This document shows, piece by piece, positions 1 through 64,000 of a DNA stretch of 64,000 nucleotides. The stretch's first letter is position 1; each line of letters begins with the position of its first letter. Below the pieces are notes generated by a model, which saw only the letters and a program-made list of their open reading frames with translations, was not told the origin of the DNA and searched no databases. Origin of the DNA: an uncultured Eubacterium sp. (lineage in GTDB: Bacteria; Bacillota; Clostridia; Lachnospirales; Lachnospiraceae); contig CANRTU010000005.1 of NCBI GenBank assembly GCA_947642745.1, forward strand, positions 1 through 64,000, read 5' to 3'. The position numbers and the translations under genes are program-made.

Positions 1-443
1 TATCAAAAAGTACACATTGTGATATGTACCTGAAAAAGACATATATGAATGATCGGGGTACTCAGAACGGGAAATAAGAGTACTGTCTGTCATCCGGGCA
101 GCGTAATAATTTTTGCGTTTATTGCCCGCAGGGAATTCTCAGAGTGTCTGTAAATCGTAAAGAAAATAATCTGATAATGAAGAGGTCTGGATCTGTGGAC
201 AATAGGTTTCAGAGCAGATAACTATCTGGATTACATATTGCAGGGAATGATGAAATCTGCCATGAAACACAAAAATGAAAAAGGAAGGAGGGTATGGCAG
301 AGATTGATTGTTAACAGTGCAGACCAGAGTGGGAATGAGGAGATAGCATACAGACATTCTGATCTTTTTACCGGATTTAAGAAAGAGCCGGTTTGTAACT
401 GATATTTATCTGGCCGTAAATTTATAACAGGAGGAAAATTTAA
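1..443. other. Intergenic region at left edge
   Basis: No convincing gene is visible on either strand; short open frames here lack ribosome binding sites and family resemblance. A small inverted repeat (GTACTC ... GAGTAC) lies near 59-93. An AGGAGG ribosome binding site just before 444 belongs to the first gene. Confidence 0.5.
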
Positions 444-1703
444 ATGAAAGCAATTAAAAAAATATCAGTATGTATTCTTGCCGTAGTGATGCTGGTAGTC
501 AATGCGCCTTTGGCGGAGTGCTATGCGGCAGGTTCGATGGAATACACATCGGCAACGGATATGGAATTTAATAAATTGTATCTTTTAAAACTGATAACTA
601 CTGACGCATATACAGGTGAACATAATTATACGTGGTATAAGTTTATGCCTGAAACATCTGCGGAAACGAAGATTGAAATCGTACAAACCGCATTGACAGG
701 TTACGGAGTAAAGGTTCATATATATGACAGTTTACTCCAGGAAATAAAAATCAGGGATAACAAATTAGATGTGCAAAAAAACGCTCTATACTATCTGAGA
801 ATGGATTCCTGGAATGGATCAGAAACAGAAATATCTTTTATGTTAAAAGCTTCCGGTGATAATAATGACAATTCCTCATCAGGTTCTTCAGGTCAGACAC
901 CGGGAAATGGTAACCAGTCGGATAACAACTCGGGAAGCAACTCCGGTAATGATTCGTCAAATAACAATCCGGGAAGCAACTCCGGTAATGATTCGTCAGA
1001 TAACAATTCGGGAAGCAACTCCGGTAATGATTCGTCAGACAACAATCCGGGAAATCATGATCCTGATGAAATAGATGGCGTAGACACAGATTTCTGGGAT
1101 GAAAATAACAGTGGCTCCGGTGTATATGACGATGAACTTCCGGTGCCGGAAATAACGGGAGTGGAAAATGACAGCCGCAGTATAAATATCACATGGTCAT
1201 GCGAGGATTCAGACAGTATTGACGGATATTATATTTATCGTTCCAAAGATGGCAGCAAGTGGAACAGAATCGCCACTATCAAGGATACAGAAATAGAAGA
1301 TTATGAAGACAGGGATATTACGGATGGCGATGTATGCGGATATATCATCTGCTCTTATGTAGAAGGGAACCGGAGTGAGAATTCTGTTCCTGAATATACG
1401 TGTTTTTTAAAGAAAGTCAGTATGAAAAGCGTAAAGAGTAATGCGTCCAGGCGGCTGAATGTGAAATGGAGTACAAATCCCGGGTGTTCCGGATACCAGA
1501 TCAGGGTCAGCACAACGAAATCTTTTACGAATACTACAACTGCAAGTATAAATGTAAATTCGAAATCACAAAGTTCAGAAACGATCAGCAGACTTAAAGG
1601 CGGCAAAAAGTATTATGTACAGATCAGGGCTTTCCGGACATATAATGGCGAGAATTATTATTCGGAATGGTCAGCGACGAAGAGTGTGAAAGTGAAACGT
1701 TAA
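444..1703 (+). CDS. Exported protein with Ser/Asn/Gly linker and two fibronectin type III-like domains
   Basis: A 419-residue protein preceded by AGGAGG. Residues 1-29 form a signal peptide (Lys-rich start, hydrophobic core, cleavage near CYAAGS). A compact domain of unknown type covers about 30-135. A low-complexity linker rich in Ser, Asn, Asp and Gly follows (about 138-210), built from a 13-residue repeat. Two fibronectin III-like beta domains cover about 230-322 and 325-419 (the second carries YYVQIRAFRTYNG, typical of this fold). No LPXTG anchor is seen, so the protein is secreted or held non-covalently. A strong hairpin follows the stop. Domain calls come from pattern recognition; the function is unknown, perhaps adhesion or wall-matrix binding. 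Confidence 0.8.
   Translation: MKAIKKISVCILAVVMLVVNAPLAECYAAGSMEYTSATDMEFNKLYLLKLITTDAYTGEHNYTWYKFMPETSAETKIEIVQTALTGYGVKVHIYDSLLQEIKIRDNKLDVQKNALYYLRMDSWNGSETEISFMLKASGDNNDNSSSGSSGQTPGNGNQSDNNSGSNSGNDSSNNNPGSNSGNDSSDNNSGSNSGNDSSDNNPGNHDPDEIDGVDTDFWDENNSGSGVYDDELPVPEITGVENDSRSINITWSCEDSDSIDGYYIYRSKDGSKWNRIATIKDTEIEDYEDRDITDGDVCGYIICSYVEGNRSENSVPEYTCFLKKVSMKSVKSNASRRLNVKWSTNPGCSGYQIRVSTTKSFTNTTTASINVNSKSQSSETISRLKGGKKYYVQIRAFRTYNGENYYSEWSATKSVKVKR
922..1050 (+). repeat. 39-bp in-frame tandem repeat, about 3.3 copies
   Basis: Three nearly identical 39-bp units (922-960, 961-999, 1000-1038) and part of a fourth encode the 13-residue repeat of the Ser/Asn/Gly linker. Because the unit is a multiple of three, slippage would change linker length without breaking the frame. 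Confidence 0.9.
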
Positions 1704-1741
1704 GAACTGAAATTGGAATAGTACATGCGCAGAATACTTAG

Positions 1742-1776
1742 TGTTGATGGCAATGTTGTACGCATTGCCATCAACA
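1742..1776 (+). terminator. Hairpin after the FN3 protein gene
   Basis: A perfect 14-bp stem (TGTTGATGGCAATG and its complement) with a 7-base loop lies 39 bases after the stop codon. Only three T follow it, so it may be a transcript-end or stability hairpin rather than a classical terminator. Confidence 0.6.
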
Positions 1777-2028
1777 TTTAAAGAAACGTTTATATCCCGG
1801 ACTTCCAGAATGTCACTTCCAAAAGAATGATCTGAAACCCGGGCTGGCAGAATGGCCGGTAAAGCAGACTGCTAAAGGGCATACGGAAAATTTTGAAAAA
1901 TTGCTCCAAGTAATAAATTAACTGTGGCTGTGATAGCAGGCAATGGAAAGATTTATGGGACAGAAAAGAAGGGAGGTATGTAACTAACTGATTGTAACCA
2001 TTATAAAAGTATGGAAGGATATTTTATT
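1777..2028. other. Intergenic region before the caspase-like gene
   Basis: AT-rich sequence without a convincing gene. A GGGAGG motif near 1970 has no start codon at a usable distance. Confidence 0.4.
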
Positions 2029-3651
2029 ATGATGATAAAAAACAATGTGTATAAAATTATTTTGACGGTGATGTTGTTCATGACAATTCTGACGATTGGA
2101 ATAGCAGGAAATTTCCAGGCAGTGATGGCGGAAGCGGAGTCAGGTGATAACATAGGGTTTAGCGTTAGTCTTCATCCGCCAATAGACGATAATTTTGTGA
2201 TTATCCCAGTGTCTTATATGTATACGTTTAATGTCACAGACAACTATACAGGAAATCTGGAGGACTATATTACAGTGGATAATGAAGAGATTGTGTCATA
2301 TTCGGGTTCCACTATTCAGGGGCTGAAAGAGGGAGAGACAGTTCTGCATTATCACAATGGAACAAAACAGAAGGATCTGACAATCAAAGTAGTTCCAGTG
2401 CTGGATTTGCGGGCAGGTAATATACAGGCTGAAGGGATGGGAAATAAAATTAAGTATAGCGCAACCATCGCAAATCATTCGGTAGAAGATGTCATAATTG
2501 AAGGATTTAATTTAGGTGGTTCTGTAGCTGGAACATCATTTGCAGTCTTGCCATGGGTTCATCAGAAGCTGGAATTAAAAGCGGGGGAAACAAAAGATGT
2601 ATCATTTTTTAGTGAAAAGCATAAAGAACTGGATGATTACCCTGCGGATAAAGATATAGCAAAAAGCGGGGCGGAACCGCCAACTGTATATGTGGAGTAT
2701 GAGGGAATTCATTTATTACTGAGTGGAAACAGATCGTTTCATGATCTGGATAGTGGTGAACTTCCTGAGTGGACATTGTTTGCAAGCATAAGTTATTATG
2801 GTGATATGACTTTGGAACAATGTATTAAATACCGTGAGGGTTATGGGGAAGAAAACGATGATGATAATGGTGGACAAAATACAAATCCTGCGAAAGCTTC
2901 AAAGAAACTTTATGCGCTTCTGGTTGGAGGGGCAAAGGATGCCAGATCGGGAGACAGCAGAAATGATGTTTCTTTATTTGAAAAAAATCTGCTGAAATAT
3001 GCCCCGTCAGGATACAAAGTAAACAAAAAGAATATACAGAAAGCTTTATTCAATAATAATATGACACGTTCAGGACTGGATAAAAAAATACGTACTGCAT
3101 TTAAAAACGCTACCAGCCGGGATATTTGTTATATTTATTATCAGGGGCACGGCAGTTGGAAAGAAGGCACGAAAAAGGGCGGTATATTTCTGGATGAGAA
3201 ACCATATTATTATCCATATCAGGAGCTGATGGAAACAATCAGTAAGGCAGTAAAGGGAAAAGTAGTTGTAATCCTCGACTGCTGTCATGCGGGCGGATAT
3301 GTAGATGCTGCAAAAAAATGCAGTGCAAAAAAACGTATGACAGTGTTAGCGGCATGTGAAACTGACGAGACAGAAGGAGATACTCCGGATGAAGTAACAG
3401 GAATTTATGTCGTGGATGCCACAATTGCAGCTATAAAAAAAGAAGCGCTGACACGGGATGGTTTATATGCGAATTTTACATTTGCTTTGTCGAAAGGTTT
3501 AAGAAAACGTACAGCGGATAAAAACAAAGATGAATTATATACAGCGAATGAAATATATTCTTATACAAAACAGGCTAATTCCAAAAAAGGACAGACTGTG
3601 AGAATGTATGCGGCTGATAAAAATCAGGTTTTGTTTAGTTATTCCGGATAG
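2029..3651 (+). CDS. Exported caspase-like (peptidase C14 family) protein
   Basis: A 540-residue protein from ATG 2029, preferred over ATG 2011 because GGAAGGA at 2013-2019 is well spaced from it. Residues 1-33 are a signal peptide or anchor. The N-terminal half holds beta-domain sequence, including a CARDB-like stretch at about 125-185. The C-terminal ~230 residues are a caspase/metacaspase p20-like domain: the catalytic His lies in YYQGHGSW (about residue 374) and the catalytic Cys in LDCCHAGG (about 419), each after a hydrophobic beta strand. The family cleaves after Asp or basic residues; specificity cannot be read here. Being exported, it is unlikely to act in intracellular defence; processing of a surface protein is an inference. 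Confidence 0.82.
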   Translation: MMIKNNVYKIILTVMLFMTILTIGIAGNFQAVMAEAESGDNIGFSVSLHPPIDDNFVIIPVSYMYTFNVTDNYTGNLEDYITVDNEEIVSYSGSTIQGLKEGETVLHYHNGTKQKDLTIKVVPVLDLRAGNIQAEGMGNKIKYSATIANHSVEDVIIEGFNLGGSVAGTSFAVLPWVHQKLELKAGETKDVSFFSEKHKELDDYPADKDIAKSGAEPPTVYVEYEGIHLLLSGNRSFHDLDSGELPEWTLFASISYYGDMTLEQCIKYREGYGEENDDDNGGQNTNPAKASKKLYALLVGGAKDARSGDSRNDVSLFEKNLLKYAPSGYKVNKKNIQKALFNNNMTRSGLDKKIRTAFKNATSRDICYIYYQGHGSWKEGTKKGGIFLDEKPYYYPYQELMETISKAVKGKVVVILDCCHAGGYVDAAKKCSAKKRMTVLAACETDETEGDTPDEVTGIYVVDATIAAIKKEALTRDGLYANFTFALSKGLRKRTADKNKDELYTANEIYSYTKQANSKKGQTVRMYAADKNQVLFSYSG

Positions 3652-3654
3652 GGA

Positions 3655-3699
3655 TATTCCGTCTGGGTGGCAATATGGTATTGCTATCCGGACGGAATA
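3655..3699 (+). terminator. Long hairpin after the caspase-like gene
   Basis: A stem of about 21 bp with a few G-T pairs (TATTCCGTC ... GACGGAATA at its base) begins three bases after the stop. It is not followed by a T tract, so the role in termination is inferred. Confidence 0.55.
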
Positions 3700-4289
3700 A
3701 GTCAGTCAGGGATTCCGGCAGTATTAAGTTATCCATAGTCTGGAAAAAGGGCATGGGTAACATATTTTCCAATACTTCACAATTTTAACAGGCTGGCCAT
3801 TTCGTTTCCAGTATGATTTATTATCTGATACCACACCATGTTACAGGGTATATCATAATTGTCTGCGTATTGTCTGGCAGAACATACACGTTCTTTATAG
3901 TCATTGTTTTTCTGAAATCATATCTATTGCAAAATTAATTTTATTCAAAATTTTTTCAGAATGATGTTTATGATATAAAATTATGAGTCTATAGAAATTA
4001 CACATGTTTTCCCGTCTTCACTATTTTGGGTACGATGAAATTTTTTCCGGGTATTTCCGCCTTTCTGAAATTATTTATTAATTTTCACTCTGATTTCTAT
4101 ATTACATTTCATGATAAATTCAAATAGTCCCAGAGTAAATAACAGACGAACACGGTTTGGAAAACAGAAAGCTGGAAGTCATTTTGGAATAAAATGAACA
4201 AAAGATCCTGCAGCTGGTAGAGCCGGGTTCATGTTGCAAAAGCAAAGAAAATATGCCAGAAACCTGCCTGAATTCAGGGAATAACTGAA
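3700..4289. other. AT-rich gene-free stretch
   Basis: About 590 bases with no supported gene on either strand. Short tRNA-like words near 4210-4235 do not build a tRNA. It separates the exported-protein pair from the glycan locus. Confidence 0.5.
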
Positions 4290-4290
4290 G

Positions 4291-4314
4291 TTAAAAAAAG
4301 TATACTTTTTTTAA
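4291..4314. promoter_or_regulatory. Palindromic operator-like site 1
   Basis: A perfect 24-bp palindrome centred on GTATAC with flanking A and T runs; core AAAAAAGTATACTTTTTT. It shares this 18-base core with a second palindrome centred exactly 137 bases downstream. Binding by the adjacent recombinase-like protein is an inference. Confidence 0.7.
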
Positions 4315-4330
4315 GTTACTAAATACCTGT

Positions 4331-4350
4331 TGATAGTATTGATTCTATCA
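4331..4350. promoter_or_regulatory. Short inverted repeat between the operator-like sites
   Basis: TGATAG (4331-4336) and CTATCA (4345-4350) form a 6-bp inverted repeat with an 8-base gap, between the two long palindromes. It could be a further protein-binding site; evidence is limited to the symmetry. Confidence 0.3.
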
Positions 4351-4425
4351 TTATTTCGACAAGAATGCAAGAAAAAATAATAGTGTTTTTTGTTTATTAT
4401 GACGGAATTTTATACCAGAAAAATG

Positions 4426-4453
4426 TGTTGAAAAAAGTATACTTTTTTCAACA
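4426..4453. promoter_or_regulatory. Palindromic operator-like site 2
   Basis: A perfect 28-bp palindrome with the core AAAAAAGTATACTTTTTT, ending 21 bases before the ATG of the recombinase-like gene and just upstream of its ribosome binding site. The placement is typical of an autoregulatory operator. Confidence 0.72.
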
Positions 4454-4474
4454 AGAAGTTGCAGGGAGTGATCT

Positions 4475-5089
4475 ATGAGACGGATATACGGTTATGTGCG
4501 TATCCGGTTTCCCGGGCAGGATGCGGACAATCCGATTATTACTATGCGTGAAATGCAGGTTCCGGAAAAAGATATTTTCATAGACAGGCAGGAACAGTAC
4601 GATGACAGTTATATAGAATATCAGAAATTGCTACAGAGACTGAAAGCAGATGATCTGCTTTATATTAAGAGTCTGAACGATCTGGGGACGGATTATCAGG
4701 AGATCGGACAACAATGGAGAACGCTGACCAAAGTCAAAAGGGCGGATGTGGTTGTGCTGGATATGCCGCAATTAGATACCCGGCGTGGAAAAACCCAGTT
4801 TGATACACTGGTGGCAGATATTGTACAGTCTATGCTGGAATATGCGCCAGATGCAGAACGGTCGGCAAGAAAACGCAGACAGCTGGAAGGCATTGCGCAG
4901 GCAAAGAGACGAGGTGTGCAGTTTGGCAGACCGGAACTGCCTTTGCCAGAGAATTTTTTGCAGGTGTATCAGAGCTGGCGAAGAAAAGAAGTAAATGGAG
5001 AAAAAGCAGCGCAAATGTGTCATATGTCAAAAGCTAATTTTTATAAAAAAGCAAGGGAACAAAAGGCGCAGGAAGAAAGCTGTAATTAA
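4475..5089 (+). CDS. Catalytically degenerate serine recombinase homologue, probable DNA-binding regulator
   Basis: A 204-residue protein with resolvase/invertase layout: N-terminal fold (1-~120), long helix and arm with QAKRRGVQFGRPE (about 142-154), and a C-terminal helix-turn-helix (about 160-195). The catalytic positions are changed. GYVRIRFPGQ replaces the GYxRVSTxxQ motif, so the nucleophile Ser becomes Arg11. SLNDLGTDYQEI replaces SxDRLGRxxxEI, so Asp, Arg and Arg become Asn68, Asp69 and Thr72. It should not cut DNA but should still bind it. It sits directly before the glycan locus and just after two shared palindromes, which suggests a transcription regulator that also controls itself. 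A good GGGAG site precedes the ATG. Confidence 0.8.
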   Translation: MRRIYGYVRIRFPGQDADNPIITMREMQVPEKDIFIDRQEQYDDSYIEYQKLLQRLKADDLLYIKSLNDLGTDYQEIGQQWRTLTKVKRADVVVLDMPQLDTRRGKTQFDTLVADIVQSMLEYAPDAERSARKRRQLEGIAQAKRRGVQFGRPELPLPENFLQVYQSWRRKEVNGEKAAQMCHMSKANFYKKAREQKAQEESCN

Positions 5090-5223
5090 TCTGGTCTGTT
5101 TATACCGGCCTGTATATGTGACAGAAAGTGATTTTGAAAAGCGCCGGGTTGAAAAAGATTATTTCTGAGGTGATGTGGAATCCCTGTGTAAAAGATGGAT
5201 CATATAATTGAAAAGGAGAAGCG

Positions 5224-6609
5224 ATGAGAAAAGCACAAAAAGAGCAGGCGGAAAATTTCATAGCGAATATAGTGTGTGCTCATAAGTGCATATTCATGAC
5301 AAAAAACAGGCAGCATACAGAGTTCATTTTGGAAGTTCTGGAAGATTGTCAGTCTGGAGCGATGATACTTGGGAAAATGATTGAAGAATCTGAAGGTGAG
5401 AGATTTCCAACGATAGCTTTATTGGAAAAATATTGTGAACTGATTTATACAGTTTATGAAAATCTGTTAAATGAACATCAGGGACAAATAATACATGGCT
5501 GCATGAATGCTGTTAACAGCGAACTTTATATTATACTTGGGCAGATTGAATCCAGTGTCAGGAATGAAATAAAGGTAAAAAAAGAAGCTGTGTTTCTGCC
5601 ATATAAGGCGTCCATGTGGGATTCACTGGAATCTGTATGGATGGCACTGGATCAGAATGAGAATTATGATGCTTATGTGGTGCCAGTTCCGTATTATGAT
5701 AAAAATCCAGACGGGAGCTTTCGGGAATTTCATTATGAGATTAGCGGGTATCCGGAAAATGTGCCGGTAGTGGACTATCGGAGTTATGACATTGAGAAAC
5801 GGCGGCCGGATGAAGTGTATATTCATTCACCGTATGATGAATTTAACTATGTGACCAGTGTTGAGCCTTTTTATTATTCAAAAAATCTAAAAAAGTATAC
5901 AGATAAGCTTGTATATATTCCATATTTCATTTTAGAAGAGCCGGATCCGGAAGATACCGCTGTATTAGAAGCCATGGAACATTTTGTTACTGTTCCTGCT
6001 GTTATTCACGCAGATCAGGTGATTGTGCAATCAGAGGCAATGCGGGATGCGTATGTAAAGATTATGACAAAATATATGGAAGGAAAGGGGATGACACAGG
6101 AGTACTGGGAACAGAAGATTCTTGGCACGGGCTCGCCAAAATTTGACGGGCTTGCCAGTCTGCGCCAGAAGGATTTAAAAATTCCGGAACAGTGGAAGAG
6201 AGTTGTTTGTAAACCGGATGGTACATTCAAAAAAATTGTGCTTTATAATACAACAGTTACGGGATTGCTGGAACACAGTGACAGATACATTGCGAAGATG
6301 AGGGACGTATTCCGGATCTTTGAGAAAAATAAAGAGAATGTGGCGCTGCTCTGGCGTCCGCATCCACTGATACAGGCAACTATTTCATCCATGAGACCGC
6401 AGCTCTGGGGAGAGTTCTTAAAGGTCAAAAACGAGTATCTGGAAGCGGGATGGGGAATTTATGATGATTCCGCAGAGCTTTCCAGGGCAATCGGAGTCAG
6501 TGACGCTTATTATGGAGATGGAAGTTCGGTGGTGCAGCTTTGTCAGCGGGTAAAAGTGCCGGTTATGATACAGAATTGTAAAATTATCAGCCGGTCAGGG
6601 GCTGAATAA
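5224..6609 (+). CDS. CDP-glycerol glycerophosphotransferase-like / GT-B type transferase
   Basis: A 461-residue cytoplasmic protein with AAAGGAG before the ATG. After a helical N-terminal region (1-~115) comes a GT-B-like fold with VAPLL-type WRPHPLIQATI (about 378-390) and YYGDGSSVVQLC (about 430-441), motifs seen in the CDP-glycerol:poly(glycerophosphate) transferase family and in transferases of Clostridia glycan loci. It opens the biosynthetic operon. The donor may be CDP-glycerol or a CMP-linked nonulosonate; the sequence does not decide. I recognise the family broadly, not the exact enzyme. Confidence 0.6.
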   Translation: MRKAQKEQAENFIANIVCAHKCIFMTKNRQHTEFILEVLEDCQSGAMILGKMIEESEGERFPTIALLEKYCELIYTVYENLLNEHQGQIIHGCMNAVNSELYIILGQIESSVRNEIKVKKEAVFLPYKASMWDSLESVWMALDQNENYDAYVVPVPYYDKNPDGSFREFHYEISGYPENVPVVDYRSYDIEKRRPDEVYIHSPYDEFNYVTSVEPFYYSKNLKKYTDKLVYIPYFILEEPDPEDTAVLEAMEHFVTVPAVIHADQVIVQSEAMRDAYVKIMTKYMEGKGMTQEYWEQKILGTGSPKFDGLASLRQKDLKIPEQWKRVVCKPDGTFKKIVLYNTTVTGLLEHSDRYIAKMRDVFRIFEKNKENVALLWRPHPLIQATISSMRPQLWGEFLKVKNEYLEAGWGIYDDSAELSRAIGVSDAYYGDGSSVVQLCQRVKVPVMIQNCKIISRSGAE

Positions 6610-6659
6610 GATGAATTCTGATTTTTGGTAAAAGATATATTGTGAAGGAGAAAAAACGA

Positions 6660-7802
6660 ATGATTTCAATGGCTGTTCCTGACCTGACAGGAAATGAGAG
6701 GGCGTATCTGAACGATTGCATAGATACGACGTATGTATCTTCGATCGGCGCTTACGTGGACAGACTGGAAAAAATGACAGCTGATATATGTGGAGCGGAA
6801 TATGCAGTGGCAGTTTCGTCTGGAACGACCGGACTGCACCTGGCATTATATGGATACGGGGTACGTCCGGGCGATCTCGTAATCATTCCGTCTTTTACAT
6901 TCATTGCGACTGCTAATGCGGTGAGTCATTGTGGGGCGGTTCCATGGTTAATGGATATTTGTCCGCAATCATGGACGATGGATGCGGAACAATTGGAAAG
7001 GGAGTTGTCAAAAAAAACAATACGCAATGAATCCGGTCTGATTCACATTCAGAGTGGACGCAGAGTTGCTGCGATCGTGCCGGTTTATACACTTGGAAAT
7101 ATTCCGGATATGGACAGGATCATGGAACTTGCCGGGGAATACCGGTTACCAGTAATCGCAGATGCTGCCGCTGCAATAGGAGCGAAATATAATGGTCTGG
7201 ATATTGGAAGATTTTCTGATTGTTCAGTGTTGTCATTCAATGGGAATAAGACGGTGACAGCGGGCGGCGGCGGGGCAATTATAGGAAATGATGAAGCGGC
7301 TGTATACAGACTCAGACATCTTTCCACAACAGCAAGAGTTAGTGCGGAATATGACTTTGACATGGTAGGGTATAATTACCGGATGACCAATCTGCAGGCA
7401 GCCGTGGGATGCGCACAGTTAGAAAGAGCGGAAAATCTCGTTGGGAGAAAACGCTATATCAGAAAGAAATACAGGGAACTGCTGGAGAAAGTTGCGGGAA
7501 TCTGTTTCTTTCCGGAACCGGAAAATAATATTTCGTCATGCTGGCTTTCGGGAATAGTAATAAGAAATGGAAATTTAAGAAAATTGCGGGAAATTTGTAT
7601 CAGTCTTAAAAATAAAGGAATTGAGGCAAGAACGTTCTGGAAACCGGTTCATTTACAGGAACCGTATAAAAATGCTGTGCGTACGGATGCGCTTGAGGTT
7701 ACAGACGGAATATGGGATAAGATACTGACGTTGCCGTGTTCTACTAATATAACAGATCAGCAGATACATGAAGTTGTCAGGAATATAAAGGAAATTGTAT
7801 AA
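6660..7802 (+). CDS. legC: LegC-type DegT/DnrJ/EryC1 aminotransferase
   Basis: A 380-residue PLP-dependent sugar aminotransferase. ATG 6660 is chosen because AAGGAG at 6645-6650 sits nine bases ahead; an upstream GTG at 6642 overlaps that site. Family marks are VSSGTTGLHLAL (PLP phosphate region), ADAAAAIGAKYNG, and the Schiff-base lysine in FNGNKTVTAGGGG. In legionaminic acid synthesis LegC transfers an amino group to C4 of the 4-keto-6-deoxy-GlcNAc made by LegB. The legB, legG, legI and legF genes nearby support this over other DegT roles. Confidence 0.85.
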   Translation: MISMAVPDLTGNERAYLNDCIDTTYVSSIGAYVDRLEKMTADICGAEYAVAVSSGTTGLHLALYGYGVRPGDLVIIPSFTFIATANAVSHCGAVPWLMDICPQSWTMDAEQLERELSKKTIRNESGLIHIQSGRRVAAIVPVYTLGNIPDMDRIMELAGEYRLPVIADAAAAIGAKYNGLDIGRFSDCSVLSFNGNKTVTAGGGGAIIGNDEAAVYRLRHLSTTARVSAEYDFDMVGYNYRMTNLQAAVGCAQLERAENLVGRKRYIRKKYRELLEKVAGICFFPEPENNISSCWLSGIVIRNGNLRKLREICISLKNKGIEARTFWKPVHLQEPYKNAVRTDALEVTDGIWDKILTLPCSTNITDQQIHEVVRNIKEIV

Positions 7803-7805
7803 ATT

Positions 7806-8858
7806 ATGGAAATAGAAGATTTTATTGTTCCAATAGATATACCAGTGGTGGAACTCATGAAGCAGATTGACCGGAATGCGAAAGGTGTTGTGTATGTATG
7901 TGATGCAGACAGAAAACTGCTGGGAGTAATTACAGATGGAGATGTGAGACGGGCAATCATCCGGAGCGGAAGGCTTGATATGTGCGCACAGTCCATTATG
8001 AAAGCGGATCCTGTAACAGTTAAGGAAGAAGAGCGTGGACAGTCACTGGAAATAATGAAAAAGTATGTGCTTCGTTCTGTTCCTGTTATTTCAGAAAACG
8101 GAAGATTGCTGGAACTGCGTTTTAGTGATGATACACGGTTTCCTGTGTCAGAGAATAAAATTGATGCGCCGGTAGTTATTATGGCAGGCGGAAAGGGTGT
8201 CAGGCTTAAGCCTTATACCAATATTCTTCCAAAGCCTTTAATTCCGATTGGGGATAAAACCATTACAGAGCATATAATTAACCGTTTTGTAAATGCGGGA
8301 TGCAGCCATTTTGATATAATTGTGAATTATAAAAAGCATTTTATTAAGGCCTATTTCAGGGATTTTGATACTGAGGCGGTTATCAGTTTTATAGATGAAA
8401 ATGAGTTTTTAGGAACTGCCGGAGGATTGCGCCTGCTGCCTGGAAAGTATCATGAATCTTTCTTTATGACAAACTGCGATATTCTGATTGAGGAAAATTA
8501 TTCAGAAATCATGAAGTATCATAGGAAGAGTAATAATCTTGCAACAATTGTCTGTGCGGTAAAAAATATTACCCTGCCATATGGAATTATAAAAACCAGG
8601 AAAGATGGAAGCATAAGCGCCATTCAGGAGAAACCGGATATATCGTCTATTGTTAATACCGGGTTTTACGTATTGGAACCGGAATTTCTTGAAAGAATAC
8701 CAGAAGGAAAAGAATCACAGATAACGGACGTATTTCAGTCATGCATTGATGAGGGAATGCGGATCGGTATTTATCCTGTATCGGAAGAGAAGTGGATGGA
8801 CATGGGTCAGATGAATGAATTGCGTAAAATGACAGAACGACTGGGAGATATTGAATGA
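7806..8858 (+). CDS. ptmE: PtmE-like CBS-domain sugar-1-phosphate guanylyltransferase
   Basis: A 350-residue protein: two CBS motifs (about 1-115) followed by a nucleotidyltransferase domain starting APVVIMAGGKGVRLKPYT, with the KPLIPIG motif. This arrangement is that of PtmE, the glucosamine-1-phosphate guanylyltransferase that starts the GDP-linked legionaminic acid route in Campylobacter. The gene begins three bases after legC and ends overlapping the next start (ATGA), so the set is translationally coupled. The CBS pair suggests nucleotide-dependent control. Guanylyl specificity is inferred from family and context. Confidence 0.8.
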   Translation: MEIEDFIVPIDIPVVELMKQIDRNAKGVVYVCDADRKLLGVITDGDVRRAIIRSGRLDMCAQSIMKADPVTVKEEERGQSLEIMKKYVLRSVPVISENGRLLELRFSDDTRFPVSENKIDAPVVIMAGGKGVRLKPYTNILPKPLIPIGDKTITEHIINRFVNAGCSHFDIIVNYKKHFIKAYFRDFDTEAVISFIDENEFLGTAGGLRLLPGKYHESFFMTNCDILIEENYSEIMKYHRKSNNLATIVCAVKNITLPYGIIKTRKDGSISAIQEKPDISSIVNTGFYVLEPEFLERIPEGKESQITDVFQSCIDEGMRIGIYPVSEEKWMDMGQMNELRKMTERLGDIE

Positions 8859-9454
8859 GGTCACTGGTGCTGATTGGCGGTGGCGGACATTGTAAATCTG
8901 TGCTGGATACCGCTTTGCGAATGAATTATTTTAATGAAATTGTAATTACCGACCCGTATATACCAGCCGGGACTATGATTATGGGGTGCAGGGTGATCGG
9001 GAATGATGACATGCTAAAAGAAGTGTACTCATGTGGATATGAACTGGCTTTTATTTCCATAGGGAGTATAAAGACTACAGCATTGAGAAAAAAACTGTGG
9101 CAGAAGGCCAGGGATATCGGATTCAGATTTCCATGTATAACGGATCCTGATGCAATAATATCGGATGATTCTCATATTGATAATGGTACATATATAGGGA
9201 AGAGAGTTGTTGTTAATGCAGGAACATATATTGGTAGTAATGCGATTATTAATACAGGCGCAGTCATTGAACATGATTGCAGGATAGGTGATTTTACACA
9301 TGTGGCGCCGGGAGCGTGTATTTGTGGAGGATGTGATGTGGGAGCCGGTTCGTTTATTGGAGCAAACGCAACACTGATACAGGGAATCCGCATAAGAAGC
9401 GGAGGATTTGTGGGAGCGGGAAAAGTACAGTCAGTATCTGAACATACCGTCTGA
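8855..9454 (+). CDS. NeuD/PglD-family sugar O/N-acyltransferase
   Basis: A 199-residue protein with the PglD-like N-terminal nucleotide-sugar binding module (LVLIGGGGHCKSVLD, about 3-17) and a C-terminal left-handed beta-helix of hexapeptide repeats (about 100-190; DFTHVAPGACICGG, GSFIGANATLIQGI). The catalytic His is probably in IEHDCRIGDFTHVAPGA. Homologues acetylate the C4 amino group of legionaminic or bacillosamine precursors, or O-acetylate sialic acids. Between ptmE and legI it most likely acetylates the LegC product. Overlaps ptmE by four bases. Confidence 0.82.
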   Translation: MRSLVLIGGGGHCKSVLDTALRMNYFNEIVITDPYIPAGTMIMGCRVIGNDDMLKEVYSCGYELAFISIGSIKTTALRKKLWQKARDIGFRFPCITDPDAIISDDSHIDNGTYIGKRVVVNAGTYIGSNAIINTGAVIEHDCRIGDFTHVAPGACICGGCDVGAGSFIGANATLIQGIRIRSGGFVGAGKVQSVSEHTV

Positions 9455-9477
9455 GGCAGACGAAGAGGTGAAATAAT

Positions 9478-10476
9478 ATGGGGCATGTATATGTAATCGC
9501 AGAAGCCGGGGTGAATCATAATGGCAGCCTGGACAATGCAAAGAAACTGATAGAAGCTGCTGCAGAAGCCGGAGCGGATGCGGTTAAATTTCAGACGTTT
9601 ATTCCGGAGAATCTCGTTTCAAAATATGCTGATAAAGCGGATTATCAAAAAGCGGCAACTGATGCGGAAGAAAGTCAGCTGGAAATGCTCAGAAGACTGA
9701 TGCTGAAAAAAGATGATCATCCGGTACTGATCGAATACGCCGGAAAAAAAGGTATTCAGTTTCTGTCTTCGCCTTTTGATTTTGACAGTATTGATTTTCT
9801 GGCAGGTCTGGAACTGCCTCTGTATAAAATACCTTCGGGAGAAGTCACGAATCTTCCTTATCTGGAGAAAATCGGTAAATTAGGAAAACCGGTTATTTTA
9901 TCTACTGGTATGTCATCGCTGGAAGAAGTCAGGGAGGCAGCTGCCATCTTAAAGAAAGAAGGATGTCCACTGGTCTCTGTGCTGCATTGTAATACGGAGT
10001 ATCCAACGCCGTATGAAGATGTCAGTCTCCGGGCAATGAGTGTAATCAGGGAGGCTTTACAGGTTCCTGTCGGATATTCAGATCACACGACAGGTATAGA
10101 AGTTCCGGTTGCGGCAGTTGCGTTGGGAGCGGAGATTATAGAGAAGCATTTTACACTTGACAGAAATATGAGAGGTCCCGATCATAAAACAAGTCTTGAG
10201 CCTGATGAACTGGCGTGCATGATCAGGTCTGTCAGAAATATAGAAAAAGCACTGGGTACCTTTGAGAAGAAGGTCTCCGGATCTGAAAAAAACAATGTCA
10301 AAATAGTTAGAAAAAGTATAGTAGCCCGGAAAGCTATAAATAAAGGGGAATTGCTTACAGAAGGGAATATTACAGTAAAAAGGCCGGGAACAGGAATAAG
10401 CCCCATGATGTGGCACAGTGTACTGGGGACAAAGGCAATTCGTAATTTTAAGGAAGATGAGCTGATAGAGATATGA
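9478..10476 (+). CDS. legI: Legionaminic acid synthase (NeuB/LegI family)
   Basis: A 332-residue protein: TIM-barrel synthase domain (1-~270) opening YVIAEAGVNHNGSLDNAKKLIEAA with the family motif KFQTF, PSGEVTNLPYL, STGMSS and GYSDHTTG, then a C-terminal SAF (antifreeze-like) domain (about 278-332). It condenses phosphoenolpyruvate with a 6-deoxy-diacetamido-mannose type sugar to give the nine-carbon acid. NeuB, PseI and LegI are close relatives; the neighbouring LegB, LegC and LegG point to legionaminic acid. GAGGTG precedes the ATG. Confidence 0.88.
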   Translation: MGHVYVIAEAGVNHNGSLDNAKKLIEAAAEAGADAVKFQTFIPENLVSKYADKADYQKAATDAEESQLEMLRRLMLKKDDHPVLIEYAGKKGIQFLSSPFDFDSIDFLAGLELPLYKIPSGEVTNLPYLEKIGKLGKPVILSTGMSSLEEVREAAAILKKEGCPLVSVLHCNTEYPTPYEDVSLRAMSVIREALQVPVGYSDHTTGIEVPVAAVALGAEIIEKHFTLDRNMRGPDHKTSLEPDELACMIRSVRNIEKALGTFEKKVSGSEKNNVKIVRKSIVARKAINKGELLTEGNITVKRPGTGISPMMWHSVLGTKAIRNFKEDELIEI

Positions 10477-11657
10477 AACGGATATGTGTTCTTACTGCCA
10501 CAAGGGCAGAATACGGGCTGCTTTCGCCGCTTATCAAAAAACTAAACAGAGAGCCCGGGTTTGATGTCAGGCTGGTAGTTACGGGAATGCATCTTTCACC
10601 GGAATTCGGACTGACATGGAAAGAGATTGAAGCAGACGGCATACATATTGATAAAAAAACAGAGATGCTGCTAAGTGCGGATACTCCGGCGGCAATTACA
10701 AAAAGCATGGGAGTAGCGCTGATATGTTTTGCGGATTATTTTACTGAAATAAATCCGGATGCGCTGATAGTACTGGGAGACCGGTACGAAACACTGGCTG
10801 TCTGTATTGCGGCAATGAATGCACGGATACCCGTTATTCATATACATGGAGGAGAAACGACAGAAGGAGTGATTGATGAGGCGGTGCGTCATTCTGTCAC
10901 CAAGATGAGTATCTGTCACTTTACAAGTACCGAGGAGTATCGCAGACGCATTATCCAGATGGGGGAGCAGCCTTCCAGAGTATTTAATGTAGGAGCGTTA
11001 GGTGTTGAAAATGCACTGCATGTCAGACTATCAGGCCGGCAGGAACTGGAGAGCAGGCTGGGCATTCCGCTATCCGGAGTATATGCGGTAGGCACATTTC
11101 ACCCGGTTACGCTGGAACGTACAGGTACAGAGGAGCAGATCCGTGAATTATTAAAAGCATTGGATCAGAATTCGGAAATAACTTATCTGTTTACAAAAGC
11201 GAATGCAGATCAGGATGGAAGGATTATCAATGATTTATTAAAGAAATATGCAGAGAAACATAATAACTTCTTTCTTGCAGATTCCCTGGGCGCAAAGAAT
11301 TATCTGAGTGCATTAAAATATGCTTCATTTGTGATTGGAAATTCTTCCAGTGGATTGATAGAAGCGCCTGCGTTTGGTATTCCAACGATAAATATCGGTG
11401 ACAGACAGAAAGGAAGAATTGCGGGTAAAACAGTCATAAACTGTACGCCGGAAGCAAAAGATATTGACAGGGCAGTGAAAAAGGCAATGGATAAAGTATT
11501 TCGCAATTCGCTGAAAAATGCTGTCAATCCATATGGGGATGGAAACACCTCCGGCAGGATTGTGGATATATTAAAACAGCAGATATTGTGTCATCCGGTT
11601 AATATAAAAAAGCAGTTTTATAATATAGAGTTAACGAATGTAACTGAGGAAACATGA
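10473..11657 (+). CDS. legG: Hydrolysing UDP/GDP-sugar 2-epimerase (NeuC/LegG family)
   Basis: A 394-residue GT-B-fold epimerase beginning MKRICVLTATRAEYGLLSPL, with LGDRYETLA, HIHGGETTEG, the substrate loop TFHPVT and GNSSSGLIEAPAFG, all marks of hydrolysing 2-epimerases of the NeuC type. It releases nucleotide and inverts C2, giving the free manno sugar used by LegI. Coupled to legI by ATGA overlap. A non-family tail of about 15 residues ends the protein. Confidence 0.87.
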   Translation: MKRICVLTATRAEYGLLSPLIKKLNREPGFDVRLVVTGMHLSPEFGLTWKEIEADGIHIDKKTEMLLSADTPAAITKSMGVALICFADYFTEINPDALIVLGDRYETLAVCIAAMNARIPVIHIHGGETTEGVIDEAVRHSVTKMSICHFTSTEEYRRRIIQMGEQPSRVFNVGALGVENALHVRLSGRQELESRLGIPLSGVYAVGTFHPVTLERTGTEEQIRELLKALDQNSEITYLFTKANADQDGRIINDLLKKYAEKHNNFFLADSLGAKNYLSALKYASFVIGNSSSGLIEAPAFGIPTINIGDRQKGRIAGKTVINCTPEAKDIDRAVKKAMDKVFRNSLKNAVNPYGDGNTSGRIVDILKQQILCHPVNIKKQFYNIELTNVTEET

Positions 11658-11877
11658 GAACATTTTTATCAGACTGTATGGAGATTTCCGGAATGTCTCA
11701 TCTTTTCCGGACAGTTTGATTTCCGTTCAGATTATAGAATTTAATACAGAAACCGGGGAAGAATTATTTCTGAGGAATCCTAAAAATACAGAGACTCCGG
11801 CATGGATCTGTGGAGCAGAATGTAAGGTCCTGTATGCGGATGGATTCCGGATAATAAGGTATATGGAGCAGATATGA
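11654..11877 (+). pseudogene. Small gene with apparent single-base frameshift in a T5 tract
   Basis: An ATG at 11654 with GAGG five bases ahead opens a frame that stops after 21 codons. The frame that starts at the T run 11663-11667 stays open to TGA 11875-11877, and that stop overlaps the legB start as ATGA, the coupling used elsewhere in this operon. One extra T would join them into a protein of about 74 residues ending IIRYMEQI. So this is a real small gene that is frameshifted, phase-variable, or a sequencing error. No family was recognised; the peptide is acidic and soluble. Confidence 0.55.
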
Positions 11878-12857
11878 AAAACAGGGTATTGGTTACTGGT
11901 GCGGATGGATTTATAGGAAGTCATCTGACAGAGGAACTTGTAAAAAGAGGTTATGGCGTAAAAGCGTTCGTGTTTTATAATTCATTTAACAACTGGGGAT
12001 GGCTGGATAGTCTGGATGATAATATTATGAGCCAGGTAGAAGTTTTCACAGGAGATATAAGGGATCCCCACGGTGTAAAAACAGCCATGCAGGGGTGTGA
12101 CGCAGTCTTTCATCTGGCTGCTTTAATAGGGATTCCTTTCAGCTATCATTCGCCGGATGCATATGTGGATACGAATATAAAAGGAACCCTGAACGTTTTG
12201 CAGGCAGCAAGGGAGCAGGAAATCCACAGGGTGCTTGTAACATCCACATCTGAGGTATACGGTACTGCCAGATATGTTCCTATTGATGAGCAACATCCTT
12301 TTCAGGGACAGTCGCCTTATGCGGCGACAAAGATTGGCGCAGACAGGCTGGCAGAATCATTTTATAGAAGTTTCGGACTTCCGGTCAGCATAGTGAGGCC
12401 GTTTAATACATATGGGCCCAGACAATCTGCAAGGGCGGTAATCCCAACAATTATCACGCAGTTACTGGATGGAAAAAATAAGATTAAACTGGGATCGCTG
12501 ATTCCGACAAGAGACTTTAATTTTGTTAAAGATACGGTGAATGGATTTGTGGCTGTTTATGAGTCAGACCAGACAATTGGTGAAGAGATTAACATAGCCA
12601 GTGGAAGAGAAATATCTATAGGCAATATGGCGGAAGAATTAATCCGCCAGATTAATCCGGACGCAGAAATTGTCTGTGACGGAGCACGTATACGACCAGT
12701 AAACAGTGAAGTAAACCGTTTACTTGGCTCCAATGACAGACTGAGGGCACTGACAGGCTGGGAACCGGAATGGTCATTTACTGAAGGAATCCGTGAAACA
12801 GTAGGATGGTTCAGAGAACATAAAAATTATTATAAAGGTGATCTGTATAACATCTAA
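11874..12857 (+). CDS. legB: NAD-dependent sugar 4,6-dehydratase (LegB)
   Basis: A 327-residue extended SDR enzyme: NAD-binding VTGADGFIGSHL (residues 7-18), substrate-site TSTSEVYGTA with the catalytic Thr/Ser region, and YAATKIGAD with the catalytic Tyr-Lys pair. AALIGIPFSYHSP and RPFNTYGPRQSARAVIPTII are typical of LegB. It makes the 4-keto-6-deoxy-HexNAc nucleotide used by LegC. The ATG overlaps the stop of the preceding small frame. Confidence 0.88.
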   Translation: MKNRVLVTGADGFIGSHLTEELVKRGYGVKAFVFYNSFNNWGWLDSLDDNIMSQVEVFTGDIRDPHGVKTAMQGCDAVFHLAALIGIPFSYHSPDAYVDTNIKGTLNVLQAAREQEIHRVLVTSTSEVYGTARYVPIDEQHPFQGQSPYAATKIGADRLAESFYRSFGLPVSIVRPFNTYGPRQSARAVIPTIITQLLDGKNKIKLGSLIPTRDFNFVKDTVNGFVAVYESDQTIGEEINIASGREISIGNMAEELIRQINPDAEIVCDGARIRPVNSEVNRLLGSNDRLRALTGWEPEWSFTEGIRETVGWFREHKNYYKGDLYNI

Positions 12858-12867
12858 AGGGCAGATT

Positions 12868-13671
12868 ATGAAAATAGTATTATTAGAAAGCTGTATTGTA
12901 TGGGAAAACCGGAATAAAAATATAGAAATATTTGAACAGGATTTAGATGAGATATCCCGCTTACATGAAACAGATATCGTATGTCTTCCGGAAATGTCGT
13001 TCACCGGATTTTCCATGAATGCCGGACTGACAAAAGATGTTGAACATATAACCATCTGCAGAATGCAGGAATTATCCCAAAAATATCATACAATGCCTGC
13101 GTTTGGGTGGGTTGATGAAACTTCGGACGGATTCGAAAATCATTATTCAATCGTGACCCCGGACGGGCTCGGGCTGGATTACCAGAAAATCCATCCGTTC
13201 GCTTATGGCGGAGAGGCTGCTGTATTTACCGCCGGAACACAATTAAGAATAAATTATATAAGAGATTTCTGTGTAGGGATTCAGATCTGCTATGATCTGA
13301 GATTTCCGGAAACATTCCAGATTCTTTCCAAAAAGGCGGAACTGATTATCGTTCCCGCAAACTGGCCTCGTGAAAGAGTGGAACATTGGGATGTACTTTT
13401 ACGGGCGAGGGCGATAGAAAATCAGGTATATCTGGCTGGAATTAACTGCCGGGGCGTGATGAATGGAGTGACATACGGCGGACATTCTGTTCTGATTGCT
13501 CCTGATGGCAGCTATTGTGAAGGAGAGCGGGTCATACTTGGCAGTAAAAATCAGGCCTGTATTTATGAGATTCATAATGATACAGCTGATTTTAGAAAAC
13601 GGTTTCCTGCTAAACAGGACAGGAGAGAAAGTCTTTATGATGAACTGGCGGTAAATATGGAGAAAATGTAA
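12868..13671 (+). CDS. Carbon-nitrogen hydrolase (nitrilase superfamily)
   Basis: A 267-residue enzyme starting at ATG 12868 behind AAAGG; the frame can be extended upstream to a GTG inside legB but without support. The Glu-Lys-Cys triad is visible: Glu in CLPEMSFTGF, Lys in DYQKIHPFAYGGE, Cys in GIQICYDLRFPE. The superfamily hydrolyses amides or nitriles, including glutamine in NAD synthetases. Its place in a sugar locus is unusual. It could deacylate or deamidate a sugar intermediate or release ammonia for the amidotransferase encoded at 18268. Substrate unknown. Confidence 0.85.
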   Translation: MKIVLLESCIVWENRNKNIEIFEQDLDEISRLHETDIVCLPEMSFTGFSMNAGLTKDVEHITICRMQELSQKYHTMPAFGWVDETSDGFENHYSIVTPDGLGLDYQKIHPFAYGGEAAVFTAGTQLRINYIRDFCVGIQICYDLRFPETFQILSKKAELIIVPANWPRERVEHWDVLLRARAIENQVYLAGINCRGVMNGVTYGGHSVLIAPDGSYCEGERVILGSKNQACIYEIHNDTADFRKRFPAKQDRRESLYDELAVNMEKM

Positions 13672-14657
13672 TGAAAGTTATTGTAGCAGGTCTGGGTTCA
13701 ATGGGAAAAAGGCGGATAAGACTCTTAAGAGACCTTGATCCTGGCATAAATATAATTGGTTTTGATTCTGATCCTGAAAGAAGGAAACAGGCTGGGAATG
13801 AATTTGTAATCCGTACGGTGGAAAGTATGGAGGAGGCATGTGATGAGCCGGATGTACGTATGGCTTTTATCAGTTCATCTCCATTGTCGCATGCTTCAAT
13901 TACCAGTCAGTGCCTGAAAAAAGGCCTCCATGTATTCTCAGAAATAAATCTTGTGGCAGATGGATATGATGAGAACATTGCGCTGGCTAAAGAAATGGGA
14001 AGGGTATTATTTCTTTCGTCTACATTTATGTATCGAAGGGAGATTCAATATATAAAGAAACGCTTAGAGGAGTACAACCATCCTGTTAATTATATGTATC
14101 ATGTAGGACAATATTTACCGGACTGGCATCCCTGGGAGAATTATAAGGATTTCTTTGTAGGAAAAAAGGCTACAGGCGCATGCAGGGAACTGATGGCGAT
14201 AGAGTTTCCATGGCTGACAGATACATTTGGTGATGTAATCAATATCTGTAGGACAAAAAGGAAAAGCAGTTCATTAGAGATAGAATATCCGGATACTTTT
14301 CAGATATTATTAGATCACAAAAGCGGTCATCAGGGAATGATATTAATTGACATTATTTCGAGAAAAGCCGTAAGACGGTTTGAAATGATTGGTGAAGGGA
14401 TATTTCTTGCATGGAGTGGGACGCCGGATAGTTTAATAGAATATAACATGGAGAGAAAGGATGATGAGCAGGTAAATGTGTATCATGTTTTTGAAAGAAG
14501 ACAGGATTATAGTGAATTTATTATTGAAGACGCATATTTAAATGAAATTGAAAATTTTTTTGATGTGATACAAAGAAAAGATATTCCCAGATATTCCTTT
14601 GAGAAGGATAAAGAGATACTTGGCTTAATTGATAAAATAGAAGGAGAAAAGGTTTGA
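13671..14657 (+). CDS. Gfo/Idh/MocA-family oxidoreductase, copy 1
   Basis: A 328-residue NAD(P)-dependent oxidoreductase opening VIVAGLGSMGKRRIRLLRDL (Rossmann motif), with the MocA C-terminal beta domain and GQYLPDWHPWENYKDFFVGK (about 143-162). It is clearly paralogous to the enzyme encoded at 16687, which has the same LPDWHPWEN block. Members oxidise or reduce sugar hydroxyls. It shares one base with the preceding stop and overlaps the aminotransferase start, so it may supply a keto-sugar for amination. The canonical Lys of EKP is replaced here (SEINL), as in divergent members. Confidence 0.83.
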   Translation: MKVIVAGLGSMGKRRIRLLRDLDPGINIIGFDSDPERRKQAGNEFVIRTVESMEEACDEPDVRMAFISSSPLSHASITSQCLKKGLHVFSEINLVADGYDENIALAKEMGRVLFLSSTFMYRREIQYIKKRLEEYNHPVNYMYHVGQYLPDWHPWENYKDFFVGKKATGACRELMAIEFPWLTDTFGDVINICRTKRKSSSLEIEYPDTFQILLDHKSGHQGMILIDIISRKAVRRFEMIGEGIFLAWSGTPDSLIEYNMERKDDEQVNVYHVFERRQDYSEFIIEDAYLNEIENFFDVIQRKDIPRYSFEKDKEILGLIDKIEGEKV

Positions 14658-15955
14658 CACAAAATGAGGCTTACAGAAAAAAGGCACATCATCTGATACC
14701 TGCCGGCGCACATACATATAGCAGAACGGATGAGGTGTTTCCGGCAAATGCTCCGGGAATTATAGAACAGACAAAGGGAGTGTATTGCTGGGACGCAGAT
14801 GGAAATAAATACCTGGATTATGGTATGGCGTGCAGATCCGTAACAGTCGGATATGGTTTTCAGAGAATTTCAGATGCTGCGATAGAGTATATAAAAAAGG
14901 GAAATACGGCAACGAAAGCATCCACTGTAGAAGTGGATGCGGCAGAGACTCTTGTTAATCTGATTCCATGGGTGGACATGGTAAAGTTTGCTAAAAACGG
15001 ATCTACAGTAACTACTGCGGCGGTTAAACTTGCACGTGCGTATACTGGGAAAAAGTACATAGTCAGATGCAGGGAGCATTCTTTTTTTTCTTATGATGAC
15101 TGGTTTATCGCAGATACAGTTATGAACTGTGGCATTCCTGATGAAATAAAAGGGCTTACTCTGCAATTTGCCTACAATGACCTGGATTCCATAAAAAATG
15201 TTTTTGAAGAATACAAGGGGCAGATCGCATGTCTGATTATGGAACCGGCGGAGACGGAAGAACCCCGTGATGGTTTTCTGCAAAAAGCAGGGGAGCTGTG
15301 CAAAGAGTACGGAGTAGTTTATATACTGGATGAAATGATTACCGGTTTCCGGTGGGATATTCAGGGCGCATGTAAATATTATGGGGCAGAGCCGGACCTG
15401 GTGACATACGGTAAAGGAATGGCGAACGGATTTTCAGTAGCGGCATTGGGCGGAAAAAGAGAGATCATGGAACTTGGAGGATTGATACCGGGAAAAGAAA
15501 GGGTTTTTCTGATCTCAACAACACATGGTGCGGAAATGTGTGGACTCGGAGCATTCATAGAGACAGTCCGGGTATATAAAGAACTGAATGTAACAGACCA
15601 TATGTGGAATACGGGAAAAAAATTATGCGATGGATTAAAGGAAATAGCAGGTGAATTTAATCTTGATCATTATGTATATGTCAGTGGTGCTGCGTGTTCT
15701 CCGAATCTTGTGGTATGTGGAAAGGATAAAAAACCTTCTGCGGAATACCGGACGGTTTTATTACAGGAAATGCTTAACGGTGGAATCTTGATGCCGTATA
15801 TATCAATCGCTTATGAACATACAGAGACTGAGGTGGAAATTACACTTGAAGCATTCAGAAAAGCGATGAAAGTATATGCGGAAGCGTTAAATGGAGATGT
15901 ATCCGTATATCTGAATGGAAATACGATCAGACCTGTGTTTAGAAAATATAATTAA
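14654..15955 (+). CDS. Class III aminotransferase (glutamate-1-semialdehyde aminomutase-like)
   Basis: A 433-residue PLP enzyme. The start is TTG 14654, supported by AAGGAG at 14641-14646 and the absence of an in-frame ATG near the conserved N-terminus. Motifs: GMACRSVTVGYG, KFAKNGSTVTTAAVKLARA, ILDEMITGFRW (PLP-binding Asp) and TYGKGMANGF (Schiff-base Lys). HemL itself is unlikely in this setting; such proteins in surface-sugar loci probably aminate a keto group on a sugar or side chain. The adjacent oxidoreductases could make that keto group. Confidence 0.8.
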   Translation: MTQNEAYRKKAHHLIPAGAHTYSRTDEVFPANAPGIIEQTKGVYCWDADGNKYLDYGMACRSVTVGYGFQRISDAAIEYIKKGNTATKASTVEVDAAETLVNLIPWVDMVKFAKNGSTVTTAAVKLARAYTGKKYIVRCREHSFFSYDDWFIADTVMNCGIPDEIKGLTLQFAYNDLDSIKNVFEEYKGQIACLIMEPAETEEPRDGFLQKAGELCKEYGVVYILDEMITGFRWDIQGACKYYGAEPDLVTYGKGMANGFSVAALGGKREIMELGGLIPGKERVFLISTTHGAEMCGLGAFIETVRVYKELNVTDHMWNTGKKLCDGLKEIAGEFNLDHYVYVSGAACSPNLVVCGKDKKPSAEYRTVLLQEMLNGGILMPYISIAYEHTETEVEITLEAFRKAMKVYAEALNGDVSVYLNGNTIRPVFRKYN

Positions 15956-15973
15956 TAAAGAAGTGGAAATGAA

Positions 15974-16687
15974 ATGTATAACAGAAAAAAAATACTTGCG
16001 GTTATAACTGCGAGAGGAGGATCCAAAGGCCTTCCGGATAAAAATATAAGAATATTAAACGGAAAGCCGCTTGTAGCATGGACAACGGGTCAGGCAGATA
16101 AGAGTAAATATATAGATAACATTTTCGTATCCACAGACAGTAAAGAAATTGCGGATGTGTGTGAAAAGTATGGGACTCCGGTACCTGAATTAAGACCCGG
16201 GGAACTTGCGGAAGATACGACTTCGTCTGTAGAAGTACTTTTATATACGATCAGTCTGCTGAAAGAAAGAGGGCAGGAATATGATTATCTTCTTTTACTT
16301 GAACCAACATCCCCGCTCCGAAAAGAAAACGATATAGACCGGATGATAGAAACTGCTGTAAATAATCCGGAGGTGGATGGAGTAATTTCTTTAGGCAGGG
16401 TTCATCTGGAACATCCTTCAATTATAAAGAAAGTGGATGGGAAGGGATTTATTTGTCCTTATAATAAAGATGCGAAAACATATTATCAGCGTCAGCTTGA
16501 GGATGAAGCATTCTTTCCTTACGGGGCAGGATATATTGTACGTGTTGACCGGTTTATGGAGACAAAGTCGATATACATGGAACATATGCTGCCATATTAT
16601 ATTGAGCGATGGCAGAATTATGAGATAGATGATCTGTATGATTTCAAATGCATAGAAACCATCATGAAAATGGAGGCAATCAGATAA
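15974..16687 (+). CDS. legF: CMP-nonulosonate cytidylyltransferase (NeuA/LegF family)
   Basis: A 237-residue enzyme beginning LAVITARGGSKGLPDKNI, the CTP-binding signature of acylneuraminate cytidylyltransferases, followed by LLLEPTSPLR and DGVISLGRV. It activates the nonulosonic acid as the CMP sugar for transfer. Its separation from legI and legG by tailoring genes suggests the modified sugar may be the substrate. The stop overlaps the next start (TAATG). Confidence 0.87.
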   Translation: MYNRKKILAVITARGGSKGLPDKNIRILNGKPLVAWTTGQADKSKYIDNIFVSTDSKEIADVCEKYGTPVPELRPGELAEDTTSSVEVLLYTISLLKERGQEYDYLLLLEPTSPLRKENDIDRMIETAVNNPEVDGVISLGRVHLEHPSIIKKVDGKGFICPYNKDAKTYYQRQLEDEAFFPYGAGYIVRVDRFMETKSIYMEHMLPYYIERWQNYEIDDLYDFKCIETIMKMEAIR

Positions 16688-17682
16688 TGGGTGGATATTA
16701 CATTAAAGGTCTGGGTTCAATGGGATGCAGACGGGTCCGCTGCCTTACAGCGCTTGGCGTAAAGCCTGGGGAAATATGGGGAAATGATATCAGGGAGGAC
16801 AGGTGTATTTCCGCAAAAGAAAGATATGGAATAAATATAGTAAATGATGAATCAGAATTGGATTTTAACGTGATAGACGCTATTATTGTTTCACTTCCAC
16901 CGGACAGGCATAAAACGGGGGTCGATATTGCCAGGAAACATGGAAAACCTGTATTTGTTGAGGCCAGCGTTATACTGGATGAGGTTATGCAGATCAAGAA
17001 AGAAAGTACGGGGATATTTGTGGCGCCTTCGTGTACATTTGTGTTTCATCCTATGATAAAGGAAGTTAAGAATATAGTCAGATCAGGAAGACTGGGAAAT
17101 GTATGCAATTTTTCGTATCACAGCGGACAATATCTGCCTGACTGGCATCCCTGGGAAAATGTAAAAGATTTTTATGTAAGTAACAGAAAAACCGGCGGAG
17201 CAAGAGAGATTGTACCGTATGAATTGACATGGATTACGGATGTCTTTGGATTTCCCAGAGATATAAAAGGGTTTTTCAGAAAAACCGGGGAAACCGGGTG
17301 TGATATTGAAGATAGTTATGCATGTTGTCTGGATTACGGGGAAATGACAGGAACGCTTCTGGTGGATGTGGTAAGCAGATATCCCGCAAGGAATCTGATT
17401 ATCAATTTCCAGAATGGACAGATTCAATGGAAATGGGATAATAACAGACTGGACATATATGATGCCGCAAGTGGAATCACAACTTTTGCAGAACAGGAAG
17501 AGCAGATTCACGAGACCGGATATAGTGATATGATTGGTGAAAAAATGTATATAGATGAAATTTCGGCATTTTTGAACGGAATCAAAAATCCGCTGGCTTA
17601 TCCTAATCATATGGACAAGGACGAAGCTGTACTAAGACTGCTTGACAGACTGGAATCTTCGGATGGCGGATTTGCCAGGTAA
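16687..17682 (+). CDS. Gfo/Idh/MocA-family oxidoreductase, copy 2
   Basis: A 331-residue paralogue of the enzyme at 13671, starting at ATG 16687 overlapping the legF stop. N-terminal GLGSMGCRRVRCL is the dinucleotide-binding loop; the shared block GQYLPDWHPWENVKDFYVS and the following TGGAREIVPYELTWITD correspond to copy 1. Two related oxidoreductases flanking an aminotransferase and the cytidylyltransferase suggest successive redox steps on one sugar, for example oxidation then epimerising reduction. Substrate not known. Confidence 0.82.
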   Translation: MGGYYIKGLGSMGCRRVRCLTALGVKPGEIWGNDIREDRCISAKERYGINIVNDESELDFNVIDAIIVSLPPDRHKTGVDIARKHGKPVFVEASVILDEVMQIKKESTGIFVAPSCTFVFHPMIKEVKNIVRSGRLGNVCNFSYHSGQYLPDWHPWENVKDFYVSNRKTGGAREIVPYELTWITDVFGFPRDIKGFFRKTGETGCDIEDSYACCLDYGEMTGTLLVDVVSRYPARNLIINFQNGQIQWKWDNNRLDIYDAASGITTFAEQEEQIHETGYSDMIGEKMYIDEISAFLNGIKNPLAYPNHMDKDEAVLRLLDRLESSDGGFAR

Positions 17683-17710
17683 CGAATACAAAGAGCTGAC
17701 AGGAGCAAAT

Positions 17711-18292
17711 ATGTTAGAATTGCATGATGGACCAATAACGCTGCGGGAATTTCTCATTAATGACAGTTGTTTCGGGACATATTATGAATGGGTCAGATGT
17801 TATGAAAATATGAGGCTTGTAGGCCGTAGAGAATATTTTCTTTCTGTTGACATGGAAGAGGTTCGTGAATATGTCCGCCAGCTTGGCAAGAGCAGGTCAG
17901 ACTGTTTCTTTCTGATTCTATACGAAGGAAACGCAATCGGAACGTTAAAGATAGGACATATTAATTGGGAGACACTGACGGCGGATATAGGCGTGATGAT
18001 TGGCGATAGGAAAATGCGTGGGAAAGGACTCTCCATTCTGGCGGTGAAAGCCGCAGTGAAATATTCGTTTGAAGTACTGGGAATGAGAAAACTGTCGGGA
18101 GGATGCGCATCAGAAAATATTCCCATGCAAAAATGCTTTGAACAATGTGGATTTGTAAAAGAAGGAAATGAAAGACAATCGCTATACATAGAAGGAAAGT
18201 ATCAGGATCATTTATGGTACGGTATGCTGATCGACGAGTATAAAACATTTCGGGAAAGGATGGAAAAATGCAGAGATGTAAAAGATGCTTAA
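17711..18292 (+). CDS. GNAT N-acetyltransferase (RimJ/RimL type)
   Basis: A 193-residue protein from ATG 17711 behind AGGAG; a longer TTG reading overlaps the previous gene and lacks support. The acetyl-CoA site is seen in MIGDRKMRGKGLSILAVKAAV, and the C-terminal CFEQCGFVKEG ... YIEGKYQDHLWYGML resembles PseH-like sugar N-acetyltransferases. In this operon it probably acetylates an amino-sugar nucleotide or the new amine made by the class III aminotransferase. It overlaps the next gene by 25 bases. Confidence 0.78.
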   Translation: MLELHDGPITLREFLINDSCFGTYYEWVRCYENMRLVGRREYFLSVDMEEVREYVRQLGKSRSDCFFLILYEGNAIGTLKIGHINWETLTADIGVMIGDRKMRGKGLSILAVKAAVKYSFEVLGMRKLSGGCASENIPMQKCFEQCGFVKEGNERQSLYIEGKYQDHLWYGMLIDEYKTFRERMEKCRDVKDA

Positions 18293-19365
18293 TGCCTGAA
18301 ACGAGACCAAGAATGAAATTTACATCCGGAGGTTTATGTACGGCATGTGAGTGGGCGGACATAAAAAAGCAGACAGACTGGAAAAAACGTAAAAATGAGT
18401 TACGGAATTTGTGCGACGGGATCAGAGGAAAAAGTCAGTGGGATTGTATCGTACCGGTATCGGGTGGAAAAGATTCCACGTATGTTGCGGACAAAATGAA
18501 AAATGAGTATGACCTGAATATACTTACAGTAACGATTACACCTCCGCTTGAAACAGAGATTATTCAGAATAATCTGAAAAATTTTCTGGAAAAGGGATTT
18601 GATAACATAAAAGTAACACCAAATCCGGAAATAACAAGGGAAATAAACAAAAAGTGTTTTATTGAACAGGGCAGGCCATTAAATGGATGGACATCATGCG
18701 TTCAGTCCGTGATGTTTAAATTTGCGACAAATTTCCGTATTCCTCTTGTGATGTTTGGGGAGGAGGGAGAAACGGAATACGGCGGCACAACGGAAATGAG
18801 ATATGTACCATATTATGATGCTGATTATGCAATTAAAGTATACACAGAAGGAAATAACCCTGGAATGTATGTGGACAGCTATAAAGAAGGAGAATTAAGT
18901 CTGTGGCTGTATCCGGATGAGGAAGATATGAGAGCCGCTGATTTTAAGGTGGGACACTGGTCTTACTTTGAAAACTGGGATCCATATGATCATTGGATTT
19001 TTGCGAGAGATCATTATGGAATGAAGAAAAGCAGCCAGAGAAATACGGGGACATATTCAGACTTTGGCCAGATTGACACGCCTTTATATATACTGCATAC
19101 ATACATGATGTATCTGAAATTTGGGTTTGGAAGGTGTCTCCAGGATGCCTGTATAGATGTGAGGGCAGGCAGGTTATCCAGAGAGGAAGCTGTCAGTTAT
19201 GTGAATCAATATGACGGAGAGCCTGTAGATGAGTATGTACCGGTTTTTCTTGACTATTTTCAAATGAGTGAAGAAGAATTTTATGAAGTAATAAAGCGGC
19301 ATATGAACCGCAATTTGTTTAAGTGGAATCATGGACGGGCCGAAAAAATTTTCACAATAGAATGA
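18268..19365 (+). CDS. N-acetyl sugar amidotransferase (PseA/WbpG/LegX-like)
   Basis: A 365-residue member of the PP-loop ATPase group: CKRCLMPETRP and CTACEW give the cysteine pairs near the N-terminus, and PVSGGKDSTYVADKMK (about 64-79) is the ATP pyrophosphatase loop. WbpG and PseA convert an acetamido group on a sugar to an acetamidino group, in Pseudomonas with a HisH/HisF-like ammonia supplier. No such supplier is encoded here. Combined with the Leg genes the likely product is an acetamidino-legionaminic-type sugar. AAAGGA precedes the ATG. Confidence 0.83.
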   Translation: MQRCKRCLMPETRPRMKFTSGGLCTACEWADIKKQTDWKKRKNELRNLCDGIRGKSQWDCIVPVSGGKDSTYVADKMKNEYDLNILTVTITPPLETEIIQNNLKNFLEKGFDNIKVTPNPEITREINKKCFIEQGRPLNGWTSCVQSVMFKFATNFRIPLVMFGEEGETEYGGTTEMRYVPYYDADYAIKVYTEGNNPGMYVDSYKEGELSLWLYPDEEDMRAADFKVGHWSYFENWDPYDHWIFARDHYGMKKSSQRNTGTYSDFGQIDTPLYILHTYMMYLKFGFGRCLQDACIDVRAGRLSREEAVSYVNQYDGEPVDEYVPVFLDYFQMSEEEFYEVIKRHMNRNLFKWNHGRAEKIFTIE

Positions 19366-19429
19366 AGAAATAATACAAGATGCTTTGTTCCGGAACATAG
19401 GTTTGAAAGAAGCAGGCTGGAGGAAAAAA

Positions 19430-20473
19430 TTGGTATCATTTAATGGAGCGACACTACTGATTACCGGAGGAACGGGTTCCTTTGGAAATGCTGTATTGAA
19501 AAGTTTTTTAACGTCAGACATCGGGGAAATCAGGATTTTTTCAAGAGACGAAAAAAAACAGGATGATATGAGACATAAGTTACAGGCCGGACATTCCGTT
19601 TTTTCAGATAAAGTAAAATTTTATATAGGGGATGTGCGTGATATGCAGTCTGTTGCAGATGTTATGGCCGGCGTGGATTATGTTTTCCATGCGGCTGCGC
19701 TGAAACAGGTCCCAAGTTGTGAATTTTTTCCGATGCAGGCTGTCCGGACAAATGTGATCGGGACCGATCATGTGCTCCGGGCTGCAGTCAGTTCCGGTGT
19801 GAAGCGTGTAGTCTGCCTGAGTACTGATAAAGCCGCATATCCTGTCAATGCCATGGGAACCAGCAAGGCAATGATGGAGCATGTGGTAAATGCCAATGCC
19901 CGTGTGGCGGCGCAGCAGGGTGAGACAGTGATTTGCTGTACAAGGTATGGAAATGTAATGTGCAGCAGGGGATCGGTAATCCCTCTGTTTATAAAGCAGA
20001 TCAGAGAGGGCAATCCACTGACTATCACTCATCCGCATATGACGAGGTTTCTGATGAATCTGGACGAGGCCGTGGAACTGGTCAGGTTTGCTTTTGCCAA
20101 CGCAAATCCGGGAGATCTGTTTATCCAGAAATCTGACGCATCGACGATTGGTACGCTGGCGAAGGCTGTGCAGGAATTGTTTGGAGATACTGGAACAAAT
20201 ATTATAGGGATCCGTCATGGCGAGAAAATGTACGAAACACTGATGACGGCAGAAGAGGCCCTCAGAGCTGAAGACATGGGAAAATATTATCGTGTATGCG
20301 CAGATAACAGGGATCTGAATTATGATAAATATTTTGCGAAGGGAAGGGCGGGTATACAGGCAGAGGAAAGTTACACAAGTCATAATACAAGACGCCTTGA
20401 TGTAAATGAAACTATCCGCAAAATTCTCAGTACAGATTATGTGAAAAAGCAGCTGGAGGAGGCGGTACGATGA
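19430..20473 (+). CDS. capE: CapE-like UDP-GlcNAc 4,6-dehydratase/epimerase
   Basis: A 347-residue SDR protein. TTG 19430 is chosen because GGAGG at 19419-19423 lies six bases upstream and the fold starts right after it (TLLITGGTGSFGNAVL). Other marks are IFSRDEKKQDDMR, HAAALKQVPSCE and STDKAAYPVNAMGTSKAMME, the last holding the modified catalytic triad of inverting dehydratases of the CapE/FlaA1 group. It turns UDP-GlcNAc into a 4-keto-6-deoxy sugar with C5 inversion, the substrate of CapF encoded next. PseB is the main alternative, but no PseC is present. Confidence 0.82.
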   Translation: MVSFNGATLLITGGTGSFGNAVLKSFLTSDIGEIRIFSRDEKKQDDMRHKLQAGHSVFSDKVKFYIGDVRDMQSVADVMAGVDYVFHAAALKQVPSCEFFPMQAVRTNVIGTDHVLRAAVSSGVKRVVCLSTDKAAYPVNAMGTSKAMMEHVVNANARVAAQQGETVICCTRYGNVMCSRGSVIPLFIKQIREGNPLTITHPHMTRFLMNLDEAVELVRFAFANANPGDLFIQKSDASTIGTLAKAVQELFGDTGTNIIGIRHGEKMYETLMTAEEALRAEDMGKYYRVCADNRDLNYDKYFAKGRAGIQAEESYTSHNTRRLDVNETIRKILSTDYVKKQLEEAVR

Positions 20474-21717
20474 AAATCCTGGTTACAGGCAGTGATGGAT
20501 TTGCGGGCAGTAACCTGGTGTGGAATCTGAAAAATATCCGTGACTGCGTAAACAGCGCACGCAGTAATCTTCAAATTACAGAAATATACAGCTGTGATAA
20601 GGGAACAAGCCGGCGGGAACTGGAAATGGCCTGCGAGAAATGCGATTTTGTATTTCATCTGGCAGGTGTAAACCGGCCGGAAAAACTGAGTGCATTCATG
20701 GAGAACAATCTGGGATTTACCCTGGAACTGCTGGAACTATTAAGAATGAAGAATAATACCTGTCCTGTTATGCTCGCAAGTTCTGTTCAGGCAGAACTGA
20801 CAGGGCGTTTCAAAGATTCAGAATATGGTAAAAGCAAGCTTGCGGCTGAGGAAGCAGTGTCTGATTATGCAGAAAAGACAGGAGCAAAAGTGCTTATTTA
20901 TCGTTTTCCCAATCTGTTTGGAAAATGGTGCAGACCAGATTATAATTCTGTAGTCGCTACTTTTTGCAATGCTTTCGCAAATGATCTGGATTATGTGGTA
21001 AACGACAGAAATACATTACTCGACCTGGTATATATCGACGATCTGGTGCATGAGATGCTGGATGCTCTGGAAGGAAAAGAGCACCGTACGGAAGATGGAA
21101 AATATTGCCGGATACCGGTCCATTATCATGTTACCCTGGGAGAAATAATAAAACTGCTGGAAAACTTTAAAAGGATGCAGCAGACACCGGATGTACCGGA
21201 AATGCCGCCGGATTCCTTTGCGAAGAAGCTATGCTCGACTTATGTAAGCTATCTTCCGCCTGAGAAACTGGCATATAAATTTAAAACCATCGTTGATGCC
21301 AGAGGGACATTTGCGGAACTGTTACATACAATGAATTGCGGACAGGTTTCGGTAAATGTAACCAGGCCAGGAAGTATACGGGGGCAGCACTGGCATAATT
21401 CCAAATGGGAGATTTTCATTGTGGTAAGCGGACATGGGCTGATTCAGCAACGCAGGATTGGAATCAGTCCGGAGACTGGAAAAGAGTATTCTGTTATTGA
21501 GTTTGAAGTAAATGGTGACCAGATGCAGGCGATACAAATGATTCCCGGGTATACACATAACATTATTAATCTGAGTGAAACGCAGGATCTGATAACAGTG
21601 ATGTGGGCAAACGAAAATTTTGATCCAGAGCATCCGGATACGTATTATGAACCAGTGACGCTGACTATAGATGAAACTGATACAGAAAGGGTAATCTGTA
21701 ATGAAACAGGGGATTAA
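20470..21717 (+). CDS. capF: CapF-like SDR reductase with C-terminal cupin
   Basis: A 415-residue bifunctional protein: SDR domain (VTGSDGFAGSNLVWNL at 4-19; YGKSKLAAEE with the Tyr-x3-Lys pair) and a cupin domain from about 285 (RGQHWHNSKWEIFIVVSGHG, metal-binding histidines). In Staphylococcus CapF epimerises C3 and reduces C4 to give UDP-6-deoxy-L-TalNAc, then CapG converts this to L-FucNAc. A CapG-type 2-epimerase is not evident here apart from the NeuC-type LegG, so the end product may be the talo sugar. ATGA overlap with capE. Confidence 0.85.
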   Translation: MKILVTGSDGFAGSNLVWNLKNIRDCVNSARSNLQITEIYSCDKGTSRRELEMACEKCDFVFHLAGVNRPEKLSAFMENNLGFTLELLELLRMKNNTCPVMLASSVQAELTGRFKDSEYGKSKLAAEEAVSDYAEKTGAKVLIYRFPNLFGKWCRPDYNSVVATFCNAFANDLDYVVNDRNTLLDLVYIDDLVHEMLDALEGKEHRTEDGKYCRIPVHYHVTLGEIIKLLENFKRMQQTPDVPEMPPDSFAKKLCSTYVSYLPPEKLAYKFKTIVDARGTFAELLHTMNCGQVSVNVTRPGSIRGQHWHNSKWEIFIVVSGHGLIQQRRIGISPETGKEYSVIEFEVNGDQMQAIQMIPGYTHNIINLSETQDLITVMWANENFDPEHPDTYYEPVTLTIDETDTERVICNETGD

Positions 21718-21755
21718 TCTGAAAGATACAGACTGTAATTAACTGGAGAAACAGA

Positions 21756-22871
21756 ATGATTAAAAAACATGTGGGAATGGATGCGCTGGCAATGGATCAG
21801 CATGGTAACATATACATATCAGATATTTTTCAAAATGGTTTATATAAATATTCGTCTGGAAATGAAGAACTTCAATTCCTGGCAGTTTTTCCCGATGCGG
21901 GAATTAATGAGAAGAATCTGCACAGTGATGCGGTATATATAAAAGAAAATATTTATTTTTTGTGTTATAACAGGCCGGTAATACATGTGTATTCATGTAC
22001 TGATTCTGAAATACGGGAGATCAGATTTGAAGAAGACCGGGGACATAACCTGCGCTTATTTCTGCGTGAAGATACTCTGTTTATTTTATCAGATTCTGGA
22101 AATATAAGGGAATATAATATCAGCAGTAATACAATTGCCGCATGCTCAAAAAATTATGCCAGTGAATTGAGAAACTATATTGATAAATTTAAAACGGGGA
22201 GCAATTGCACAAAATACCAGAGAGGATTTATTTTGTGTGAAAATGGAGGAAATTGTTTTGTTAAAGTTGATGTTATAAATGAAACATCCAGAATGTATGC
22301 CGCACCATGTGATGATCTGAGAATGGTATATTTATTCGCAGGCCGGTACTGGTTTTTAAAAAACCATAGTTTTAATGCAGCTGCATGGGATGGCAGAAGT
22401 ACCTGTGTGAAAGAGTATCAATGCGTGCACAATGAATGGATAAACAGAAATCATTTTTTTCCATATGCAGATATGGTGAATTCTGGCGGTGATTTGTATA
22501 TTGTGAATCATTATGCCGCTCTGGCAATGAAGGTAAATGAGAAAACATCTTCTCTGATACCAGCATATGGGCAGGAAAGCAGACAATGTCCGGCGAATGA
22601 TAATCCGTATGGTGGGTTATATGGCAGATGTGCGGAATATGGGGATTGTCTGTATTTTTTTCCATGCCAGTCACGTGATATTGTCAGGATAAGCAAAAAA
22701 GACGGACAGATTAAATATGTACTTTCATATGCTGATATTAATAAAGACTATATGAAACAAATTGATATTATGTTTGAAGGTGATATTTTAGTGGATGAAG
22801 AAGTGACAGTAGCAGACTGGCCGTTACGATGTCTTGTAAGAGAGCAGAAGCCTGACGAAACATTATTGTAA
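21756..22871 (+). CDS. Predicted beta-propeller-like protein of unknown function
   Basis: A 371-residue protein without signal peptide or membrane segment, behind CTGGAGAAA. It repeats short strands with turns such as AMDQHGNIYISDIFQNGLYKY, typical of NHL/YVTN-like propellers, and ends VADWPLRCLVREQKP. I do not recognise a named family. It lies at the switch from sugar synthesis to assembly genes, so it may be a scaffold or a sugar-binding factor; that is context only. Confidence 0.6.
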   Translation: MIKKHVGMDALAMDQHGNIYISDIFQNGLYKYSSGNEELQFLAVFPDAGINEKNLHSDAVYIKENIYFLCYNRPVIHVYSCTDSEIREIRFEEDRGHNLRLFLREDTLFILSDSGNIREYNISSNTIAACSKNYASELRNYIDKFKTGSNCTKYQRGFILCENGGNCFVKVDVINETSRMYAAPCDDLRMVYLFAGRYWFLKNHSFNAAAWDGRSTCVKEYQCVHNEWINRNHFFPYADMVNSGGDLYIVNHYAALAMKVNEKTSSLIPAYGQESRQCPANDNPYGGLYGRCAEYGDCLYFFPCQSRDIVRISKKDGQIKYVLSYADINKDYMKQIDIMFEGDILVDEEVTVADWPLRCLVREQKPDETLL

Positions 22872-22968
22872 ATACACGGGAGATTCTTTTTATAAACGAT
22901 GAAATTATCTTATCAAAAAAAACACCTTTTGTATTACAGGGTTTCTTTAAATCCGGAGTGGAGCTGAC

Positions 22969-24846
22969 ATGATTTATTCAGGAAATGAATGTATAGGGTT
23001 ATATGATAGTTTAGATGTATTTGCTGAAAAACAGATCGTCTTATATGGATTTGGTGAAGATGGTCACTATTACTGGCGCCATCATAAAAAAGAAATAGAT
23101 CTTATAATAGATAATGGGAAGGCAGGAAAGGAAATTGAAGGAGTCAGAATTATTCCGGTGTATGAATTTCTAAAGCTGAATTCACTGGACCAATATATAA
23201 TTCTAATCTGTGGACGAAGAAATTTTATGAAATTACTGGCATCTCTGGAAAATAAGTTTGAGTTGGGAAAACAATTATTTATTGTATTTATGTATGATTC
23301 ACGGAGTATTAATAAATTCGTTTCATATGTGAAAAATGCCTGTACACACACGAATGAAAGCTGTCTGGGAGAAGTATTGATTCCCATTGTATCTGGAGAC
23401 AGGGACCCTGTCATGCACTGGTATCTGATCAGGTATCTAAGAAAAAGATACCATGCAAAAATAACAGTATTTGATGCGTTCAGGAATACAGAATTTAACG
23501 AACAGATTATTAATTCTGAAATTGTTGGGTTGTATAAAGCACTTGGAGTAACGCAGATTCTGGATTGCGGATTAACAGAGGAACAGTATGAAAGGGCACA
23601 GAAAATATATAGAGATATTTCACAGAAAATAACCACATTTGAAGACTGGCGTAAAGCTGAAATAAACGGTGAGTCTTATGCGGATCAGGTTCTGCTGGAA
23701 TATCTAAGATATTATAAAATTTCATCAGACCCGGATTCACTGGAATTTCACCGGTGTTTATACGCTGTTATTGAGAGAGTGATCTTTTGGAACGATTATT
23801 TTCAGGATCACGATATTAAATGCCTGATTACATCCGACGGAGTTATTCAGGAGAGGTGCATTGCGAATATAGCATGTAAAAAGAATATCCCGGCTTATAT
23901 TTTTAGTATAAGCGATGTCAGACGGTTAAGAATGAATTTTTGTTATGAAGATCCCGACCGAATGCTGAAGAGATTATATAATCAATTATCAGATGATGAA
24001 AAAGATTTTTGTGTAAAATGGGGCAGGAAACAACTGGACAGGCTATGGAAGGGAGACGATACAGCAATTCTTAATTACAGGGAAGGGCTGGTAAATATAT
24101 TTGCGTCGGATGAAGCATTTGATCTTGATAGAGACGGGAACAGGCTGGGAGTATTGATTCTTCCTCATATATTTAATGAAGCAGCTTGTATTAAAGATCA
24201 GTTTTTTCATGGAAATTACATAGAATGGCTTCTTTATCTTGGTGAAATGTCGGAAAAAACAGATTATAACTGGTACGTGAAAATGCATCCTGACGAGACA
24301 GAAAGAGGAGAGAATTTTTACAAAGAATACCTGGCAATTTACAAAAGGATCAGGCTGATCCCCAAACATGTTTCTCCTAAAACGTTTGTGAAAAGTGGCA
24401 TACGGTTTGCGCTGACCATGAGAGGGTCGGCTGGCCATGAGTATCCTTATGCTGGTATTCATGTGATAAATACAGGAAATAATCCGCATATTTCTTTTAA
24501 TTTTAATATCAATCCACAAAATGAGGATGAATATAAACAACTGATCAGTAATCTGGCAGAGATTGAATACAAGGCTGATACAGAAGAGTTGTGTGCGTTT
24601 TTTGGATTTCACAATCTTGTATATGAGAGGTTTCCTGTGTATTTAAAAAATGCTTTTTTTGACGCATGGTATAGTGGCAAAGGAGACGGATATTCGGATT
24701 ATCTGAACTATATTACACCGGAAAGGAATGTGGAGCTGGAAAATATAATAGAAGATGCTTTTGAATCAGCTGACCGGTGGAATGACATGGAACTTCATAA
24801 AAAGACGGATTTTGTGGCAAAGATGATATCCGGGAAGCAGGAATAA
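22969..24846 (+). CDS. Large transferase-like protein with N-terminal Rossmann-like module
   Basis: A 625-residue cytoplasmic protein. Residues ~20-115 form a module with VLYGFGEDGHYYW, LIIDNGKAGKEIEGVRIIP and following strands, also found in the proteins encoded at 26087, 27307 and 28648. The rest (about 130-560) alternates helices and strands like a GT-B transferase; YVKMHPDETERGENFYKEY and LTMRGSAGHEYPYAG resemble the capsule/CDP-glycerol transferase group (His-Pro motif, Gly-rich nucleotide loop). Probably transfers a sugar or polyol phosphate; donor unknown. Confidence 0.55.
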   Translation: MIYSGNECIGLYDSLDVFAEKQIVLYGFGEDGHYYWRHHKKEIDLIIDNGKAGKEIEGVRIIPVYEFLKLNSLDQYIILICGRRNFMKLLASLENKFELGKQLFIVFMYDSRSINKFVSYVKNACTHTNESCLGEVLIPIVSGDRDPVMHWYLIRYLRKRYHAKITVFDAFRNTEFNEQIINSEIVGLYKALGVTQILDCGLTEEQYERAQKIYRDISQKITTFEDWRKAEINGESYADQVLLEYLRYYKISSDPDSLEFHRCLYAVIERVIFWNDYFQDHDIKCLITSDGVIQERCIANIACKKNIPAYIFSISDVRRLRMNFCYEDPDRMLKRLYNQLSDDEKDFCVKWGRKQLDRLWKGDDTAILNYREGLVNIFASDEAFDLDRDGNRLGVLILPHIFNEAACIKDQFFHGNYIEWLLYLGEMSEKTDYNWYVKMHPDETERGENFYKEYLAIYKRIRLIPKHVSPKTFVKSGIRFALTMRGSAGHEYPYAGIHVINTGNNPHISFNFNINPQNEDEYKQLISNLAEIEYKADTEELCAFFGFHNLVYERFPVYLKNAFFDAWYSGKGDGYSDYLNYITPERNVELENIIEDAFESADRWNDMELHKKTDFVAKMISGKQE

Positions 24847-24867
24847 TACCTGTATGGAGAAGATGGA

Positions 24868-26031
24868 ATGGCAGATAATATTGGCATAAGTATTGTGATA
24901 CCTGTGTTCAACAATGAAAAGTTTCTTCCAGATGCTGTGCGCAGTATTACAGAACAAAAGATTGAGGGAATCGAAATAATTATAGTAGATGATGGATCAA
25001 CGGATCAGACGCCTGCGATTGCTGAAAAACTATCATTTGAAAATAAGAATATCCGTGTCATTCATCAGGAGAACAGATGGATATATGGAAGTATGAACCG
25101 TGGGGTTAAAGAAGCACGGGGTGAATATGTCTATATACTCAATTCGGATGATATTCTGTATCCGGGTACATTACAAATGATGATGAACAGAATATGTAAG
25201 TATAATCCGGATGTAGTTTGGACCCGGATCGACGAGTACAGGTATGGCAATGATGGACAGGTGAAGTTTATAAATTGCGATGAAAAGCTGGAGACAGATA
25301 TTTATACAGATAAAATTGAGCAGATAAGGAAATTATGGCCCACATTATATTTTAGCCATATTGCGGTCAATCAGGCAAATCTGTACAGGAGAAAGATTAT
25401 GCTCCGCTTTCCTTTTCGTGAGAATATATATGGGGCTGATGTAATTTTTAATATAGAAATAGCAAATGAAATCCGTTCCATGTGTGTCATGAAAGATGCG
25501 GTTTACCGCTTTTATAATTATGATAGTGAGAAAGCAAATGCATCCATAGGAAAGTTTTATACCTATGAACACGATATGTTTAATGAATTTTATACAGGAT
25601 ATTGTAAATTATTTTCGGACTGGAATCTTCCGGAAGAATCATATAAAGAGAAACTGGCTGACATAAGAATCAGGCAGGTAACGAGAGAAACAAGATCTTT
25701 AGGTTATCATAACTGCAAATTTTCCCAAAAAGAAAAAGTATCATGGATGTTATCCGGAATTGCTGATGATATTGTTATGAACTGTGCCAATGAATATGGA
25801 AGAGGATGGGAAGTAGAGAGCAGAATTTTATCAGGACTCAGGGAAGTATTTCTGCATGAGGAAATAATGGACGAAGGATTAAAAGACTTAGTGGATCAGC
25901 TGATATCGTTGCGTTTTTATGATAGAGATAAAGGAGAAATAAAAAAAATATCTGAGTGGAAAAGCGCTGTATATCATGATCTCAATGTCTGTCATATTGG
26001 TAAATATTTTTATGAAAGAGTTCTTCAATGA
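24868..26031 (+). CDS. Family 2 (GT-A) glycosyltransferase
   Basis: A 387-residue protein with a clear GT2 N-terminal domain: SIVIPVFNNEKFLPDAVRSI, IIVDDGSTDQTPAIAE and the metal/donor motif NSDDILYPG. The remaining ~170 residues are helical and specific to this branch. No transmembrane helices, so it works in the cytosol. GGAGAAG precedes ATG 24868. Acceptor and sugar are not deducible. Confidence 0.85.
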   Translation: MADNIGISIVIPVFNNEKFLPDAVRSITEQKIEGIEIIIVDDGSTDQTPAIAEKLSFENKNIRVIHQENRWIYGSMNRGVKEARGEYVYILNSDDILYPGTLQMMMNRICKYNPDVVWTRIDEYRYGNDGQVKFINCDEKLETDIYTDKIEQIRKLWPTLYFSHIAVNQANLYRRKIMLRFPFRENIYGADVIFNIEIANEIRSMCVMKDAVYRFYNYDSEKANASIGKFYTYEHDMFNEFYTGYCKLFSDWNLPEESYKEKLADIRIRQVTRETRSLGYHNCKFSQKEKVSWMLSGIADDIVMNCANEYGRGWEVESRILSGLREVFLHEEIMDEGLKDLVDQLISLRFYDRDKGEIKKISEWKSAVYHDLNVCHIGKYFYERVLQ

Positions 26032-26086
26032 GTATACGGATGTGGTGACACTACGGGTTAATTGTTTTGGGATAACAGGCATATTT

Positions 26087-27310
26087 ATGAAAAAAATTAT
26101 ATTATTTGGAATAGGGATACATACAGACAGGATAGTAGAAATAATAAGAGAAGAAGCTGAAATTGTTGCGTGTATTGATAATGATAAAAATAAACACGGG
26201 CATATTTTCGCTGGGAGGAAAATACAGCCGGTAGAGGAAGGGCTGAAAAATAATTTTGATTTTGTAGTTATTTCCTTTACAGAGGGGCATGAAGAAGCGG
26301 TCAGACAGCTGGAGACTCTTGGAATCAGACAAACGAAGATCGCTGTTCCCTATCTGTTTGATCATGCAAAGTACAGGTACTGGCGTGATATTTTTTATAT
26401 TGAAGAATTGGAATATCTTGAGACAGATATCAGACTGACAAAAATAGAGAATTGCCTGGAAAACTTACCCTATGAAATCTTTGATGTTGTAAAGAATAAT
26501 CAGTTGTGGATTCCGCAAATACGTAACTGGAGAGAAACTATAAGGGAGATAAAGGAAAATCATAAGTCAGTCAGCCGCTATGGCGATGGGGAGCTGGATC
26601 TGATTATGGGAAGAGGAAATACGCTGCAGGAAAATAATGAACGCCTGGCGCACAGACTTGCCGCAATTCTCCACGATCCGTCGGAATCTTTACTGGTGGC
26701 TCTTCCGGCCGTATATGGGGCATTTACCAACCGGAGAGAATTATTTAAGGAGGTATTCCGCAGACATCTGGCTAATGGGGGCAGAGACAGGATTTATGAT
26801 TTACTGGATCATAATAAGGTATATTATGATGCTTTTATCACCAGACCCTACAAGGATTTTAAAGACCGGAGTGAAACGAAAGAAAAATTTGAACAAATGA
26901 AGGAAATATGGGCAGGCAGACATGTAACAATCATAGAAGGTGAAAAGACACGGCTGGGGACGGGAAATGATTTGTTATATGGAGTAAAATCGGTTGAACG
27001 TATTCTGTGTCCGGCGTTGAATGCGTTTGAAAAATATGATGAAATATTAAAAGCGGCACAGACAATTCGAAAAGACCGGCTGGTACTTATAGCGCTGGGG
27101 GCCACAGCCACAGTACTTGCCAGGGATCTGACGGTATGCGGTTATCAGGCTCTGGACATCGGACATATTGATATAGAATATGAATGGTTTCTGAGAGATG
27201 AAGTGACTGCTATAGAGGGAAAATATGTGAATGAAGCGCCAAAGGGACGAATAGTTGCAGAGAAAATAAATGACAATAAATATAATAGAGAGGTTATTGC
27301 CAGGATATGA
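26087..27310 (+). CDS. GT-D type glycosyltransferase (DUF1792) with N-terminal Rossmann-like module
   Basis: A 407-residue protein. ATG 26087 starts the conserved module (KIILFGIGIHTDRIVEI, ACIDNDKNKHG); the frame runs upstream into the GT2 gene but that part lacks homology. From about 150 the GT-D fold shows SRYGDGELDLIMGRG (metal-binding Asp-x-Glu), EGEKTRLGTGNDLL, LIALGATATVLARDL and IGHIDIEYEW. GT-D enzymes were characterised as the glucosyltransferase extending the glycan of streptococcal serine-rich adhesins, so protein glycosylation is a reasonable inference. The stop overlaps the next start (ATGA). Confidence 0.82.
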   Translation: MKKIILFGIGIHTDRIVEIIREEAEIVACIDNDKNKHGHIFAGRKIQPVEEGLKNNFDFVVISFTEGHEEAVRQLETLGIRQTKIAVPYLFDHAKYRYWRDIFYIEELEYLETDIRLTKIENCLENLPYEIFDVVKNNQLWIPQIRNWRETIREIKENHKSVSRYGDGELDLIMGRGNTLQENNERLAHRLAAILHDPSESLLVALPAVYGAFTNRRELFKEVFRRHLANGGRDRIYDLLDHNKVYYDAFITRPYKDFKDRSETKEKFEQMKEIWAGRHVTIIEGEKTRLGTGNDLLYGVKSVERILCPALNAFEKYDEILKAAQTIRKDRLVLIALGATATVLARDLTVCGYQALDIGHIDIEYEWFLRDEVTAIEGKYVNEAPKGRIVAEKINDNKYNREVIARI

Positions 27311-28089
27311 AAAGAAAATATGTGCTCTTTGGTACGGGAGATTATTACAAAAGATATATACACTGGTTTAAAAAAGAAGACGTAGTTGCCCTGATGGATA
27401 ATGACAGGCAGAAACAAGGGCAGAAACTGGATGGATATCCGGTAATATCGCCACAGGAAATTCAGAACATTTCCTATGATTCAATTGTAATACTGAGTTT
27501 TTATTTTTTAGAAATGAAAACCCAGCTCATTCGTCTTGGCGTGGCCGACAATAAAATATTTCATTTTTATGATCTGCACAGATTATTATCAGAGAACGAC
27601 ATGAATATGCGGGGATGTCATGTACTTTTGCTTTCACATGACCTTATTTATGGAGGACCGGCGCTTGCCTTGTATCATTCAGCAATCACGCTGCGTAAAA
27701 GTGAATTTGATGTAACATTTGCCTCCATGATAGATGGTCCATTACGGGAAAAGCTGATAGCTGAGAACATTCCTGTAGTGATTGACCAGCGGTTGCAGAT
27801 ATATACCATGACAGAGCTTCCATGGACACAACGTTATGATTTGCTGATTTGTAATACAATCAATTATCATATTTTCCTGTCTGACAGGAATGAGATGGTG
27901 CCGGTGATCTGGTGGCTCCATGATTCTTCGTTTTTTTATGATGGGATAAACAGTAAGACACTTGAGAGACTGGGTAGTAAGAATTTGAAATACCTGTCTG
28001 TTGGACCTGTTCCGGGAAAGGCGATGCGGCAATATCAGCCGGATATAGTAATAGATGATTTGATATATGGAGTTTCAGATGAAATCTAA
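27307..28089 (+). CDS. N-terminal half of a split GT4 glycosyltransferase with Rossmann-like module
   Basis: A 260-residue protein: the shared module (YVLFGTGDYYKRYIHWF, ALMDNDRQKQGQKLDGYPVI) and the acceptor lobe of a GT-B enzyme (LLSHDLIYGGPALALYHSA, WWLHDSSFFYDG, LKYLSVGPVPGKAM). It stops at GVSDEI just where the nucleotide-binding lobe should begin; that lobe is encoded in the next frame. Removing one A from the AAA at 28083-28085 would fuse both into one enzyme of about 450 residues. Either a frameshifted gene or a two-chain enzyme made by coupled translation. Confidence 0.7.
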   Translation: MKRKYVLFGTGDYYKRYIHWFKKEDVVALMDNDRQKQGQKLDGYPVISPQEIQNISYDSIVILSFYFLEMKTQLIRLGVADNKIFHFYDLHRLLSENDMNMRGCHVLLLSHDLIYGGPALALYHSAITLRKSEFDVTFASMIDGPLREKLIAENIPVVIDQRLQIYTMTELPWTQRYDLLICNTINYHIFLSDRNEMVPVIWWLHDSSFFYDGINSKTLERLGSKNLKYLSVGPVPGKAMRQYQPDIVIDDLIYGVSDEI

Positions 28090-28651
28090 AGTGTTATTTA
28101 CTACAATTGGTTATATAGAATGGCGGAAGGGTCAGGATATTTTGATTGATGCCATTGAGGGAATTCCGGATAAAATACTGGAAGAATGTGAATTTCTGCT
28201 TATTGGTCAGGATTGTTCCTGTATAGCCCGCAAATTGAAAGAACGGGTAACGGAAATGCGGGGAATTACAATAGCCGGGACGGTCAGCAGAGAGGAAATA
28301 CACAGGATTCTGGATGCTACTGATGTGCTGATCTGTCCATCACGTGAAGATCCAATGCCCACAGTTTGTGCGGAAGCCATGATGCATCGTGTGCCATGTA
28401 TGGTGTCAGATGCTGTCGGGACAGCGGAGTATATTTCCAATTATGTCAACGGGCTGGTTTTTAAAAGCGAAGATGCGGATGGACTGAGGGAACAGATTTT
28501 GTGGTGCGTTGAATTCAGGGATGCACTTAAGCAAATGGGAAATGAAGCTCATAAGGTATATGAGGACAATTTTTCCATAGCTGCTTTTGAAAAAAATTTA
28601 ATTTCATACGTAAATGAAATGATGTCAATGGCGGGAGATATGAGAAAATGA
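28079..28651 (+). CDS. C-terminal (donor-binding) half of the split GT4 glycosyltransferase
   Basis: A 190-residue frame from ATG 28079, which has GGAG six bases upstream inside the preceding gene (an in-frame ATG at 28067 lacks a site). It carries the GT4 donor lobe: LFTTIGYIEWRKGQDILIDA, LLIGQDC, and CPSREDPMPTVCAEAM with the E-x7-E-like motif. Alone it would lack the acceptor lobe, so it must pair with the upstream product or be the remnant of a broken gene. The 11-base overlap would allow coupled translation. Confidence 0.7.
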   Translation: MKSKVLFTTIGYIEWRKGQDILIDAIEGIPDKILEECEFLLIGQDCSCIARKLKERVTEMRGITIAGTVSREEIHRILDATDVLICPSREDPMPTVCAEAMMHRVPCMVSDAVGTAEYISNYVNGLVFKSEDADGLREQILWCVEFRDALKQMGNEAHKVYEDNFSIAAFEKNLISYVNEMMSMAGDMRK

Positions 28652-30693
28652 GCGACATTAGAGATATACTGGAAAAGTATCAGAATGAAAAAATGGCACT
28701 CTATGGCCTTGGCACTGAGACGAAACGGTTTCTGGATGAATGCGGGCCGGATGTGTCTGTTCTGGGCCTGCTGGATGGTTACCTGGAAGAGGGAGAAATA
28801 TTTGGATATCCTGTAATATCTGTTTCTGAAGCGGTAAACAGAGGTGTCCGGCTGATTATTGTAATCGCCAGACCCGGTTCCTGTAAAGTCATTGCCAGAC
28901 GGATTGGCGTGTTTTGCCTTCAGAATAATATAGCGCTCTATGATATAAGAGGGCGGAATTTATTAGAAAACAAAAATACTACATATGATTTTAGCTGTCT
29001 GAATGGGATGACAAAGCAGAGTCTTCAGGAACGAATAGATTCTGTGGATGTCGTAAGTTTTGATCTTTTTGATACGCTGATTACACGAAAAGTCCGTTTT
29101 TATACAGATATTTTTGAGCTTTTAGACTGCAGGCTGCGTGAGAAAGGAATTTATATACCTGATTTTCATCGTGTCCGGCTATATGCAGAGAAAGAACTTT
29201 CCAGAGATCATGCGCCGGGGCTGGTACAGATTTATGAGTATCTGCTCAGGAAAACAGGAGGCAATTTTATAACTGCCAGGGAACTGGCAGAGCAGGAGTG
29301 GGATGTGGATAAATCTGTCTTTCTTGCCAGAGAAAGCATGTGTGATATTTTACGAAAAACAGTTGATTCAGGAAAGAAAGTTGTTCTTACAACAGACAGC
29401 TATTATTCGGATAGTCAGATAAAAGAGATTCTGGAGAGATTCCGGTTAACCGGATGTGATGATATTATTATTTCGAGTGAATATGGAGCTTCAAAAACAA
29501 ATGGTTTGTTTAAAATATTGCGGAATAAATATAAAAACAATAATATCTTACATATCGGGGATGATGAAGTTGCGGATGTAGAGATGGCTGCTGTACATGA
29601 GATAGAAACATACCGGATTTACAGTGGAGAGGATTTATTTGAGGCTATGTGCGGGCTGGAAATGGAGCATAATATTTCAACGCTTTCTGACAGACTGAAG
29701 ACAGGGATGTTTATTTCCAGAATATTTAACAATCCATTTTGTTTTGAAAAAGAAAAAAGTGTTTTTTCAATAACAAATGCTTTTGAAGCTGGCTATCTGC
29801 TATGTGCGCCAATTATTACCGACTTTGTTTTGTGGCTGAAGGAAAAAACAGATGTTCAGGATTATAGACAGGTGCTATTCTGCGCCAGGGACGGATATCT
29901 TGTGGGAAAACTATTCAGGAAGGTTTCATCGGAAATAATTTCAACATATTTTCTGGCATCCCGGACAGCAGCCATACGGTCTGGGGTGGAAAATGAAAGG
30001 GATATTGCATATGTTGAGAGCATGAAATACTCAGGAACAGCAGAAGAAGCCCTGAAAATACGCTTTGGGATTGAAGCATGTGGTCTGGAAAGCACGGAGT
30101 GGAATAAAGAAATTCTGGTAAAGGCAGGCATTCAGCGTAGTAATTATCAAAAATATATAAAAAAACTTTGTATTCACAAGGGAAATATAGCAATGTTTGA
30201 TTTTGTTGCCAAGGGCACCACGCAGATGTATCTGCAAAAACTTTTTCCACAACATATGAAAGGATTTTACTTTTTGCAGCTGGAACCTGAATTTATGGAG
30301 GATAAAGGGCTTGATATTCAGCCTTTTTATTCAGAAGAAGAAAAGGATACAAGTGTTATTTTTGATAACTATTATATTCTCGAAGCAGTGCTTACATCAC
30401 CATACCCACAGATACAGGGATTTGATGATAATGGAAATCCAGTCTTTGCGGCTGAAACGAGAAGTAAGAAAGACGTCAGGTGCATTGAAAGGGTTCAGGA
30501 GGGAATATGTACTTATTTTGAAGAATATCTGGATATTTTGCCGGAAATGGCACGTGATAAAAATAAAAAGCTTGGTGAGATGTTTTTATCATATATCACT
30601 AAATTGCGGATTACAGATGAGGATTTTCTTGCGTTGAAAGTAGAGGATCCTTTTTTTGGCAGGATGACTGATATGAAAGATGTGATCAGATAA
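28648..30693 (+). CDS. HAD-like multidomain protein with N-terminal Rossmann-like module
   Basis: A 681-residue protein. N-terminal module (MALYGLGTETKRFLDEC, GLLDGYLEEGEIFGYPVI, 15-110), then a HAD hydrolase-like domain with motif I FDLFDTLITR (DxxxT form), motif II LTTDSYYSD, a conserved Lys in YGASKTNGLF, and motif IV HIGDDEVADVEMA. The C-terminal ~330 residues contain FCARDGYLVGKLF and are shared by large HAD proteins of glycan loci. It could be a phosphatase or a transferase; the role is undetermined. Starts with ATGA overlap. Confidence 0.7.
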   Translation: MSDIRDILEKYQNEKMALYGLGTETKRFLDECGPDVSVLGLLDGYLEEGEIFGYPVISVSEAVNRGVRLIIVIARPGSCKVIARRIGVFCLQNNIALYDIRGRNLLENKNTTYDFSCLNGMTKQSLQERIDSVDVVSFDLFDTLITRKVRFYTDIFELLDCRLREKGIYIPDFHRVRLYAEKELSRDHAPGLVQIYEYLLRKTGGNFITARELAEQEWDVDKSVFLARESMCDILRKTVDSGKKVVLTTDSYYSDSQIKEILERFRLTGCDDIIISSEYGASKTNGLFKILRNKYKNNNILHIGDDEVADVEMAAVHEIETYRIYSGEDLFEAMCGLEMEHNISTLSDRLKTGMFISRIFNNPFCFEKEKSVFSITNAFEAGYLLCAPIITDFVLWLKEKTDVQDYRQVLFCARDGYLVGKLFRKVSSEIISTYFLASRTAAIRSGVENERDIAYVESMKYSGTAEEALKIRFGIEACGLESTEWNKEILVKAGIQRSNYQKYIKKLCIHKGNIAMFDFVAKGTTQMYLQKLFPQHMKGFYFLQLEPEFMEDKGLDIQPFYSEEEKDTSVIFDNYYILEAVLTSPYPQIQGFDDNGNPVFAAETRSKKDVRCIERVQEGICTYFEEYLDILPEMARDKNKKLGEMFLSYITKLRITDEDFLALKVEDPFFGRMTDMKDVIR

Positions 30694-30761
30694 TCAATAC
30701 GGGGAGTAATCGCTGACAAATATCGTATCCTGTACAACAATAAATGACGGAGAATACTATA

Positions 30762-31424
30762 ATGAAGTTTGAATTAACAGCATCCATGATGTGCGCCAAC
30801 TATGGAAATCTTGAGAAAGAAGTAAGGGAGCTTGAGGAAGGCGGGATTGATTCATATCACATAGATATTATGGACGGGCGCTATGTTCCCAATTATGCCA
30901 TGGGCCTCCATGATATGAAATATATAGCGGGCGCCACCAAAAAACCGCTGGATGTTCACCTGATGGTTGAGCATCCCAATAATCATATTGGCCTTTTTCT
31001 GAATAATCTTAGAGAAGGAGATACTGTATATATTCATCCGGAGGCGGAATATCATCCGTCTACCACATTACAGGCGATTATTGATGCCGGAATGATTCCT
31101 GGCATTGCGGTTAATCCCGGTACATCTGTTGAAAATGTTTTTGAACTGTTGAGAATTGTGAAAAAAGTTCTTGTCATGTCAGTCAATCCAGGCAATGCTG
31201 GTCAGATGTTTTTGCCCTATGTAGGAAAAAAGATAACAAAACTTCTTTCAATAAAAGATGATATGCATTTTGAGCTATACTGGGATGGTGCGTGCAGTGC
31301 GAACCGTATCAGAGAGTTTGCGCCAAAAGGAGTGAGAGGCTTTGTACTTGGAACAACACTCTTATTTGGTAAAGAACAGCCATACGGAGTGACTTTGCAA
31401 AATATACGGGAGTTAAAATTTTAA
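30762..31424 (+). CDS. Ribulose-phosphate 3-epimerase family protein
   Basis: A 220-residue TIM barrel from ATG 30762 with GGAG nine bases ahead. Catalytic and metal residues are visible: SYHIDIMDGRYVPNYAMG, LDVHLMVEHP, SVNPGNAGQMF and the second acid in YWDGACSANRI (normally VDGG). The active-site WDGA and GTTLLF endings deviate from housekeeping Rpe, so a specialised ketose or aldose phosphate epimerase serving this locus (for example pentose or allulose phosphate) is more likely than the pentose phosphate enzyme. Confidence 0.78.
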   Translation: MKFELTASMMCANYGNLEKEVRELEEGGIDSYHIDIMDGRYVPNYAMGLHDMKYIAGATKKPLDVHLMVEHPNNHIGLFLNNLREGDTVYIHPEAEYHPSTTLQAIIDAGMIPGIAVNPGTSVENVFELLRIVKKVLVMSVNPGNAGQMFLPYVGKKITKLLSIKDDMHFELYWDGACSANRIREFAPKGVRGFVLGTTLLFGKEQPYGVTLQNIRELKF

Positions 31425-31531
31425 TAGAAAGACGATTATGAAACAGATCAACAGGCAGGTACACAACAGAATATGGATAAATATAAGGCATGTATATAAA
31501 TGGCATAATCAGAAGGGATGGTTATATTTGA

Positions 31532-32424
31532 ATGAAAATTGGATATTTTGGAGATGGATTGTGGGCCCGTAAGGCGTTTGAAAAAATTATTTCTGATGAT
31601 TCCCTGGAGATTGTATTTGTGGCAGTCCGTTATCAAAAACCAGACGCAGTATTAATGAAAATGTCAGAAGAATATCAGGTACCTGTTGAATTATGCAGAA
31701 ATATAAATACAAAGGAATTTGTGGATAAAGTAAAACAGTATCAGGCGGATCTGTTTGTATCCATGTCCTTTGATCAGATATTTAAGAAAGACATTATAGA
31801 AATTCCGCCACTCAAAACTATAAGCTGCCATGCAGGCAGGCTGCCGTTTTACCGTGGAAGGAATGTTTTGAACTGGGTACTGATTAATGACGAAAAAGAG
31901 TTCGGGATAACAGTGCACTATGTGGATGAGGGGATTGATACAGGTGATATTATATTGCAAAGAACATATCCGATTACAGACGAAGATGATTATAAATCGC
32001 TATTAGAGCAGGCGTATACTGGATGTGCGGAGATTCTGTACGATGCATTGAAGATCATACAAAACGGCGGGGGGGGAACGTCCCACAAAAAAATATTGAT
32101 CCGGTCGGCATGTATTGCGGAATGCGCAAAAGCGGCGATGAGATAACCGACTGAAACCAGACAAGCAGGGAGCTGTTTAATTTTATTCGGGCGCTCTGTC
32201 TCCCGGGACCTCAGGCGGTATCCTGGATTGATGGTTCTAAAATTTGCATTAATAAAGCACGTATGGTAACAGGCGCTCATGTGTATAAAAACATTCCAGG
32301 CCAGGTTATTGGCAGAACAGAGGCAGGGTTCCTGGTCAAAACGAAAGACACAATGCTGGAAATCATAGAATATGACTATGATGGAAAAATTAAAATAGGG
32401 GACAGGCTGACAAATCATACATAA
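31532..32424 (+). pseudogene. Methionyl-tRNA formyltransferase-like sugar formyltransferase, inactivated
   Basis: The first frame (31532-32146) encodes the formyltransferase domain (MKIGYFGDGLWARKAFEKI, CHAGRLPFYRGRNVLNW, with the His and the Asp in VDEGIDTGDI) but leaves frame after the G8 tract 32069-32076. With seven G the frame reads on as PQKNIDPVGMYCGM. It then meets TGA at 32152-32154, where homologues have Trp, and continues with NQTSRELFNFIRALCLPGPQ to TAA 32422-32424, the OB-like C-terminal domain. Two lesions make this a pseudogene. The intact enzyme would have N-formylated an amino sugar. Confidence 0.82.
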
Positions 32425-32518
32425 AATATATTTGATCATTATAACAAGGGATGAAATTCATGTGGAAGCTGGATATTAAGGATAGAAAATCCGATAATAG
32501 AAAAATCTGATGATAAAA

Positions 32519-32610
32519 CGTCCTGGTACAGGAATAAAGGAAATGGGCCGGATAAATTCCCAGTCTGGTCACGCAGCCAGAACGGGGATCTGCCGGACTC
32601 CTGACTGTAA
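32519..32610 (+). ncRNA. Possible degenerate cobalamin-riboswitch-like element
   Basis: Words resembling the 5' part and core of cobalamin riboswitches appear in order: CCTGGTACAGG (32522-32532), AAAGGAAA, GATAAATTCC and GGTCACGC, with short self-complementary arms (TCTGG/CCAGA, CAGGA/TCCTG). The usual 3' B12 box is not in the expected orientation and no target gene follows, so it may be a remnant or a chance match. Confidence 0.22.
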
Positions 32611-32636
32611 AAAAATTTGAAATACTTGCGGAGATG

Positions 32637-32672
32637 AGGTCTTCTATGATAACTTTAAATCATAGGAGGCCT
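32637..32672 (+). other. Hairpin enclosing an AGGAGG motif
   Basis: A 14-bp stem with two G-T pairs (AGGTCTTCTATGAT / ATCATAGGAGGCCT) and an 8-base loop. No T tract follows and no start codon lies at a useful distance, so neither termination nor translational control is proven. Confidence 0.45.
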
Positions 32673-32777
32673 TAAATTATAGTAAACAGAAAACCGTCTG
32701 GCTATGTTCGTAGTAAATATGATGATTCAGTGTGCATGTCTTCTTTGATTTCTAAATAAAATCCTGAAAAGTACCTG

Positions 32778-32824
32778 TTGACAAACATGTTATGCGGCTG
32801 TATAATAAGTTATACAATTGTATA
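32778..32824 (+). promoter_or_regulatory. blaI promoter with overlapping operator
   Basis: TTGACA (32778-32783), 17 bases, TATAAT (32801-32806): a consensus vegetative promoter. The palindrome TATACAATTGTATA (32811-32824) sits over the expected transcription start and contains the TACA/TGTA core bound by BlaI/MecI repressors, consistent with autorepression. Confidence 0.8.
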
Positions 32825-32850
32825 GCCAAGAGAAAGGAGCAACAATATCC

Positions 32851-33237
32851 ATGGATAAAATTATTAAAAACCTGGGCGAAGCCGAGCTGGAGATTATGCA
32901 GGTAATCTGGAACGCCGGCAAACCTGTCACATCTAATTATATTTTAAAAGAATTACAGGAACTGAGAAAGTGGCCCCTGTCTACCCTGATGACTTCCCTT
33001 ACACGTATGGAGAAAAAAGGTTTTGTCACCTGTGACCGTACGTCGGGTACAAACCTGTATTCGGCCATTGTGGCGGAAAATGACTACAAAGCAAAAGAAG
33101 GCCGGCATTTTCTGAAAAAGCTGTATAACAATTCAGTACAGAATATGATCGCTAATCTGTACAGTAATAAAGTCATTGCGCCGTCCGATGTGGAAGACCT
33201 GCGGAAGTATCTGGATGAACTGGAGGAAAATCAGTGA
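32851..33237 (+). CDS. blaI: BlaI/MecI/CopY-family repressor
   Basis: A 128-residue winged-helix repressor starting at ATG 32851 behind AAAGGAG. GEAELEIMQVIWNAGKPVTS and LSTLMTSLTRMEKKGFVTCDR are the helix-turn-helix and wing of the BlaI family; the C-terminal helices dimerise. The operator at its promoter fits. In this family the repressor is normally cleaved or released through the membrane metalloprotease BlaR1; here the partner gene is defective, so control may be constitutive or use another signal. Overlaps the next gene by four bases. Confidence 0.87.
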   Translation: MDKIIKNLGEAELEIMQVIWNAGKPVTSNYILKELQELRKWPLSTLMTSLTRMEKKGFVTCDRTSGTNLYSAIVAENDYKAKEGRHFLKKLYNNSVQNMIANLYSNKVIAPSDVEDLRKYLDELEENQ

Positions 33238-34010
33238 TAATAATAAGAAATTTATTCTTGTCATTTTTCGGATTATCAGTTTCAGCCAGTCTGGTAATTC
33301 TGCCATTACTGGCAGTCAGGCCGGCGTTAAACAGGCGGTACGCCTCCGGGTGGATGCATATCATCTGGATGTTGCTGGCTGTGCGGCTGGCGCTTCCGGT
33401 TCATCTGCCTGTGGGCGTCTTACAGACGTCTGGTAAATTTCTGGCGGACAGCCTGGGACTGGATGCGTTCCAGATACCGGAAAAGCTGGTGACGCCCCTT
33501 TCTGTCTGGCCGTCCGGACAAAAGGGATCCAGAGAGACAGAGTCCGGTCTGGATGGAACGGCATCCCGTGGAAAACAGCCGGATCAGGGCGGTGAAAGAT
33601 CCGCCGAAGGCGTATCCCGTACAGGGCAGGAGACAGCATATACGCCGTTGTCCGGCTCAGACCAGGATGCGGCTTCCATACAGGCTTTCCATGCTGCGCC
33701 GGTTATACCGGATGTCTTATCAGATACCACGGGATCATCTGCTGTGAAGCCGGTACCGGGACGGGCAGGGCAGATATCCGGGACGGCAGACCGGGGAGTC
33801 CGGATGACAATACTGGATCTGATCTCCCTGCTGTGGTTTTCCGTGGCCGTTTTATTTCTGATGATTCACATCTGCAGTTACCTGCATTTCAGACGGCAGG
33901 TTATCAGTCTGGGGAAGCGTCCGGAGGACACGGACGGACAGACAGGGGCGCTTCTGGACGTTCTGTGGAAAGAGCTGGGGATACGGCGCGGTCTGACAGT
34001 ACCGCATTAA
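33234..34010 (+). CDS. Truncated BlaR1/MecR1-like (M56) membrane protein
   Basis: A 258-residue protein with membrane segments at about 3-27, 40-58 and 188-212, separated by a long Ser/Gly/Gln-rich loop. It ends KELGIRRGLTVPH, the point where M56 proteins continue to the HExxH metalloprotease core, which is absent. The alternate frame at 34010-34066 (DSLTTYFYGGKD) resembles the C-terminal end of an M56 domain and leads into the next gene. An internal deletion plus frame change in one ancestral blaR1 explains both. As it stands it cannot be a protease. Confidence 0.72.
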   Translation: MIIIRNLFLSFFGLSVSASLVILPLLAVRPALNRRYASGWMHIIWMLLAVRLALPVHLPVGVLQTSGKFLADSLGLDAFQIPEKLVTPLSVWPSGQKGSRETESGLDGTASRGKQPDQGGERSAEGVSRTGQETAYTPLSGSDQDAASIQAFHAAPVIPDVLSDTTGSSAVKPVPGRAGQISGTADRGVRMTILDLISLLWFSVAVLFLMIHICSYLHFRRQVISLGKRPEDTDGQTGALLDVLWKELGIRRGLTVPH

Positions 34011-34066
34011 ACCGCCAGTGCCGGCAGACGGATTCACTGACCACATATTTTTATGGAGGGAAAGAC

Positions 34067-34963
34067 ATGATGAAACGAAGGTTAAAACATATATTATCAG
34101 ACCATTCTAAGAAAAACGGTATGCTGTTAGCGGCAGGTACCATTGCCGCTGCCCTGGCATTTGGAATGCCGGCGTCGTATCTGGTATCCGGGCAGCAGGC
34201 TGTGGCGTCCGTCCAAAAGACAGTGGCGGAGGATATATCCGGGACCACGACAGACCACCAGGCGTCGGTAACCGGAGTATCATCCGGTAAGAAAGCTTCG
34301 GGGCTGCCTGAAATAGTCTGCCGCAATAGTAAAAATACGAAACTGACCGCAGACGCAAAAAAAGTCAGAAACGTTGTAAAAGCTTTCGCAGGGGCATATT
34401 TTGGAAAAGACGCTTCTGGCATCCGTGGACTTTTGACAGACAGTAGTTCCGGTAATGTTTTCGTATATCAGGGTGCGGCTGACAAAGTGCCGCATGTAGT
34501 TATCACAGGCTACGACCAGATAAATGGCGTATACTGTTACACATCCCTTACGTATTATAAAAATGCGAAAAAGACTGGGAAGCAGAATCTGGAAATCGCT
34601 CTGATAAAGACCGGGAAAAAATGGCGGATTACGTCTTATGGCCTTTTATCAAAAGATGCGCAGAATATTAAAAAGATGCTGACAGGCTTTATCAGTGCGT
34701 ATTTTGACGGCAGTGCGGACCGTATACAGCCGTATCTGGCAGACACATATGCCGAAGATGTAAAGACTTTTGAAGGAGCAAAGGACCAGGTAACCGTTGT
34801 GGCCATCAAAGGACTGCAGCAGACAGGAAAGAAAAAAGCCGGAGATACATGCGAGGTTTCTGTGGAATATCAGGAAGGCGGCGGTTCGTATCAGTATCTG
34901 ACCGTTACTGTTGTAAAACAGGCGGACGGCTGGAAAGTAGCTTTTTATGGGGTTGAAATGTAA
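34067..34963 (+). CDS. Membrane-anchored protein with two repeated extracellular domains
   Basis: A 298-residue protein from ATG 34067 (GGAGGG six bases ahead). A basic start and one hydrophobic segment (about 20-38) anchor it; a linker follows. Two related NTF2-like domains cover about 100-190 and 195-298, each with VVKAF/MLTGF-type helices, an AYF motif and a final KKWRITSYG or DGWKVAFYG strand. MMKRRLKHIL looks like the tail of BlaR1-type M56 proteins, so this may be the sensor half of the split blaR1. Ligand unknown. A terminator follows. Confidence 0.65.
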   Translation: MMKRRLKHILSDHSKKNGMLLAAGTIAAALAFGMPASYLVSGQQAVASVQKTVAEDISGTTTDHQASVTGVSSGKKASGLPEIVCRNSKNTKLTADAKKVRNVVKAFAGAYFGKDASGIRGLLTDSSSGNVFVYQGAADKVPHVVITGYDQINGVYCYTSLTYYKNAKKTGKQNLEIALIKTGKKWRITSYGLLSKDAQNIKKMLTGFISAYFDGSADRIQPYLADTYAEDVKTFEGAKDQVTVVAIKGLQQTGKKKAGDTCEVSVEYQEGGGSYQYLTVTVVKQADGWKVAFYGVEM

Positions 34964-34971
34964 GTGTAAGG

Positions 34972-35004
34972 CAGGACTGGCAGAATGGACCGGTCCTGTT
35001 TTTT
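34972..35004 (+). terminator. Rho-independent terminator after the blaI operon
   Basis: CAGGACTGG and CCGGTCCTG pair around a 9-base loop and are followed by six T (34999-35004). Confidence 0.85.
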
Positions 35005-35115
35005 GTCTTATAGGAAAGAGCGGCCTATAAGATAAAAACCCTCCGGGAGGATCGCCATGCGGCGGAAGGGAAAATGCTGCAGAGGCAGCCCGCCGCAGGC
35101 GGAGTATCCGGCCAT
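34996..35115. repeat. Terminator-linked intergenic repeat, copy 1
   Basis: Starts with the terminator T run, then an inverted repeat (CTTATAGG ... CCTATAAG), then AAAACCCTCCGGGAGGATCGC and a GC-rich part with GCCGCAGGCGGAGTATCCGG. Nearly the same sequence follows the terminators at 38651 and, more divergently, 53831. It occupies most of the gene-free stretch before the alpha-galactosidase gene. Confidence 0.7.
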
Positions 35116-35292
35116 TTTATAAAATGAAACATTTTGCCTGTATATGGAAACAAAAATACCTCCCTTTTCTGGAAGAACCGGGTATAATAATACATACTGA
35201 GATACTATACAGACTCCTGGCCGCAGGCGGTACGGGACAGCTGCGCAGGGGGCAGGCTAAAGCCGGATGGTTCCGGCGGAAAGAGAGGAATA

Positions 35293-37521
35293 ATGAATAT
35301 CGTATATCATGAAGGCAGCAGAACCTTTCATCTGTACAATGACCGCATCAGTTATATTATGACTATTATGAAAAACGGGCACCCGGGGCAGCTTTATTTC
35401 GGCAGACAGATCCGGGACCGGGAAGATTTTTCCTATCTGCTGGAGACCTGTCACAGGCCCATGACCTCCTGTGTATATGAAAACGACGGCGGATTTTCCC
35501 TGGAGCATATCCGTCAGGAATATCCGGTGTTTGGCACAACGGATTACCGGCAGCCGGCGGTAGAGATCCGGCAGGAAAATGGCAGCCGCATTTCGGATTT
35601 CCAGTACCAGGGGTATACCATAACAGAAGGAAAACCGTCTCTGCAGGGACTGCCAGCTACTTATACGGAATCTGCGCAGGAAGCCCGCACACTGGTTCTC
35701 ACACTGGAAGATGCGGTGACAAAGGTGCGGGTGCAGCTGTATTACACGATATTCGCAAAAGGCGGGATACTGGCACGCAGTGTGCGTTTTACCAATACAG
35801 GCGCCCAGCCGGTATGGCTGGCCCGTGCCATGAGTCTGTGTCTGGACCTGCCGGATCGTGAGTATGTCTGGCAGCAGCTTTCCGGATGCTGGGCCAGGGA
35901 ATGTCATATCCATAACCGGAATCTGGAACCAGGAATCGTTTCTATTGGAAGTATGCGGGGCAATTCCTCCCATGAACACAATCCGTTTCTGATTCTGAAG
36001 CGGCCTGGTACAGATGAGCGTCAGGGAGAAGCAGTGGGAGTGTCTTTTATATACAGTGGCAATTTCCGGATTCAGGCGGAAGTGGACGCCCATGATACCC
36101 TGCGGATACTGGCCGGTATTGATCCGGAGACATTTACCTGGAAGCTGGAAGGGCAGGAAACATTCCAGACGCCGGAAGCGGTGCTGGTCTATACAGACCG
36201 GGGACTGAATCATCTGAGCCAGACACTCCACGGCCTGTACCGGAAGCGTCTGGCAAGGGGCTACTGGCGGGACCGTGCCAGACCGGTGCTGAACAACAAC
36301 TGGGAAGCAACGTATTTTAATTTTACCCAGGACCGTCTGCTGGAAATAGCTGCCAGGGCAAAGGAATGCGGCGTGGAGCTGTTTGTGCTGGACGACGGGT
36401 GGTTTGGCGCACGAAGCAGTGATCATGCGGGCCTTGGAGACTGGAAAGCCAACAGGGAGCGTCTGCCAGAGGGCATTGCCGGGCTGGCGGAAAAAATAGA
36501 ACGGATGGGGCTGAAATTCGGTCTCTGGTTTGAGCCGGAAATGGTAAATAAAGATTCAGATTTTTACAGGCAGCATCCGGACTGGATACTGTCCACGCCG
36601 CAGAGGCGCCAGTCCCAGGGCAGAAACCAGTACGTCCTGGATTTTTCCAGAAAAGAAGTGGTGGACGCCATTTATGAACAGATGGCGGACATCCTTACAA
36701 ATGCGAAGATTTCATATATTAAATGGGACATGAACCGCAGCATTACCGAATGTTACTCACAGACACTGCCGCCGGACCGGCAGGGAGAAGTGTACCACCG
36801 TTATATTCTGGGGGTATATGCCCTGTATGAACGGCTTACCAGTGAGTTTCCAGAAGTATTGTTTGAATCCTGCGCCAGCGGCGGCGGCCGTTTTGATCCG
36901 GGGATGCTGTATTATGCCCCGCAGGCATGGACCAGTGACGACAGCGACGCTGTAGAGCGGCTGAAAATCCAGTACGGGGCGTCCATGTGCTATCCTGTCA
37001 GCAGTATGGGGACCCATGTATCCGTAACGCCGAATCATCAGGTGTTCCGGAACACGCCCCTTCACACCAGGGCAAATGTGGCGTATTTTGGCACCTTTGG
37101 TTATGAACTGGATCTGAATCAGTTATCGCCTGAGGAAACGGAAGAGGTAAAGGCACAGATCGTATTTATGAAGAAATACCGGGAGGTGCTGCAGTATGGC
37201 ACTTTTTACCGGCTGAAAAGTCCGTTTGAAGGAAACGAGGCTGCCTGGATGGTGGTCAGCGACGACCAGAAAACAGCGCTGGTGGGCTGGTACCGCATAT
37301 TAAACTGTGCCAATGGAAACTTTACAAGGCTGCGGCTGGAAGGACTGAATCCGGAGTTTTGTTACCGCAATGCGAAGACTGGGCGGTGCCACTTTGGCGA
37401 CGAGCTGATGTATGCGGGACTGATTACCAGCGACGGGACTGCGGGCCAGGCGCCGGCGGGTGAGATGCCGTCTTCAGATTTTGATTCCAGAATGTATGTA
37501 CTGGAGGTGGCGGAATCTTGA
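35293..37521 (+). CDS. aga: GH36 alpha-galactosidase
   Basis: A 742-residue cytoplasmic enzyme of usual length for clostridial/bacillar GH36. The N-terminal beta-sandwich domain (1-~325) is followed by the catalytic barrel (about 330-650) and a C-terminal beta domain. The nucleophile is Asp479 in YIKWDMNRS; the acid/base is Asp549 in WTSDDSDAVERL; FVLDDGWFGARSSD and ESCASGGGRFDPGML are further signatures. It hydrolyses alpha-1,6-galactosides such as melibiose and raffinose. GGAAAGAGAGG precedes ATG 35293. No sugar transporter or regulator is adjacent. Confidence 0.92.
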   Translation: MNIVYHEGSRTFHLYNDRISYIMTIMKNGHPGQLYFGRQIRDREDFSYLLETCHRPMTSCVYENDGGFSLEHIRQEYPVFGTTDYRQPAVEIRQENGSRISDFQYQGYTITEGKPSLQGLPATYTESAQEARTLVLTLEDAVTKVRVQLYYTIFAKGGILARSVRFTNTGAQPVWLARAMSLCLDLPDREYVWQQLSGCWARECHIHNRNLEPGIVSIGSMRGNSSHEHNPFLILKRPGTDERQGEAVGVSFIYSGNFRIQAEVDAHDTLRILAGIDPETFTWKLEGQETFQTPEAVLVYTDRGLNHLSQTLHGLYRKRLARGYWRDRARPVLNNNWEATYFNFTQDRLLEIAARAKECGVELFVLDDGWFGARSSDHAGLGDWKANRERLPEGIAGLAEKIERMGLKFGLWFEPEMVNKDSDFYRQHPDWILSTPQRRQSQGRNQYVLDFSRKEVVDAIYEQMADILTNAKISYIKWDMNRSITECYSQTLPPDRQGEVYHRYILGVYALYERLTSEFPEVLFESCASGGGRFDPGMLYYAPQAWTSDDSDAVERLKIQYGASMCYPVSSMGTHVSVTPNHQVFRNTPLHTRANVAYFGTFGYELDLNQLSPEETEEVKAQIVFMKKYREVLQYGTFYRLKSPFEGNEAAWMVVSDDQKTALVGWYRILNCANGNFTRLRLEGLNPEFCYRNAKTGRCHFGDELMYAGLITSDGTAGQAPAGEMPSSDFDSRMYVLEVAES

Positions 37522-37583
37522 AAGAGACAAATCAGAAGAAAGAGCATAGATCCGCTGTCTTCGTTACTGCCGGCAGGAAAGTG

Positions 37584-38237
37584 ATGGCCGGGGAAACAAA
37601 GTATACGCCGTTGCGCCTGTTTTTCATGCTGGGAGGAATTCTGCTGATTGGTATCTGCGTAGCACTTTACCGGATGAGCGGGTTTGGCGTTGATCCTTTC
37701 TCCTGTATGAATCTGGGTATCAGCGGATTTCTGGGCATGACGTTTGGAAACTGGCAGCTCATTATGAATGCGGGACTTCTTGTAATCGTATGGTTTACAG
37801 TCAGGAACTGTATTGGCCCCGGGACAGTGATTAATATGGTGTTTGTAGGGTATATCGCTGACTTTCTCTGCTGGCTGTTTCTGGAACAGCTGGGACTGGA
37901 AATGTCCATGCCTTTAAAAGTGGCGTTTCTGCTGACCGGCACCCTGTCTCTTTCCATAGGCTGTGCGGCGTATATGACAGCGGACATGGGCATTGCCCCT
38001 TACGACAGCGTGGCATTTATTATTACAAAATATTGCGGAGACAGAATCTCTTTCCGGATTGCCAGGATGGCATCGGATGTTACGGTGCTGGCAGTGGGCA
38101 TTACGTTCTGCCTGCTGGCCCGCAACAGCGTCTGGGAGATTGCGGGCCTTGGCACAATTGTAAATGCCTGCTGCAATGGCCCGCTGATCCAGCTTTTCAG
38201 CGGCTGGTTAAAGCCAAAGGTGGCCGGGGACAGGTGA
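37584..38237 (+). CDS. YczE/YitT-like multi-pass membrane protein
   Basis: A 217-residue protein with about five to six transmembrane helices (RLFFMLGGILLIGICVALY, NWQLIMNAGLLVIVWFTV and others) and conserved GFGVDPFSCMNLGIS and DMGIAPYDSVAF repeats of the YczE group. ATG 37584 with AGGA is chosen as it matches usual family length; a TTG at 37518 overlapping the alpha-galactosidase stop would add 22 residues. The family is uncharacterised apart from membrane roles inferred in Bacillus; no function is claimed. Confidence 0.78.
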   Translation: MAGETKYTPLRLFFMLGGILLIGICVALYRMSGFGVDPFSCMNLGISGFLGMTFGNWQLIMNAGLLVIVWFTVRNCIGPGTVINMVFVGYIADFLCWLFLEQLGLEMSMPLKVAFLLTGTLSLSIGCAAYMTADMGIAPYDSVAFIITKYCGDRISFRIARMASDVTVLAVGITFCLLARNSVWEIAGLGTIVNACCNGPLIQLFSGWLKPKVAGDR

Positions 38238-38650
38238 TACCGGACGGTCCCGGAATCCGGCTGGCAGGATACGGGCGCTTACATATAAAAGATTTCCCAA
38301 ACGTGACAGGTACTGCGCATCATGTCCTGTAAGTATCCCGGATCTTTCAGGGCATGATACTCTGGGAACGGCGAAAAACAGACACATGCCCTGCTGGAAG
38401 ATCAGGATTAATAAACTGTACCTGTCAGGGAATATTTCCGTAAAACATAAAACAGACACGCTTAAAACGGTCATCAGCCACATTTTGCAACTATGTCCCT
38501 GCTGGAAGATCAGGACCTGTAAATCAACCATACCTGTCAGGGAATATTTCCGTAAAATATAAAACAGACACGCTTAAAACGGCCGTCCGCCGGAATCTTA
38601 CAACTATGTCAGATTCTGGAAAGATTTTCGTAAGAACCCCGTGATATAAT
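38238..38650. other. Gene-free stretch after the YczE-like gene
   Basis: Holds a 108-bp tandem duplication (38389-38610) and otherwise no supported gene. Confidence 0.5.
38389..38610. repeat. 108-bp tandem direct repeat, two copies
   Basis: The unit beginning CCCTGCTGGAAGATCAGGA recurs at 38389 and 38497. The second half (ACCTGTCAGGGAATATTTCC through AAACAGACACGCTTAAAACGG) is almost identical in both. Partial matches flank the pair (AAAAACAGACACATG before 38389 and TCAGATTCTGGAAAGAT after 38609). Confidence 0.85.
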
Positions 38651-38681
38651 AGGAACAGTAAAAAAACTGTTCCTGTTTTTT
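38651..38681 (+). terminator. Rho-independent terminator
   Basis: AGGAACAGT and ACTGTTCCT form a perfect 9-bp stem around an A-rich loop, followed by GTTTTTT. It lies 410 bases after the YczE-like gene and heads the next intergenic repeat. Confidence 0.85.
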
Positions 38682-39030
38682 ATCTTACAGGAAAGAGCGT
38701 CCTATAAGATAAAAACCCTCCGGAAGGATCGCAGGGTCTGCCCCGGCGAAGCGAGGGCACAGCGCCGGAGAGGAAGATGCAGCCGGGTGCAGCCCGCCGC
38801 AGGCGGAGTATCCGTCTTCACCGGATACTTTTTTATCATACAGGAAAGAGCGTCCTGTAAAGATAAACTTCCGGGCAGGACCGCAGGGGCTCTGGCATTC
38901 CGTTGCGGCGGTTGCCGGACACCCGGCAGCCAGGCGAAGTCAGCGCCGGAAAGGAAAATGGTCCGGGAGCAGACAGCCGCAGGCGGCGTGCTCCGGCACA
39001 GCGGCGGCCGGCACAGCCATAAGACCTGAC
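38680..39030. repeat. Terminator-linked intergenic repeat, copies 2 and 3
   Basis: Copy 2 (about 38680-38820) matches copy 1 nearly base for base in its first 55 bases (CTTACAGGAAAGAGCGTCC, AAAACCCTCCGGAAGGATCGC) and shares the GCCGCAGGCGGAGTATCCG end. Copy 3 (about 38831-39030) repeats ACAGGAAAGAGCGTCCTGTA and a CCGCAGGCGG block in a more divergent form. No supported gene lies in this stretch. Confidence 0.68.
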
Positions 39031-39072
39031 GGATTATACGGGACAATGGAACAGATACAAGGAGGCAGTCAT

Positions 39073-39870
39073 ATGAAAGTATTACAGGCAGAAAATCTGA
39101 AAAAATATTACGGGACCGGAGAAAACCAGGTCCGTGCCCTGGACGGTGTCAGTCTGGAGGTGGAGCGGGGAGAATTTGTATCTGTTACAGGTACCAGCGG
39201 CAGCGGAAAATCTACCCTGCTGCATATGCTGGGCGGTCTGGACCGGCCCACATCCGGCAGGGTGTTTGTGGACGGCAAAGATATTTCCAGACTGAAAGAA
39301 GATGCGCTGTGTATCTTCAGACGCCGCAAAATCGGATTTGTGTTTCAAAGTTACAATCTGGTGCCGGTACTGAATGTCTATGAAAATATCGTACTTCCGG
39401 TGGAACTGGACGGCGGCAGTCCCGACACGGATTTTATAGACAAAGTGGTGCGGGCGTTCCGGCTGAAGGACCGGCTTTACAGCCTGCCGGACCAGCTGTC
39501 GGGCGGACAGCGGCAGCGGGTGGCCATTGCAAGGGCTGTGGCCTCAAAACCGGCCATACTGCTGGCGGATGAACCCACCGGAAACCTGGATTCGGCCACG
39601 GGCCAGGGAGTGCTGAATCTGCTGAAAATCACCAGCAGCAGACTGGGGCAGACTATTGTAATGATTACCCACAACGAAGAAGCGGCCCAGCTGGCGGACC
39701 GGACGATACGGATAGAAGACGGCCGCATTCGCAGCCAGTCCTCCCATACTACAGGCAAAGGCCGGATCTTTTCTGCGGCAGGCGGGCGGAAGATACAGGT
39801 CCGGAACGGGGAAAATAAGCCTTCCAGCCGGACGGGCAGGATCGGACAGGGTGGTGATGCGCATGTTTAA
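39073..39870 (+). CDS. ABC transporter ATP-binding protein (MacB/LolD type)
   Basis: A 265-residue ATPase from ATG 39073 with GGAGG upstream. Walker A GTSGSGKSTLL, Q-loop FVFQSYNLVPVLNVYENI, signature LSGGQRQRVAIARA, Walker B ILLADEPTGNLDS and the H-loop MITHNEEAA are complete. The last ~40 residues are a basic, low-complexity tail unusual for the family. It overlaps the permease gene by 14 bases and should energise it in extruding lipids, peptides or antibiotics. Confidence 0.9.
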   Translation: MKVLQAENLKKYYGTGENQVRALDGVSLEVERGEFVSVTGTSGSGKSTLLHMLGGLDRPTSGRVFVDGKDISRLKEDALCIFRRRKIGFVFQSYNLVPVLNVYENIVLPVELDGGSPDTDFIDKVVRAFRLKDRLYSLPDQLSGGQRQRVAIARAVASKPAILLADEPTGNLDSATGQGVLNLLKITSSRLGQTIVMITHNEEAAQLADRTIRIEDGRIRSQSSHTTGKGRIFSAAGGRKIQVRNGENKPSSRTGRIGQGGDAHV

Positions 39871-42571
39871 AGTACACAACCGGAAAGTGATCCGCAGGCT
39901 GGCTGTCAGAAGTTATCAGGCAGCCCGTACGAGAAATACAATCGCCACATTTGCGGTTTTTCTGACAGCGGTTTTATTTACCGCATTATTTACAATTGGA
40001 AGTGGTCTTGTGGATACGGTGCAGAGACAGACCATGCGTCAGTACGGCGGGGATTACCACGGCATACTGAAATATCTCACAAGGCAGCAGTATGAGACAC
40101 TGAGCAAAGATCCGCTGATCAGGGAATGCGCAGATGCCATGCTGGTGGCTGACCAGATAAAAAATCAGGCGTTTGGGAAACGTCATCTGGAAGCATGGTA
40201 TTATCCGGCGCATTATTATCCCCACTGTCTTTTTGAGCTGGTGGATGGAAAAAATCCGGAAGCGGCGGATGAGATTCTGCTGGACGAAGAATCCCTGCGG
40301 CTTCTGGGAAAAGAGCCTGTGGCAGGGCAGCAGGTGACGCTTGCCATGATGGTAAAAGAACGCACCGGAAAGGTGGAGGAGCGGACGTTTACCGTATCCG
40401 GCGTGCTTCGTGCCGATCCGGTGCTGAATACCGGGTTTGCCATTGTCTCAAAGACATATGTGGATGCTCATGCCGGCGAACTTGTGGATACGTTCCGGGA
40501 AGATTTTTCCCTGACAGGGACGATACGGATGAATATTATTTTTCATGACAGACGGGATATTCAGGGAAAGCTTTACCAGGTCATTCTAAACGGAGGCTAT
40601 TCTGTGGATGTAAACGATCCGGACTATATCGACAACAATGTGAACAGAGCCTGGCTGTGGGATGGTCTGGATATCCAGACTACCGCAGGGATGGCGGGTA
40701 TACTGCTTCTGATTCTGCTGACCGGATATCTGATTATTTACAATATTTTTCAGATATCTGTCATCCGGGATATCCGATACTATGGCCTGCTGAAAACCGT
40801 CGGCGCCACAGGCCGCCAGATCCGCCAGATTGTCCGCCGCCAGGCGCTGCGGTGCGGTTTCCTGGGCGCTGTGCCCGGGCTTGCCGGCGGGTTTGTACTG
40901 GGCAGGCTCACCGTTCCCTGGTTTGTGTCCGTATCTTCCCTGCATACAGACGAAATCATAGTACTGGCCCGTCCGGCTGTTTTTTGCGGCGCTTTTGCGT
41001 TTACACTGCTGACCGTATGGATTTCTGCCGGCAGACCGGCACGTATTGCGGCAAAAGTATCTCCGGTGGAAGCGGTGCGCTATACAGAGGGCAGCCGCAG
41101 GCAGGAGATATTTACAGGCAGACGCTGTAAGGCTCTGTGGCGGGGCAGGCGGCAGTCCAATAGAACACAGCCGGTTTTGGCTGGCGGATCTGCCATATAT
41201 CCACGCAGCCGTAAATACAGGACGAAGAATGCCTCCGGCAGACTGTGGCGGATGGCTCTTGCGGCTTTTGGCAGGAATAAATCCAAAAGCCTGCTGGTAG
41301 TGCTGTCCCTGTCCATGTCAGTCATATTATTTAACAGTGTGCTGACGATTACCAGGTCTTTTCAGCTGGATGTATATCTGAAACATTATGTAACCACAGA
41401 CTTTCTGATCGGAAACGCCAGATATTTCAACCTGTCAGATCCTTATTCCGGATTGCATGAGAAGCAGGTACTGGATGAAAAACTAAGCGAATCCATGATC
41501 GAAGCGTGCGAAGCGCAGGAAGGATTTGTGGAAGGAGGGCGCCTGTATGCCTCCGGCAGTCCGGGTCTGAAAAAAAGCAGCTGGATGGTGCCGCAATCAT
41601 ATGGCCGCAGCGAAAATGGCAGTCCGGGCTGGTATACCGGCGGGTCTTTCCGGCCGCTGGAGGAGCGGGAGAACGGCACTTATCCCATATATTTTTATGG
41701 TATGGAGGACTTTTTTTATAAACATCTGGAAATACTGGAAGGCGAAACAGATACAGAAGTCATAAAAGAAAAGCTGAAATCCGGAAAATATCTGGTTTTT
41801 AACGTGGCCACTGATGATGGAAGAGTACTTATGGATCAGATCCGGCATAAGCCCGGGGATAAAATTGTACTGATTTTTGCGAACGGACAGGAACAGGAAT
41901 TTGAAATACTGTCCATGGCGGCGCAGAATACCAATTGCCTGACAAACCGCAGCGGCTGGACTGGTAATTTCTGTTATTATACAGATGCCGAGATATTTAA
42001 ACAGCTGCTTTCAGACCGTTTTCTGATGAGTTATGGATTCAGTGTGGACGATGAGAAAGAAGATCAGATGGAACAGTTTCTGGAATACTATACCACCACA
42101 CAGGAGCCTCTTATGAATTATGAGTCTGGAAAGACCTGGACGGATTCCTATGAGGGGTTACAGAATCTGGTACTGAGGGTGGGCGGCCTGCTGGCGGCTG
42201 TGACCGGAATGACTGGCCTGCTGAATTTTATCAATGCCATACTTACCAGTATGGCGGCCAGGCAGCGGGAATTTGCCACGCTGGAGGCAGTGGGCATGAC
42301 CAGGACACAGCTTTTGCATCTGCTGATGATGGAAGGGGCCTGTTATGCGCTGGCAACAGAACTGTGCGCTTTATGTCTGGGCAGCCTGTTGTCACTGACC
42401 ATTCTGCGGACAGTTATCAACGGCATGTGGTTTTTATCCTGGCAGTTTTATATCCTGCCGGTTATTCTGGCGGCGCCAGTGATGTTTGCGGCCTGTGCGG
42501 CGATTCCTGCGGCAGCGTTTTACTGTGGAAAACAAAAGAGCGTGACAGAACGGCTGCGGGAGGACGGTTAG
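39857..42571 (+). CDS. ABC transporter permease with two FtsX domains
   Basis: A 904-residue membrane protein. Hydrophobic segments lie at about 30-55, 275-300, 325-350, 375-395, then about 480-500 and three near the C-terminus (about 775-895); large extracytoplasmic regions lie between them. The FtsX marks ISVIRDIRYYGLLKTVGATGRQ and MAARQREFATLEAVGMTRTQ are each followed by membrane helices. The two-FtsX layout is that of large exporters partnered with MacB/LolD-type ATPases. ATG 39857 is preferred; GTG codons just upstream and ATG 39863 are alternatives. Confidence 0.85.
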   Translation: MRMFKVHNRKVIRRLAVRSYQAARTRNTIATFAVFLTAVLFTALFTIGSGLVDTVQRQTMRQYGGDYHGILKYLTRQQYETLSKDPLIRECADAMLVADQIKNQAFGKRHLEAWYYPAHYYPHCLFELVDGKNPEAADEILLDEESLRLLGKEPVAGQQVTLAMMVKERTGKVEERTFTVSGVLRADPVLNTGFAIVSKTYVDAHAGELVDTFREDFSLTGTIRMNIIFHDRRDIQGKLYQVILNGGYSVDVNDPDYIDNNVNRAWLWDGLDIQTTAGMAGILLLILLTGYLIIYNIFQISVIRDIRYYGLLKTVGATGRQIRQIVRRQALRCGFLGAVPGLAGGFVLGRLTVPWFVSVSSLHTDEIIVLARPAVFCGAFAFTLLTVWISAGRPARIAAKVSPVEAVRYTEGSRRQEIFTGRRCKALWRGRRQSNRTQPVLAGGSAIYPRSRKYRTKNASGRLWRMALAAFGRNKSKSLLVVLSLSMSVILFNSVLTITRSFQLDVYLKHYVTTDFLIGNARYFNLSDPYSGLHEKQVLDEKLSESMIEACEAQEGFVEGGRLYASGSPGLKKSSWMVPQSYGRSENGSPGWYTGGSFRPLEERENGTYPIYFYGMEDFFYKHLEILEGETDTEVIKEKLKSGKYLVFNVATDDGRVLMDQIRHKPGDKIVLIFANGQEQEFEILSMAAQNTNCLTNRSGWTGNFCYYTDAEIFKQLLSDRFLMSYGFSVDDEKEDQMEQFLEYYTTTQEPLMNYESGKTWTDSYEGLQNLVLRVGGLLAAVTGMTGLLNFINAILTSMAARQREFATLEAVGMTRTQLLHLLMMEGACYALATELCALCLGSLLSLTILRTVINGMWFLSWQFYILPVILAAPVMFAACAAIPAAAFYCGKQKSVTERLREDG

Positions 42572-42718
42572 CTTTGGCAATTCCACGATGCCTGCGGACT
42601 GTCCGTGGCAGCTGCGCACAAACGGCTTTCCAAAGGCACGCAGGATGCTGACTGGTTATTTATTTTACTAAAAGCCTTTCGGGCAGGATGATCATGCGGC
42701 GAAACGGAAAAAAGATGC

Positions 42719-42840
42719 CCGGAGCGTGTCTGGAAATCATTCCCGGGATCTGTACGCTTCATTTTGTACCTGAAGGGGCATGATACGGAGAATTTATCCG
42801 GGATTTAGTCAGTGCAGTCTGCCGCACTTTATAAATCTGG
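42719..42840. repeat. Second dispersed intergenic repeat family, copy A
   Basis: Begins GGAGCGTGTCTGGAAA, followed by ATTCCCGGGATCTG, TTTTGTACCTGAAGGGGCAT, GATACGGA and ATTTAGTCAGTG. The same ordered words occur at 61179-61297. It includes a possible hairpin around GGAGAATTTATCC and GGATAAATTCTCC. Confidence 0.72.
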
Positions 42841-42902
42841 GATAAATTCTCCATAGAAAGCCTTTGTGGCACAAAATGTGAAGCATATCATACCTCACGG
42901 GT

Positions 42903-42962
42903 GCATATCATGGAAAGCATATCATGGAAAGCATATCATGAAATACATATTATGATATGCAT
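42903..42962. repeat. 14-bp tandem repeats and inverted repeat
   Basis: Units of GCATATCATGGAAA start at 42903 and 42917, and a partial third at 42931. The third is also one arm of a perfect 9-bp inverted repeat, GCATATCAT (42931-42939) with ATGATATGC (42952-42960). It lies just beyond the stop of the minus-strand peptide gene and could end its transcript. Confidence 0.7.
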
Positions 42963-42998
42963 GTTTCAGACACGCCCTGAAGCCCTCCGGATACTTTG

Positions 42999-43193
42999 CT
43001 ACTCGTCCAGACAGTTCATGTCTGTAATTCCGCAGGTCTTATCCTTATTATTGGTCATGTTATTCATATTAGTAATAGAAGCGGTCTGTTCTGTGCCGTT
43101 TTCCACACAGTTCATATCAGTCAGGCCACAAGTTTTGTCTGGATTGTCTGTGTCCCCGTTCATATTGGAAATATTTAAGTTTCTGCCATTCAT
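42999..43193 (-). CDS. Small Cys-repeat peptide, unknown function
   Basis: A 64-residue frame on the minus strand. The start (43193-43191) has a textbook AAGGAGGA site at 43208-43201 and a TATAAT at 43223-43218, which supports it as a real gene; a longer frame upstream does not. The sequence is two copies of one ~30-residue unit: NISNMNGDTDNPDKTCGLTD.. and SITNMNNMTNNKDKTCGITD.., each ending in a C-x6-C motif (TCGLTDMNC, TCGITDMNC). It is Asn/Asp/Met-rich, without signal peptide or membrane segment. It is divergent from ahpC. No family recognised; a metal- or thiol-binding peptide or a ribosomal peptide precursor are possible. Confidence 0.62.
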   Translation of the reverse strand: MNGRNLNISNMNGDTDNPDKTCGLTDMNCVENGTEQTASITNMNNMTNNKDKTCGITDMNCLDE

Positions 43194-43331
43194 AATAAAT
43201 TCCTCCTTCTCCGGTATATTATAATATTGAAACCTGCCTTTCGGCCTGTCCGGACAGATCCGGGCGATGACGGCCGGCATATGATCATTATAGAGAATTA
43301 TATGCAGTTTATCAAGTCAATAAAATGCTTT

Positions 43332-43360
43332 TTGACAAATAATCCGGTATCATATATAAT
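43332..43360 (+). promoter_or_regulatory. ahpC promoter
   Basis: TTGACA (43332-43337), 17 bases, TATAAT (43355-43360), a consensus vegetative promoter 28 bases before the ahpC start; GAGGAGGG serves as ribosome binding site. Confidence 0.85.
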
Positions 43361-43387
43361 ACAATCTGTGGAAGAGGAGGGATTTTT

Positions 43388-43960
43388 ATGAAAAATAGAC
43401 ATATGATTGGGAAAAAACTAAAGTCGTTTTCGGTAAAGGCCTATGAAAACGGTACCATCCGTACCGTAACAAAGGAAGATGTCATCGGGAAGTGGAGTCT
43501 GTTTTTCTTTTATCCGGCAGACTTTACATTTGTATGTCCCACAGAACTGAAGGATCTGGCAGACCACTATGATCAGTTTAAAGAAGAGGGTTGTGAAATA
43601 TATGCTGTTTCCACCGACAGCGAATATGTCCATAAGGCCTGGGCGGATGCTTCGGAAACGATCCGGGGGATCAGGTATCCCATGCTGGCGGACACGGCAT
43701 GGAAGCTGTCAGAAAATTTCGGCGTACTGGCCGCAAAAACCGGGCAGGCGCTTCGGGCGGCGTTTCTGCTGAATCCGGATGGAAAAATAAGAGCTTATGA
43801 AGTGCATGATATGGGTATTGGCAGAAATGCCGCAGAACTGCTGCGTGTCCTGCAGGCGGCAAAATTTGTGGAAGAAAACGGAGATCAGGTCTGTCCTGCC
43901 AGATGGCAGCCGGGAGCGGAAACCATAAAGCCGGACCTGGATCTGGTAGGAAAATTATAA
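43388..43960 (+). CDS. ahpC: Alkyl hydroperoxide reductase subunit C (2-Cys peroxiredoxin)
   Basis: A 190-residue typical 2-Cys peroxiredoxin. Peroxidatic Cys50 lies in FYPADFTFVCPTEL and resolving Cys169 in GDQVCPARWQPG. It reduces hydrogen peroxide, organic peroxides and peroxynitrite and is re-reduced by AhpF or a related disulfide reductase; an AhpF-type N-terminal domain is encoded 214 bases downstream. Own strong promoter. The KNRHMIGK N-terminus is slightly longer and more basic than in the enterobacterial protein. Confidence 0.93.
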   Translation: MKNRHMIGKKLKSFSVKAYENGTIRTVTKEDVIGKWSLFFFYPADFTFVCPTELKDLADHYDQFKEEGCEIYAVSTDSEYVHKAWADASETIRGIRYPMLADTAWKLSENFGVLAAKTGQALRAAFLLNPDGKIRAYEVHDMGIGRNAAELLRVLQAAKFVEENGDQVCPARWQPGAETIKPDLDLVGKL

Positions 43961-44174
43961 GATCAGATAAATCAGACAACCTGCTGACAGGCGCCGGACG
44001 ACTGGGATCATTATAGTTTCACAGTCTGAAACAGACAGGAATATGTGCCCGGGGATTGCCCGGATAACGGGGACACTGGCAGCGTCATGGTTTATATGTG
44101 GGAATGCCAGAGTGAACAATACCGGCTGGGACCAGGGGAATTTTCAGTCCCGTTGCGGAACAGAAAGGACGATT

Positions 44175-44849
44175 ATGAAACAGGAAACATATGATGGCAT
44201 ATCCGCCAGCAGCCATCTGCTGGACGACGATATGTGCGGACAGATCCGCCGGGTGCTGGACCGGCTGCTGCAGGATGTATGGGTACGGGCCGTTATGGAT
44301 CTGTCAGATAAAAAAGGTATGGAAATGGCGGAATTTTTAAAAGCGTTTTCCGGCCTGAACCCAAAAGTTCATTTACAGCTGTACGAACCGGGAGAATGTC
44401 CGGGGCTGGAAGAAGAACTGGCCTGTGAACAGTTATATCCCGTTACAGGGCTGTATCTGGCAGAAACGGAATTTACGGGTCTTTCATTCCGTGGCATACC
44501 GGGAGGAAAGGAGATTAACGCTTTTGTCATTGCGTTTTATAATGCGGCAGGAGCCGGACAGCCGCTGGAAGAGCAGGTCACAATACGGATTGCGGACCTT
44601 TCGCAGCCCCGCAGGCTGCAGGTGTTTGTATCCCTTGCCTGCCATTACTGTGCGGAAACTGTAATACTGTGCCAGCATATTGCGGCGCTCAGTCAGCAGA
44701 TTCAGGTGCAGATGACCGACGCCGGACTGTACCCGTCGCTGGTGGAAAAATACGGACTGGAACGGGTGCCGGTTATAGTCAGGGACGACGGACAGAGTCT
44801 GACTGGCGGAAAAAGTATGGAAGAAATACTTGATTTTATGGAAAAATAA
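44175..44849 (+). CDS. Stand-alone AhpF N-terminal (double thioredoxin fold) protein
   Basis: A 224-residue protein from ATG 44175 (AAAGGA upstream; the frame extends further up without support). It matches the N-terminal domain of AhpF: two thioredoxin-like folds, the second with the redox motif SLACHYCAET (CxxC at about 162-165), and the ending VPVIVRDDGQSLTGGKSMEEI. The flavin/NADH domain of full AhpF is missing, so it must take electrons from a separate thioredoxin-reductase-like protein encoded elsewhere and pass them to AhpC. Confidence 0.83.
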   Translation: MKQETYDGISASSHLLDDDMCGQIRRVLDRLLQDVWVRAVMDLSDKKGMEMAEFLKAFSGLNPKVHLQLYEPGECPGLEEELACEQLYPVTGLYLAETEFTGLSFRGIPGGKEINAFVIAFYNAAGAGQPLEEQVTIRIADLSQPRRLQVFVSLACHYCAETVILCQHIAALSQQIQVQMTDAGLYPSLVEKYGLERVPVIVRDDGQSLTGGKSMEEILDFMEK

Positions 44850-44962
44850 TCAAAAGCGTATGTCAGACGCCGGAAATAAAAGATATAATTACCATAAAAT
44901 ACTGATCCGCAGATATATGATATGTGCATAGTGAAAAAATAATTGCGAATTTTATCAAAAAC

Positions 44963-44996
44963 ATATTGCAAAGTTAACAATTATAGTGTAGTATGT
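44963..44996 (+). promoter_or_regulatory. Candidate promoter of the glycerol operon
   Basis: TTGCAA, 17 bases, TAGTAT gives an acceptable vegetative promoter about 35 bases before the leader hairpin. A shifted alternative (TTAACA with ATATAA) overlaps it. Confidence 0.4.
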
Positions 44997-45024
44997 ATAT
45001 AAATAATAGCTGCCGGGAGAAAAG

Positions 45025-45075
45025 AGAGCATGGCTAATACAACAGAAGATGTTGTGTTTTAGTTATGCTCTTTTT
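45025..45075 (+). terminator. Leader terminator upstream of glpP
   Basis: AGAGCAT (45025-45031) pairs with ATGCTCT (45065-45071), with an inner stem ACAACA/TGTTGT and a TTTTT tail. It lies between the promoter and glpP, so most transcripts could stop here. GlpP is itself a glycerol-3-phosphate-dependent antiterminator, so positive autocontrol through this leader is likely. Confidence 0.78.
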
Positions 45076-45109
45076 GTATACAAGTGAAATGGAGGGCAGA
45101 GGAGAAACA

Positions 45110-45676
45110 ATGAAAATGTCATTTCGGGAAATTCTTGAAGACACGCCGGTCATTGCGGCCATCAAAGATATGGATGGGCTGGAAAAATGTCTGAAATCGG
45201 ATATTCAGGTCGTATTTATTCTGTATGGGGATATCTGCAGTATTGGAGGGATTGTAAAAAGGATCAAAGATGCCGGAAAGATTGCGATGGTACATATGGA
45301 ACTGGTCAGTGGGATTAGCGGAAAGGAAGTTGCCCTTGATTTTATTAAGCAGTATACAGAAGCGGACGGTATTATTACCACAAAACATACACTGATCAGA
45401 TATGCAAAGCAGCTGGGGCTGTATACCGTGCACCGTTATTTTGTCATGGATTCCATGGCGCTTTCAAATATTGAAAAACAGGTGGGCAGTTTTCAGCCGG
45501 ATGTTATCGAAGTGCTTCCTGCGATTATGCCGGACATTATCAGAAAAGTAAATAAAATAAGTAAAGTTCCGGTGATTGCGGGCGGCCTGATTTCAAGCAG
45601 GCAGGATGTAATGACGGCGCTGGACAGCGGGGCCATTGCCATTTCGGCAACCAGCCAGCAGGTCTGGTTTTTATAA
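45110..45676 (+). CDS. glpP: Glycerol uptake operon antiterminator
   Basis: A 188-residue protein from ATG 45110 behind GGAGAAA. It follows the GlpP family closely: EILEDTPVIAAIKDMDGLEK, FILYGDICSIGGIVKRIKDAG, VHMELVSGISGKEVALDF, DGIITTKHTLI and IEVLPAIMPDII. In Bacillus GlpP binds glycerol-3-phosphate and leader RNA to let polymerase pass a terminator ahead of glpD and glpFK. Here it heads the glycerol operon and has a terminator in its own leader. Confidence 0.9.
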   Translation: MKMSFREILEDTPVIAAIKDMDGLEKCLKSDIQVVFILYGDICSIGGIVKRIKDAGKIAMVHMELVSGISGKEVALDFIKQYTEADGIITTKHTLIRYAKQLGLYTVHRYFVMDSMALSNIEKQVGSFQPDVIEVLPAIMPDIIRKVNKISKVPVIAGGLISSRQDVMTALDSGAIAISATSQQVWFL

Positions 45677-45713
45677 AACAGGCAGCGGATTATGGATAAG
45701 GGGGTATGGATCA

Positions 45714-46703
45714 ATGAAAAAATTTATCAACGAAGTAGAGCAGGTAGAAAATCAGATGATACAGGGTATGGTAAAAGCTTATCCTGCGTATCTTCGCAAA
45801 CTGGACTGTGGCAACGTGGTAGTCAGGAGCGAAAAGAAAGAGCATAAAGTGGCGCTGATCAGCGGAGGCGGCAGCGGCCATGAACCGGCTCATGGCGGAT
45901 ATGTGGGCAAAGGTATGCTGGACGCTGCGGTGGCGGGGCCGGTATTTACTTCCCCGACGCCGGACCAGGTATATGAAGGCATTAAAGCGGTTGCTACAGA
46001 TGCGGGCGTTCTGATGGTTATTAAAAATTATACCGGTGATGTGATGAATTTTGAAATGGCCGGTGAAATGGCTGGTGACGAGGATATTCCGGTCAGACAG
46101 GTAATTGTAAACGACGATGTGGCGGTAAAAGACAGTCTCTATACAGTAGGCAGAAGAGGCGTCGCTGGAACCGTATTTGTACATAAAATTGCCGGAGCGC
46201 TGGCTGAGACAGGTGCGGATCTGGATGCCGTGGCCGGGGTGGCGCAGAAAGTCATCGACAATGTACGAACCATGGGAGCCGCAATCAGACCTTGTACCAT
46301 ACCTGCCGCAGGCAAACCGGGCTTTGAGCTTGCGGAAAATGAAATGGAAGTGGGCATAGGCATTCATGGAGAACCCGGTACCCACAGGGAAGAAATTAGA
46401 ACTGCCGATGAGATTACAGATATGCTGTTAGGACAGATTCTGGCAGACATTGATTATACAGGCAGCGAAGTGGCGGTAATGATTAATGGCGCCGGAGCCA
46501 CGCCGCTGATGGAACTGTACATTATTAATAACCGGGTAGCGGATGTACTGGCGGAAAAAGGAATCCGGGTATACAAAACATTTGTGGGAGAGTACATGAC
46601 TTCCATAGAGATGGAAGGATTTTCCATTTCACTGCTGAAACTGGATGACCAGCTGAAAGAATTACTGGATGCGCCGGCGGATACTCCGGCATTTAAGGCT
46701 TAG
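45714..46703 (+). CDS. dhaK: Dihydroxyacetone kinase subunit DhaK
   Basis: A 329-residue protein, the usual length, from ATG 45714 behind AAGGGGG. GGGSGHEPAHGGYVGKGMLDAA is the signature and the His of GIGIHGEPG forms the covalent hemiaminal with dihydroxyacetone. With DhaL and DhaM encoded next, it makes dihydroxyacetone phosphate from dihydroxyacetone using phosphoenolpyruvate through the PTS. No glycerol dehydrogenase is encoded here to make dihydroxyacetone. Confidence 0.95.
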   Translation: MKKFINEVEQVENQMIQGMVKAYPAYLRKLDCGNVVVRSEKKEHKVALISGGGSGHEPAHGGYVGKGMLDAAVAGPVFTSPTPDQVYEGIKAVATDAGVLMVIKNYTGDVMNFEMAGEMAGDEDIPVRQVIVNDDVAVKDSLYTVGRRGVAGTVFVHKIAGALAETGADLDAVAGVAQKVIDNVRTMGAAIRPCTIPAAGKPGFELAENEMEVGIGIHGEPGTHREEIRTADEITDMLLGQILADIDYTGSEVAVMINGAGATPLMELYIINNRVADVLAEKGIRVYKTFVGEYMTSIEMEGFSISLLKLDDQLKELLDAPADTPAFKA

Positions 46704-46780
46704 CCTGTCAAAAAAACGCAGCGGACGGAAATATTTGATTTGTAACAGTAAAAGCATATACAGGAAAGCGGGTAGATAAC

Positions 46781-47401
46781 ATGAATACGGAAAAGCTGAT
46801 TGCCGTTCTGCATAAGATTGCGGAAAAGATAGAGACGGAGAAGGAATATCTTACAGAACTGGACAATGTAATCGGGGACGGGGATCATGGCATCAATCTT
46901 GCCAGAGGATTTAAAGAAGTGGAACAGAAGCTGGAAGCGCTTGCGGGAAAAGAACCTGCGGATGTATTAAAAAGCGTGGGCATGACTCTGGTATCCACAG
47001 TGGGCGGCGCCTCCGGGCCACTGTACGGAACCGGATTTATGAAAGCCGGCGGAGCGTTAAAAGGAAAAAGCGAAATCGGGGTAGCGGATTTTCTGGACGC
47101 TTTCAGACAGGCCATTGACGGGGTTAAAATGCGTGGAAAATCTGAAAAAGGCGAAAAGACAATGCTGGATGCCATGATTCCGGCTCTGGAAGCCATGCAG
47201 GCACAGTGGGAGCAGGAACAGGATGCCGCAGCGGTTTTTCTGGCAGGTGTTGAGGCGGCGCGGAAAGGCGTGGAATATACAAAGACCATTGCGGCCACAA
47301 AAGGGCGTGCCAGTTATCTGGGCGAACGAAGCATTGGTCATCAGGATCCCGGCGCTACATCATTTACAATGCTGCTGGAAGTTGTGGCAAAAGCATTGTA
47401 A
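46781..47401 (+). CDS. dhaL: Dihydroxyacetone kinase ADP-binding subunit DhaL
   Basis: A 206-residue helical-barrel protein. NVIGDGDHGINLARG carries the Asp residues that hold the two Mg ions and ADP; GGASGPLYGTGF and GRASYLGERSIGHQDPGATS complete the family pattern. Bound ADP is phosphorylated by DhaM and passes phosphate to the DhaK substrate. The stop codon lies inside a 14-bp tandem repeat. Confidence 0.94.
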   Translation: MNTEKLIAVLHKIAEKIETEKEYLTELDNVIGDGDHGINLARGFKEVEQKLEALAGKEPADVLKSVGMTLVSTVGGASGPLYGTGFMKAGGALKGKSEIGVADFLDAFRQAIDGVKMRGKSEKGEKTMLDAMIPALEAMQAQWEQEQDAAAVFLAGVEAARKGVEYTKTIAATKGRASYLGERSIGHQDPGATSFTMLLEVVAKAL

Positions 47402-47438
47402 GAAAAGCATTGTAAGAAAAGCATTGTAAGAAAAGCAT
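47389..47438. repeat. 14-bp tandem repeat across the dhaL stop codon
   Basis: Three copies of AAAAGCATTGTAAG (47389-47402, 47403-47416, 47417-47430) and a partial fourth. Each copy contains the frame words for Ala-Leu-stop, so expansion duplicates the gene end without changing the protein. Confidence 0.9.
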
Positions 47439-47628
47439 ACCATGCACCGTGCCCGCACAGATATGCGGCTGACGTCCGTAGAAGGAAGCGGGGATGAAAA
47501 TGATGAAAGCCGCCGTCTCTGCGGTTACGGTCAGGAATGTCGCTTATAAAATGATCCATCCTGCGCAATGAATTTTATGGAGGCCGGTATAAACGGGGGC
47601 ATGAAAGCATAGGGGGGGAGAAGACGAT

Positions 47629-48009
47629 ATGGTAGGATTTGTAATTGTTTCCCATAGTGGAAAGCTGGCGGAAGGCGTTGCGGATCTGGCCGGCATGATG
47701 GCAAAAGACGTACCGGTGGCAGCGGCGGGCGGACTGGAAGATGGCAGTTTTGGAACCAGTTTTGATAAAATACAAAAAGCCGTTGAGCAGGTGTACTCAC
47801 CGGACGGCGTGATTCTGCTGATGGATATGGGCAGTGCGGTAATGACAGCGGAAATGGTGCTGGAATCCATGGAAGACAAAAAGCTGCGCATGGCGGACTG
47901 TCCGCTTGTGGAAGGCGCTGTGACAGCTACTGTAAATGCTTCGGCAGGCATGGGCATGGAAGAGATTCTGAAAGAACTGGAACATGTGGCGGAGCAAAAG
48001 AAATTATAA
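47629..48009 (+). CDS. dhaM: Dihydroxyacetone kinase phosphotransfer subunit DhaM
   Basis: A 126-residue EIIA-mannose-like domain. His9 in FVIVSHSGKLAEG is the phosphorylated residue; LLMDMGSAVMTAEMVLE and VEGAVTATVNASAGM are family marks. It lacks the HPr and EI-like extensions of Escherichia DhaM, so it depends on general PTS proteins. A run of seven G forms part of its ribosome binding region. The 227-base gap from dhaL holds a tandem repeat and no gene. Confidence 0.92.
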   Translation: MVGFVIVSHSGKLAEGVADLAGMMAKDVPVAAAGGLEDGSFGTSFDKIQKAVEQVYSPDGVILLMDMGSAVMTAEMVLESMEDKKLRMADCPLVEGAVTATVNASAGMGMEEILKELEHVAEQKKL

Positions 48010-48119
48010 AATACAGGTTATTAAGAAAATATGATAATTAATTTTATATCACCATAATATACATACGAGGCCGGGGTTTTTCCGGGGAGTATTTAAAGTA
48101 CCGGAGAGCCTGAATATAA

Positions 48120-49634
<1,515 letters not shown>

Positions 49635-49694
49635 GGCCCGGATGTTCCGGACATATTAGAATGCGGAGCTGATTGAGGAAAAGGGGGGTTTATT

Positions 49695-50408
49695 ATGTTA
49701 ATATTTATCGCTGAATTTATTGGAACAATGATGCTTATTTTACTTGGTGATGGTGTTGTGGCAAACGTGACGCTGAATAAATCCGGTATGAGGGGTGCGG
49801 GATCTATTCAGATTACCTTTGCCTGGGGGCTTGCGGTTATGGTTCCTGCATTTATTTTCGGCGCATCCTCCGGAGCTCATTTTAATCCGGCTCTGACGAT
49901 TGCGCTGGCAATAGACGGGTCCATAGCCTGGGGCGTAGTGCCTTACTACTTTGCGGGTGAGTTTTTAGGAGCCTTTGTGGGCGCATGTCTTGTATATATT
50001 CTGTTCAAAGGTCAGTTTGACGCTACCGACGACGCAGGTACAAAGCTGGGCGTATTTTCCACAGGACCGTCCATTCCGGATACAGGACTGAATCTGCTGA
50101 GTGAAATGATCGGTACATTTGTACTTGTATTTGCTATTAAAGGTATTGCGCAGGTAGACGGCCTGGCAGGCGGATTAAGCAACTTCCTGGTATTTGGAAT
50201 TATCGTTTCTATTGGTATGTCGCTGGGCGGCCTGACAGGCTATGCCATCAATCCGGCCCGTGACCTGGCGCCACGTATCGCACATGCCATGCTTCCGATC
50301 CGGGGAAAAGGAGATTCCAACTGGGGCTATGCATGGATTCCGGTTGTAGGGCCGGTGATTGGCGCCATTGCCGCAGTGCTTGTATATGGAGCGATTCCGT
50401 GGGCATAA
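49695..50408 (+). CDS. glpF: Glycerol uptake facilitator
   Basis: A 237-residue six-helix major intrinsic protein. The pore motifs are NPA in SGAHFNPALTIALAID and NPA in GYAINPARDLAPR; the Asp after the second motif and the Gly-rich spacing mark it as a glyceroporin rather than a water-only channel. It sits 60 bases after glpK behind AAGGGGGG, the classic pairing of facilitated uptake with trapping by phosphorylation. Confidence 0.95.
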   Translation: MLIFIAEFIGTMMLILLGDGVVANVTLNKSGMRGAGSIQITFAWGLAVMVPAFIFGASSGAHFNPALTIALAIDGSIAWGVVPYYFAGEFLGAFVGACLVYILFKGQFDATDDAGTKLGVFSTGPSIPDTGLNLLSEMIGTFVLVFAIKGIAQVDGLAGGLSNFLVFGIIVSIGMSLGGLTGYAINPARDLAPRIAHAMLPIRGKGDSNWGYAWIPVVGPVIGAIAAVLVYGAIPWA

Positions 50409-50648
50409 GGATATAAAACGCTGCGGCGGAGAGTGAAGCGGGCGTGGGACACAGGCTTTCTTCCGGCCGCCGGGGCTGCCGGTAAAATACAGTCCGGATA
50501 TGTAAGGATTTGGACCGGCTGGTTTTAGATTTGTATGAGAACATGAGTCAGGCAGTGGCAGAATGGTATGCCTGCCTGGCTCTGTTACTGAAAGAGGGAA
50601 ACAGGCGTATTGTCTGGTTCGTATTATATTTTAGATTGGAGAGATGTT

Positions 50649-52085
50649 ATGTACGACGTATGTATTATAGGTGCAGGCGTTTCAGGATGCTCGGTAGCCA
50701 GGGAATTATCGAGATACCGGGTAAATGCCTGTGTCATTGAGAAATGTGAGGACGTATGCTGCGGCACTTCCAAGGCCAACAGTGCCATTGTGCATGCGGG
50801 CTTTGATGCTGCTGAAGGTTCCCTGATGGCCAGACTGAATGTACAGGGAAATGAGATGATGGACCAGCTGTCAGAAGAGCTGGATGTTCCGTTTAAAAGA
50901 AACGGGTCGCTGGTTGTCTGTCTGAATGAGGAAGATCTGCCGGGGCTTAAGGCGCTGTATGACCGGGGAGTAAAAAACGGAGTGAAAGATCTGCGTATTC
51001 TCTCCAGGGAAGAGGCGGTAGCGATGGAACCGAATCTGTCTGACGAAGTGGCAGGGGCATTGTATGCGCCTACCGGGGGAATTGTGTGTCCGTTCCATCT
51101 GACCATCGCAATGGCGGAAAATGCCAATACAAACGGCGTGGAATTTAAGTTTGACACAGCGGTGACAGGCATACACAAAGCGGATGGTTATTACACAATC
51201 GAAACTGACCATGGACAGATTGAAAGCCGTTATGTGGTCAATGCGGCCGGTGTATATGCCGATGAAATCCATAACATGGTAAGTGAAAAGAAAATGAAAA
51301 TTACAGCCAGAAAAGGCGATTACTGTCTGCTGGACCGCAGCGTGGGAGGACATGTGTCCCATACGATTTTTATGCTGCCTACAAAGATGGGCAAAGGCGT
51401 GCTTGTATCGCCAACCGTGCATGGAAATCTGCTGATCGGGCCGACAGCCATGGATATAGAAAATAAAGAAGGCACCAATACGACCAGGGAAGGCCTGGAC
51501 GAACTGATGGCGAAAGCCGGGACAACGGTAAAAGATCTGCCGCTGCGTCAGGTGATTACTTCATTTGCCGGCCTGCGTGCCCACGAAGACGGACACGAAT
51601 TTATCATCGGGGAAGTGGAAGACGCAAAACAGTTTATTGATGTGGCAGGCATTGAATCTCCGGGACTTTCCAGCGCTCCGGCCATTGGAGTTATGGTAGC
51701 GGATATGCTGCGGGAAAAAATGGGACTGGAAAAGAAGACAGATTTTGTGGCCACACGTAAAGGAATCCTCAATCCGGCCACACTAAGCCTTGAGGAACGC
51801 AACAGGCTGATTCAGGACAATCCGGCTTATGGCACGATTATCTGCCGCTGTGAGTCTGTCACGGAAGGAGAGATCCTGGATGCGATCCACCGGCCGGTGG
51901 GAGCAAAATCCCTGGACGGGGTAAAACGGCGTACCAGAGCCGGAATGGGCAGATGCCAGGCTGGTTTTTGCAGTCCGAGAACGATGGAAATACTGGAGCG
52001 GGAATTAAATATGAGCATGGAAGAGATTACAAAGTCCGGTGGCCGTTCATCAATTGTAACGGGACGCACGAAGGAAAATAAATAG
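50649..52085 (+). CDS. glpA: FAD-dependent glycerol-3-phosphate dehydrogenase (GlpA-like) with C-terminal [2Fe-2S] BFD domain
   Basis: A 478-residue flavoprotein from ATG 50649 with GGAGAG upstream. FAD-binding IIGAGVSGCSVARELSRY opens it; CCGTSKANSAIVHAGFD is typical of the GlpA/GlpD family. The C-terminal ~90 residues carry CRCESVTEGE and GRCQAGFC, the four cysteines of a bacterioferritin-ferredoxin-like cluster domain. It oxidises glycerol-3-phosphate to dihydroxyacetone phosphate, passing electrons to the flavoprotein encoded next. The anaerobic GlpABC arrangement of the operon supports this. Confidence 0.88.
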   Translation: MYDVCIIGAGVSGCSVARELSRYRVNACVIEKCEDVCCGTSKANSAIVHAGFDAAEGSLMARLNVQGNEMMDQLSEELDVPFKRNGSLVVCLNEEDLPGLKALYDRGVKNGVKDLRILSREEAVAMEPNLSDEVAGALYAPTGGIVCPFHLTIAMAENANTNGVEFKFDTAVTGIHKADGYYTIETDHGQIESRYVVNAAGVYADEIHNMVSEKKMKITARKGDYCLLDRSVGGHVSHTIFMLPTKMGKGVLVSPTVHGNLLIGPTAMDIENKEGTNTTREGLDELMAKAGTTVKDLPLRQVITSFAGLRAHEDGHEFIIGEVEDAKQFIDVAGIESPGLSSAPAIGVMVADMLREKMGLEKKTDFVATRKGILNPATLSLEERNRLIQDNPAYGTIICRCESVTEGEILDAIHRPVGAKSLDGVKRRTRAGMGRCQAGFCSPRTMEILERELNMSMEEITKSGGRSSIVTGRTKENK

Positions 52086-52097
52086 GAGGGAAAGTCT

Positions 52098-53360
52098 ATG
52101 AAATCATATGATATCGTTGTAATAGGCGGAGGCCCTGCCGGACTTGCTGCAGCGGCATCTGCAAGAAAGGCCGGAATCGAAAGCATCCTGATACTGGAAC
52201 GGGATAAAGAACCGGGTGGAATTTTAAACCAGTGCATCCATAACGGATTCGGTCTGCACACCTTTAAGGAAGAGCTGACCGGGCCGGAATACGCAGGCCG
52301 GTTTATTGATATCGTAGAGGAGCTGGGCATTCAGTGTGAACTGAATACAATGGTAATGGATATCAGCCATGAGAAAGTTGTAACAGCGATGAACCGCACA
52401 GAAGGCATGTTTCAGATTCAGGCAAAGGCTGTGATTCTGGCAATGGGCTGCCGGGAACGTTCCAGGGGAGCGCTGAATATACCGGGTTACCGTCCGGCAG
52501 GTATCTTTTCCGCTGGTACGGCCCAGAGGCTGGTAAATATGGAAGGCTATATGCCCGGAAAAGAAGTAGTAATTCTTGGCTCTGGTGATATCGGACTGAT
52601 TATGGCCAGACGTATGACGCTGGAAGGGGCAAAAGTCAAAGTTGTGGCAGAGCTGATGCCGTATTCCGGCGGATTAAAGCGGAATATTGTCCAGTGTCTG
52701 GATGATTACGGCATTCCGTTAAAACTGAGCCACACAGTGGTGGATATCCGGGGAAAAGAGCGTCTGGAAGGCATTACGCTGGCAAAAGTGGATGACAGGG
52801 GCAGACCAGTACCAGGCACAGAAGAAGATTATGCCTGTGATACGCTGCTGCTGTCAGTAGGGCTCATTCCTGAAAACGAGCTTTCCCAGGGCATGGGCGT
52901 TGAGATGGACAGGGTAACGTCCGGACCGGTAGTAAACGAAAGTCTGGAGACAAACATACCTGGCGTCTTTGCCTGCGGAAACGTGCTGCACGTGCATGAT
53001 CTGGTGGATTATGTATCCGAGGAGGCAAACCGGGCAGGCGCAAATGCGGCCAGATTTGTAAAAGGCGAACTGTCAGAAGGCGGAAAGAATATAGAGATCG
53101 TAGCTACAGAGGGAGCACGCTATACGGTTCCAAGGCATATTAATGTAAGCAGAATGGAAGATCTGCTGACTGTGCGGTTCCGTGTGGGGGCAGTATTTAC
53201 AAATTCCTATATCAGTGTCTATTATAACGATGAAAGGGTTATGCACCGGAAAAAACAGGTCATGGCACCGGGCGAGATGGAAGAAATTGTACTGCAGAAG
53301 CAGAAGCTGGCAGCATATCCTGATCTGGAGCGTATTACTGTAAAAATCGAAAAGGAGTGA
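52098..53360 (+). CDS. NAD(P)/FAD-dependent oxidoreductase, GlpB-like partner
   Basis: A 420-residue pyridine-nucleotide-disulfide-type flavoprotein: VVIGGGPAGLAAAASARKAG (FAD), EVVILGSGDIGLIMARRMTLEG (second nucleotide site) and VFACGNVLHVHDLVDYVSEE (C-terminal FAD motif). No redox-active CxxC is seen. It lies 12 bases after glpA with AGGAGGG, and probably links the dehydrogenase to NAD or another acceptor. The last ~90 residues form an extra domain. Confidence 0.86.
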   Translation: MKSYDIVVIGGGPAGLAAAASARKAGIESILILERDKEPGGILNQCIHNGFGLHTFKEELTGPEYAGRFIDIVEELGIQCELNTMVMDISHEKVVTAMNRTEGMFQIQAKAVILAMGCRERSRGALNIPGYRPAGIFSAGTAQRLVNMEGYMPGKEVVILGSGDIGLIMARRMTLEGAKVKVVAELMPYSGGLKRNIVQCLDDYGIPLKLSHTVVDIRGKERLEGITLAKVDDRGRPVPGTEEDYACDTLLLSVGLIPENELSQGMGVEMDRVTSGPVVNESLETNIPGVFACGNVLHVHDLVDYVSEEANRAGANAARFVKGELSEGGKNIEIVATEGARYTVPRHINVSRMEDLLTVRFRVGAVFTNSYISVYYNDERVMHRKKQVMAPGEMEEIVLQKQKLAAYPDLERITVKIEKE

Positions 53361-53366
53361 CATGAC

Positions 53367-53732
53367 ATGGAAAAGAGAGAACTGATTTGTATCGGCTGTC
53401 CGATGGGCTGTCCGCTGACTGTTACAATGGATCAGGGAAACGTGACGGATGTTGCCGGCAATACGTGTCCCAAAGGGAAAGCCTATGCGGAAAAGGAAGT
53501 GACGAACCCTACCAGAATCGTAACCTCCACGGTCAGGGTAGAAGACGGAGAACGGATGTATACTTCTGTGAAGACAAAAGAGGATATTCCGAAAGAAAAA
53601 ATCTTTGACTGTATGAAGGAAATCAATGGCATTGTGGCAAAAGCACCGGTAAAGATCGGGGATATATTGCTTGATAATGTGGCGGGTACCAAAGTGGCGG
53701 TGGTGGCTACCAAAGCGGTGGCAGGAAAATAA
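53367..53732 (+). CDS. DUF1667 protein, cysteine-rich redox partner
   Basis: A 121-residue protein with LICIGCPMGCPL near the start and NTCPKGKAYAEKE, giving four cysteines likely to bind a metal or iron-sulfur centre. DUF1667 genes regularly end glycerol-3-phosphate dehydrogenase operons in Clostridia after the two flavoproteins, as here, and may complete the electron path. AAGGAG precedes the ATG, six bases after the preceding stop. Confidence 0.88.
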   Translation: MEKRELICIGCPMGCPLTVTMDQGNVTDVAGNTCPKGKAYAEKEVTNPTRIVTSTVRVEDGERMYTSVKTKEDIPKEKIFDCMKEINGIVAKAPVKIGDILLDNVAGTKVAVVATKAVAGK

Positions 53733-53830
53733 TCCTGCCCGGGAGCCGTCTGGTACATGTCCGGATATACGGTCCGGCCGGAACGGAACGTCCGGCGCAG
53801 TCTGCCTGGAGCGCAGGCTATTTATAATAA

Positions 53831-53866
53831 AACAGGTTGTCTGAATATGCGGACAGCCTGTTTTTT
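53831..53866 (+). terminator. Rho-independent terminator of the glycerol operon
   Basis: AACAGGTTGTC and GACAGCCTGTT form an 11-bp stem with one G-T pair, followed by TTTTTT. Confidence 0.88.
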
Positions 53867-54060
53867 GACATTACAGGAAGGGGGACCTGCGGTGAAGCGG
53901 AAAAAGTTCCGGGAGCGGTGCGCCGCAGGCTGGGGACTGCGTCGAAAGGAAAATACTGCCGGATACTTTATGACTTTCATGGGAAACTGTGTTCTGTAAA
54001 ACAAAACTCTCAGAGCGGAACATGCGTCGGAGCCGGATACTTTTTATGAATCTGGAATTA
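53867..54060. repeat. Terminator-linked intergenic repeat, divergent copy 4
   Basis: Directly after the terminator T run comes GACATTACAGGAAGGGGGACC, then GCGCCGCAGGC and GCCGGATACTTT blocks, the same order as in copies at 34996 and 38680. The stretch 53733-54112 holds no supported gene. Confidence 0.5.
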
Positions 54061-54112
54061 TTTTCAGACAGGAGGTAATGACAAGTTCCAAAGAAGGTGT
54101 TATGATGATAAA

Positions 54113-54838
54113 ATGAAAATTCAAATCATAGAAGACGACAGGGCATTAAGTGACGGCATCCGCCTGGCGCTGCGGGAGCTGCCGGAATATGAAGAAACGA
54201 AAGCGCCGGATCAACAGCTGCAGTTTGTACAGAGCTTTACAATGGCGCAGGCCGGGGAGGACTTTCTGCGGGAAGACCCGGGGCTGCTGATTCTGGATGT
54301 CAATCTGCCGGATGGCAGCGGATACGATTATCTGAAATGGCTGCGGGAACGTTCTTCTGTTCCCGTACTGGTACTGACTGCCAATGACAGGGAGCTGGAC
54401 GAAGTAATGAGCCTGACGCTGGGGGCGGATGATTATATGTCCAAACCATTCCGCCTGGCGGTGCTGCGGGCCAGAATACAGGCTCTGGCCAGAAGGTCCG
54501 CTGCCGGTCCAAAGGCGCAGGTGTATACAGAAGACGGATTTTCCTTTGATTTCAACCGGCTGGAATTTTCCAGAAACGGAACGGAAATACAGCTTGGCGT
54601 AAATGAGCAGAAGCTGCTGCGGCTGTTTGTGGAAAACAGGGAACGTATACTGACGAGAAACCTGTTGTATGACCGGCTCTGGAGCGACGGCGGCGAATTT
54701 GTGGATGAAAATACACTGTCGGTTACTGTAAACCGCCTCCGGGGCAAACTGGAAAGCAAAAAAGACCGGGTAAGCTATATCCAGACAGTATACGGGCAGG
54801 GGTATATGTGGAAAAAGAAGCGGAAAGATCAGGGCTGA
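54113..54838 (+). CDS. OmpR/PhoB-family response regulator
   Basis: A 241-residue regulator: receiver domain (1-~135) with acidic pair Glu7-Asp8-Asp9, phospho-acceptor Asp62 in LLILDVNLPDGSGYD, TAND and the Lys of YMSKPFRL; winged-helix DNA-binding domain from about 140 (LLRLFVENRERILTRNLLYD, VTVNRLRGKLE). The receiver is a little long between strands 1 and 3. It overlaps its histidine kinase gene by 31 bases. Targets unknown; the ABC exporter is not adjacent. Confidence 0.9.
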   Translation: MKIQIIEDDRALSDGIRLALRELPEYEETKAPDQQLQFVQSFTMAQAGEDFLREDPGLLILDVNLPDGSGYDYLKWLRERSSVPVLVLTANDRELDEVMSLTLGADDYMSKPFRLAVLRARIQALARRSAAGPKAQVYTEDGFSFDFNRLEFSRNGTEIQLGVNEQKLLRLFVENRERILTRNLLYDRLWSDGGEFVDENTLSVTVNRLRGKLESKKDRVSYIQTVYGQGYMWKKKRKDQG

Positions 54839-55773
54839 TTCAGCGTTTCTTTACCAGGCAGATACGGAGGCATGTAAAAACAGGAAGCAGGGGATATACC
54901 ATGTGGTGGAAAGTCAGCAGAATTTTTGACCGGCTGGAACAGATGACAGACCAGGCGGCGGAAGGCACATTTCTGGAAAGTGATTATAACGAAACAAGGC
55001 TGTCCAGGCTGGAATCAAAATGGGCAGCATATCTGGGCAAAGCCGCACTGGACCAGGCCAGGCTGCGGCAGGAAAAAGAACGTGTAGAAAGCCTGGTTTC
55101 AGATATTTCCCATCAGATCAAAACCCCGATGACCAATATCAGACTGTATGCGTCTTTGCTGGAAGAATCACTGGCGGATCAGATAGAAACGGACAGAAAC
55201 CTGGATATGTTAAATGAAATTATCAGACAGGCAGATAAGATGGAGTTTCTGATCCGGGCGCTGACGGCGGTATCCAGGCTGGAGAGCGGTCTTGTAAAAG
55301 TAGTGCCGGAAAAATCGGAGCTGTCTGTCCTGCTGGCGGAAGCTGCCAGTGAAATCCGTCCGGCTGCCAGCCGCAAACAGATCCGGATAGAAAATCATTA
55401 TAATGGAAAGGCGGAAGCATATTTTGACAGGAAATGGACAAAAGAAGCGCTGGTGAATGTGCTGGACAATGCGGTGAAATACTCCCCTGCCGGAACAAAA
55501 GTCCTGCTTTCTGTACAGGAATACCAGATGTATCATATGATTTCCGTCAAAGATCACGGCATCGGTATCCCGGAAGAAGAACAGCCGGAGATCTTTGCAA
55601 GATTCTACCGGTCTCCCGGGGTACAGCGGGAGGAAGGAGTGGGAATCGGATTGTATTTAACCAGGGAAATACTAAAAAAAGAGAACGGCTATATGAAAGT
55701 ACGTTCCAGTCCCGGGGAAGGAGCGGAGTTTATGCTTTTTTTATACCGCCAGCCGCCTTTCAGCCATTTTTAG
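54808..55773 (+). CDS. Sensor histidine kinase without obvious membrane segments
   Basis: A 321-residue kinase from GTG 54808, the only start that keeps the full N-terminus (ATG 54901 is a shorter alternative). H-box ISHQIKTPMTNIRLYASLL (about residue 101), N-box LVNVLDNAVKYSPAG, G1 VKDHGIGIPEEEQPEIF and G2 GVGIGLYLTREIL are complete. No hydrophobic stretch long enough for a transmembrane helix is seen. It may sense a cytoplasmic cue or work with a membrane partner such as an ABC exporter. Confidence 0.87.
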   Translation: MEKEAERSGLIQRFFTRQIRRHVKTGSRGYTMWWKVSRIFDRLEQMTDQAAEGTFLESDYNETRLSRLESKWAAYLGKAALDQARLRQEKERVESLVSDISHQIKTPMTNIRLYASLLEESLADQIETDRNLDMLNEIIRQADKMEFLIRALTAVSRLESGLVKVVPEKSELSVLLAEAASEIRPAASRKQIRIENHYNGKAEAYFDRKWTKEALVNVLDNAVKYSPAGTKVLLSVQEYQMYHMISVKDHGIGIPEEEQPEIFARFYRSPGVQREEGVGIGLYLTREILKKENGYMKVRSSPGEGAEFMLFLYRQPPFSHF

Positions 55774-55878
55774 CCTTGATTTTTCCCTGTATATCCGGTA
55801 ATATAGAACAACCAGGCATTACGGGTATGCGGGAAATAAACGGACAGATTTATGGCCGGAAGGGAAGGAAGCGATACG

Positions 55879-56367
55879 ATGAATCTGATTGCGGCAGTGG
55901 ATACAAACTGGGGGATTGGGTATAAGAACCAGCTTCTGGTCAGTATTCCGGATGATATGAAATTTTTCCGGGAAATTACAACCGGAAAAGTAGTGGTCAT
56001 GGGCCGGAAAACCAGGGAAAGTTTTCCGGGCGGATATTTGAAAAACCGTACTAACATTGTACTTACCCACGATCCTGATTATAAAGCGGACGGAATCATT
56101 GTGGCGCACTCCCTGGAAGAACTGTACCGGCAGTTGGAACCATATCCTTCCGGGGATATATTTATTGCAGGCGGAGAAAGCGTTTACCGCCAGCTGCTGG
56201 ATGACTGCGATACGGCGCATATTACAAAAATAGATTTTTCCTATACCGCAGATACTTATTTTCCGGATCTGGACAGGCTGGCGGAGTGGAAAATTACAGC
56301 TGACAGCGAGGAACAGACATATTTTGACCTGATTTATCATTTTTATAAATATGAAAGAATCCGGTAA
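55879..56367 (+). CDS. folA: Dihydrofolate reductase
   Basis: A 162-residue enzyme of normal size. ATG 55879 (AAGGA nine bases ahead) starts right before the conserved NLIAAVDTNWGIGYKNQLL; an ATG 27 bases upstream is less likely. DDMKFFREITTGKVVVMGRKTRESFPGG and FIAGGESVYRQLL are the substrate and NADPH sites. It reduces dihydrofolate with NADPH. It stands alone, without thyA next to it. Confidence 0.93.
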   Translation: MNLIAAVDTNWGIGYKNQLLVSIPDDMKFFREITTGKVVVMGRKTRESFPGGYLKNRTNIVLTHDPDYKADGIIVAHSLEELYRQLEPYPSGDIFIAGGESVYRQLLDDCDTAHITKIDFSYTADTYFPDLDRLAEWKITADSEEQTYFDLIYHFYKYERIR

Positions 56368-56552
56368 ATAAAAATTTAATCCAGAAAAATTAAGTCAGAA
56401 AATTAAATCAGTAAAATCAGATCAGAAAAAGAAATTCATATAACTGGCGCAGACAAGACCTGGCAGGCTGGAAATATCCGGACACGGAACGGCTGGATGC
56501 GGTTCTGTAACCGGCATAAATAGAAAGATATGATGGCAGTGAGGAGGAAGAA

Positions 56553-58274
56553 ATGGATATTACAGGTAGAAAACTATTTCTCAAGGCAATGCGGGAAGAA
56601 GGCGTGGATACAATATTTGGATATCCGGGAGGAATGATCACGGATATTTTTGATGAATTATACAAACAGGAAGATATCCAGCTTGTACTGCCGAGACATG
56701 AACAGGGGCTGATTTTTGAAGCGGAAGGTTATGCCAGGGCTACCGGAAAAACAGGCGTGTGTATTGTGACCAGCGGTCCGGGAGCCACCAATCTGATTAC
56801 CGGGCTGGCGGACGCTCATTATGACAGCATTCCCCTTGTCTGCATTACCGGACAGGTGCCACTGGGTTTAATTGGAAACGACGCATTTCAGGAGGTTGAC
56901 ATTGTAGGCATGACCCGCTCAGTGACCAAATTTGGCGTTACGGTACGGGATCGCAAAGACCTGGGCAGACTTTTGAAAATGGCTTTTCATATTGCGAAGA
57001 CCGGAAAGCCGGGGCCGGTACTGCTTGATATCCCAAAAGACATACAGACGGCTTCCGGAGACAGTGAATATCCGCAGGAAGTGCATATCCGTGGCTATAA
57101 ACCAAGCGAGGGCGTGCATATCGGGCAGCTGAAGAAAGCGTACCGGCTGTTAAAATCAGCAAAGCGCCCGCTGATTCTGGCGGGAGGCGGTATAAATATC
57201 GGACATGCGAACGACGATCTTATTAAATTTGCGGAGTATACACAGATCCCGGTAGTTACGACAGTAATGGGAAAAGGAGCGATGCCGGCGGGACATCCGC
57301 TCTATCTGGGAAATTCCGGTATGCATGGAAAATATGCCTGCAATCTGGCAGTAAGCCAGTGTGACGTGCTCTTTTCCATCGGTACCAGGTTTAACGACCG
57401 GATTACCGGGAATCTGAATGAATTTGCTCCTCATGCGAAAATTATTCATATAGATATAGATACAGCGGCCATTTCCAGAAACGTGGTAGTGGACGTGCCC
57501 ATTGTGGCTGACGCAAAACTGGCGCTTCAAAAGCTTTGTGAATGGGCGGAAAAGCAGGACACAGAAAGCTGGCGGCAGCAGATTCAGGAATGGGATATGC
57601 AAAATCCGCTGGAAATGCGCAGGGACCGGGGTATGACGCCGCAGATGATTATGGAACACATCAACCAGTCATATAAAGATGCGATTATCGTAACCGATGT
57701 GGGACAGCATCAGATGTGGGCGGCCCAGTATCTGGAAGTCAGCGACAGAAAGCAGTGGATTACTTCCGGTGGGCTGGGTTCCATGGGATTTGGATTTCCA
57801 GCCGCCATCGGGGCAAAGATAGGAAAGCCGTACCAGAATGTCATCTGTATTACCGGAGACGGAGGATTTCAGATGAATCTGCAGGAAATGGCCACCGCCA
57901 TTGCCTGGAAGACGCCGGTGACCATCTGTCTGTTAAATAATTACTATCTGGGCATGGTGCGGCAGATGCAGCAGCTGTTTTACGGCAAACGTTATGCGGC
58001 CACCTGTCTGAGGAAGCGGAAAGATTGTCCATGGAACTGCAAAGGTCCGAATGAGTCCTGTCCGCCTTATGAGCCGGATTTTGTGAAATTTGCGGAAAGC
58101 TATGGCGCCCATGGCATACGGGTAACGGAAGAGTCACAGATCCGGGGAGCGCTGGAACAGGCGAAACGGAATACGGACGCACCGACACTGATAGAGTTTC
58201 TGATTGCCACAGATGAGATTGTGCTTCCGATGGTAAAAGGCGGAAATCCAATGAGCGAGATGATATTAAAATAA
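56553..58274 (+). CDS. ilvB: Acetolactate synthase large subunit
   Basis: A 573-residue thiamine-diphosphate enzyme behind GAGGAGGAAG. YPGGMITDIFDELY, the catalytic Glu in PRHEQGLIFEAEGYARATG, SGPGATNLITGLADA and the cofactor motif GDGGFQMNLQEMATAIAWK are intact. It condenses two pyruvates, or pyruvate with 2-oxobutyrate, in branched-chain amino acid synthesis. An insertion with four cysteines (C485-x6-C492-x3-C496-x6-C503) near the C-terminus is absent from the enterobacterial enzyme. Short AGTCAGAAAA-like repeats lie upstream at about 56375-56430. Confidence 0.93.
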   Translation: MDITGRKLFLKAMREEGVDTIFGYPGGMITDIFDELYKQEDIQLVLPRHEQGLIFEAEGYARATGKTGVCIVTSGPGATNLITGLADAHYDSIPLVCITGQVPLGLIGNDAFQEVDIVGMTRSVTKFGVTVRDRKDLGRLLKMAFHIAKTGKPGPVLLDIPKDIQTASGDSEYPQEVHIRGYKPSEGVHIGQLKKAYRLLKSAKRPLILAGGGINIGHANDDLIKFAEYTQIPVVTTVMGKGAMPAGHPLYLGNSGMHGKYACNLAVSQCDVLFSIGTRFNDRITGNLNEFAPHAKIIHIDIDTAAISRNVVVDVPIVADAKLALQKLCEWAEKQDTESWRQQIQEWDMQNPLEMRRDRGMTPQMIMEHINQSYKDAIIVTDVGQHQMWAAQYLEVSDRKQWITSGGLGSMGFGFPAAIGAKIGKPYQNVICITGDGGFQMNLQEMATAIAWKTPVTICLLNNYYLGMVRQMQQLFYGKRYAATCLRKRKDCPWNCKGPNESCPPYEPDFVKFAESYGAHGIRVTEESQIRGALEQAKRNTDAPTLIEFLIATDEIVLPMVKGGNPMSEMILK

Positions 58275-58411
58275 AAGATAATATTAATATATGATATTAT
58301 AAAATCTGGTTTACATTCACAGATGTCCGTCCGGGTCTTATCCAGCCGTCAGATCCGACAGCGGGATAAGGCGCGGGAAAGGTTACTGTGAGGTAGAAAA
58401 GAGGGAATGGA

Positions 58412-58909
58412 ATGAAAAATAGATGGATTGCCCTGTATGTGGAAAATCAGGTCGGTGTGCTGGCACAGGTAGCCGGTCTGTTTTCCGGGAAATCTTACAA
58501 TCTGCAGAGTCTGACGGTAGGTACCACGGAAGATCCGACAGTTTCACGCATGACCATCTGTGTCATGAGCGACGATGTGACATTTGAGCAGATTAAAAAG
58601 CAGCTTAACCGTATGGTAGAGGTTATAAAAGTCATTGACCTGACCAATGTACCGATTCATATGAAAGAAATCCTGTTTGCGAAAGTCAGGGAAATAAACG
58701 CTGCCCAGATTGAAGAGGTTTTTCATATTGCGCAGGTATTTCAGGTACAGGTATCAGATATCGGAGCGGACAGCGTTATGCTGGAATGCAAACTGACGGA
58801 ACGGCGGAATAATGAACTGATTGAACTGTTAAAGACCAAATTCCGCAATATAGAAGTCGTACGGGGTGGAGCGGTTGCCATTGAGGCGATCAGTACTTCG
58901 TGCAGATAA
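58412..58909 (+). CDS. ilvN: Acetolactate synthase small (regulatory) subunit
   Basis: A 165-residue protein: an N-terminal ACT domain (IALYVENQVGVLAQVAGLFSG, valine-binding fold) and the C-terminal IlvN domain (LFAKVREINAAQIEEVFHI; LLKTKFRNIEVVRGG). It binds IlvB and confers feedback control. It lies 137 bases after ilvB without a clear terminator between them, so cotranscription is likely. Confidence 0.93.
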   Translation: MKNRWIALYVENQVGVLAQVAGLFSGKSYNLQSLTVGTTEDPTVSRMTICVMSDDVTFEQIKKQLNRMVEVIKVIDLTNVPIHMKEILFAKVREINAAQIEEVFHIAQVFQVQVSDIGADSVMLECKLTERRNNELIELLKTKFRNIEVVRGGAVAIEAISTSCR

Positions 58910-58923
58910 GGGAGAAGTTTTGT

Positions 58924-59820
58924 ATGATACAATTTAAAAGTCTGTCTCTGGACGACCGGGAGTGGTTTACCCACCGGGTACTGGAAGACGACAGACAGGC
59001 GTGTGAATACACATTTGCCAATAATTATTTATGGAGTGACATTTACGGGGTGGAAATGGCAAGGGAGCAGGGATGTCTGATACTGAGATTTCAGAACGAC
59101 GACAACTACTGCTATACGATTCCGGTAGGCGCCGGGGAGCGCAAAGGCGCCCTGGACGCACTGCTGGAAATGGAACATGGAAAGGGTCGGGATCTTGTAT
59201 TAAATACACTGATCAGACAGGATCTGGAATGGCTGGACGCAAATTATTCCGGACAGTATACGGTGGGGACAAACCGGGATGATTATGATTATGTATACAG
59301 TACGCAGAAGCTGTCTACGCTTTCGGGACGCAGGCTCCACGGCAAGCGGAACCATATCGCCAGGTTTAAGGATGGTAACAACTGGCACTACCGGGAGATG
59401 ATGCCAGCCGACGCCGGGGAATGTCTGCGGCTTCTGGATATCTGGAAAGAATCAGAAGCGGAGAAGTGGAATGAAGAGATGGAAAATGAGCTTCATATCA
59501 ACCGGATTGCGCTAAGGAACCTGGCGGATCTGGTGCTGGACGGAGGAATGCTGTATAAAGGCCAGAAGCTGGTGGCTTTTGCCATTGGAGAGCCGTTAAA
59601 CAGTAATACTTACGTGGTGCATATAGAAAAAGCGCTGGCCAGCATACAGGGAGCGTATCCGATGATCAACCAGCAGTTTGTACTGCACAACTGTCAGGAT
59701 TATGAATATGTGAACCGGGAAGAAGACACCGGCGAGGAAGGGCTGCGAAAGGCAAAGCTTTCCTATTATCCGGAGCTTCTGGTAGAAAAATTTCAGGCGG
59801 TATTTCCGGTATCCGGTTAG
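58924..59820 (+). CDS. DUF2156 (phosphatidylglycerol lysyltransferase C-terminal-like) protein
   Basis: A 298-residue soluble protein from ATG 58924 with GGGAGAAG upstream. The order YTFANNYLWSDIYGVEMA, LHGKRNHIARF and ALASIQGAYPMINQQFVLH marks the DUF2156/LPG_synthase_C family with a double GNAT-like fold. No membrane segment, so not a complete MprF-type enzyme; aminoacyl transfer from tRNA to an unknown acceptor is a family-level inference. Confidence 0.83.
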   Translation: MIQFKSLSLDDREWFTHRVLEDDRQACEYTFANNYLWSDIYGVEMAREQGCLILRFQNDDNYCYTIPVGAGERKGALDALLEMEHGKGRDLVLNTLIRQDLEWLDANYSGQYTVGTNRDDYDYVYSTQKLSTLSGRRLHGKRNHIARFKDGNNWHYREMMPADAGECLRLLDIWKESEAEKWNEEMENELHINRIALRNLADLVLDGGMLYKGQKLVAFAIGEPLNSNTYVVHIEKALASIQGAYPMINQQFVLHNCQDYEYVNREEDTGEEGLRKAKLSYYPELLVEKFQAVFPVSG

Positions 59821-59844
59821 TGGGCAGATATACTCTGGGGAAAT

Positions 59845-61179
59845 ATGGCAAAGAGTTCTGATAAGAAGGCAGGTAAAAATATGACAGTACGGTTATGCGC
59901 AGGGCAGGATATAGTCTGCGGCGGTAATGGAACCCTTTCTGGATTTTCGATCCGCAATGGAAGCAGGGCGGATATCGGGAATTTGAAAAAGCTGTGGAAG
60001 TCATGTTTTGATGACGGGGATTCTTATATTGATGGGTTCTTTCATACTTTTTTTAATGAGGAAGATATACTTCTGACAGAAGAAGAGGGGATGCTGGCGG
60101 GAGCATCCTTTTTTCTTCCCGGAAAACTATATCTGGAAAATGGCTGGCAGGATATCCGCTATGTATATGCGCTGGCCACCTTTGAACAGTTTCGTGGACG
60201 GGGCGTGGCAGGCAGTCTGCTGCGTTATGCCTTTCGCCATTACGAGGCGCCGCTTATTGCGGAGCCTGCGGAAGAGGGACTGGTGGCTGGTTTTTATGAA
60301 CCGCTGGGCTTTTGTTCTTCCTTTTATCTGTCCCATACCAGTATGCGTATGAAACCGCAGACAGAAATATCAGCCGCTGTTGCGCAGTTTTGCCGGAATG
60401 ACGGAAACAGCGGAGGGGCTGCGGTACAGACAGAAAAACATACAGAGTCCGTTCTGTATGCGGCGGAGATCACAGATGCCGCACAGATCAGAATACCGGA
60501 GGCGGAATCCGGATCTTCTGGCAATGAAGCAGCAGAGACGGCATATGACAAAAAGCGCCCAGCCGAAAGGAATCCGGATACAAATAAAGACTCTGCCATG
60601 GATTCAGAAAAAGTAAAAGATCCGGGGCGGGCTGCGGGAAATAAAGCAGAATCTGATGTGGAACCATGGTGTGAAAGGCGTGGCGGATCTGATGAAACAC
60701 ATATGTATGACAGACCGGATGATCAGAAAGGGTATGAGACGTTATATGTATGCGGGGAGCGATGGAGCCTGCAGCCGGCGGAAGCCACGGTTTATGACAG
60801 AGTCCGGAAGCAGTGTTTCCGTGGACCGGGATATGTCAGCTGGCCTGCCGGTCACGCTGCCTTTGCCATTCATGAGCACCGGCAAAGCAGGGGAGAGGCG
60901 TATTTTATCCGCAGGCCCGGACGGGAGGATCTTCTGCTTTATTATATAGAAGGGCAGCGGATTGTTGTTACAGAGACGACCCTGGAACCGGAGGATGTGG
61001 CAGCGTTTTTTCAAATCCGTCTTCCCAGGTTTTCCGGGCAGCTGGAGATTCATGGCAGGTGTGTTCCGGACAGACAGGGGCAGCCGGAAACGGATAAACC
61101 GCATACCGCAGTCCGGCTGACAGGAATGCTTTACGGTCTGCCGGCTGTAAACGGGTATCTGAATCTGACGCTGGATTAG
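59845..61179 (+). CDS. GNAT acetyltransferase with long hydrophilic insert
   Basis: A 444-residue protein. GNAT core at about 30-165 with the acetyl-CoA motif ATFEQFRGRGVAGSLLRYAF and YEPLGFCSSFYLSH. A polar, probably disordered Glu/Lys/Asp/Ser-rich stretch (about 180-295) follows, then a C-terminal domain (about 300-444). The Eis-type layout of GNAT plus extra C-terminal domain is the nearest match, but the insert is unusual. ATG 59845 is used; ATG 59881 is possible. Its stop codon lies in the start of a dispersed repeat. Confidence 0.72.
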   Translation: MAKSSDKKAGKNMTVRLCAGQDIVCGGNGTLSGFSIRNGSRADIGNLKKLWKSCFDDGDSYIDGFFHTFFNEEDILLTEEEGMLAGASFFLPGKLYLENGWQDIRYVYALATFEQFRGRGVAGSLLRYAFRHYEAPLIAEPAEEGLVAGFYEPLGFCSSFYLSHTSMRMKPQTEISAAVAQFCRNDGNSGGAAVQTEKHTESVLYAAEITDAAQIRIPEAESGSSGNEAAETAYDKKRPAERNPDTNKDSAMDSEKVKDPGRAAGNKAESDVEPWCERRGGSDETHMYDRPDDQKGYETLYVCGERWSLQPAEATVYDRVRKQCFRGPGYVSWPAGHAAFAIHEHRQSRGEAYFIRRPGREDLLLYYIEGQRIVVTETTLEPEDVAAFFQIRLPRFSGQLEIHGRCVPDRQGQPETDKPHTAVRLTGMLYGLPAVNGYLNLTLD

Positions 61180-61297
61180 AGCGTGTCTGAAAAATTATTC
61201 CCGGCATCTGCACTCCCCACTTTGTACCCTGAAGGGCATGATACGGATTATTTTACCCAAATTTAGTCAATGTAGCCCGACGCAACCGGCACGTGGC
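61179..61297. repeat. Second dispersed intergenic repeat family, copy B
   Basis: GAGCGTGTCTGAAAA, ATTCCCGGCATCTGCA, CTTTGTACCCTGAAGGGCAT, GATACGGA and ATTTAGTCAATG occur in the same order and spacing as at 42719. It begins at the stop codon of the GNAT gene. Confidence 0.72.
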
Positions 61298-61356
61298 CTG
61301 GGATGGTACGGGCATATATGGAGAATGAGAATCTGTCCGGCACAGAAAGGAGCGGT

Positions 61357-62178
61357 ATGGAACATCCGTTTTCAAGAACAGAATTACTGACAGGCAGAGA
61401 AGGAATCCGGCGGCTGGCGGACGCACGTGTGGCGGTATTTGGCATTGGCGGCGTGGGAGGTTATGTGGTGGAAGCTCTGGCCCGCAGTGGAACAGGAACG
61501 CTGGATCTGATAGACCATGACAAAATCAGTCTGACCAATCTGAACCGTCAGATTATAGCCACCAGAAAAACAATTGGAAAATATAAAGTGGATGTGGCCA
61601 GGGAGAGGATTATGGATATTAATCCGGAGGCGGTGGTTAATTGTTACAAAACTTTTTATCTGCCAGAAACAGCCGGGCAGTTTGATTTTGACCGGTATGA
61701 TTATGTGGTGGACGCCATCGACACAGTTACCGGCAAAATCGGACTGGCCATGCAGGCAGCCGCGGCGGGGACGCCGCTGATCAGCGCCATGGGGGCTGGA
61801 AATAAAATGGACCCTGCGGCGTTTATGGTGGCGGATATATATGAAACTTCTGTCTGCCCGCTGGCAAAAGTCATGCGGCGGGAACTGAAAAAACGGGGAA
61901 TAAAAAAATTAAAGGTAGTGTATTCTCAGGAAATACCAGTAAAACCCTGTCATCTTATGGAAAGCAGTACTGTGACTGACCACGGGGTGAAGGACATAGA
62001 GGAAACAGAACGCCCGGGAGATACGGAATGGGCCGGTGGAGACGGTACGGATACCGGAGAAATAAAAAGTCAGCCGGAGCGCAGAAGTGTGCCCGGCAGT
62101 ATGGCCTTCGTACCATCTGTGGCAGGGCTGATAATAGCGGGCGAAGTGGTAAAAGATCTGCTAAAAAAAATAGTTTAA
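61357..62178 (+). CDS. tcdA: tRNA threonylcarbamoyladenosine dehydratase (TcdA)
   Basis: A 273-residue E1-like enzyme. ATG 61357 is chosen for AAGGAG just upstream and because homologues begin near FSRTELLTG; in-frame ATGs at 61303 and 61318 are alternatives. ATP-binding VAVFGIGGVGGYVVEALARSG, the LTNLNRQI and DYVVDAIDT segments and the ETSVCPLAKVMRRELKKRGI region are typical. It cyclises t6A37 in ANN-decoding tRNAs to ct6A. Confidence 0.9.
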   Translation: MEHPFSRTELLTGREGIRRLADARVAVFGIGGVGGYVVEALARSGTGTLDLIDHDKISLTNLNRQIIATRKTIGKYKVDVARERIMDINPEAVVNCYKTFYLPETAGQFDFDRYDYVVDAIDTVTGKIGLAMQAAAAGTPLISAMGAGNKMDPAAFMVADIYETSVCPLAKVMRRELKKRGIKKLKVVYSQEIPVKPCHLMESSTVTDHGVKDIEETERPGDTEWAGGDGTDTGEIKSQPERRSVPGSMAFVPSVAGLIIAGEVVKDLLKKIV

Positions 62179-62505
62179 GGATGTGCGGTATATGAGCGCA
62201 AAATCTCCCAGTACACAAAACTGGACGGTATATCTGGTAAAACAGAACAGAGCCGGCAGACGCAGAATGTAGAATTGTTAAATCAGGAAAAAAATTCCTG
62301 CATAGTATCTGCACAGCTGCTTATCCTAATAATAATTTAAATATCGTTTCTGCAAAATACCAGTGCCGGCAGCGGGATCAGTCCGGCGGAACCGGCAAAA
62401 GTGTGTGATGGATTTGTGTCATATCATCTGATTTGCGGAAACGGATTTTAATTTTAAGCATAAATCATGAAGTAAACAGCAAGAGAGGATGGCAGGAGAT
62501 TACGT
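62179..62505. other. Gene-free stretch between tcdA and spoVAC
   Basis: About 330 bases without a supported gene. A short hairpin (CAGGAA ... TTCCTG, about 62284-62300) follows tcdA and may end its transcript. I could not find a convincing sporulation promoter for spoVAC by eye. Confidence 0.45.
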
Positions 62506-62973
62506 ATGAAACAGGATGAAAAGCTACAGCGGCAGCAGGAGTACAATGAATATGTCAGACAGGTTACACCGGTCAGGAATCTTCCGGTATCCATGGGCCG
62601 GGCGTTTCTCGTAGGCGGAGCGATCTGCATTGTGGGGCAGCTTATACTGAATTTCGCAAAAAGTATGGGACTTGATAAAGACACGGCAGGCAGCTGGTGC
62701 AGCCTGAGTCTGATTTTTTTAAGCATTTTACTGACCGGACTGAATATTTATCCGTCCTTTGCGAAATGGGGAGGCGCAGGAGCCCTTGTTCCTATTACCG
62801 GATTTGCCAACAGTGTGGCTGCTCCGGCGATAGAATTCCAGAAAGAAGGACAGGTATTCGGAATTGGCGCAAAAATTTTTACCATTGCCGGGCCGGTGAT
62901 TCTGTACGGTATTTTTACCAGCTGGTTACTGGGTTTTGGTTACTGGATTGGTAAATGGTTCGGGTGGTTCTGA
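62506..62973 (+). CDS. spoVAC: Stage V sporulation protein AC
   Basis: A 155-residue membrane protein behind CAGGAG. It starts with the polar YNEYVRQVTPVRNLPVSMGRAF, has about four to five hydrophobic segments, and contains GWGGAGALVPITGFANSV-like sequence (KWGGAGALVPITGFANS) and ITGFANSVAAPAIEFQKEGQ typical of SpoVAC. SpoVA proteins form the forespore channel for dipicolinic acid. spoVAD and spoVAE, usually adjacent, are absent here. Confidence 0.9.
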   Translation: MKQDEKLQRQQEYNEYVRQVTPVRNLPVSMGRAFLVGGAICIVGQLILNFAKSMGLDKDTAGSWCSLSLIFLSILLTGLNIYPSFAKWGGAGALVPITGFANSVAAPAIEFQKEGQVFGIGAKIFTIAGPVILYGIFTSWLLGFGYWIGKWFGWF

Positions 62974-63193
62974 AAAACAGTGTTTTGCTGTTGTATTTAT
63001 ATTTTGTAATAGTCGTCTTATCCTGCCGGTATCGTGGCGGGATAAGACATGTATGGCGGCATATCCTTCCGGCAGATTAATTTCATATGTTCTGTTTATA
63101 ACAGGGGCATTTATAAAAGCGGAATACCGCAGGCCCCACGGAACATAAGTCCAAAGATTCCGGGAGGTGAGCGGCCGGATAAGGAGGCATAAT

Positions 63194-63937
63194 ATGAAAA
63201 TCTGGGCGCACAGAGGATGCAGTCAGATGTATCCGGAAAACACATTACTGGCATTTGAAAAAGCGGCGGCTGTAAAGGGGCTGACCGGGATTGAACTGGA
63301 TATCCAGCTTTCACGGGACGGATATCTGGTTGTATGTCACGATGAAACGGTGGACAGGACCACCGGCGGAACCGGCCCGGTAAAAAATCACAGCCTGGCG
63401 GAGCTGAAACAGCTGCGTATCGACGCGGGAAATGGAAAAACAGAGCAGATACCCACAATGGAAGAGGTGCTGGATTTATTGGAATCCAGTATGAAAAACG
63501 GACTTTTGCTAAATATAGAGTTAAAAAACAGTCTGACAGACTATAAAGGCATGGAAGAAAAAATCATAGAACTGATACATAAACGGGGACTGGGGGAACG
63601 TGTGGTATATTCATCCTTTTCCGCCCTGTCGCTGGAATGTATTCACAGGCTGGATCCGGCAGCGGAAACAGGAATTCTGGATGCCAGAATATCAGACTGT
63701 CTGTATAAGTTAAAGGGCGGCTGTGGCGCCAGCGCACTTCATCCATACTGGAAAGGTCTGGATATCCCAAAGGAGCGGTATGAGGACTATCCGGTGAGGG
63801 CGTGGCTTTCAGGGCATTTGTATCCGGAAAAGCCTACCGGCGCCATACTGGATTTAAAACGGCTGGAAGAGCAGGGCATTACGGATGTATTTCTGAATGA
63901 GCCGGAAAAATACTGTAAAGTTTCAGAGTGTGTCTGA
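63194..63937 (+). CDS. Glycerophosphodiester phosphodiesterase
   Basis: A 247-residue cytoplasmic enzyme from ATG 63194 behind AAGGAGG. WAHRGCSQMYPENTLLAFEKA has the catalytic His and Arg-Gly, ELDIQLSRDGYLVVCHDETVDRTT the Glu-Asp metal ligands and second His, and LLNIELKN a further metal ligand. It releases glycerol-3-phosphate from glycerophosphodiesters, which the glycerol operon enzymes could use. The last codons overlap the start of a repeat-like sequence. Confidence 0.92.
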   Translation: MKIWAHRGCSQMYPENTLLAFEKAAAVKGLTGIELDIQLSRDGYLVVCHDETVDRTTGGTGPVKNHSLAELKQLRIDAGNGKTEQIPTMEEVLDLLESSMKNGLLLNIELKNSLTDYKGMEEKIIELIHKRGLGERVVYSSFSALSLECIHRLDPAAETGILDARISDCLYKLKGGCGASALHPYWKGLDIPKERYEDYPVRAWLSGHLYPEKPTGAILDLKRLEEQGITDVFLNEPEKYCKVSECV

Positions 63938-64000
63938 AATTGCTTTCTCCGCAAAGCGGGAGTGCGGATCATGGGAATGGTTTTTCAGATATGCTCCGGG
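63927..64000. repeat. Possible partial copy C of the second dispersed repeat, cut by the window edge
   Basis: GAGTGTGTCTGAAATTG at the end of the glycerophosphodiesterase gene resembles the opening of copies A and B, and it also spans a stop codon as copy B does. The rest diverges and the window ends, so the match is weak. Confidence 0.3.

Follow-up and report, generated by a model that had tools for sequence, protein, structure and literature searches.

A catalytically dead relative of serine invertases at the head of a glycan cluster, behind a putative promoter switch, in a Lachnospiraceae-type bacterium

The sites of Hin/Gin-type serine invertases are 26 bp long with A-tract half-sites, and the invertible segment of Hin is longer than the one described below. 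Sin and gamma-delta resolvases are not known as promoter invertases. To our knowledge, neither UpxY nor UpxZ, the proteins with which we compare the protein studied here, is a recombinase relative. According to excerpts of PMC7315117, regulatory genes stand at the start of several Bacteroides glycan operons; in the capsule operons antitermination is the role of UpxY, which is itself acted on by UpxZ, and UpxZ represses non-adjacent loci. Many surface-glycan loci per genome stand behind invertible promoters in Bacteroides fragilis, where the serine recombinase Mpi acts on the capsule promoters at a distance (excerpts of PMC4747536). Invertible elements near surface genes have been described in defined gut communities, also in Clostridia, where the strongest link in the excerpts is to a tyrosine-type recombinase; the word "serine" is absent from the main text (PMC11892184). 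No report of a dead serine invertase acting as a regulator or heading such loci was found in searches of open-access papers.

The locus described here lies in a window of 64,000 nucleotides of an uncultured Eubacterium sp. genome (G000, 88% complete). As in the Mpi system, several different glycan loci with like promoters occur in one genome (identified by Pfam for the window locus and by reading for the others), and a serine recombinase acting at a distance is predicted. In contrast to that system, the host is of the Lachnospiraceae type, the cluster is headed by a dead invertase instead of UpxY/UpxZ, and both inversion and action in trans are putative. No NusG-like, that is UpxY-like, head gene was detected by Pfam among the 21 of 26 cluster ORFs scanned. 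The traits of Hin/Gin systems recur in part: the window protein belongs to the same domain family, sequence comparison reveals a C-terminal helix-turn-helix with a minor-groove arm, and a pair of ~26-bp dyad sites flanks a segment next to the gene. Intact relatives are found beside such promoter segments, two of them before flagellin-like genes. Unlike in Hin/Gin systems, the catalytic residues are lost and the gene is downstream of the switch, not inside it.

The first gene of the cluster (4475..5089, + strand) starts with ATG and encodes a 204-residue product. Residues 5–148 match the Resolvase N-terminal domain PF00239 (E 4e-7; 30.6 bits, above the curated cut-off of 23.3 bits); a search of NCBIfam with the same protein returned no match. 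When a profile of its clade was compared with the PDB, the best-scoring solved structures by sequence were Sin (2r0q) and gamma-delta resolvase (1zr2, 1gdt), active recombinases whose catalytic residues are intact in the alignment. In all three PDB alignments the substitutions of the clade fall on the active-site serine and the DRLGR arginines. Residues are referred to below by what we take to be gamma-delta numbering. Both the PDB profile alignment and an alignment with intact paralogues place Arg11 of the window protein at Ser10, Tyr46 at Arg45, Asn68 at Asp67, Asp69 at Arg68 and Thr72 at Arg71, which bears out the first-pass annotation for the serine and DRLGR positions. That annotation had also taken every visible catalytic residue to be replaced. 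This is true of Ser10, Arg45, Arg68 and Arg71, while equivalents of Arg8 (R9), Glu118 (E128), Arg119 (R129) and Arg125 (R135) remain. By sequence, the protein has both the arm, FGRPELPLPENF, and the C-terminal helix-turn-helix, which the annotation had said look intact. The window protein thus has the resolvase domain without the catalytic set of Ser10 and Arg45/Arg68/Arg71.

A search of G000 with PF00239 gave 16 matches, seven of them dead in the same sense. An eighth dead paralogue, on contig C68, was found through the site search described below and then confirmed with the clade profile. The eight genes are located on contigs C4, C5 (the window), C18, C21, C36, C49, C63 and C68; four close paralogues, C2, C17, C19 and C89, have the intact serine and DRLGR arginines. 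One more dead member was identified in a congener, the uncultured Lachnospiraceae genome G001 (locus L029). The catalytic serine and both DRLGR arginines are absent in all nine proteins, and the Arg45 column still holds arginine in one of them (C68), beside an insertion. The remaining homologues that cover the motifs in the alignment have an intact serine and a DRLGR-type motif, with slight deviations in L094 and L095; two broken genus homologues (G003 C93 and G010 C81) were left unclassed. Scoring up to seven candidates per genome in 397 family genomes added no further dead member, and the only other match of that search, a G384 gene, is intact. Viral contigs contributed a single homologue (L180, 48% identity). 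In a 57-row tree the nine dead proteins form one clade (support 100/100) with a stem of 0.78; its neighbour is C19, a placement that is less well supported (93/65).

The dead proteins are under constraint. Pairwise dN/dS within the clade, computable for 26 of 36 pairs, ranges from 0.05 to 0.26; dS is saturated. Four lost catalytic positions, chosen for this analysis because they were lost, lie between the 85th and 97th percentile of variability (mean entropy 2.01 versus 0.73; permutation p 0.0004). Conservation among the eight paralogues is highest in the recognition stretch (83% mean identity), the arm (81%) and residues 61–108 (79%), and lowest in residues 1–60 (61%). Loss of catalysis with retention of the protein under constraint is therefore well supported. 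A random open reading frame or a misaligned motif is countered by the clade, the low dN/dS and the PDB profile alignment.

Upstream of the gene and of its probable ribosome-binding site AGGGAG (4463..4468, + strand, read from the sequence), dyad analysis revealed two palindromes. The distal (left) site, also recovered by a core search, is a near-perfect 26-bp palindrome, GTTAAAAAAAGTATACTTTTTTTAAG (4290..4315); the proximal (right) site is a perfect 28-bp palindrome, TGTTGAAAAAAGTATACTTTTTTCAACA (4426..4453). Both are centred on GTATAC. They share the 18-bp core AAAAAAGTATACTTTTTT (4294–4311 and 4431–4448), which has no other copy in the window at up to three mismatches (chance mean 0.04). The sites delimit a putative invertible segment of 137 bp centre to centre (4303..4439), a reading based on the spacing at sister loci and on inversion of like modules beside intact recombinases. 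Inside it lies a sigma-A-type promoter element, TTGCAT-17-TAGAAT (4342..4370, − strand), whose position is conserved in sister segments. A known RNA leader element was considered and rejected, as a search of window positions 1–34000 against Rfam returned no hit. The sequence 2011–3651, just upstream of the switch and on the same strand, reads as a secreted-type protein with a caspase-like stretch.

Across G000, site pairs with 0–1 mismatch and 136–137 bp apart were found on C4, C5, C21, C49, C63 and C68. Each stands upstream of a dead recombinase gene, so that six of the eight dead paralogues have both sites; at C4 an extra gene lies between switch and recombinase. The pair at C18 is decayed (85 bp apart), and single sites occur at the contig starts of C36, before the dead gene, and C88. 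The pair at the G001 dead gene is 138 bp apart with one site degraded. With C18 decayed and C36/C88 ambiguous, seven dead-locus segments are readable, six in G000 and one in G001; spacing is 136–138 bp in all seven. The exact 16-mer is commoner in the genome than its reversed control (5 versus 0), whereas the pattern with three mismatches is not (144 versus 184); among the mismatch classes, only that of 0–1 is conspicuous. All seven readable segments align with one another in a single orientation, and no inversion was seen among them.

Several observations were made along these loci. Contigs C36 (L013) and C88 (L026) break in or beside the switch site and may be neighbours, judging by synteny with G001. 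Mixed orientations may have disrupted assembly there; as proof of inversion the break was rejected as suggestive only, since a short shared core could also break assembly. At L033, L059, L037, C63 and C4, locus-specific arms that match within the site extend the palindromes to 32–38 bp, and inversion would exchange these arms. As RNA the extended palindromes would form long hairpins, one of which (L029) is followed by a T-run, as in a terminator. A GTATAC pair 136 bp apart was also met in another genus of the family (L099, G299, 1501–1652), upstream of a small gene and of a secreted-type protein rich in repeats; the 3 kb fetched contains no recombinase of the family. In G000, a flagellin-like gene (by reading) lies behind a decayed switch of the same type (L125, C14, 1140–3806), and the 7 kb fetched likewise lacks a recombinase of the family.

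We next describe the modules beside intact recombinases. Of 68 distinct loci, 29 have a site pair in the interval scanned, which reached 300 bp upstream and 450 bp downstream of the gene. In 22 of 25 loci the recombinase frame ends no more than 40 bp from the first site. No site arose when the sequence of the non-dead loci (827,639 bases) was shuffled once. The cores are mostly GTGTAC together with GTACAC, so the two sites are inverted repeats. A tyrosine-recombinase inverton was considered and rejected, as the same type of site lies directly behind intact serine recombinases. Among the genes downstream (22 loci, read without Pfam) are some for secreted-type proteins and one that resembles an O-acyltransferase gene; flagellins occur there in G007 and G009. 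At the latter two loci (L124 for G009, L123 for G007) an intact serine recombinase is followed by a GTATAC pair and then by the flagellin-like gene, and the outward strand of the switch bears a sigma-28-like box; the arrangement is similar to that of Hin. At L133 (G000 C89, 331–2663) the intact recombinase is followed by a GTGTAC/GTACAC pair 167 bp apart and a gene that reads like an MBOAT-type O-acyltransferase.

The segment of G009_C97 aligned with those of G004_C1b and G007_C8 only when reversed (z 11.3 and 9.2; forward, −0.1 and 0.7). Compared with G004_C1b it contains the same promoter turned around, and the palindrome arms, assigned by eye, are exchanged, as recombination at the site centre predicts. 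The relation between arms and promoter direction was then compared in 16 intact loci, a set without ambiguous rows, L090, the second pairs at L003 and L062, and all dead loci. The promoter pointed away from the gene in 12 of 13 loci with arms paired within the site and toward it in 3 of 3 with arms paired across sites (p 0.007). Only L042 was discordant, or L082 when the plain score was used. Across four combinations of scoring and row choice p ranged from 0.005 to 0.028; with the unweighted consensus the values were 0.014 and 0.009 when the same rows were dropped and 0.028 and 0.005 with all rows. That arm pairing always marks the OFF state was rejected: by eye, the surface-protein switches of G003 and G006 look cross-paired while OFF. 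As judged from these comparisons, modules of this kind beside intact relatives do invert within the genus. A third line of evidence is a G005 contig on which one segment occurs twice in opposite orientations between three sites (L138, C18, 1501–1768; exact inverted copy), before a surface-protein-like gene. The 11 kb fetched contains no recombinase of the family, and the contig may have been assembled from both states.

The distance between sites is phased at 10.5 bp (R 0.70, p ~4e-6) in 25 intact loci, a set without L041, L054 and L085, whose sites are looser, L090, which comprises three overlapping pairs, and the second pairs at L003 and L062. Since several loci share a distance of ~136 bp, perhaps by descent, distinct distances were tested too: the 18 among these loci gave p 8e-4. 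For all 33 pairs R was 0.62 (p 3e-6), with p 0.002 for 23 distinct distances. The spacing at the dead loci corresponds to 13 helical turns. Such phasing is expected if the sites are bridged on one face of the DNA.

The promoter element of the window recurs at the same place in sister segments, on the strand leading away from the gene. This strand holds the best promoter match in 6 of 6 segments under one weighted score and in 7 of 7 under a later one, which was written after the dead segments had been seen and credits their motif. A plain consensus count instead scores the forward strand higher at four of six dead loci, with one tie and one lower. The outward direction is favoured because the element is conserved and closely resembles one seen inverting in relatives; the element at 4342–4370 thus probably points away from the gene, the OFF orientation. 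Among the dead loci, the pairing of arms can be read either way at C63 and C68, and at C21 it tends toward the opposite assignment. At C63 a sigma-28-like box (TAAA-N16-GCCGATAT) overlaps the promoter element.

No intact invertase adjoins the dead loci that were fetched. The best candidate elsewhere in the genome is C17, by its clade and by co-occurrence only. This intact recombinase belongs to a clade supported 98/99 in the 57-row tree, which comprises seven orphan genes without a nearby site, one per genome in 7 of 13 genus genomes, and three genes with adjacent site pairs, all three of the GTATAC type. Nine other recombinases of the genus with adjacent pairs have GTGTAC/GTACAC cores. GTATAC pairs with no recombinase adjacent to the switch, dead ones being disregarded, were found in 5 of the 7 genomes that have a C17-type gene and in 0 of the 6 that lack it (p 0.021); with the degraded G001 pair at the dead gene included, the count is 6 of 7 (p 0.005). 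Several points run counter to this assignment. A GTATAC pair with one mismatch occurs in G002, where no C17-type gene was found, an intact gene outside the tree (L058) has a GTATAC site, and the count leaves the two broken homologues of G003 and G010 unclassed. The dead clade is nearer to C19 than to C17 in the tree, so that shared sites are not assured. With the genome 88% complete, another invertase may be missing from the assembly.

The dead recombinase gene is the first of a run of same-strand genes of ~28 kb with Pfam glycan functions, in agreement with the earlier statement that it heads a glycan locus. The second gene (5224..6609, + strand) is CDP-glycerol glycerophosphotransferase-like (Pfam E 0.0015, below the cut-off). 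It is followed by ~26 kb of same-strand genes, in which a glycan cluster of the nonulosonic-acid type (6642..32146, + strand) was delineated by Pfam from 21 of 26 cluster ORFs, the recombinase included. The cluster encodes a DegT aminotransferase, a nucleotidyltransferase, NeuB, a UDP-GlcNAc 2-epimerase, a cytidylyltransferase, sugar dehydratases and glycosyltransferases. All eight dead paralogues of G000 stand, by reading, at the heads of different glycan clusters. Similar-looking proteins follow the dead gene at sister loci on reading, and different genes lie behind it by eye; Pfam analysis of three sister second genes gave a weak glycerophosphotransferase match at C4 and none at C36 and C49.

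The original reading of the gene was that of a transcription regulator devoid of catalysis, acting possibly on the ~28-kb operon. The loss of catalysis under constraint and the position at the operon head agree with it. It had missed the putative invertible promoter, the eight paralogues at different clusters and the intact relatives at promoter-inversion modules; a transcription regulator of the operon therefore becomes a regulator at a phase-variation switch. We tentatively favour, at a little short of an even chance, the view that the dead protein descends from a Hin-like promoter invertase and is a DNA-binding regulator of its own switch and probably of sister loci. Its cutting chemistry has been lost and its DNA-binding stretches kept; it would still bind DNA and act there. 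The palindromic sites, a whole number of helical turns apart, enclose a small promoter segment, and comparison supports inversion of this type of module in relatives. An intact paralogue elsewhere in the genome, with C17 as best candidate, would flip such segments in trans. In a locus flipped ON, the dead recombinase would be the first protein made (the second at C4). It would bind the paired GTATAC sites as a dimer or loop and occupy them. Occupancy of switch sites by a non-cutting invertase relative is the most economical mechanism. It would stabilise or damp the locus from which the protein is made and shield the other loci from the invertase; as a result, only a few glycan clusters would be expressed at a time.

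In a stronger form of this proposal, which we consider doubtful, the dead invertase is an exclusivity factor: each of the eight paralogues is made only from an ON locus, binds the GTATAC pairs of its sisters and blocks the active trans invertase. The coat expressed first would thereby be fixed, with the remaining loci held OFF. This would be the counterpart, based on occupancy, of the exclusion exerted by UpxY/UpxZ, in which repression of non-adjacent loci follows the same logic. Somewhat less doubtful, though still unlikely, is a frozen switch: inversion of the segment would have ceased here, and the dead protein would be an ordinary auto-regulator that binds two operators and loops the DNA between them. 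This alternative stays real because every readable copy lies the same way (7 of 7) and the direction of the promoter is not beyond doubt, a forward promoter being possible under the plain consensus count. The lack of an adjacent intact invertase in the loci fetched and the decayed sites of the C14 flagellin switch and the C18 switch are also consistent with it. However, the promoter element conserved across loci would point away from the operon, and six loci retain both sites in near-perfect form and at a fixed distance. The genome has also kept an intact recombinase of the C17 type, and such modules do invert in the genus.

The dead protein could instead be a non-cutting partner subunit that joins an active paralogue in mixed dimers or tetramers and thereby directs inversion to its own locus or poisons it there. 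The tetrameric mode of action of serine recombinases is compatible with such a role. Tetramers have been described for Hin (excerpts of PMC4513852), and residues 61–108 are conserved (79% mean identity) in spite of the lost active site. The E-helix stretch, however, is less conserved in the dead paralogues (0.68) than in C17 orthologues (0.91), and we regard this role as improbable. A decaying pseudogene riding along with the glycan clusters would account for the loss of the catalytic residues and the free variation at their positions. It is made very improbable by the open reading frame in all nine members, by dN/dS values far below 1 for the computable pairs, by the conserved arm and recognition stretch and by the position at the start of each cluster, and we set it aside on the dN/dS and residue-variability analyses. 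Recombination through a non-canonical active site deserves hardly any credence: the Arg8 and Glu118 positions are retained in 9 of 9 clade members, but the variation at Ser10 (R, C, H or W) and Arg71 (T, E, M, A or S) fits no substitute nucleophile.

The favoured view, a non-cutting invertase relative that occupies its own and probably sister switches, connects an enzyme that became a regulator with the type of DNA site cut by its relatives. The eight copies, each heading a different cluster and most of them behind a putative switch, suggest that an enzyme without activity has been taken on to govern the choice of coat. The site pair, its helical spacing and the arm swap are readable signatures by which such switches can be found in unannotated genomes. 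With switches of the window type, a single gut bacterium may select among eight surface glycans. If so, the system would be a Clostridia counterpart of the Bacteroides capsule system and would represent a new principle of control, in which a dead invertase competes with a live one.
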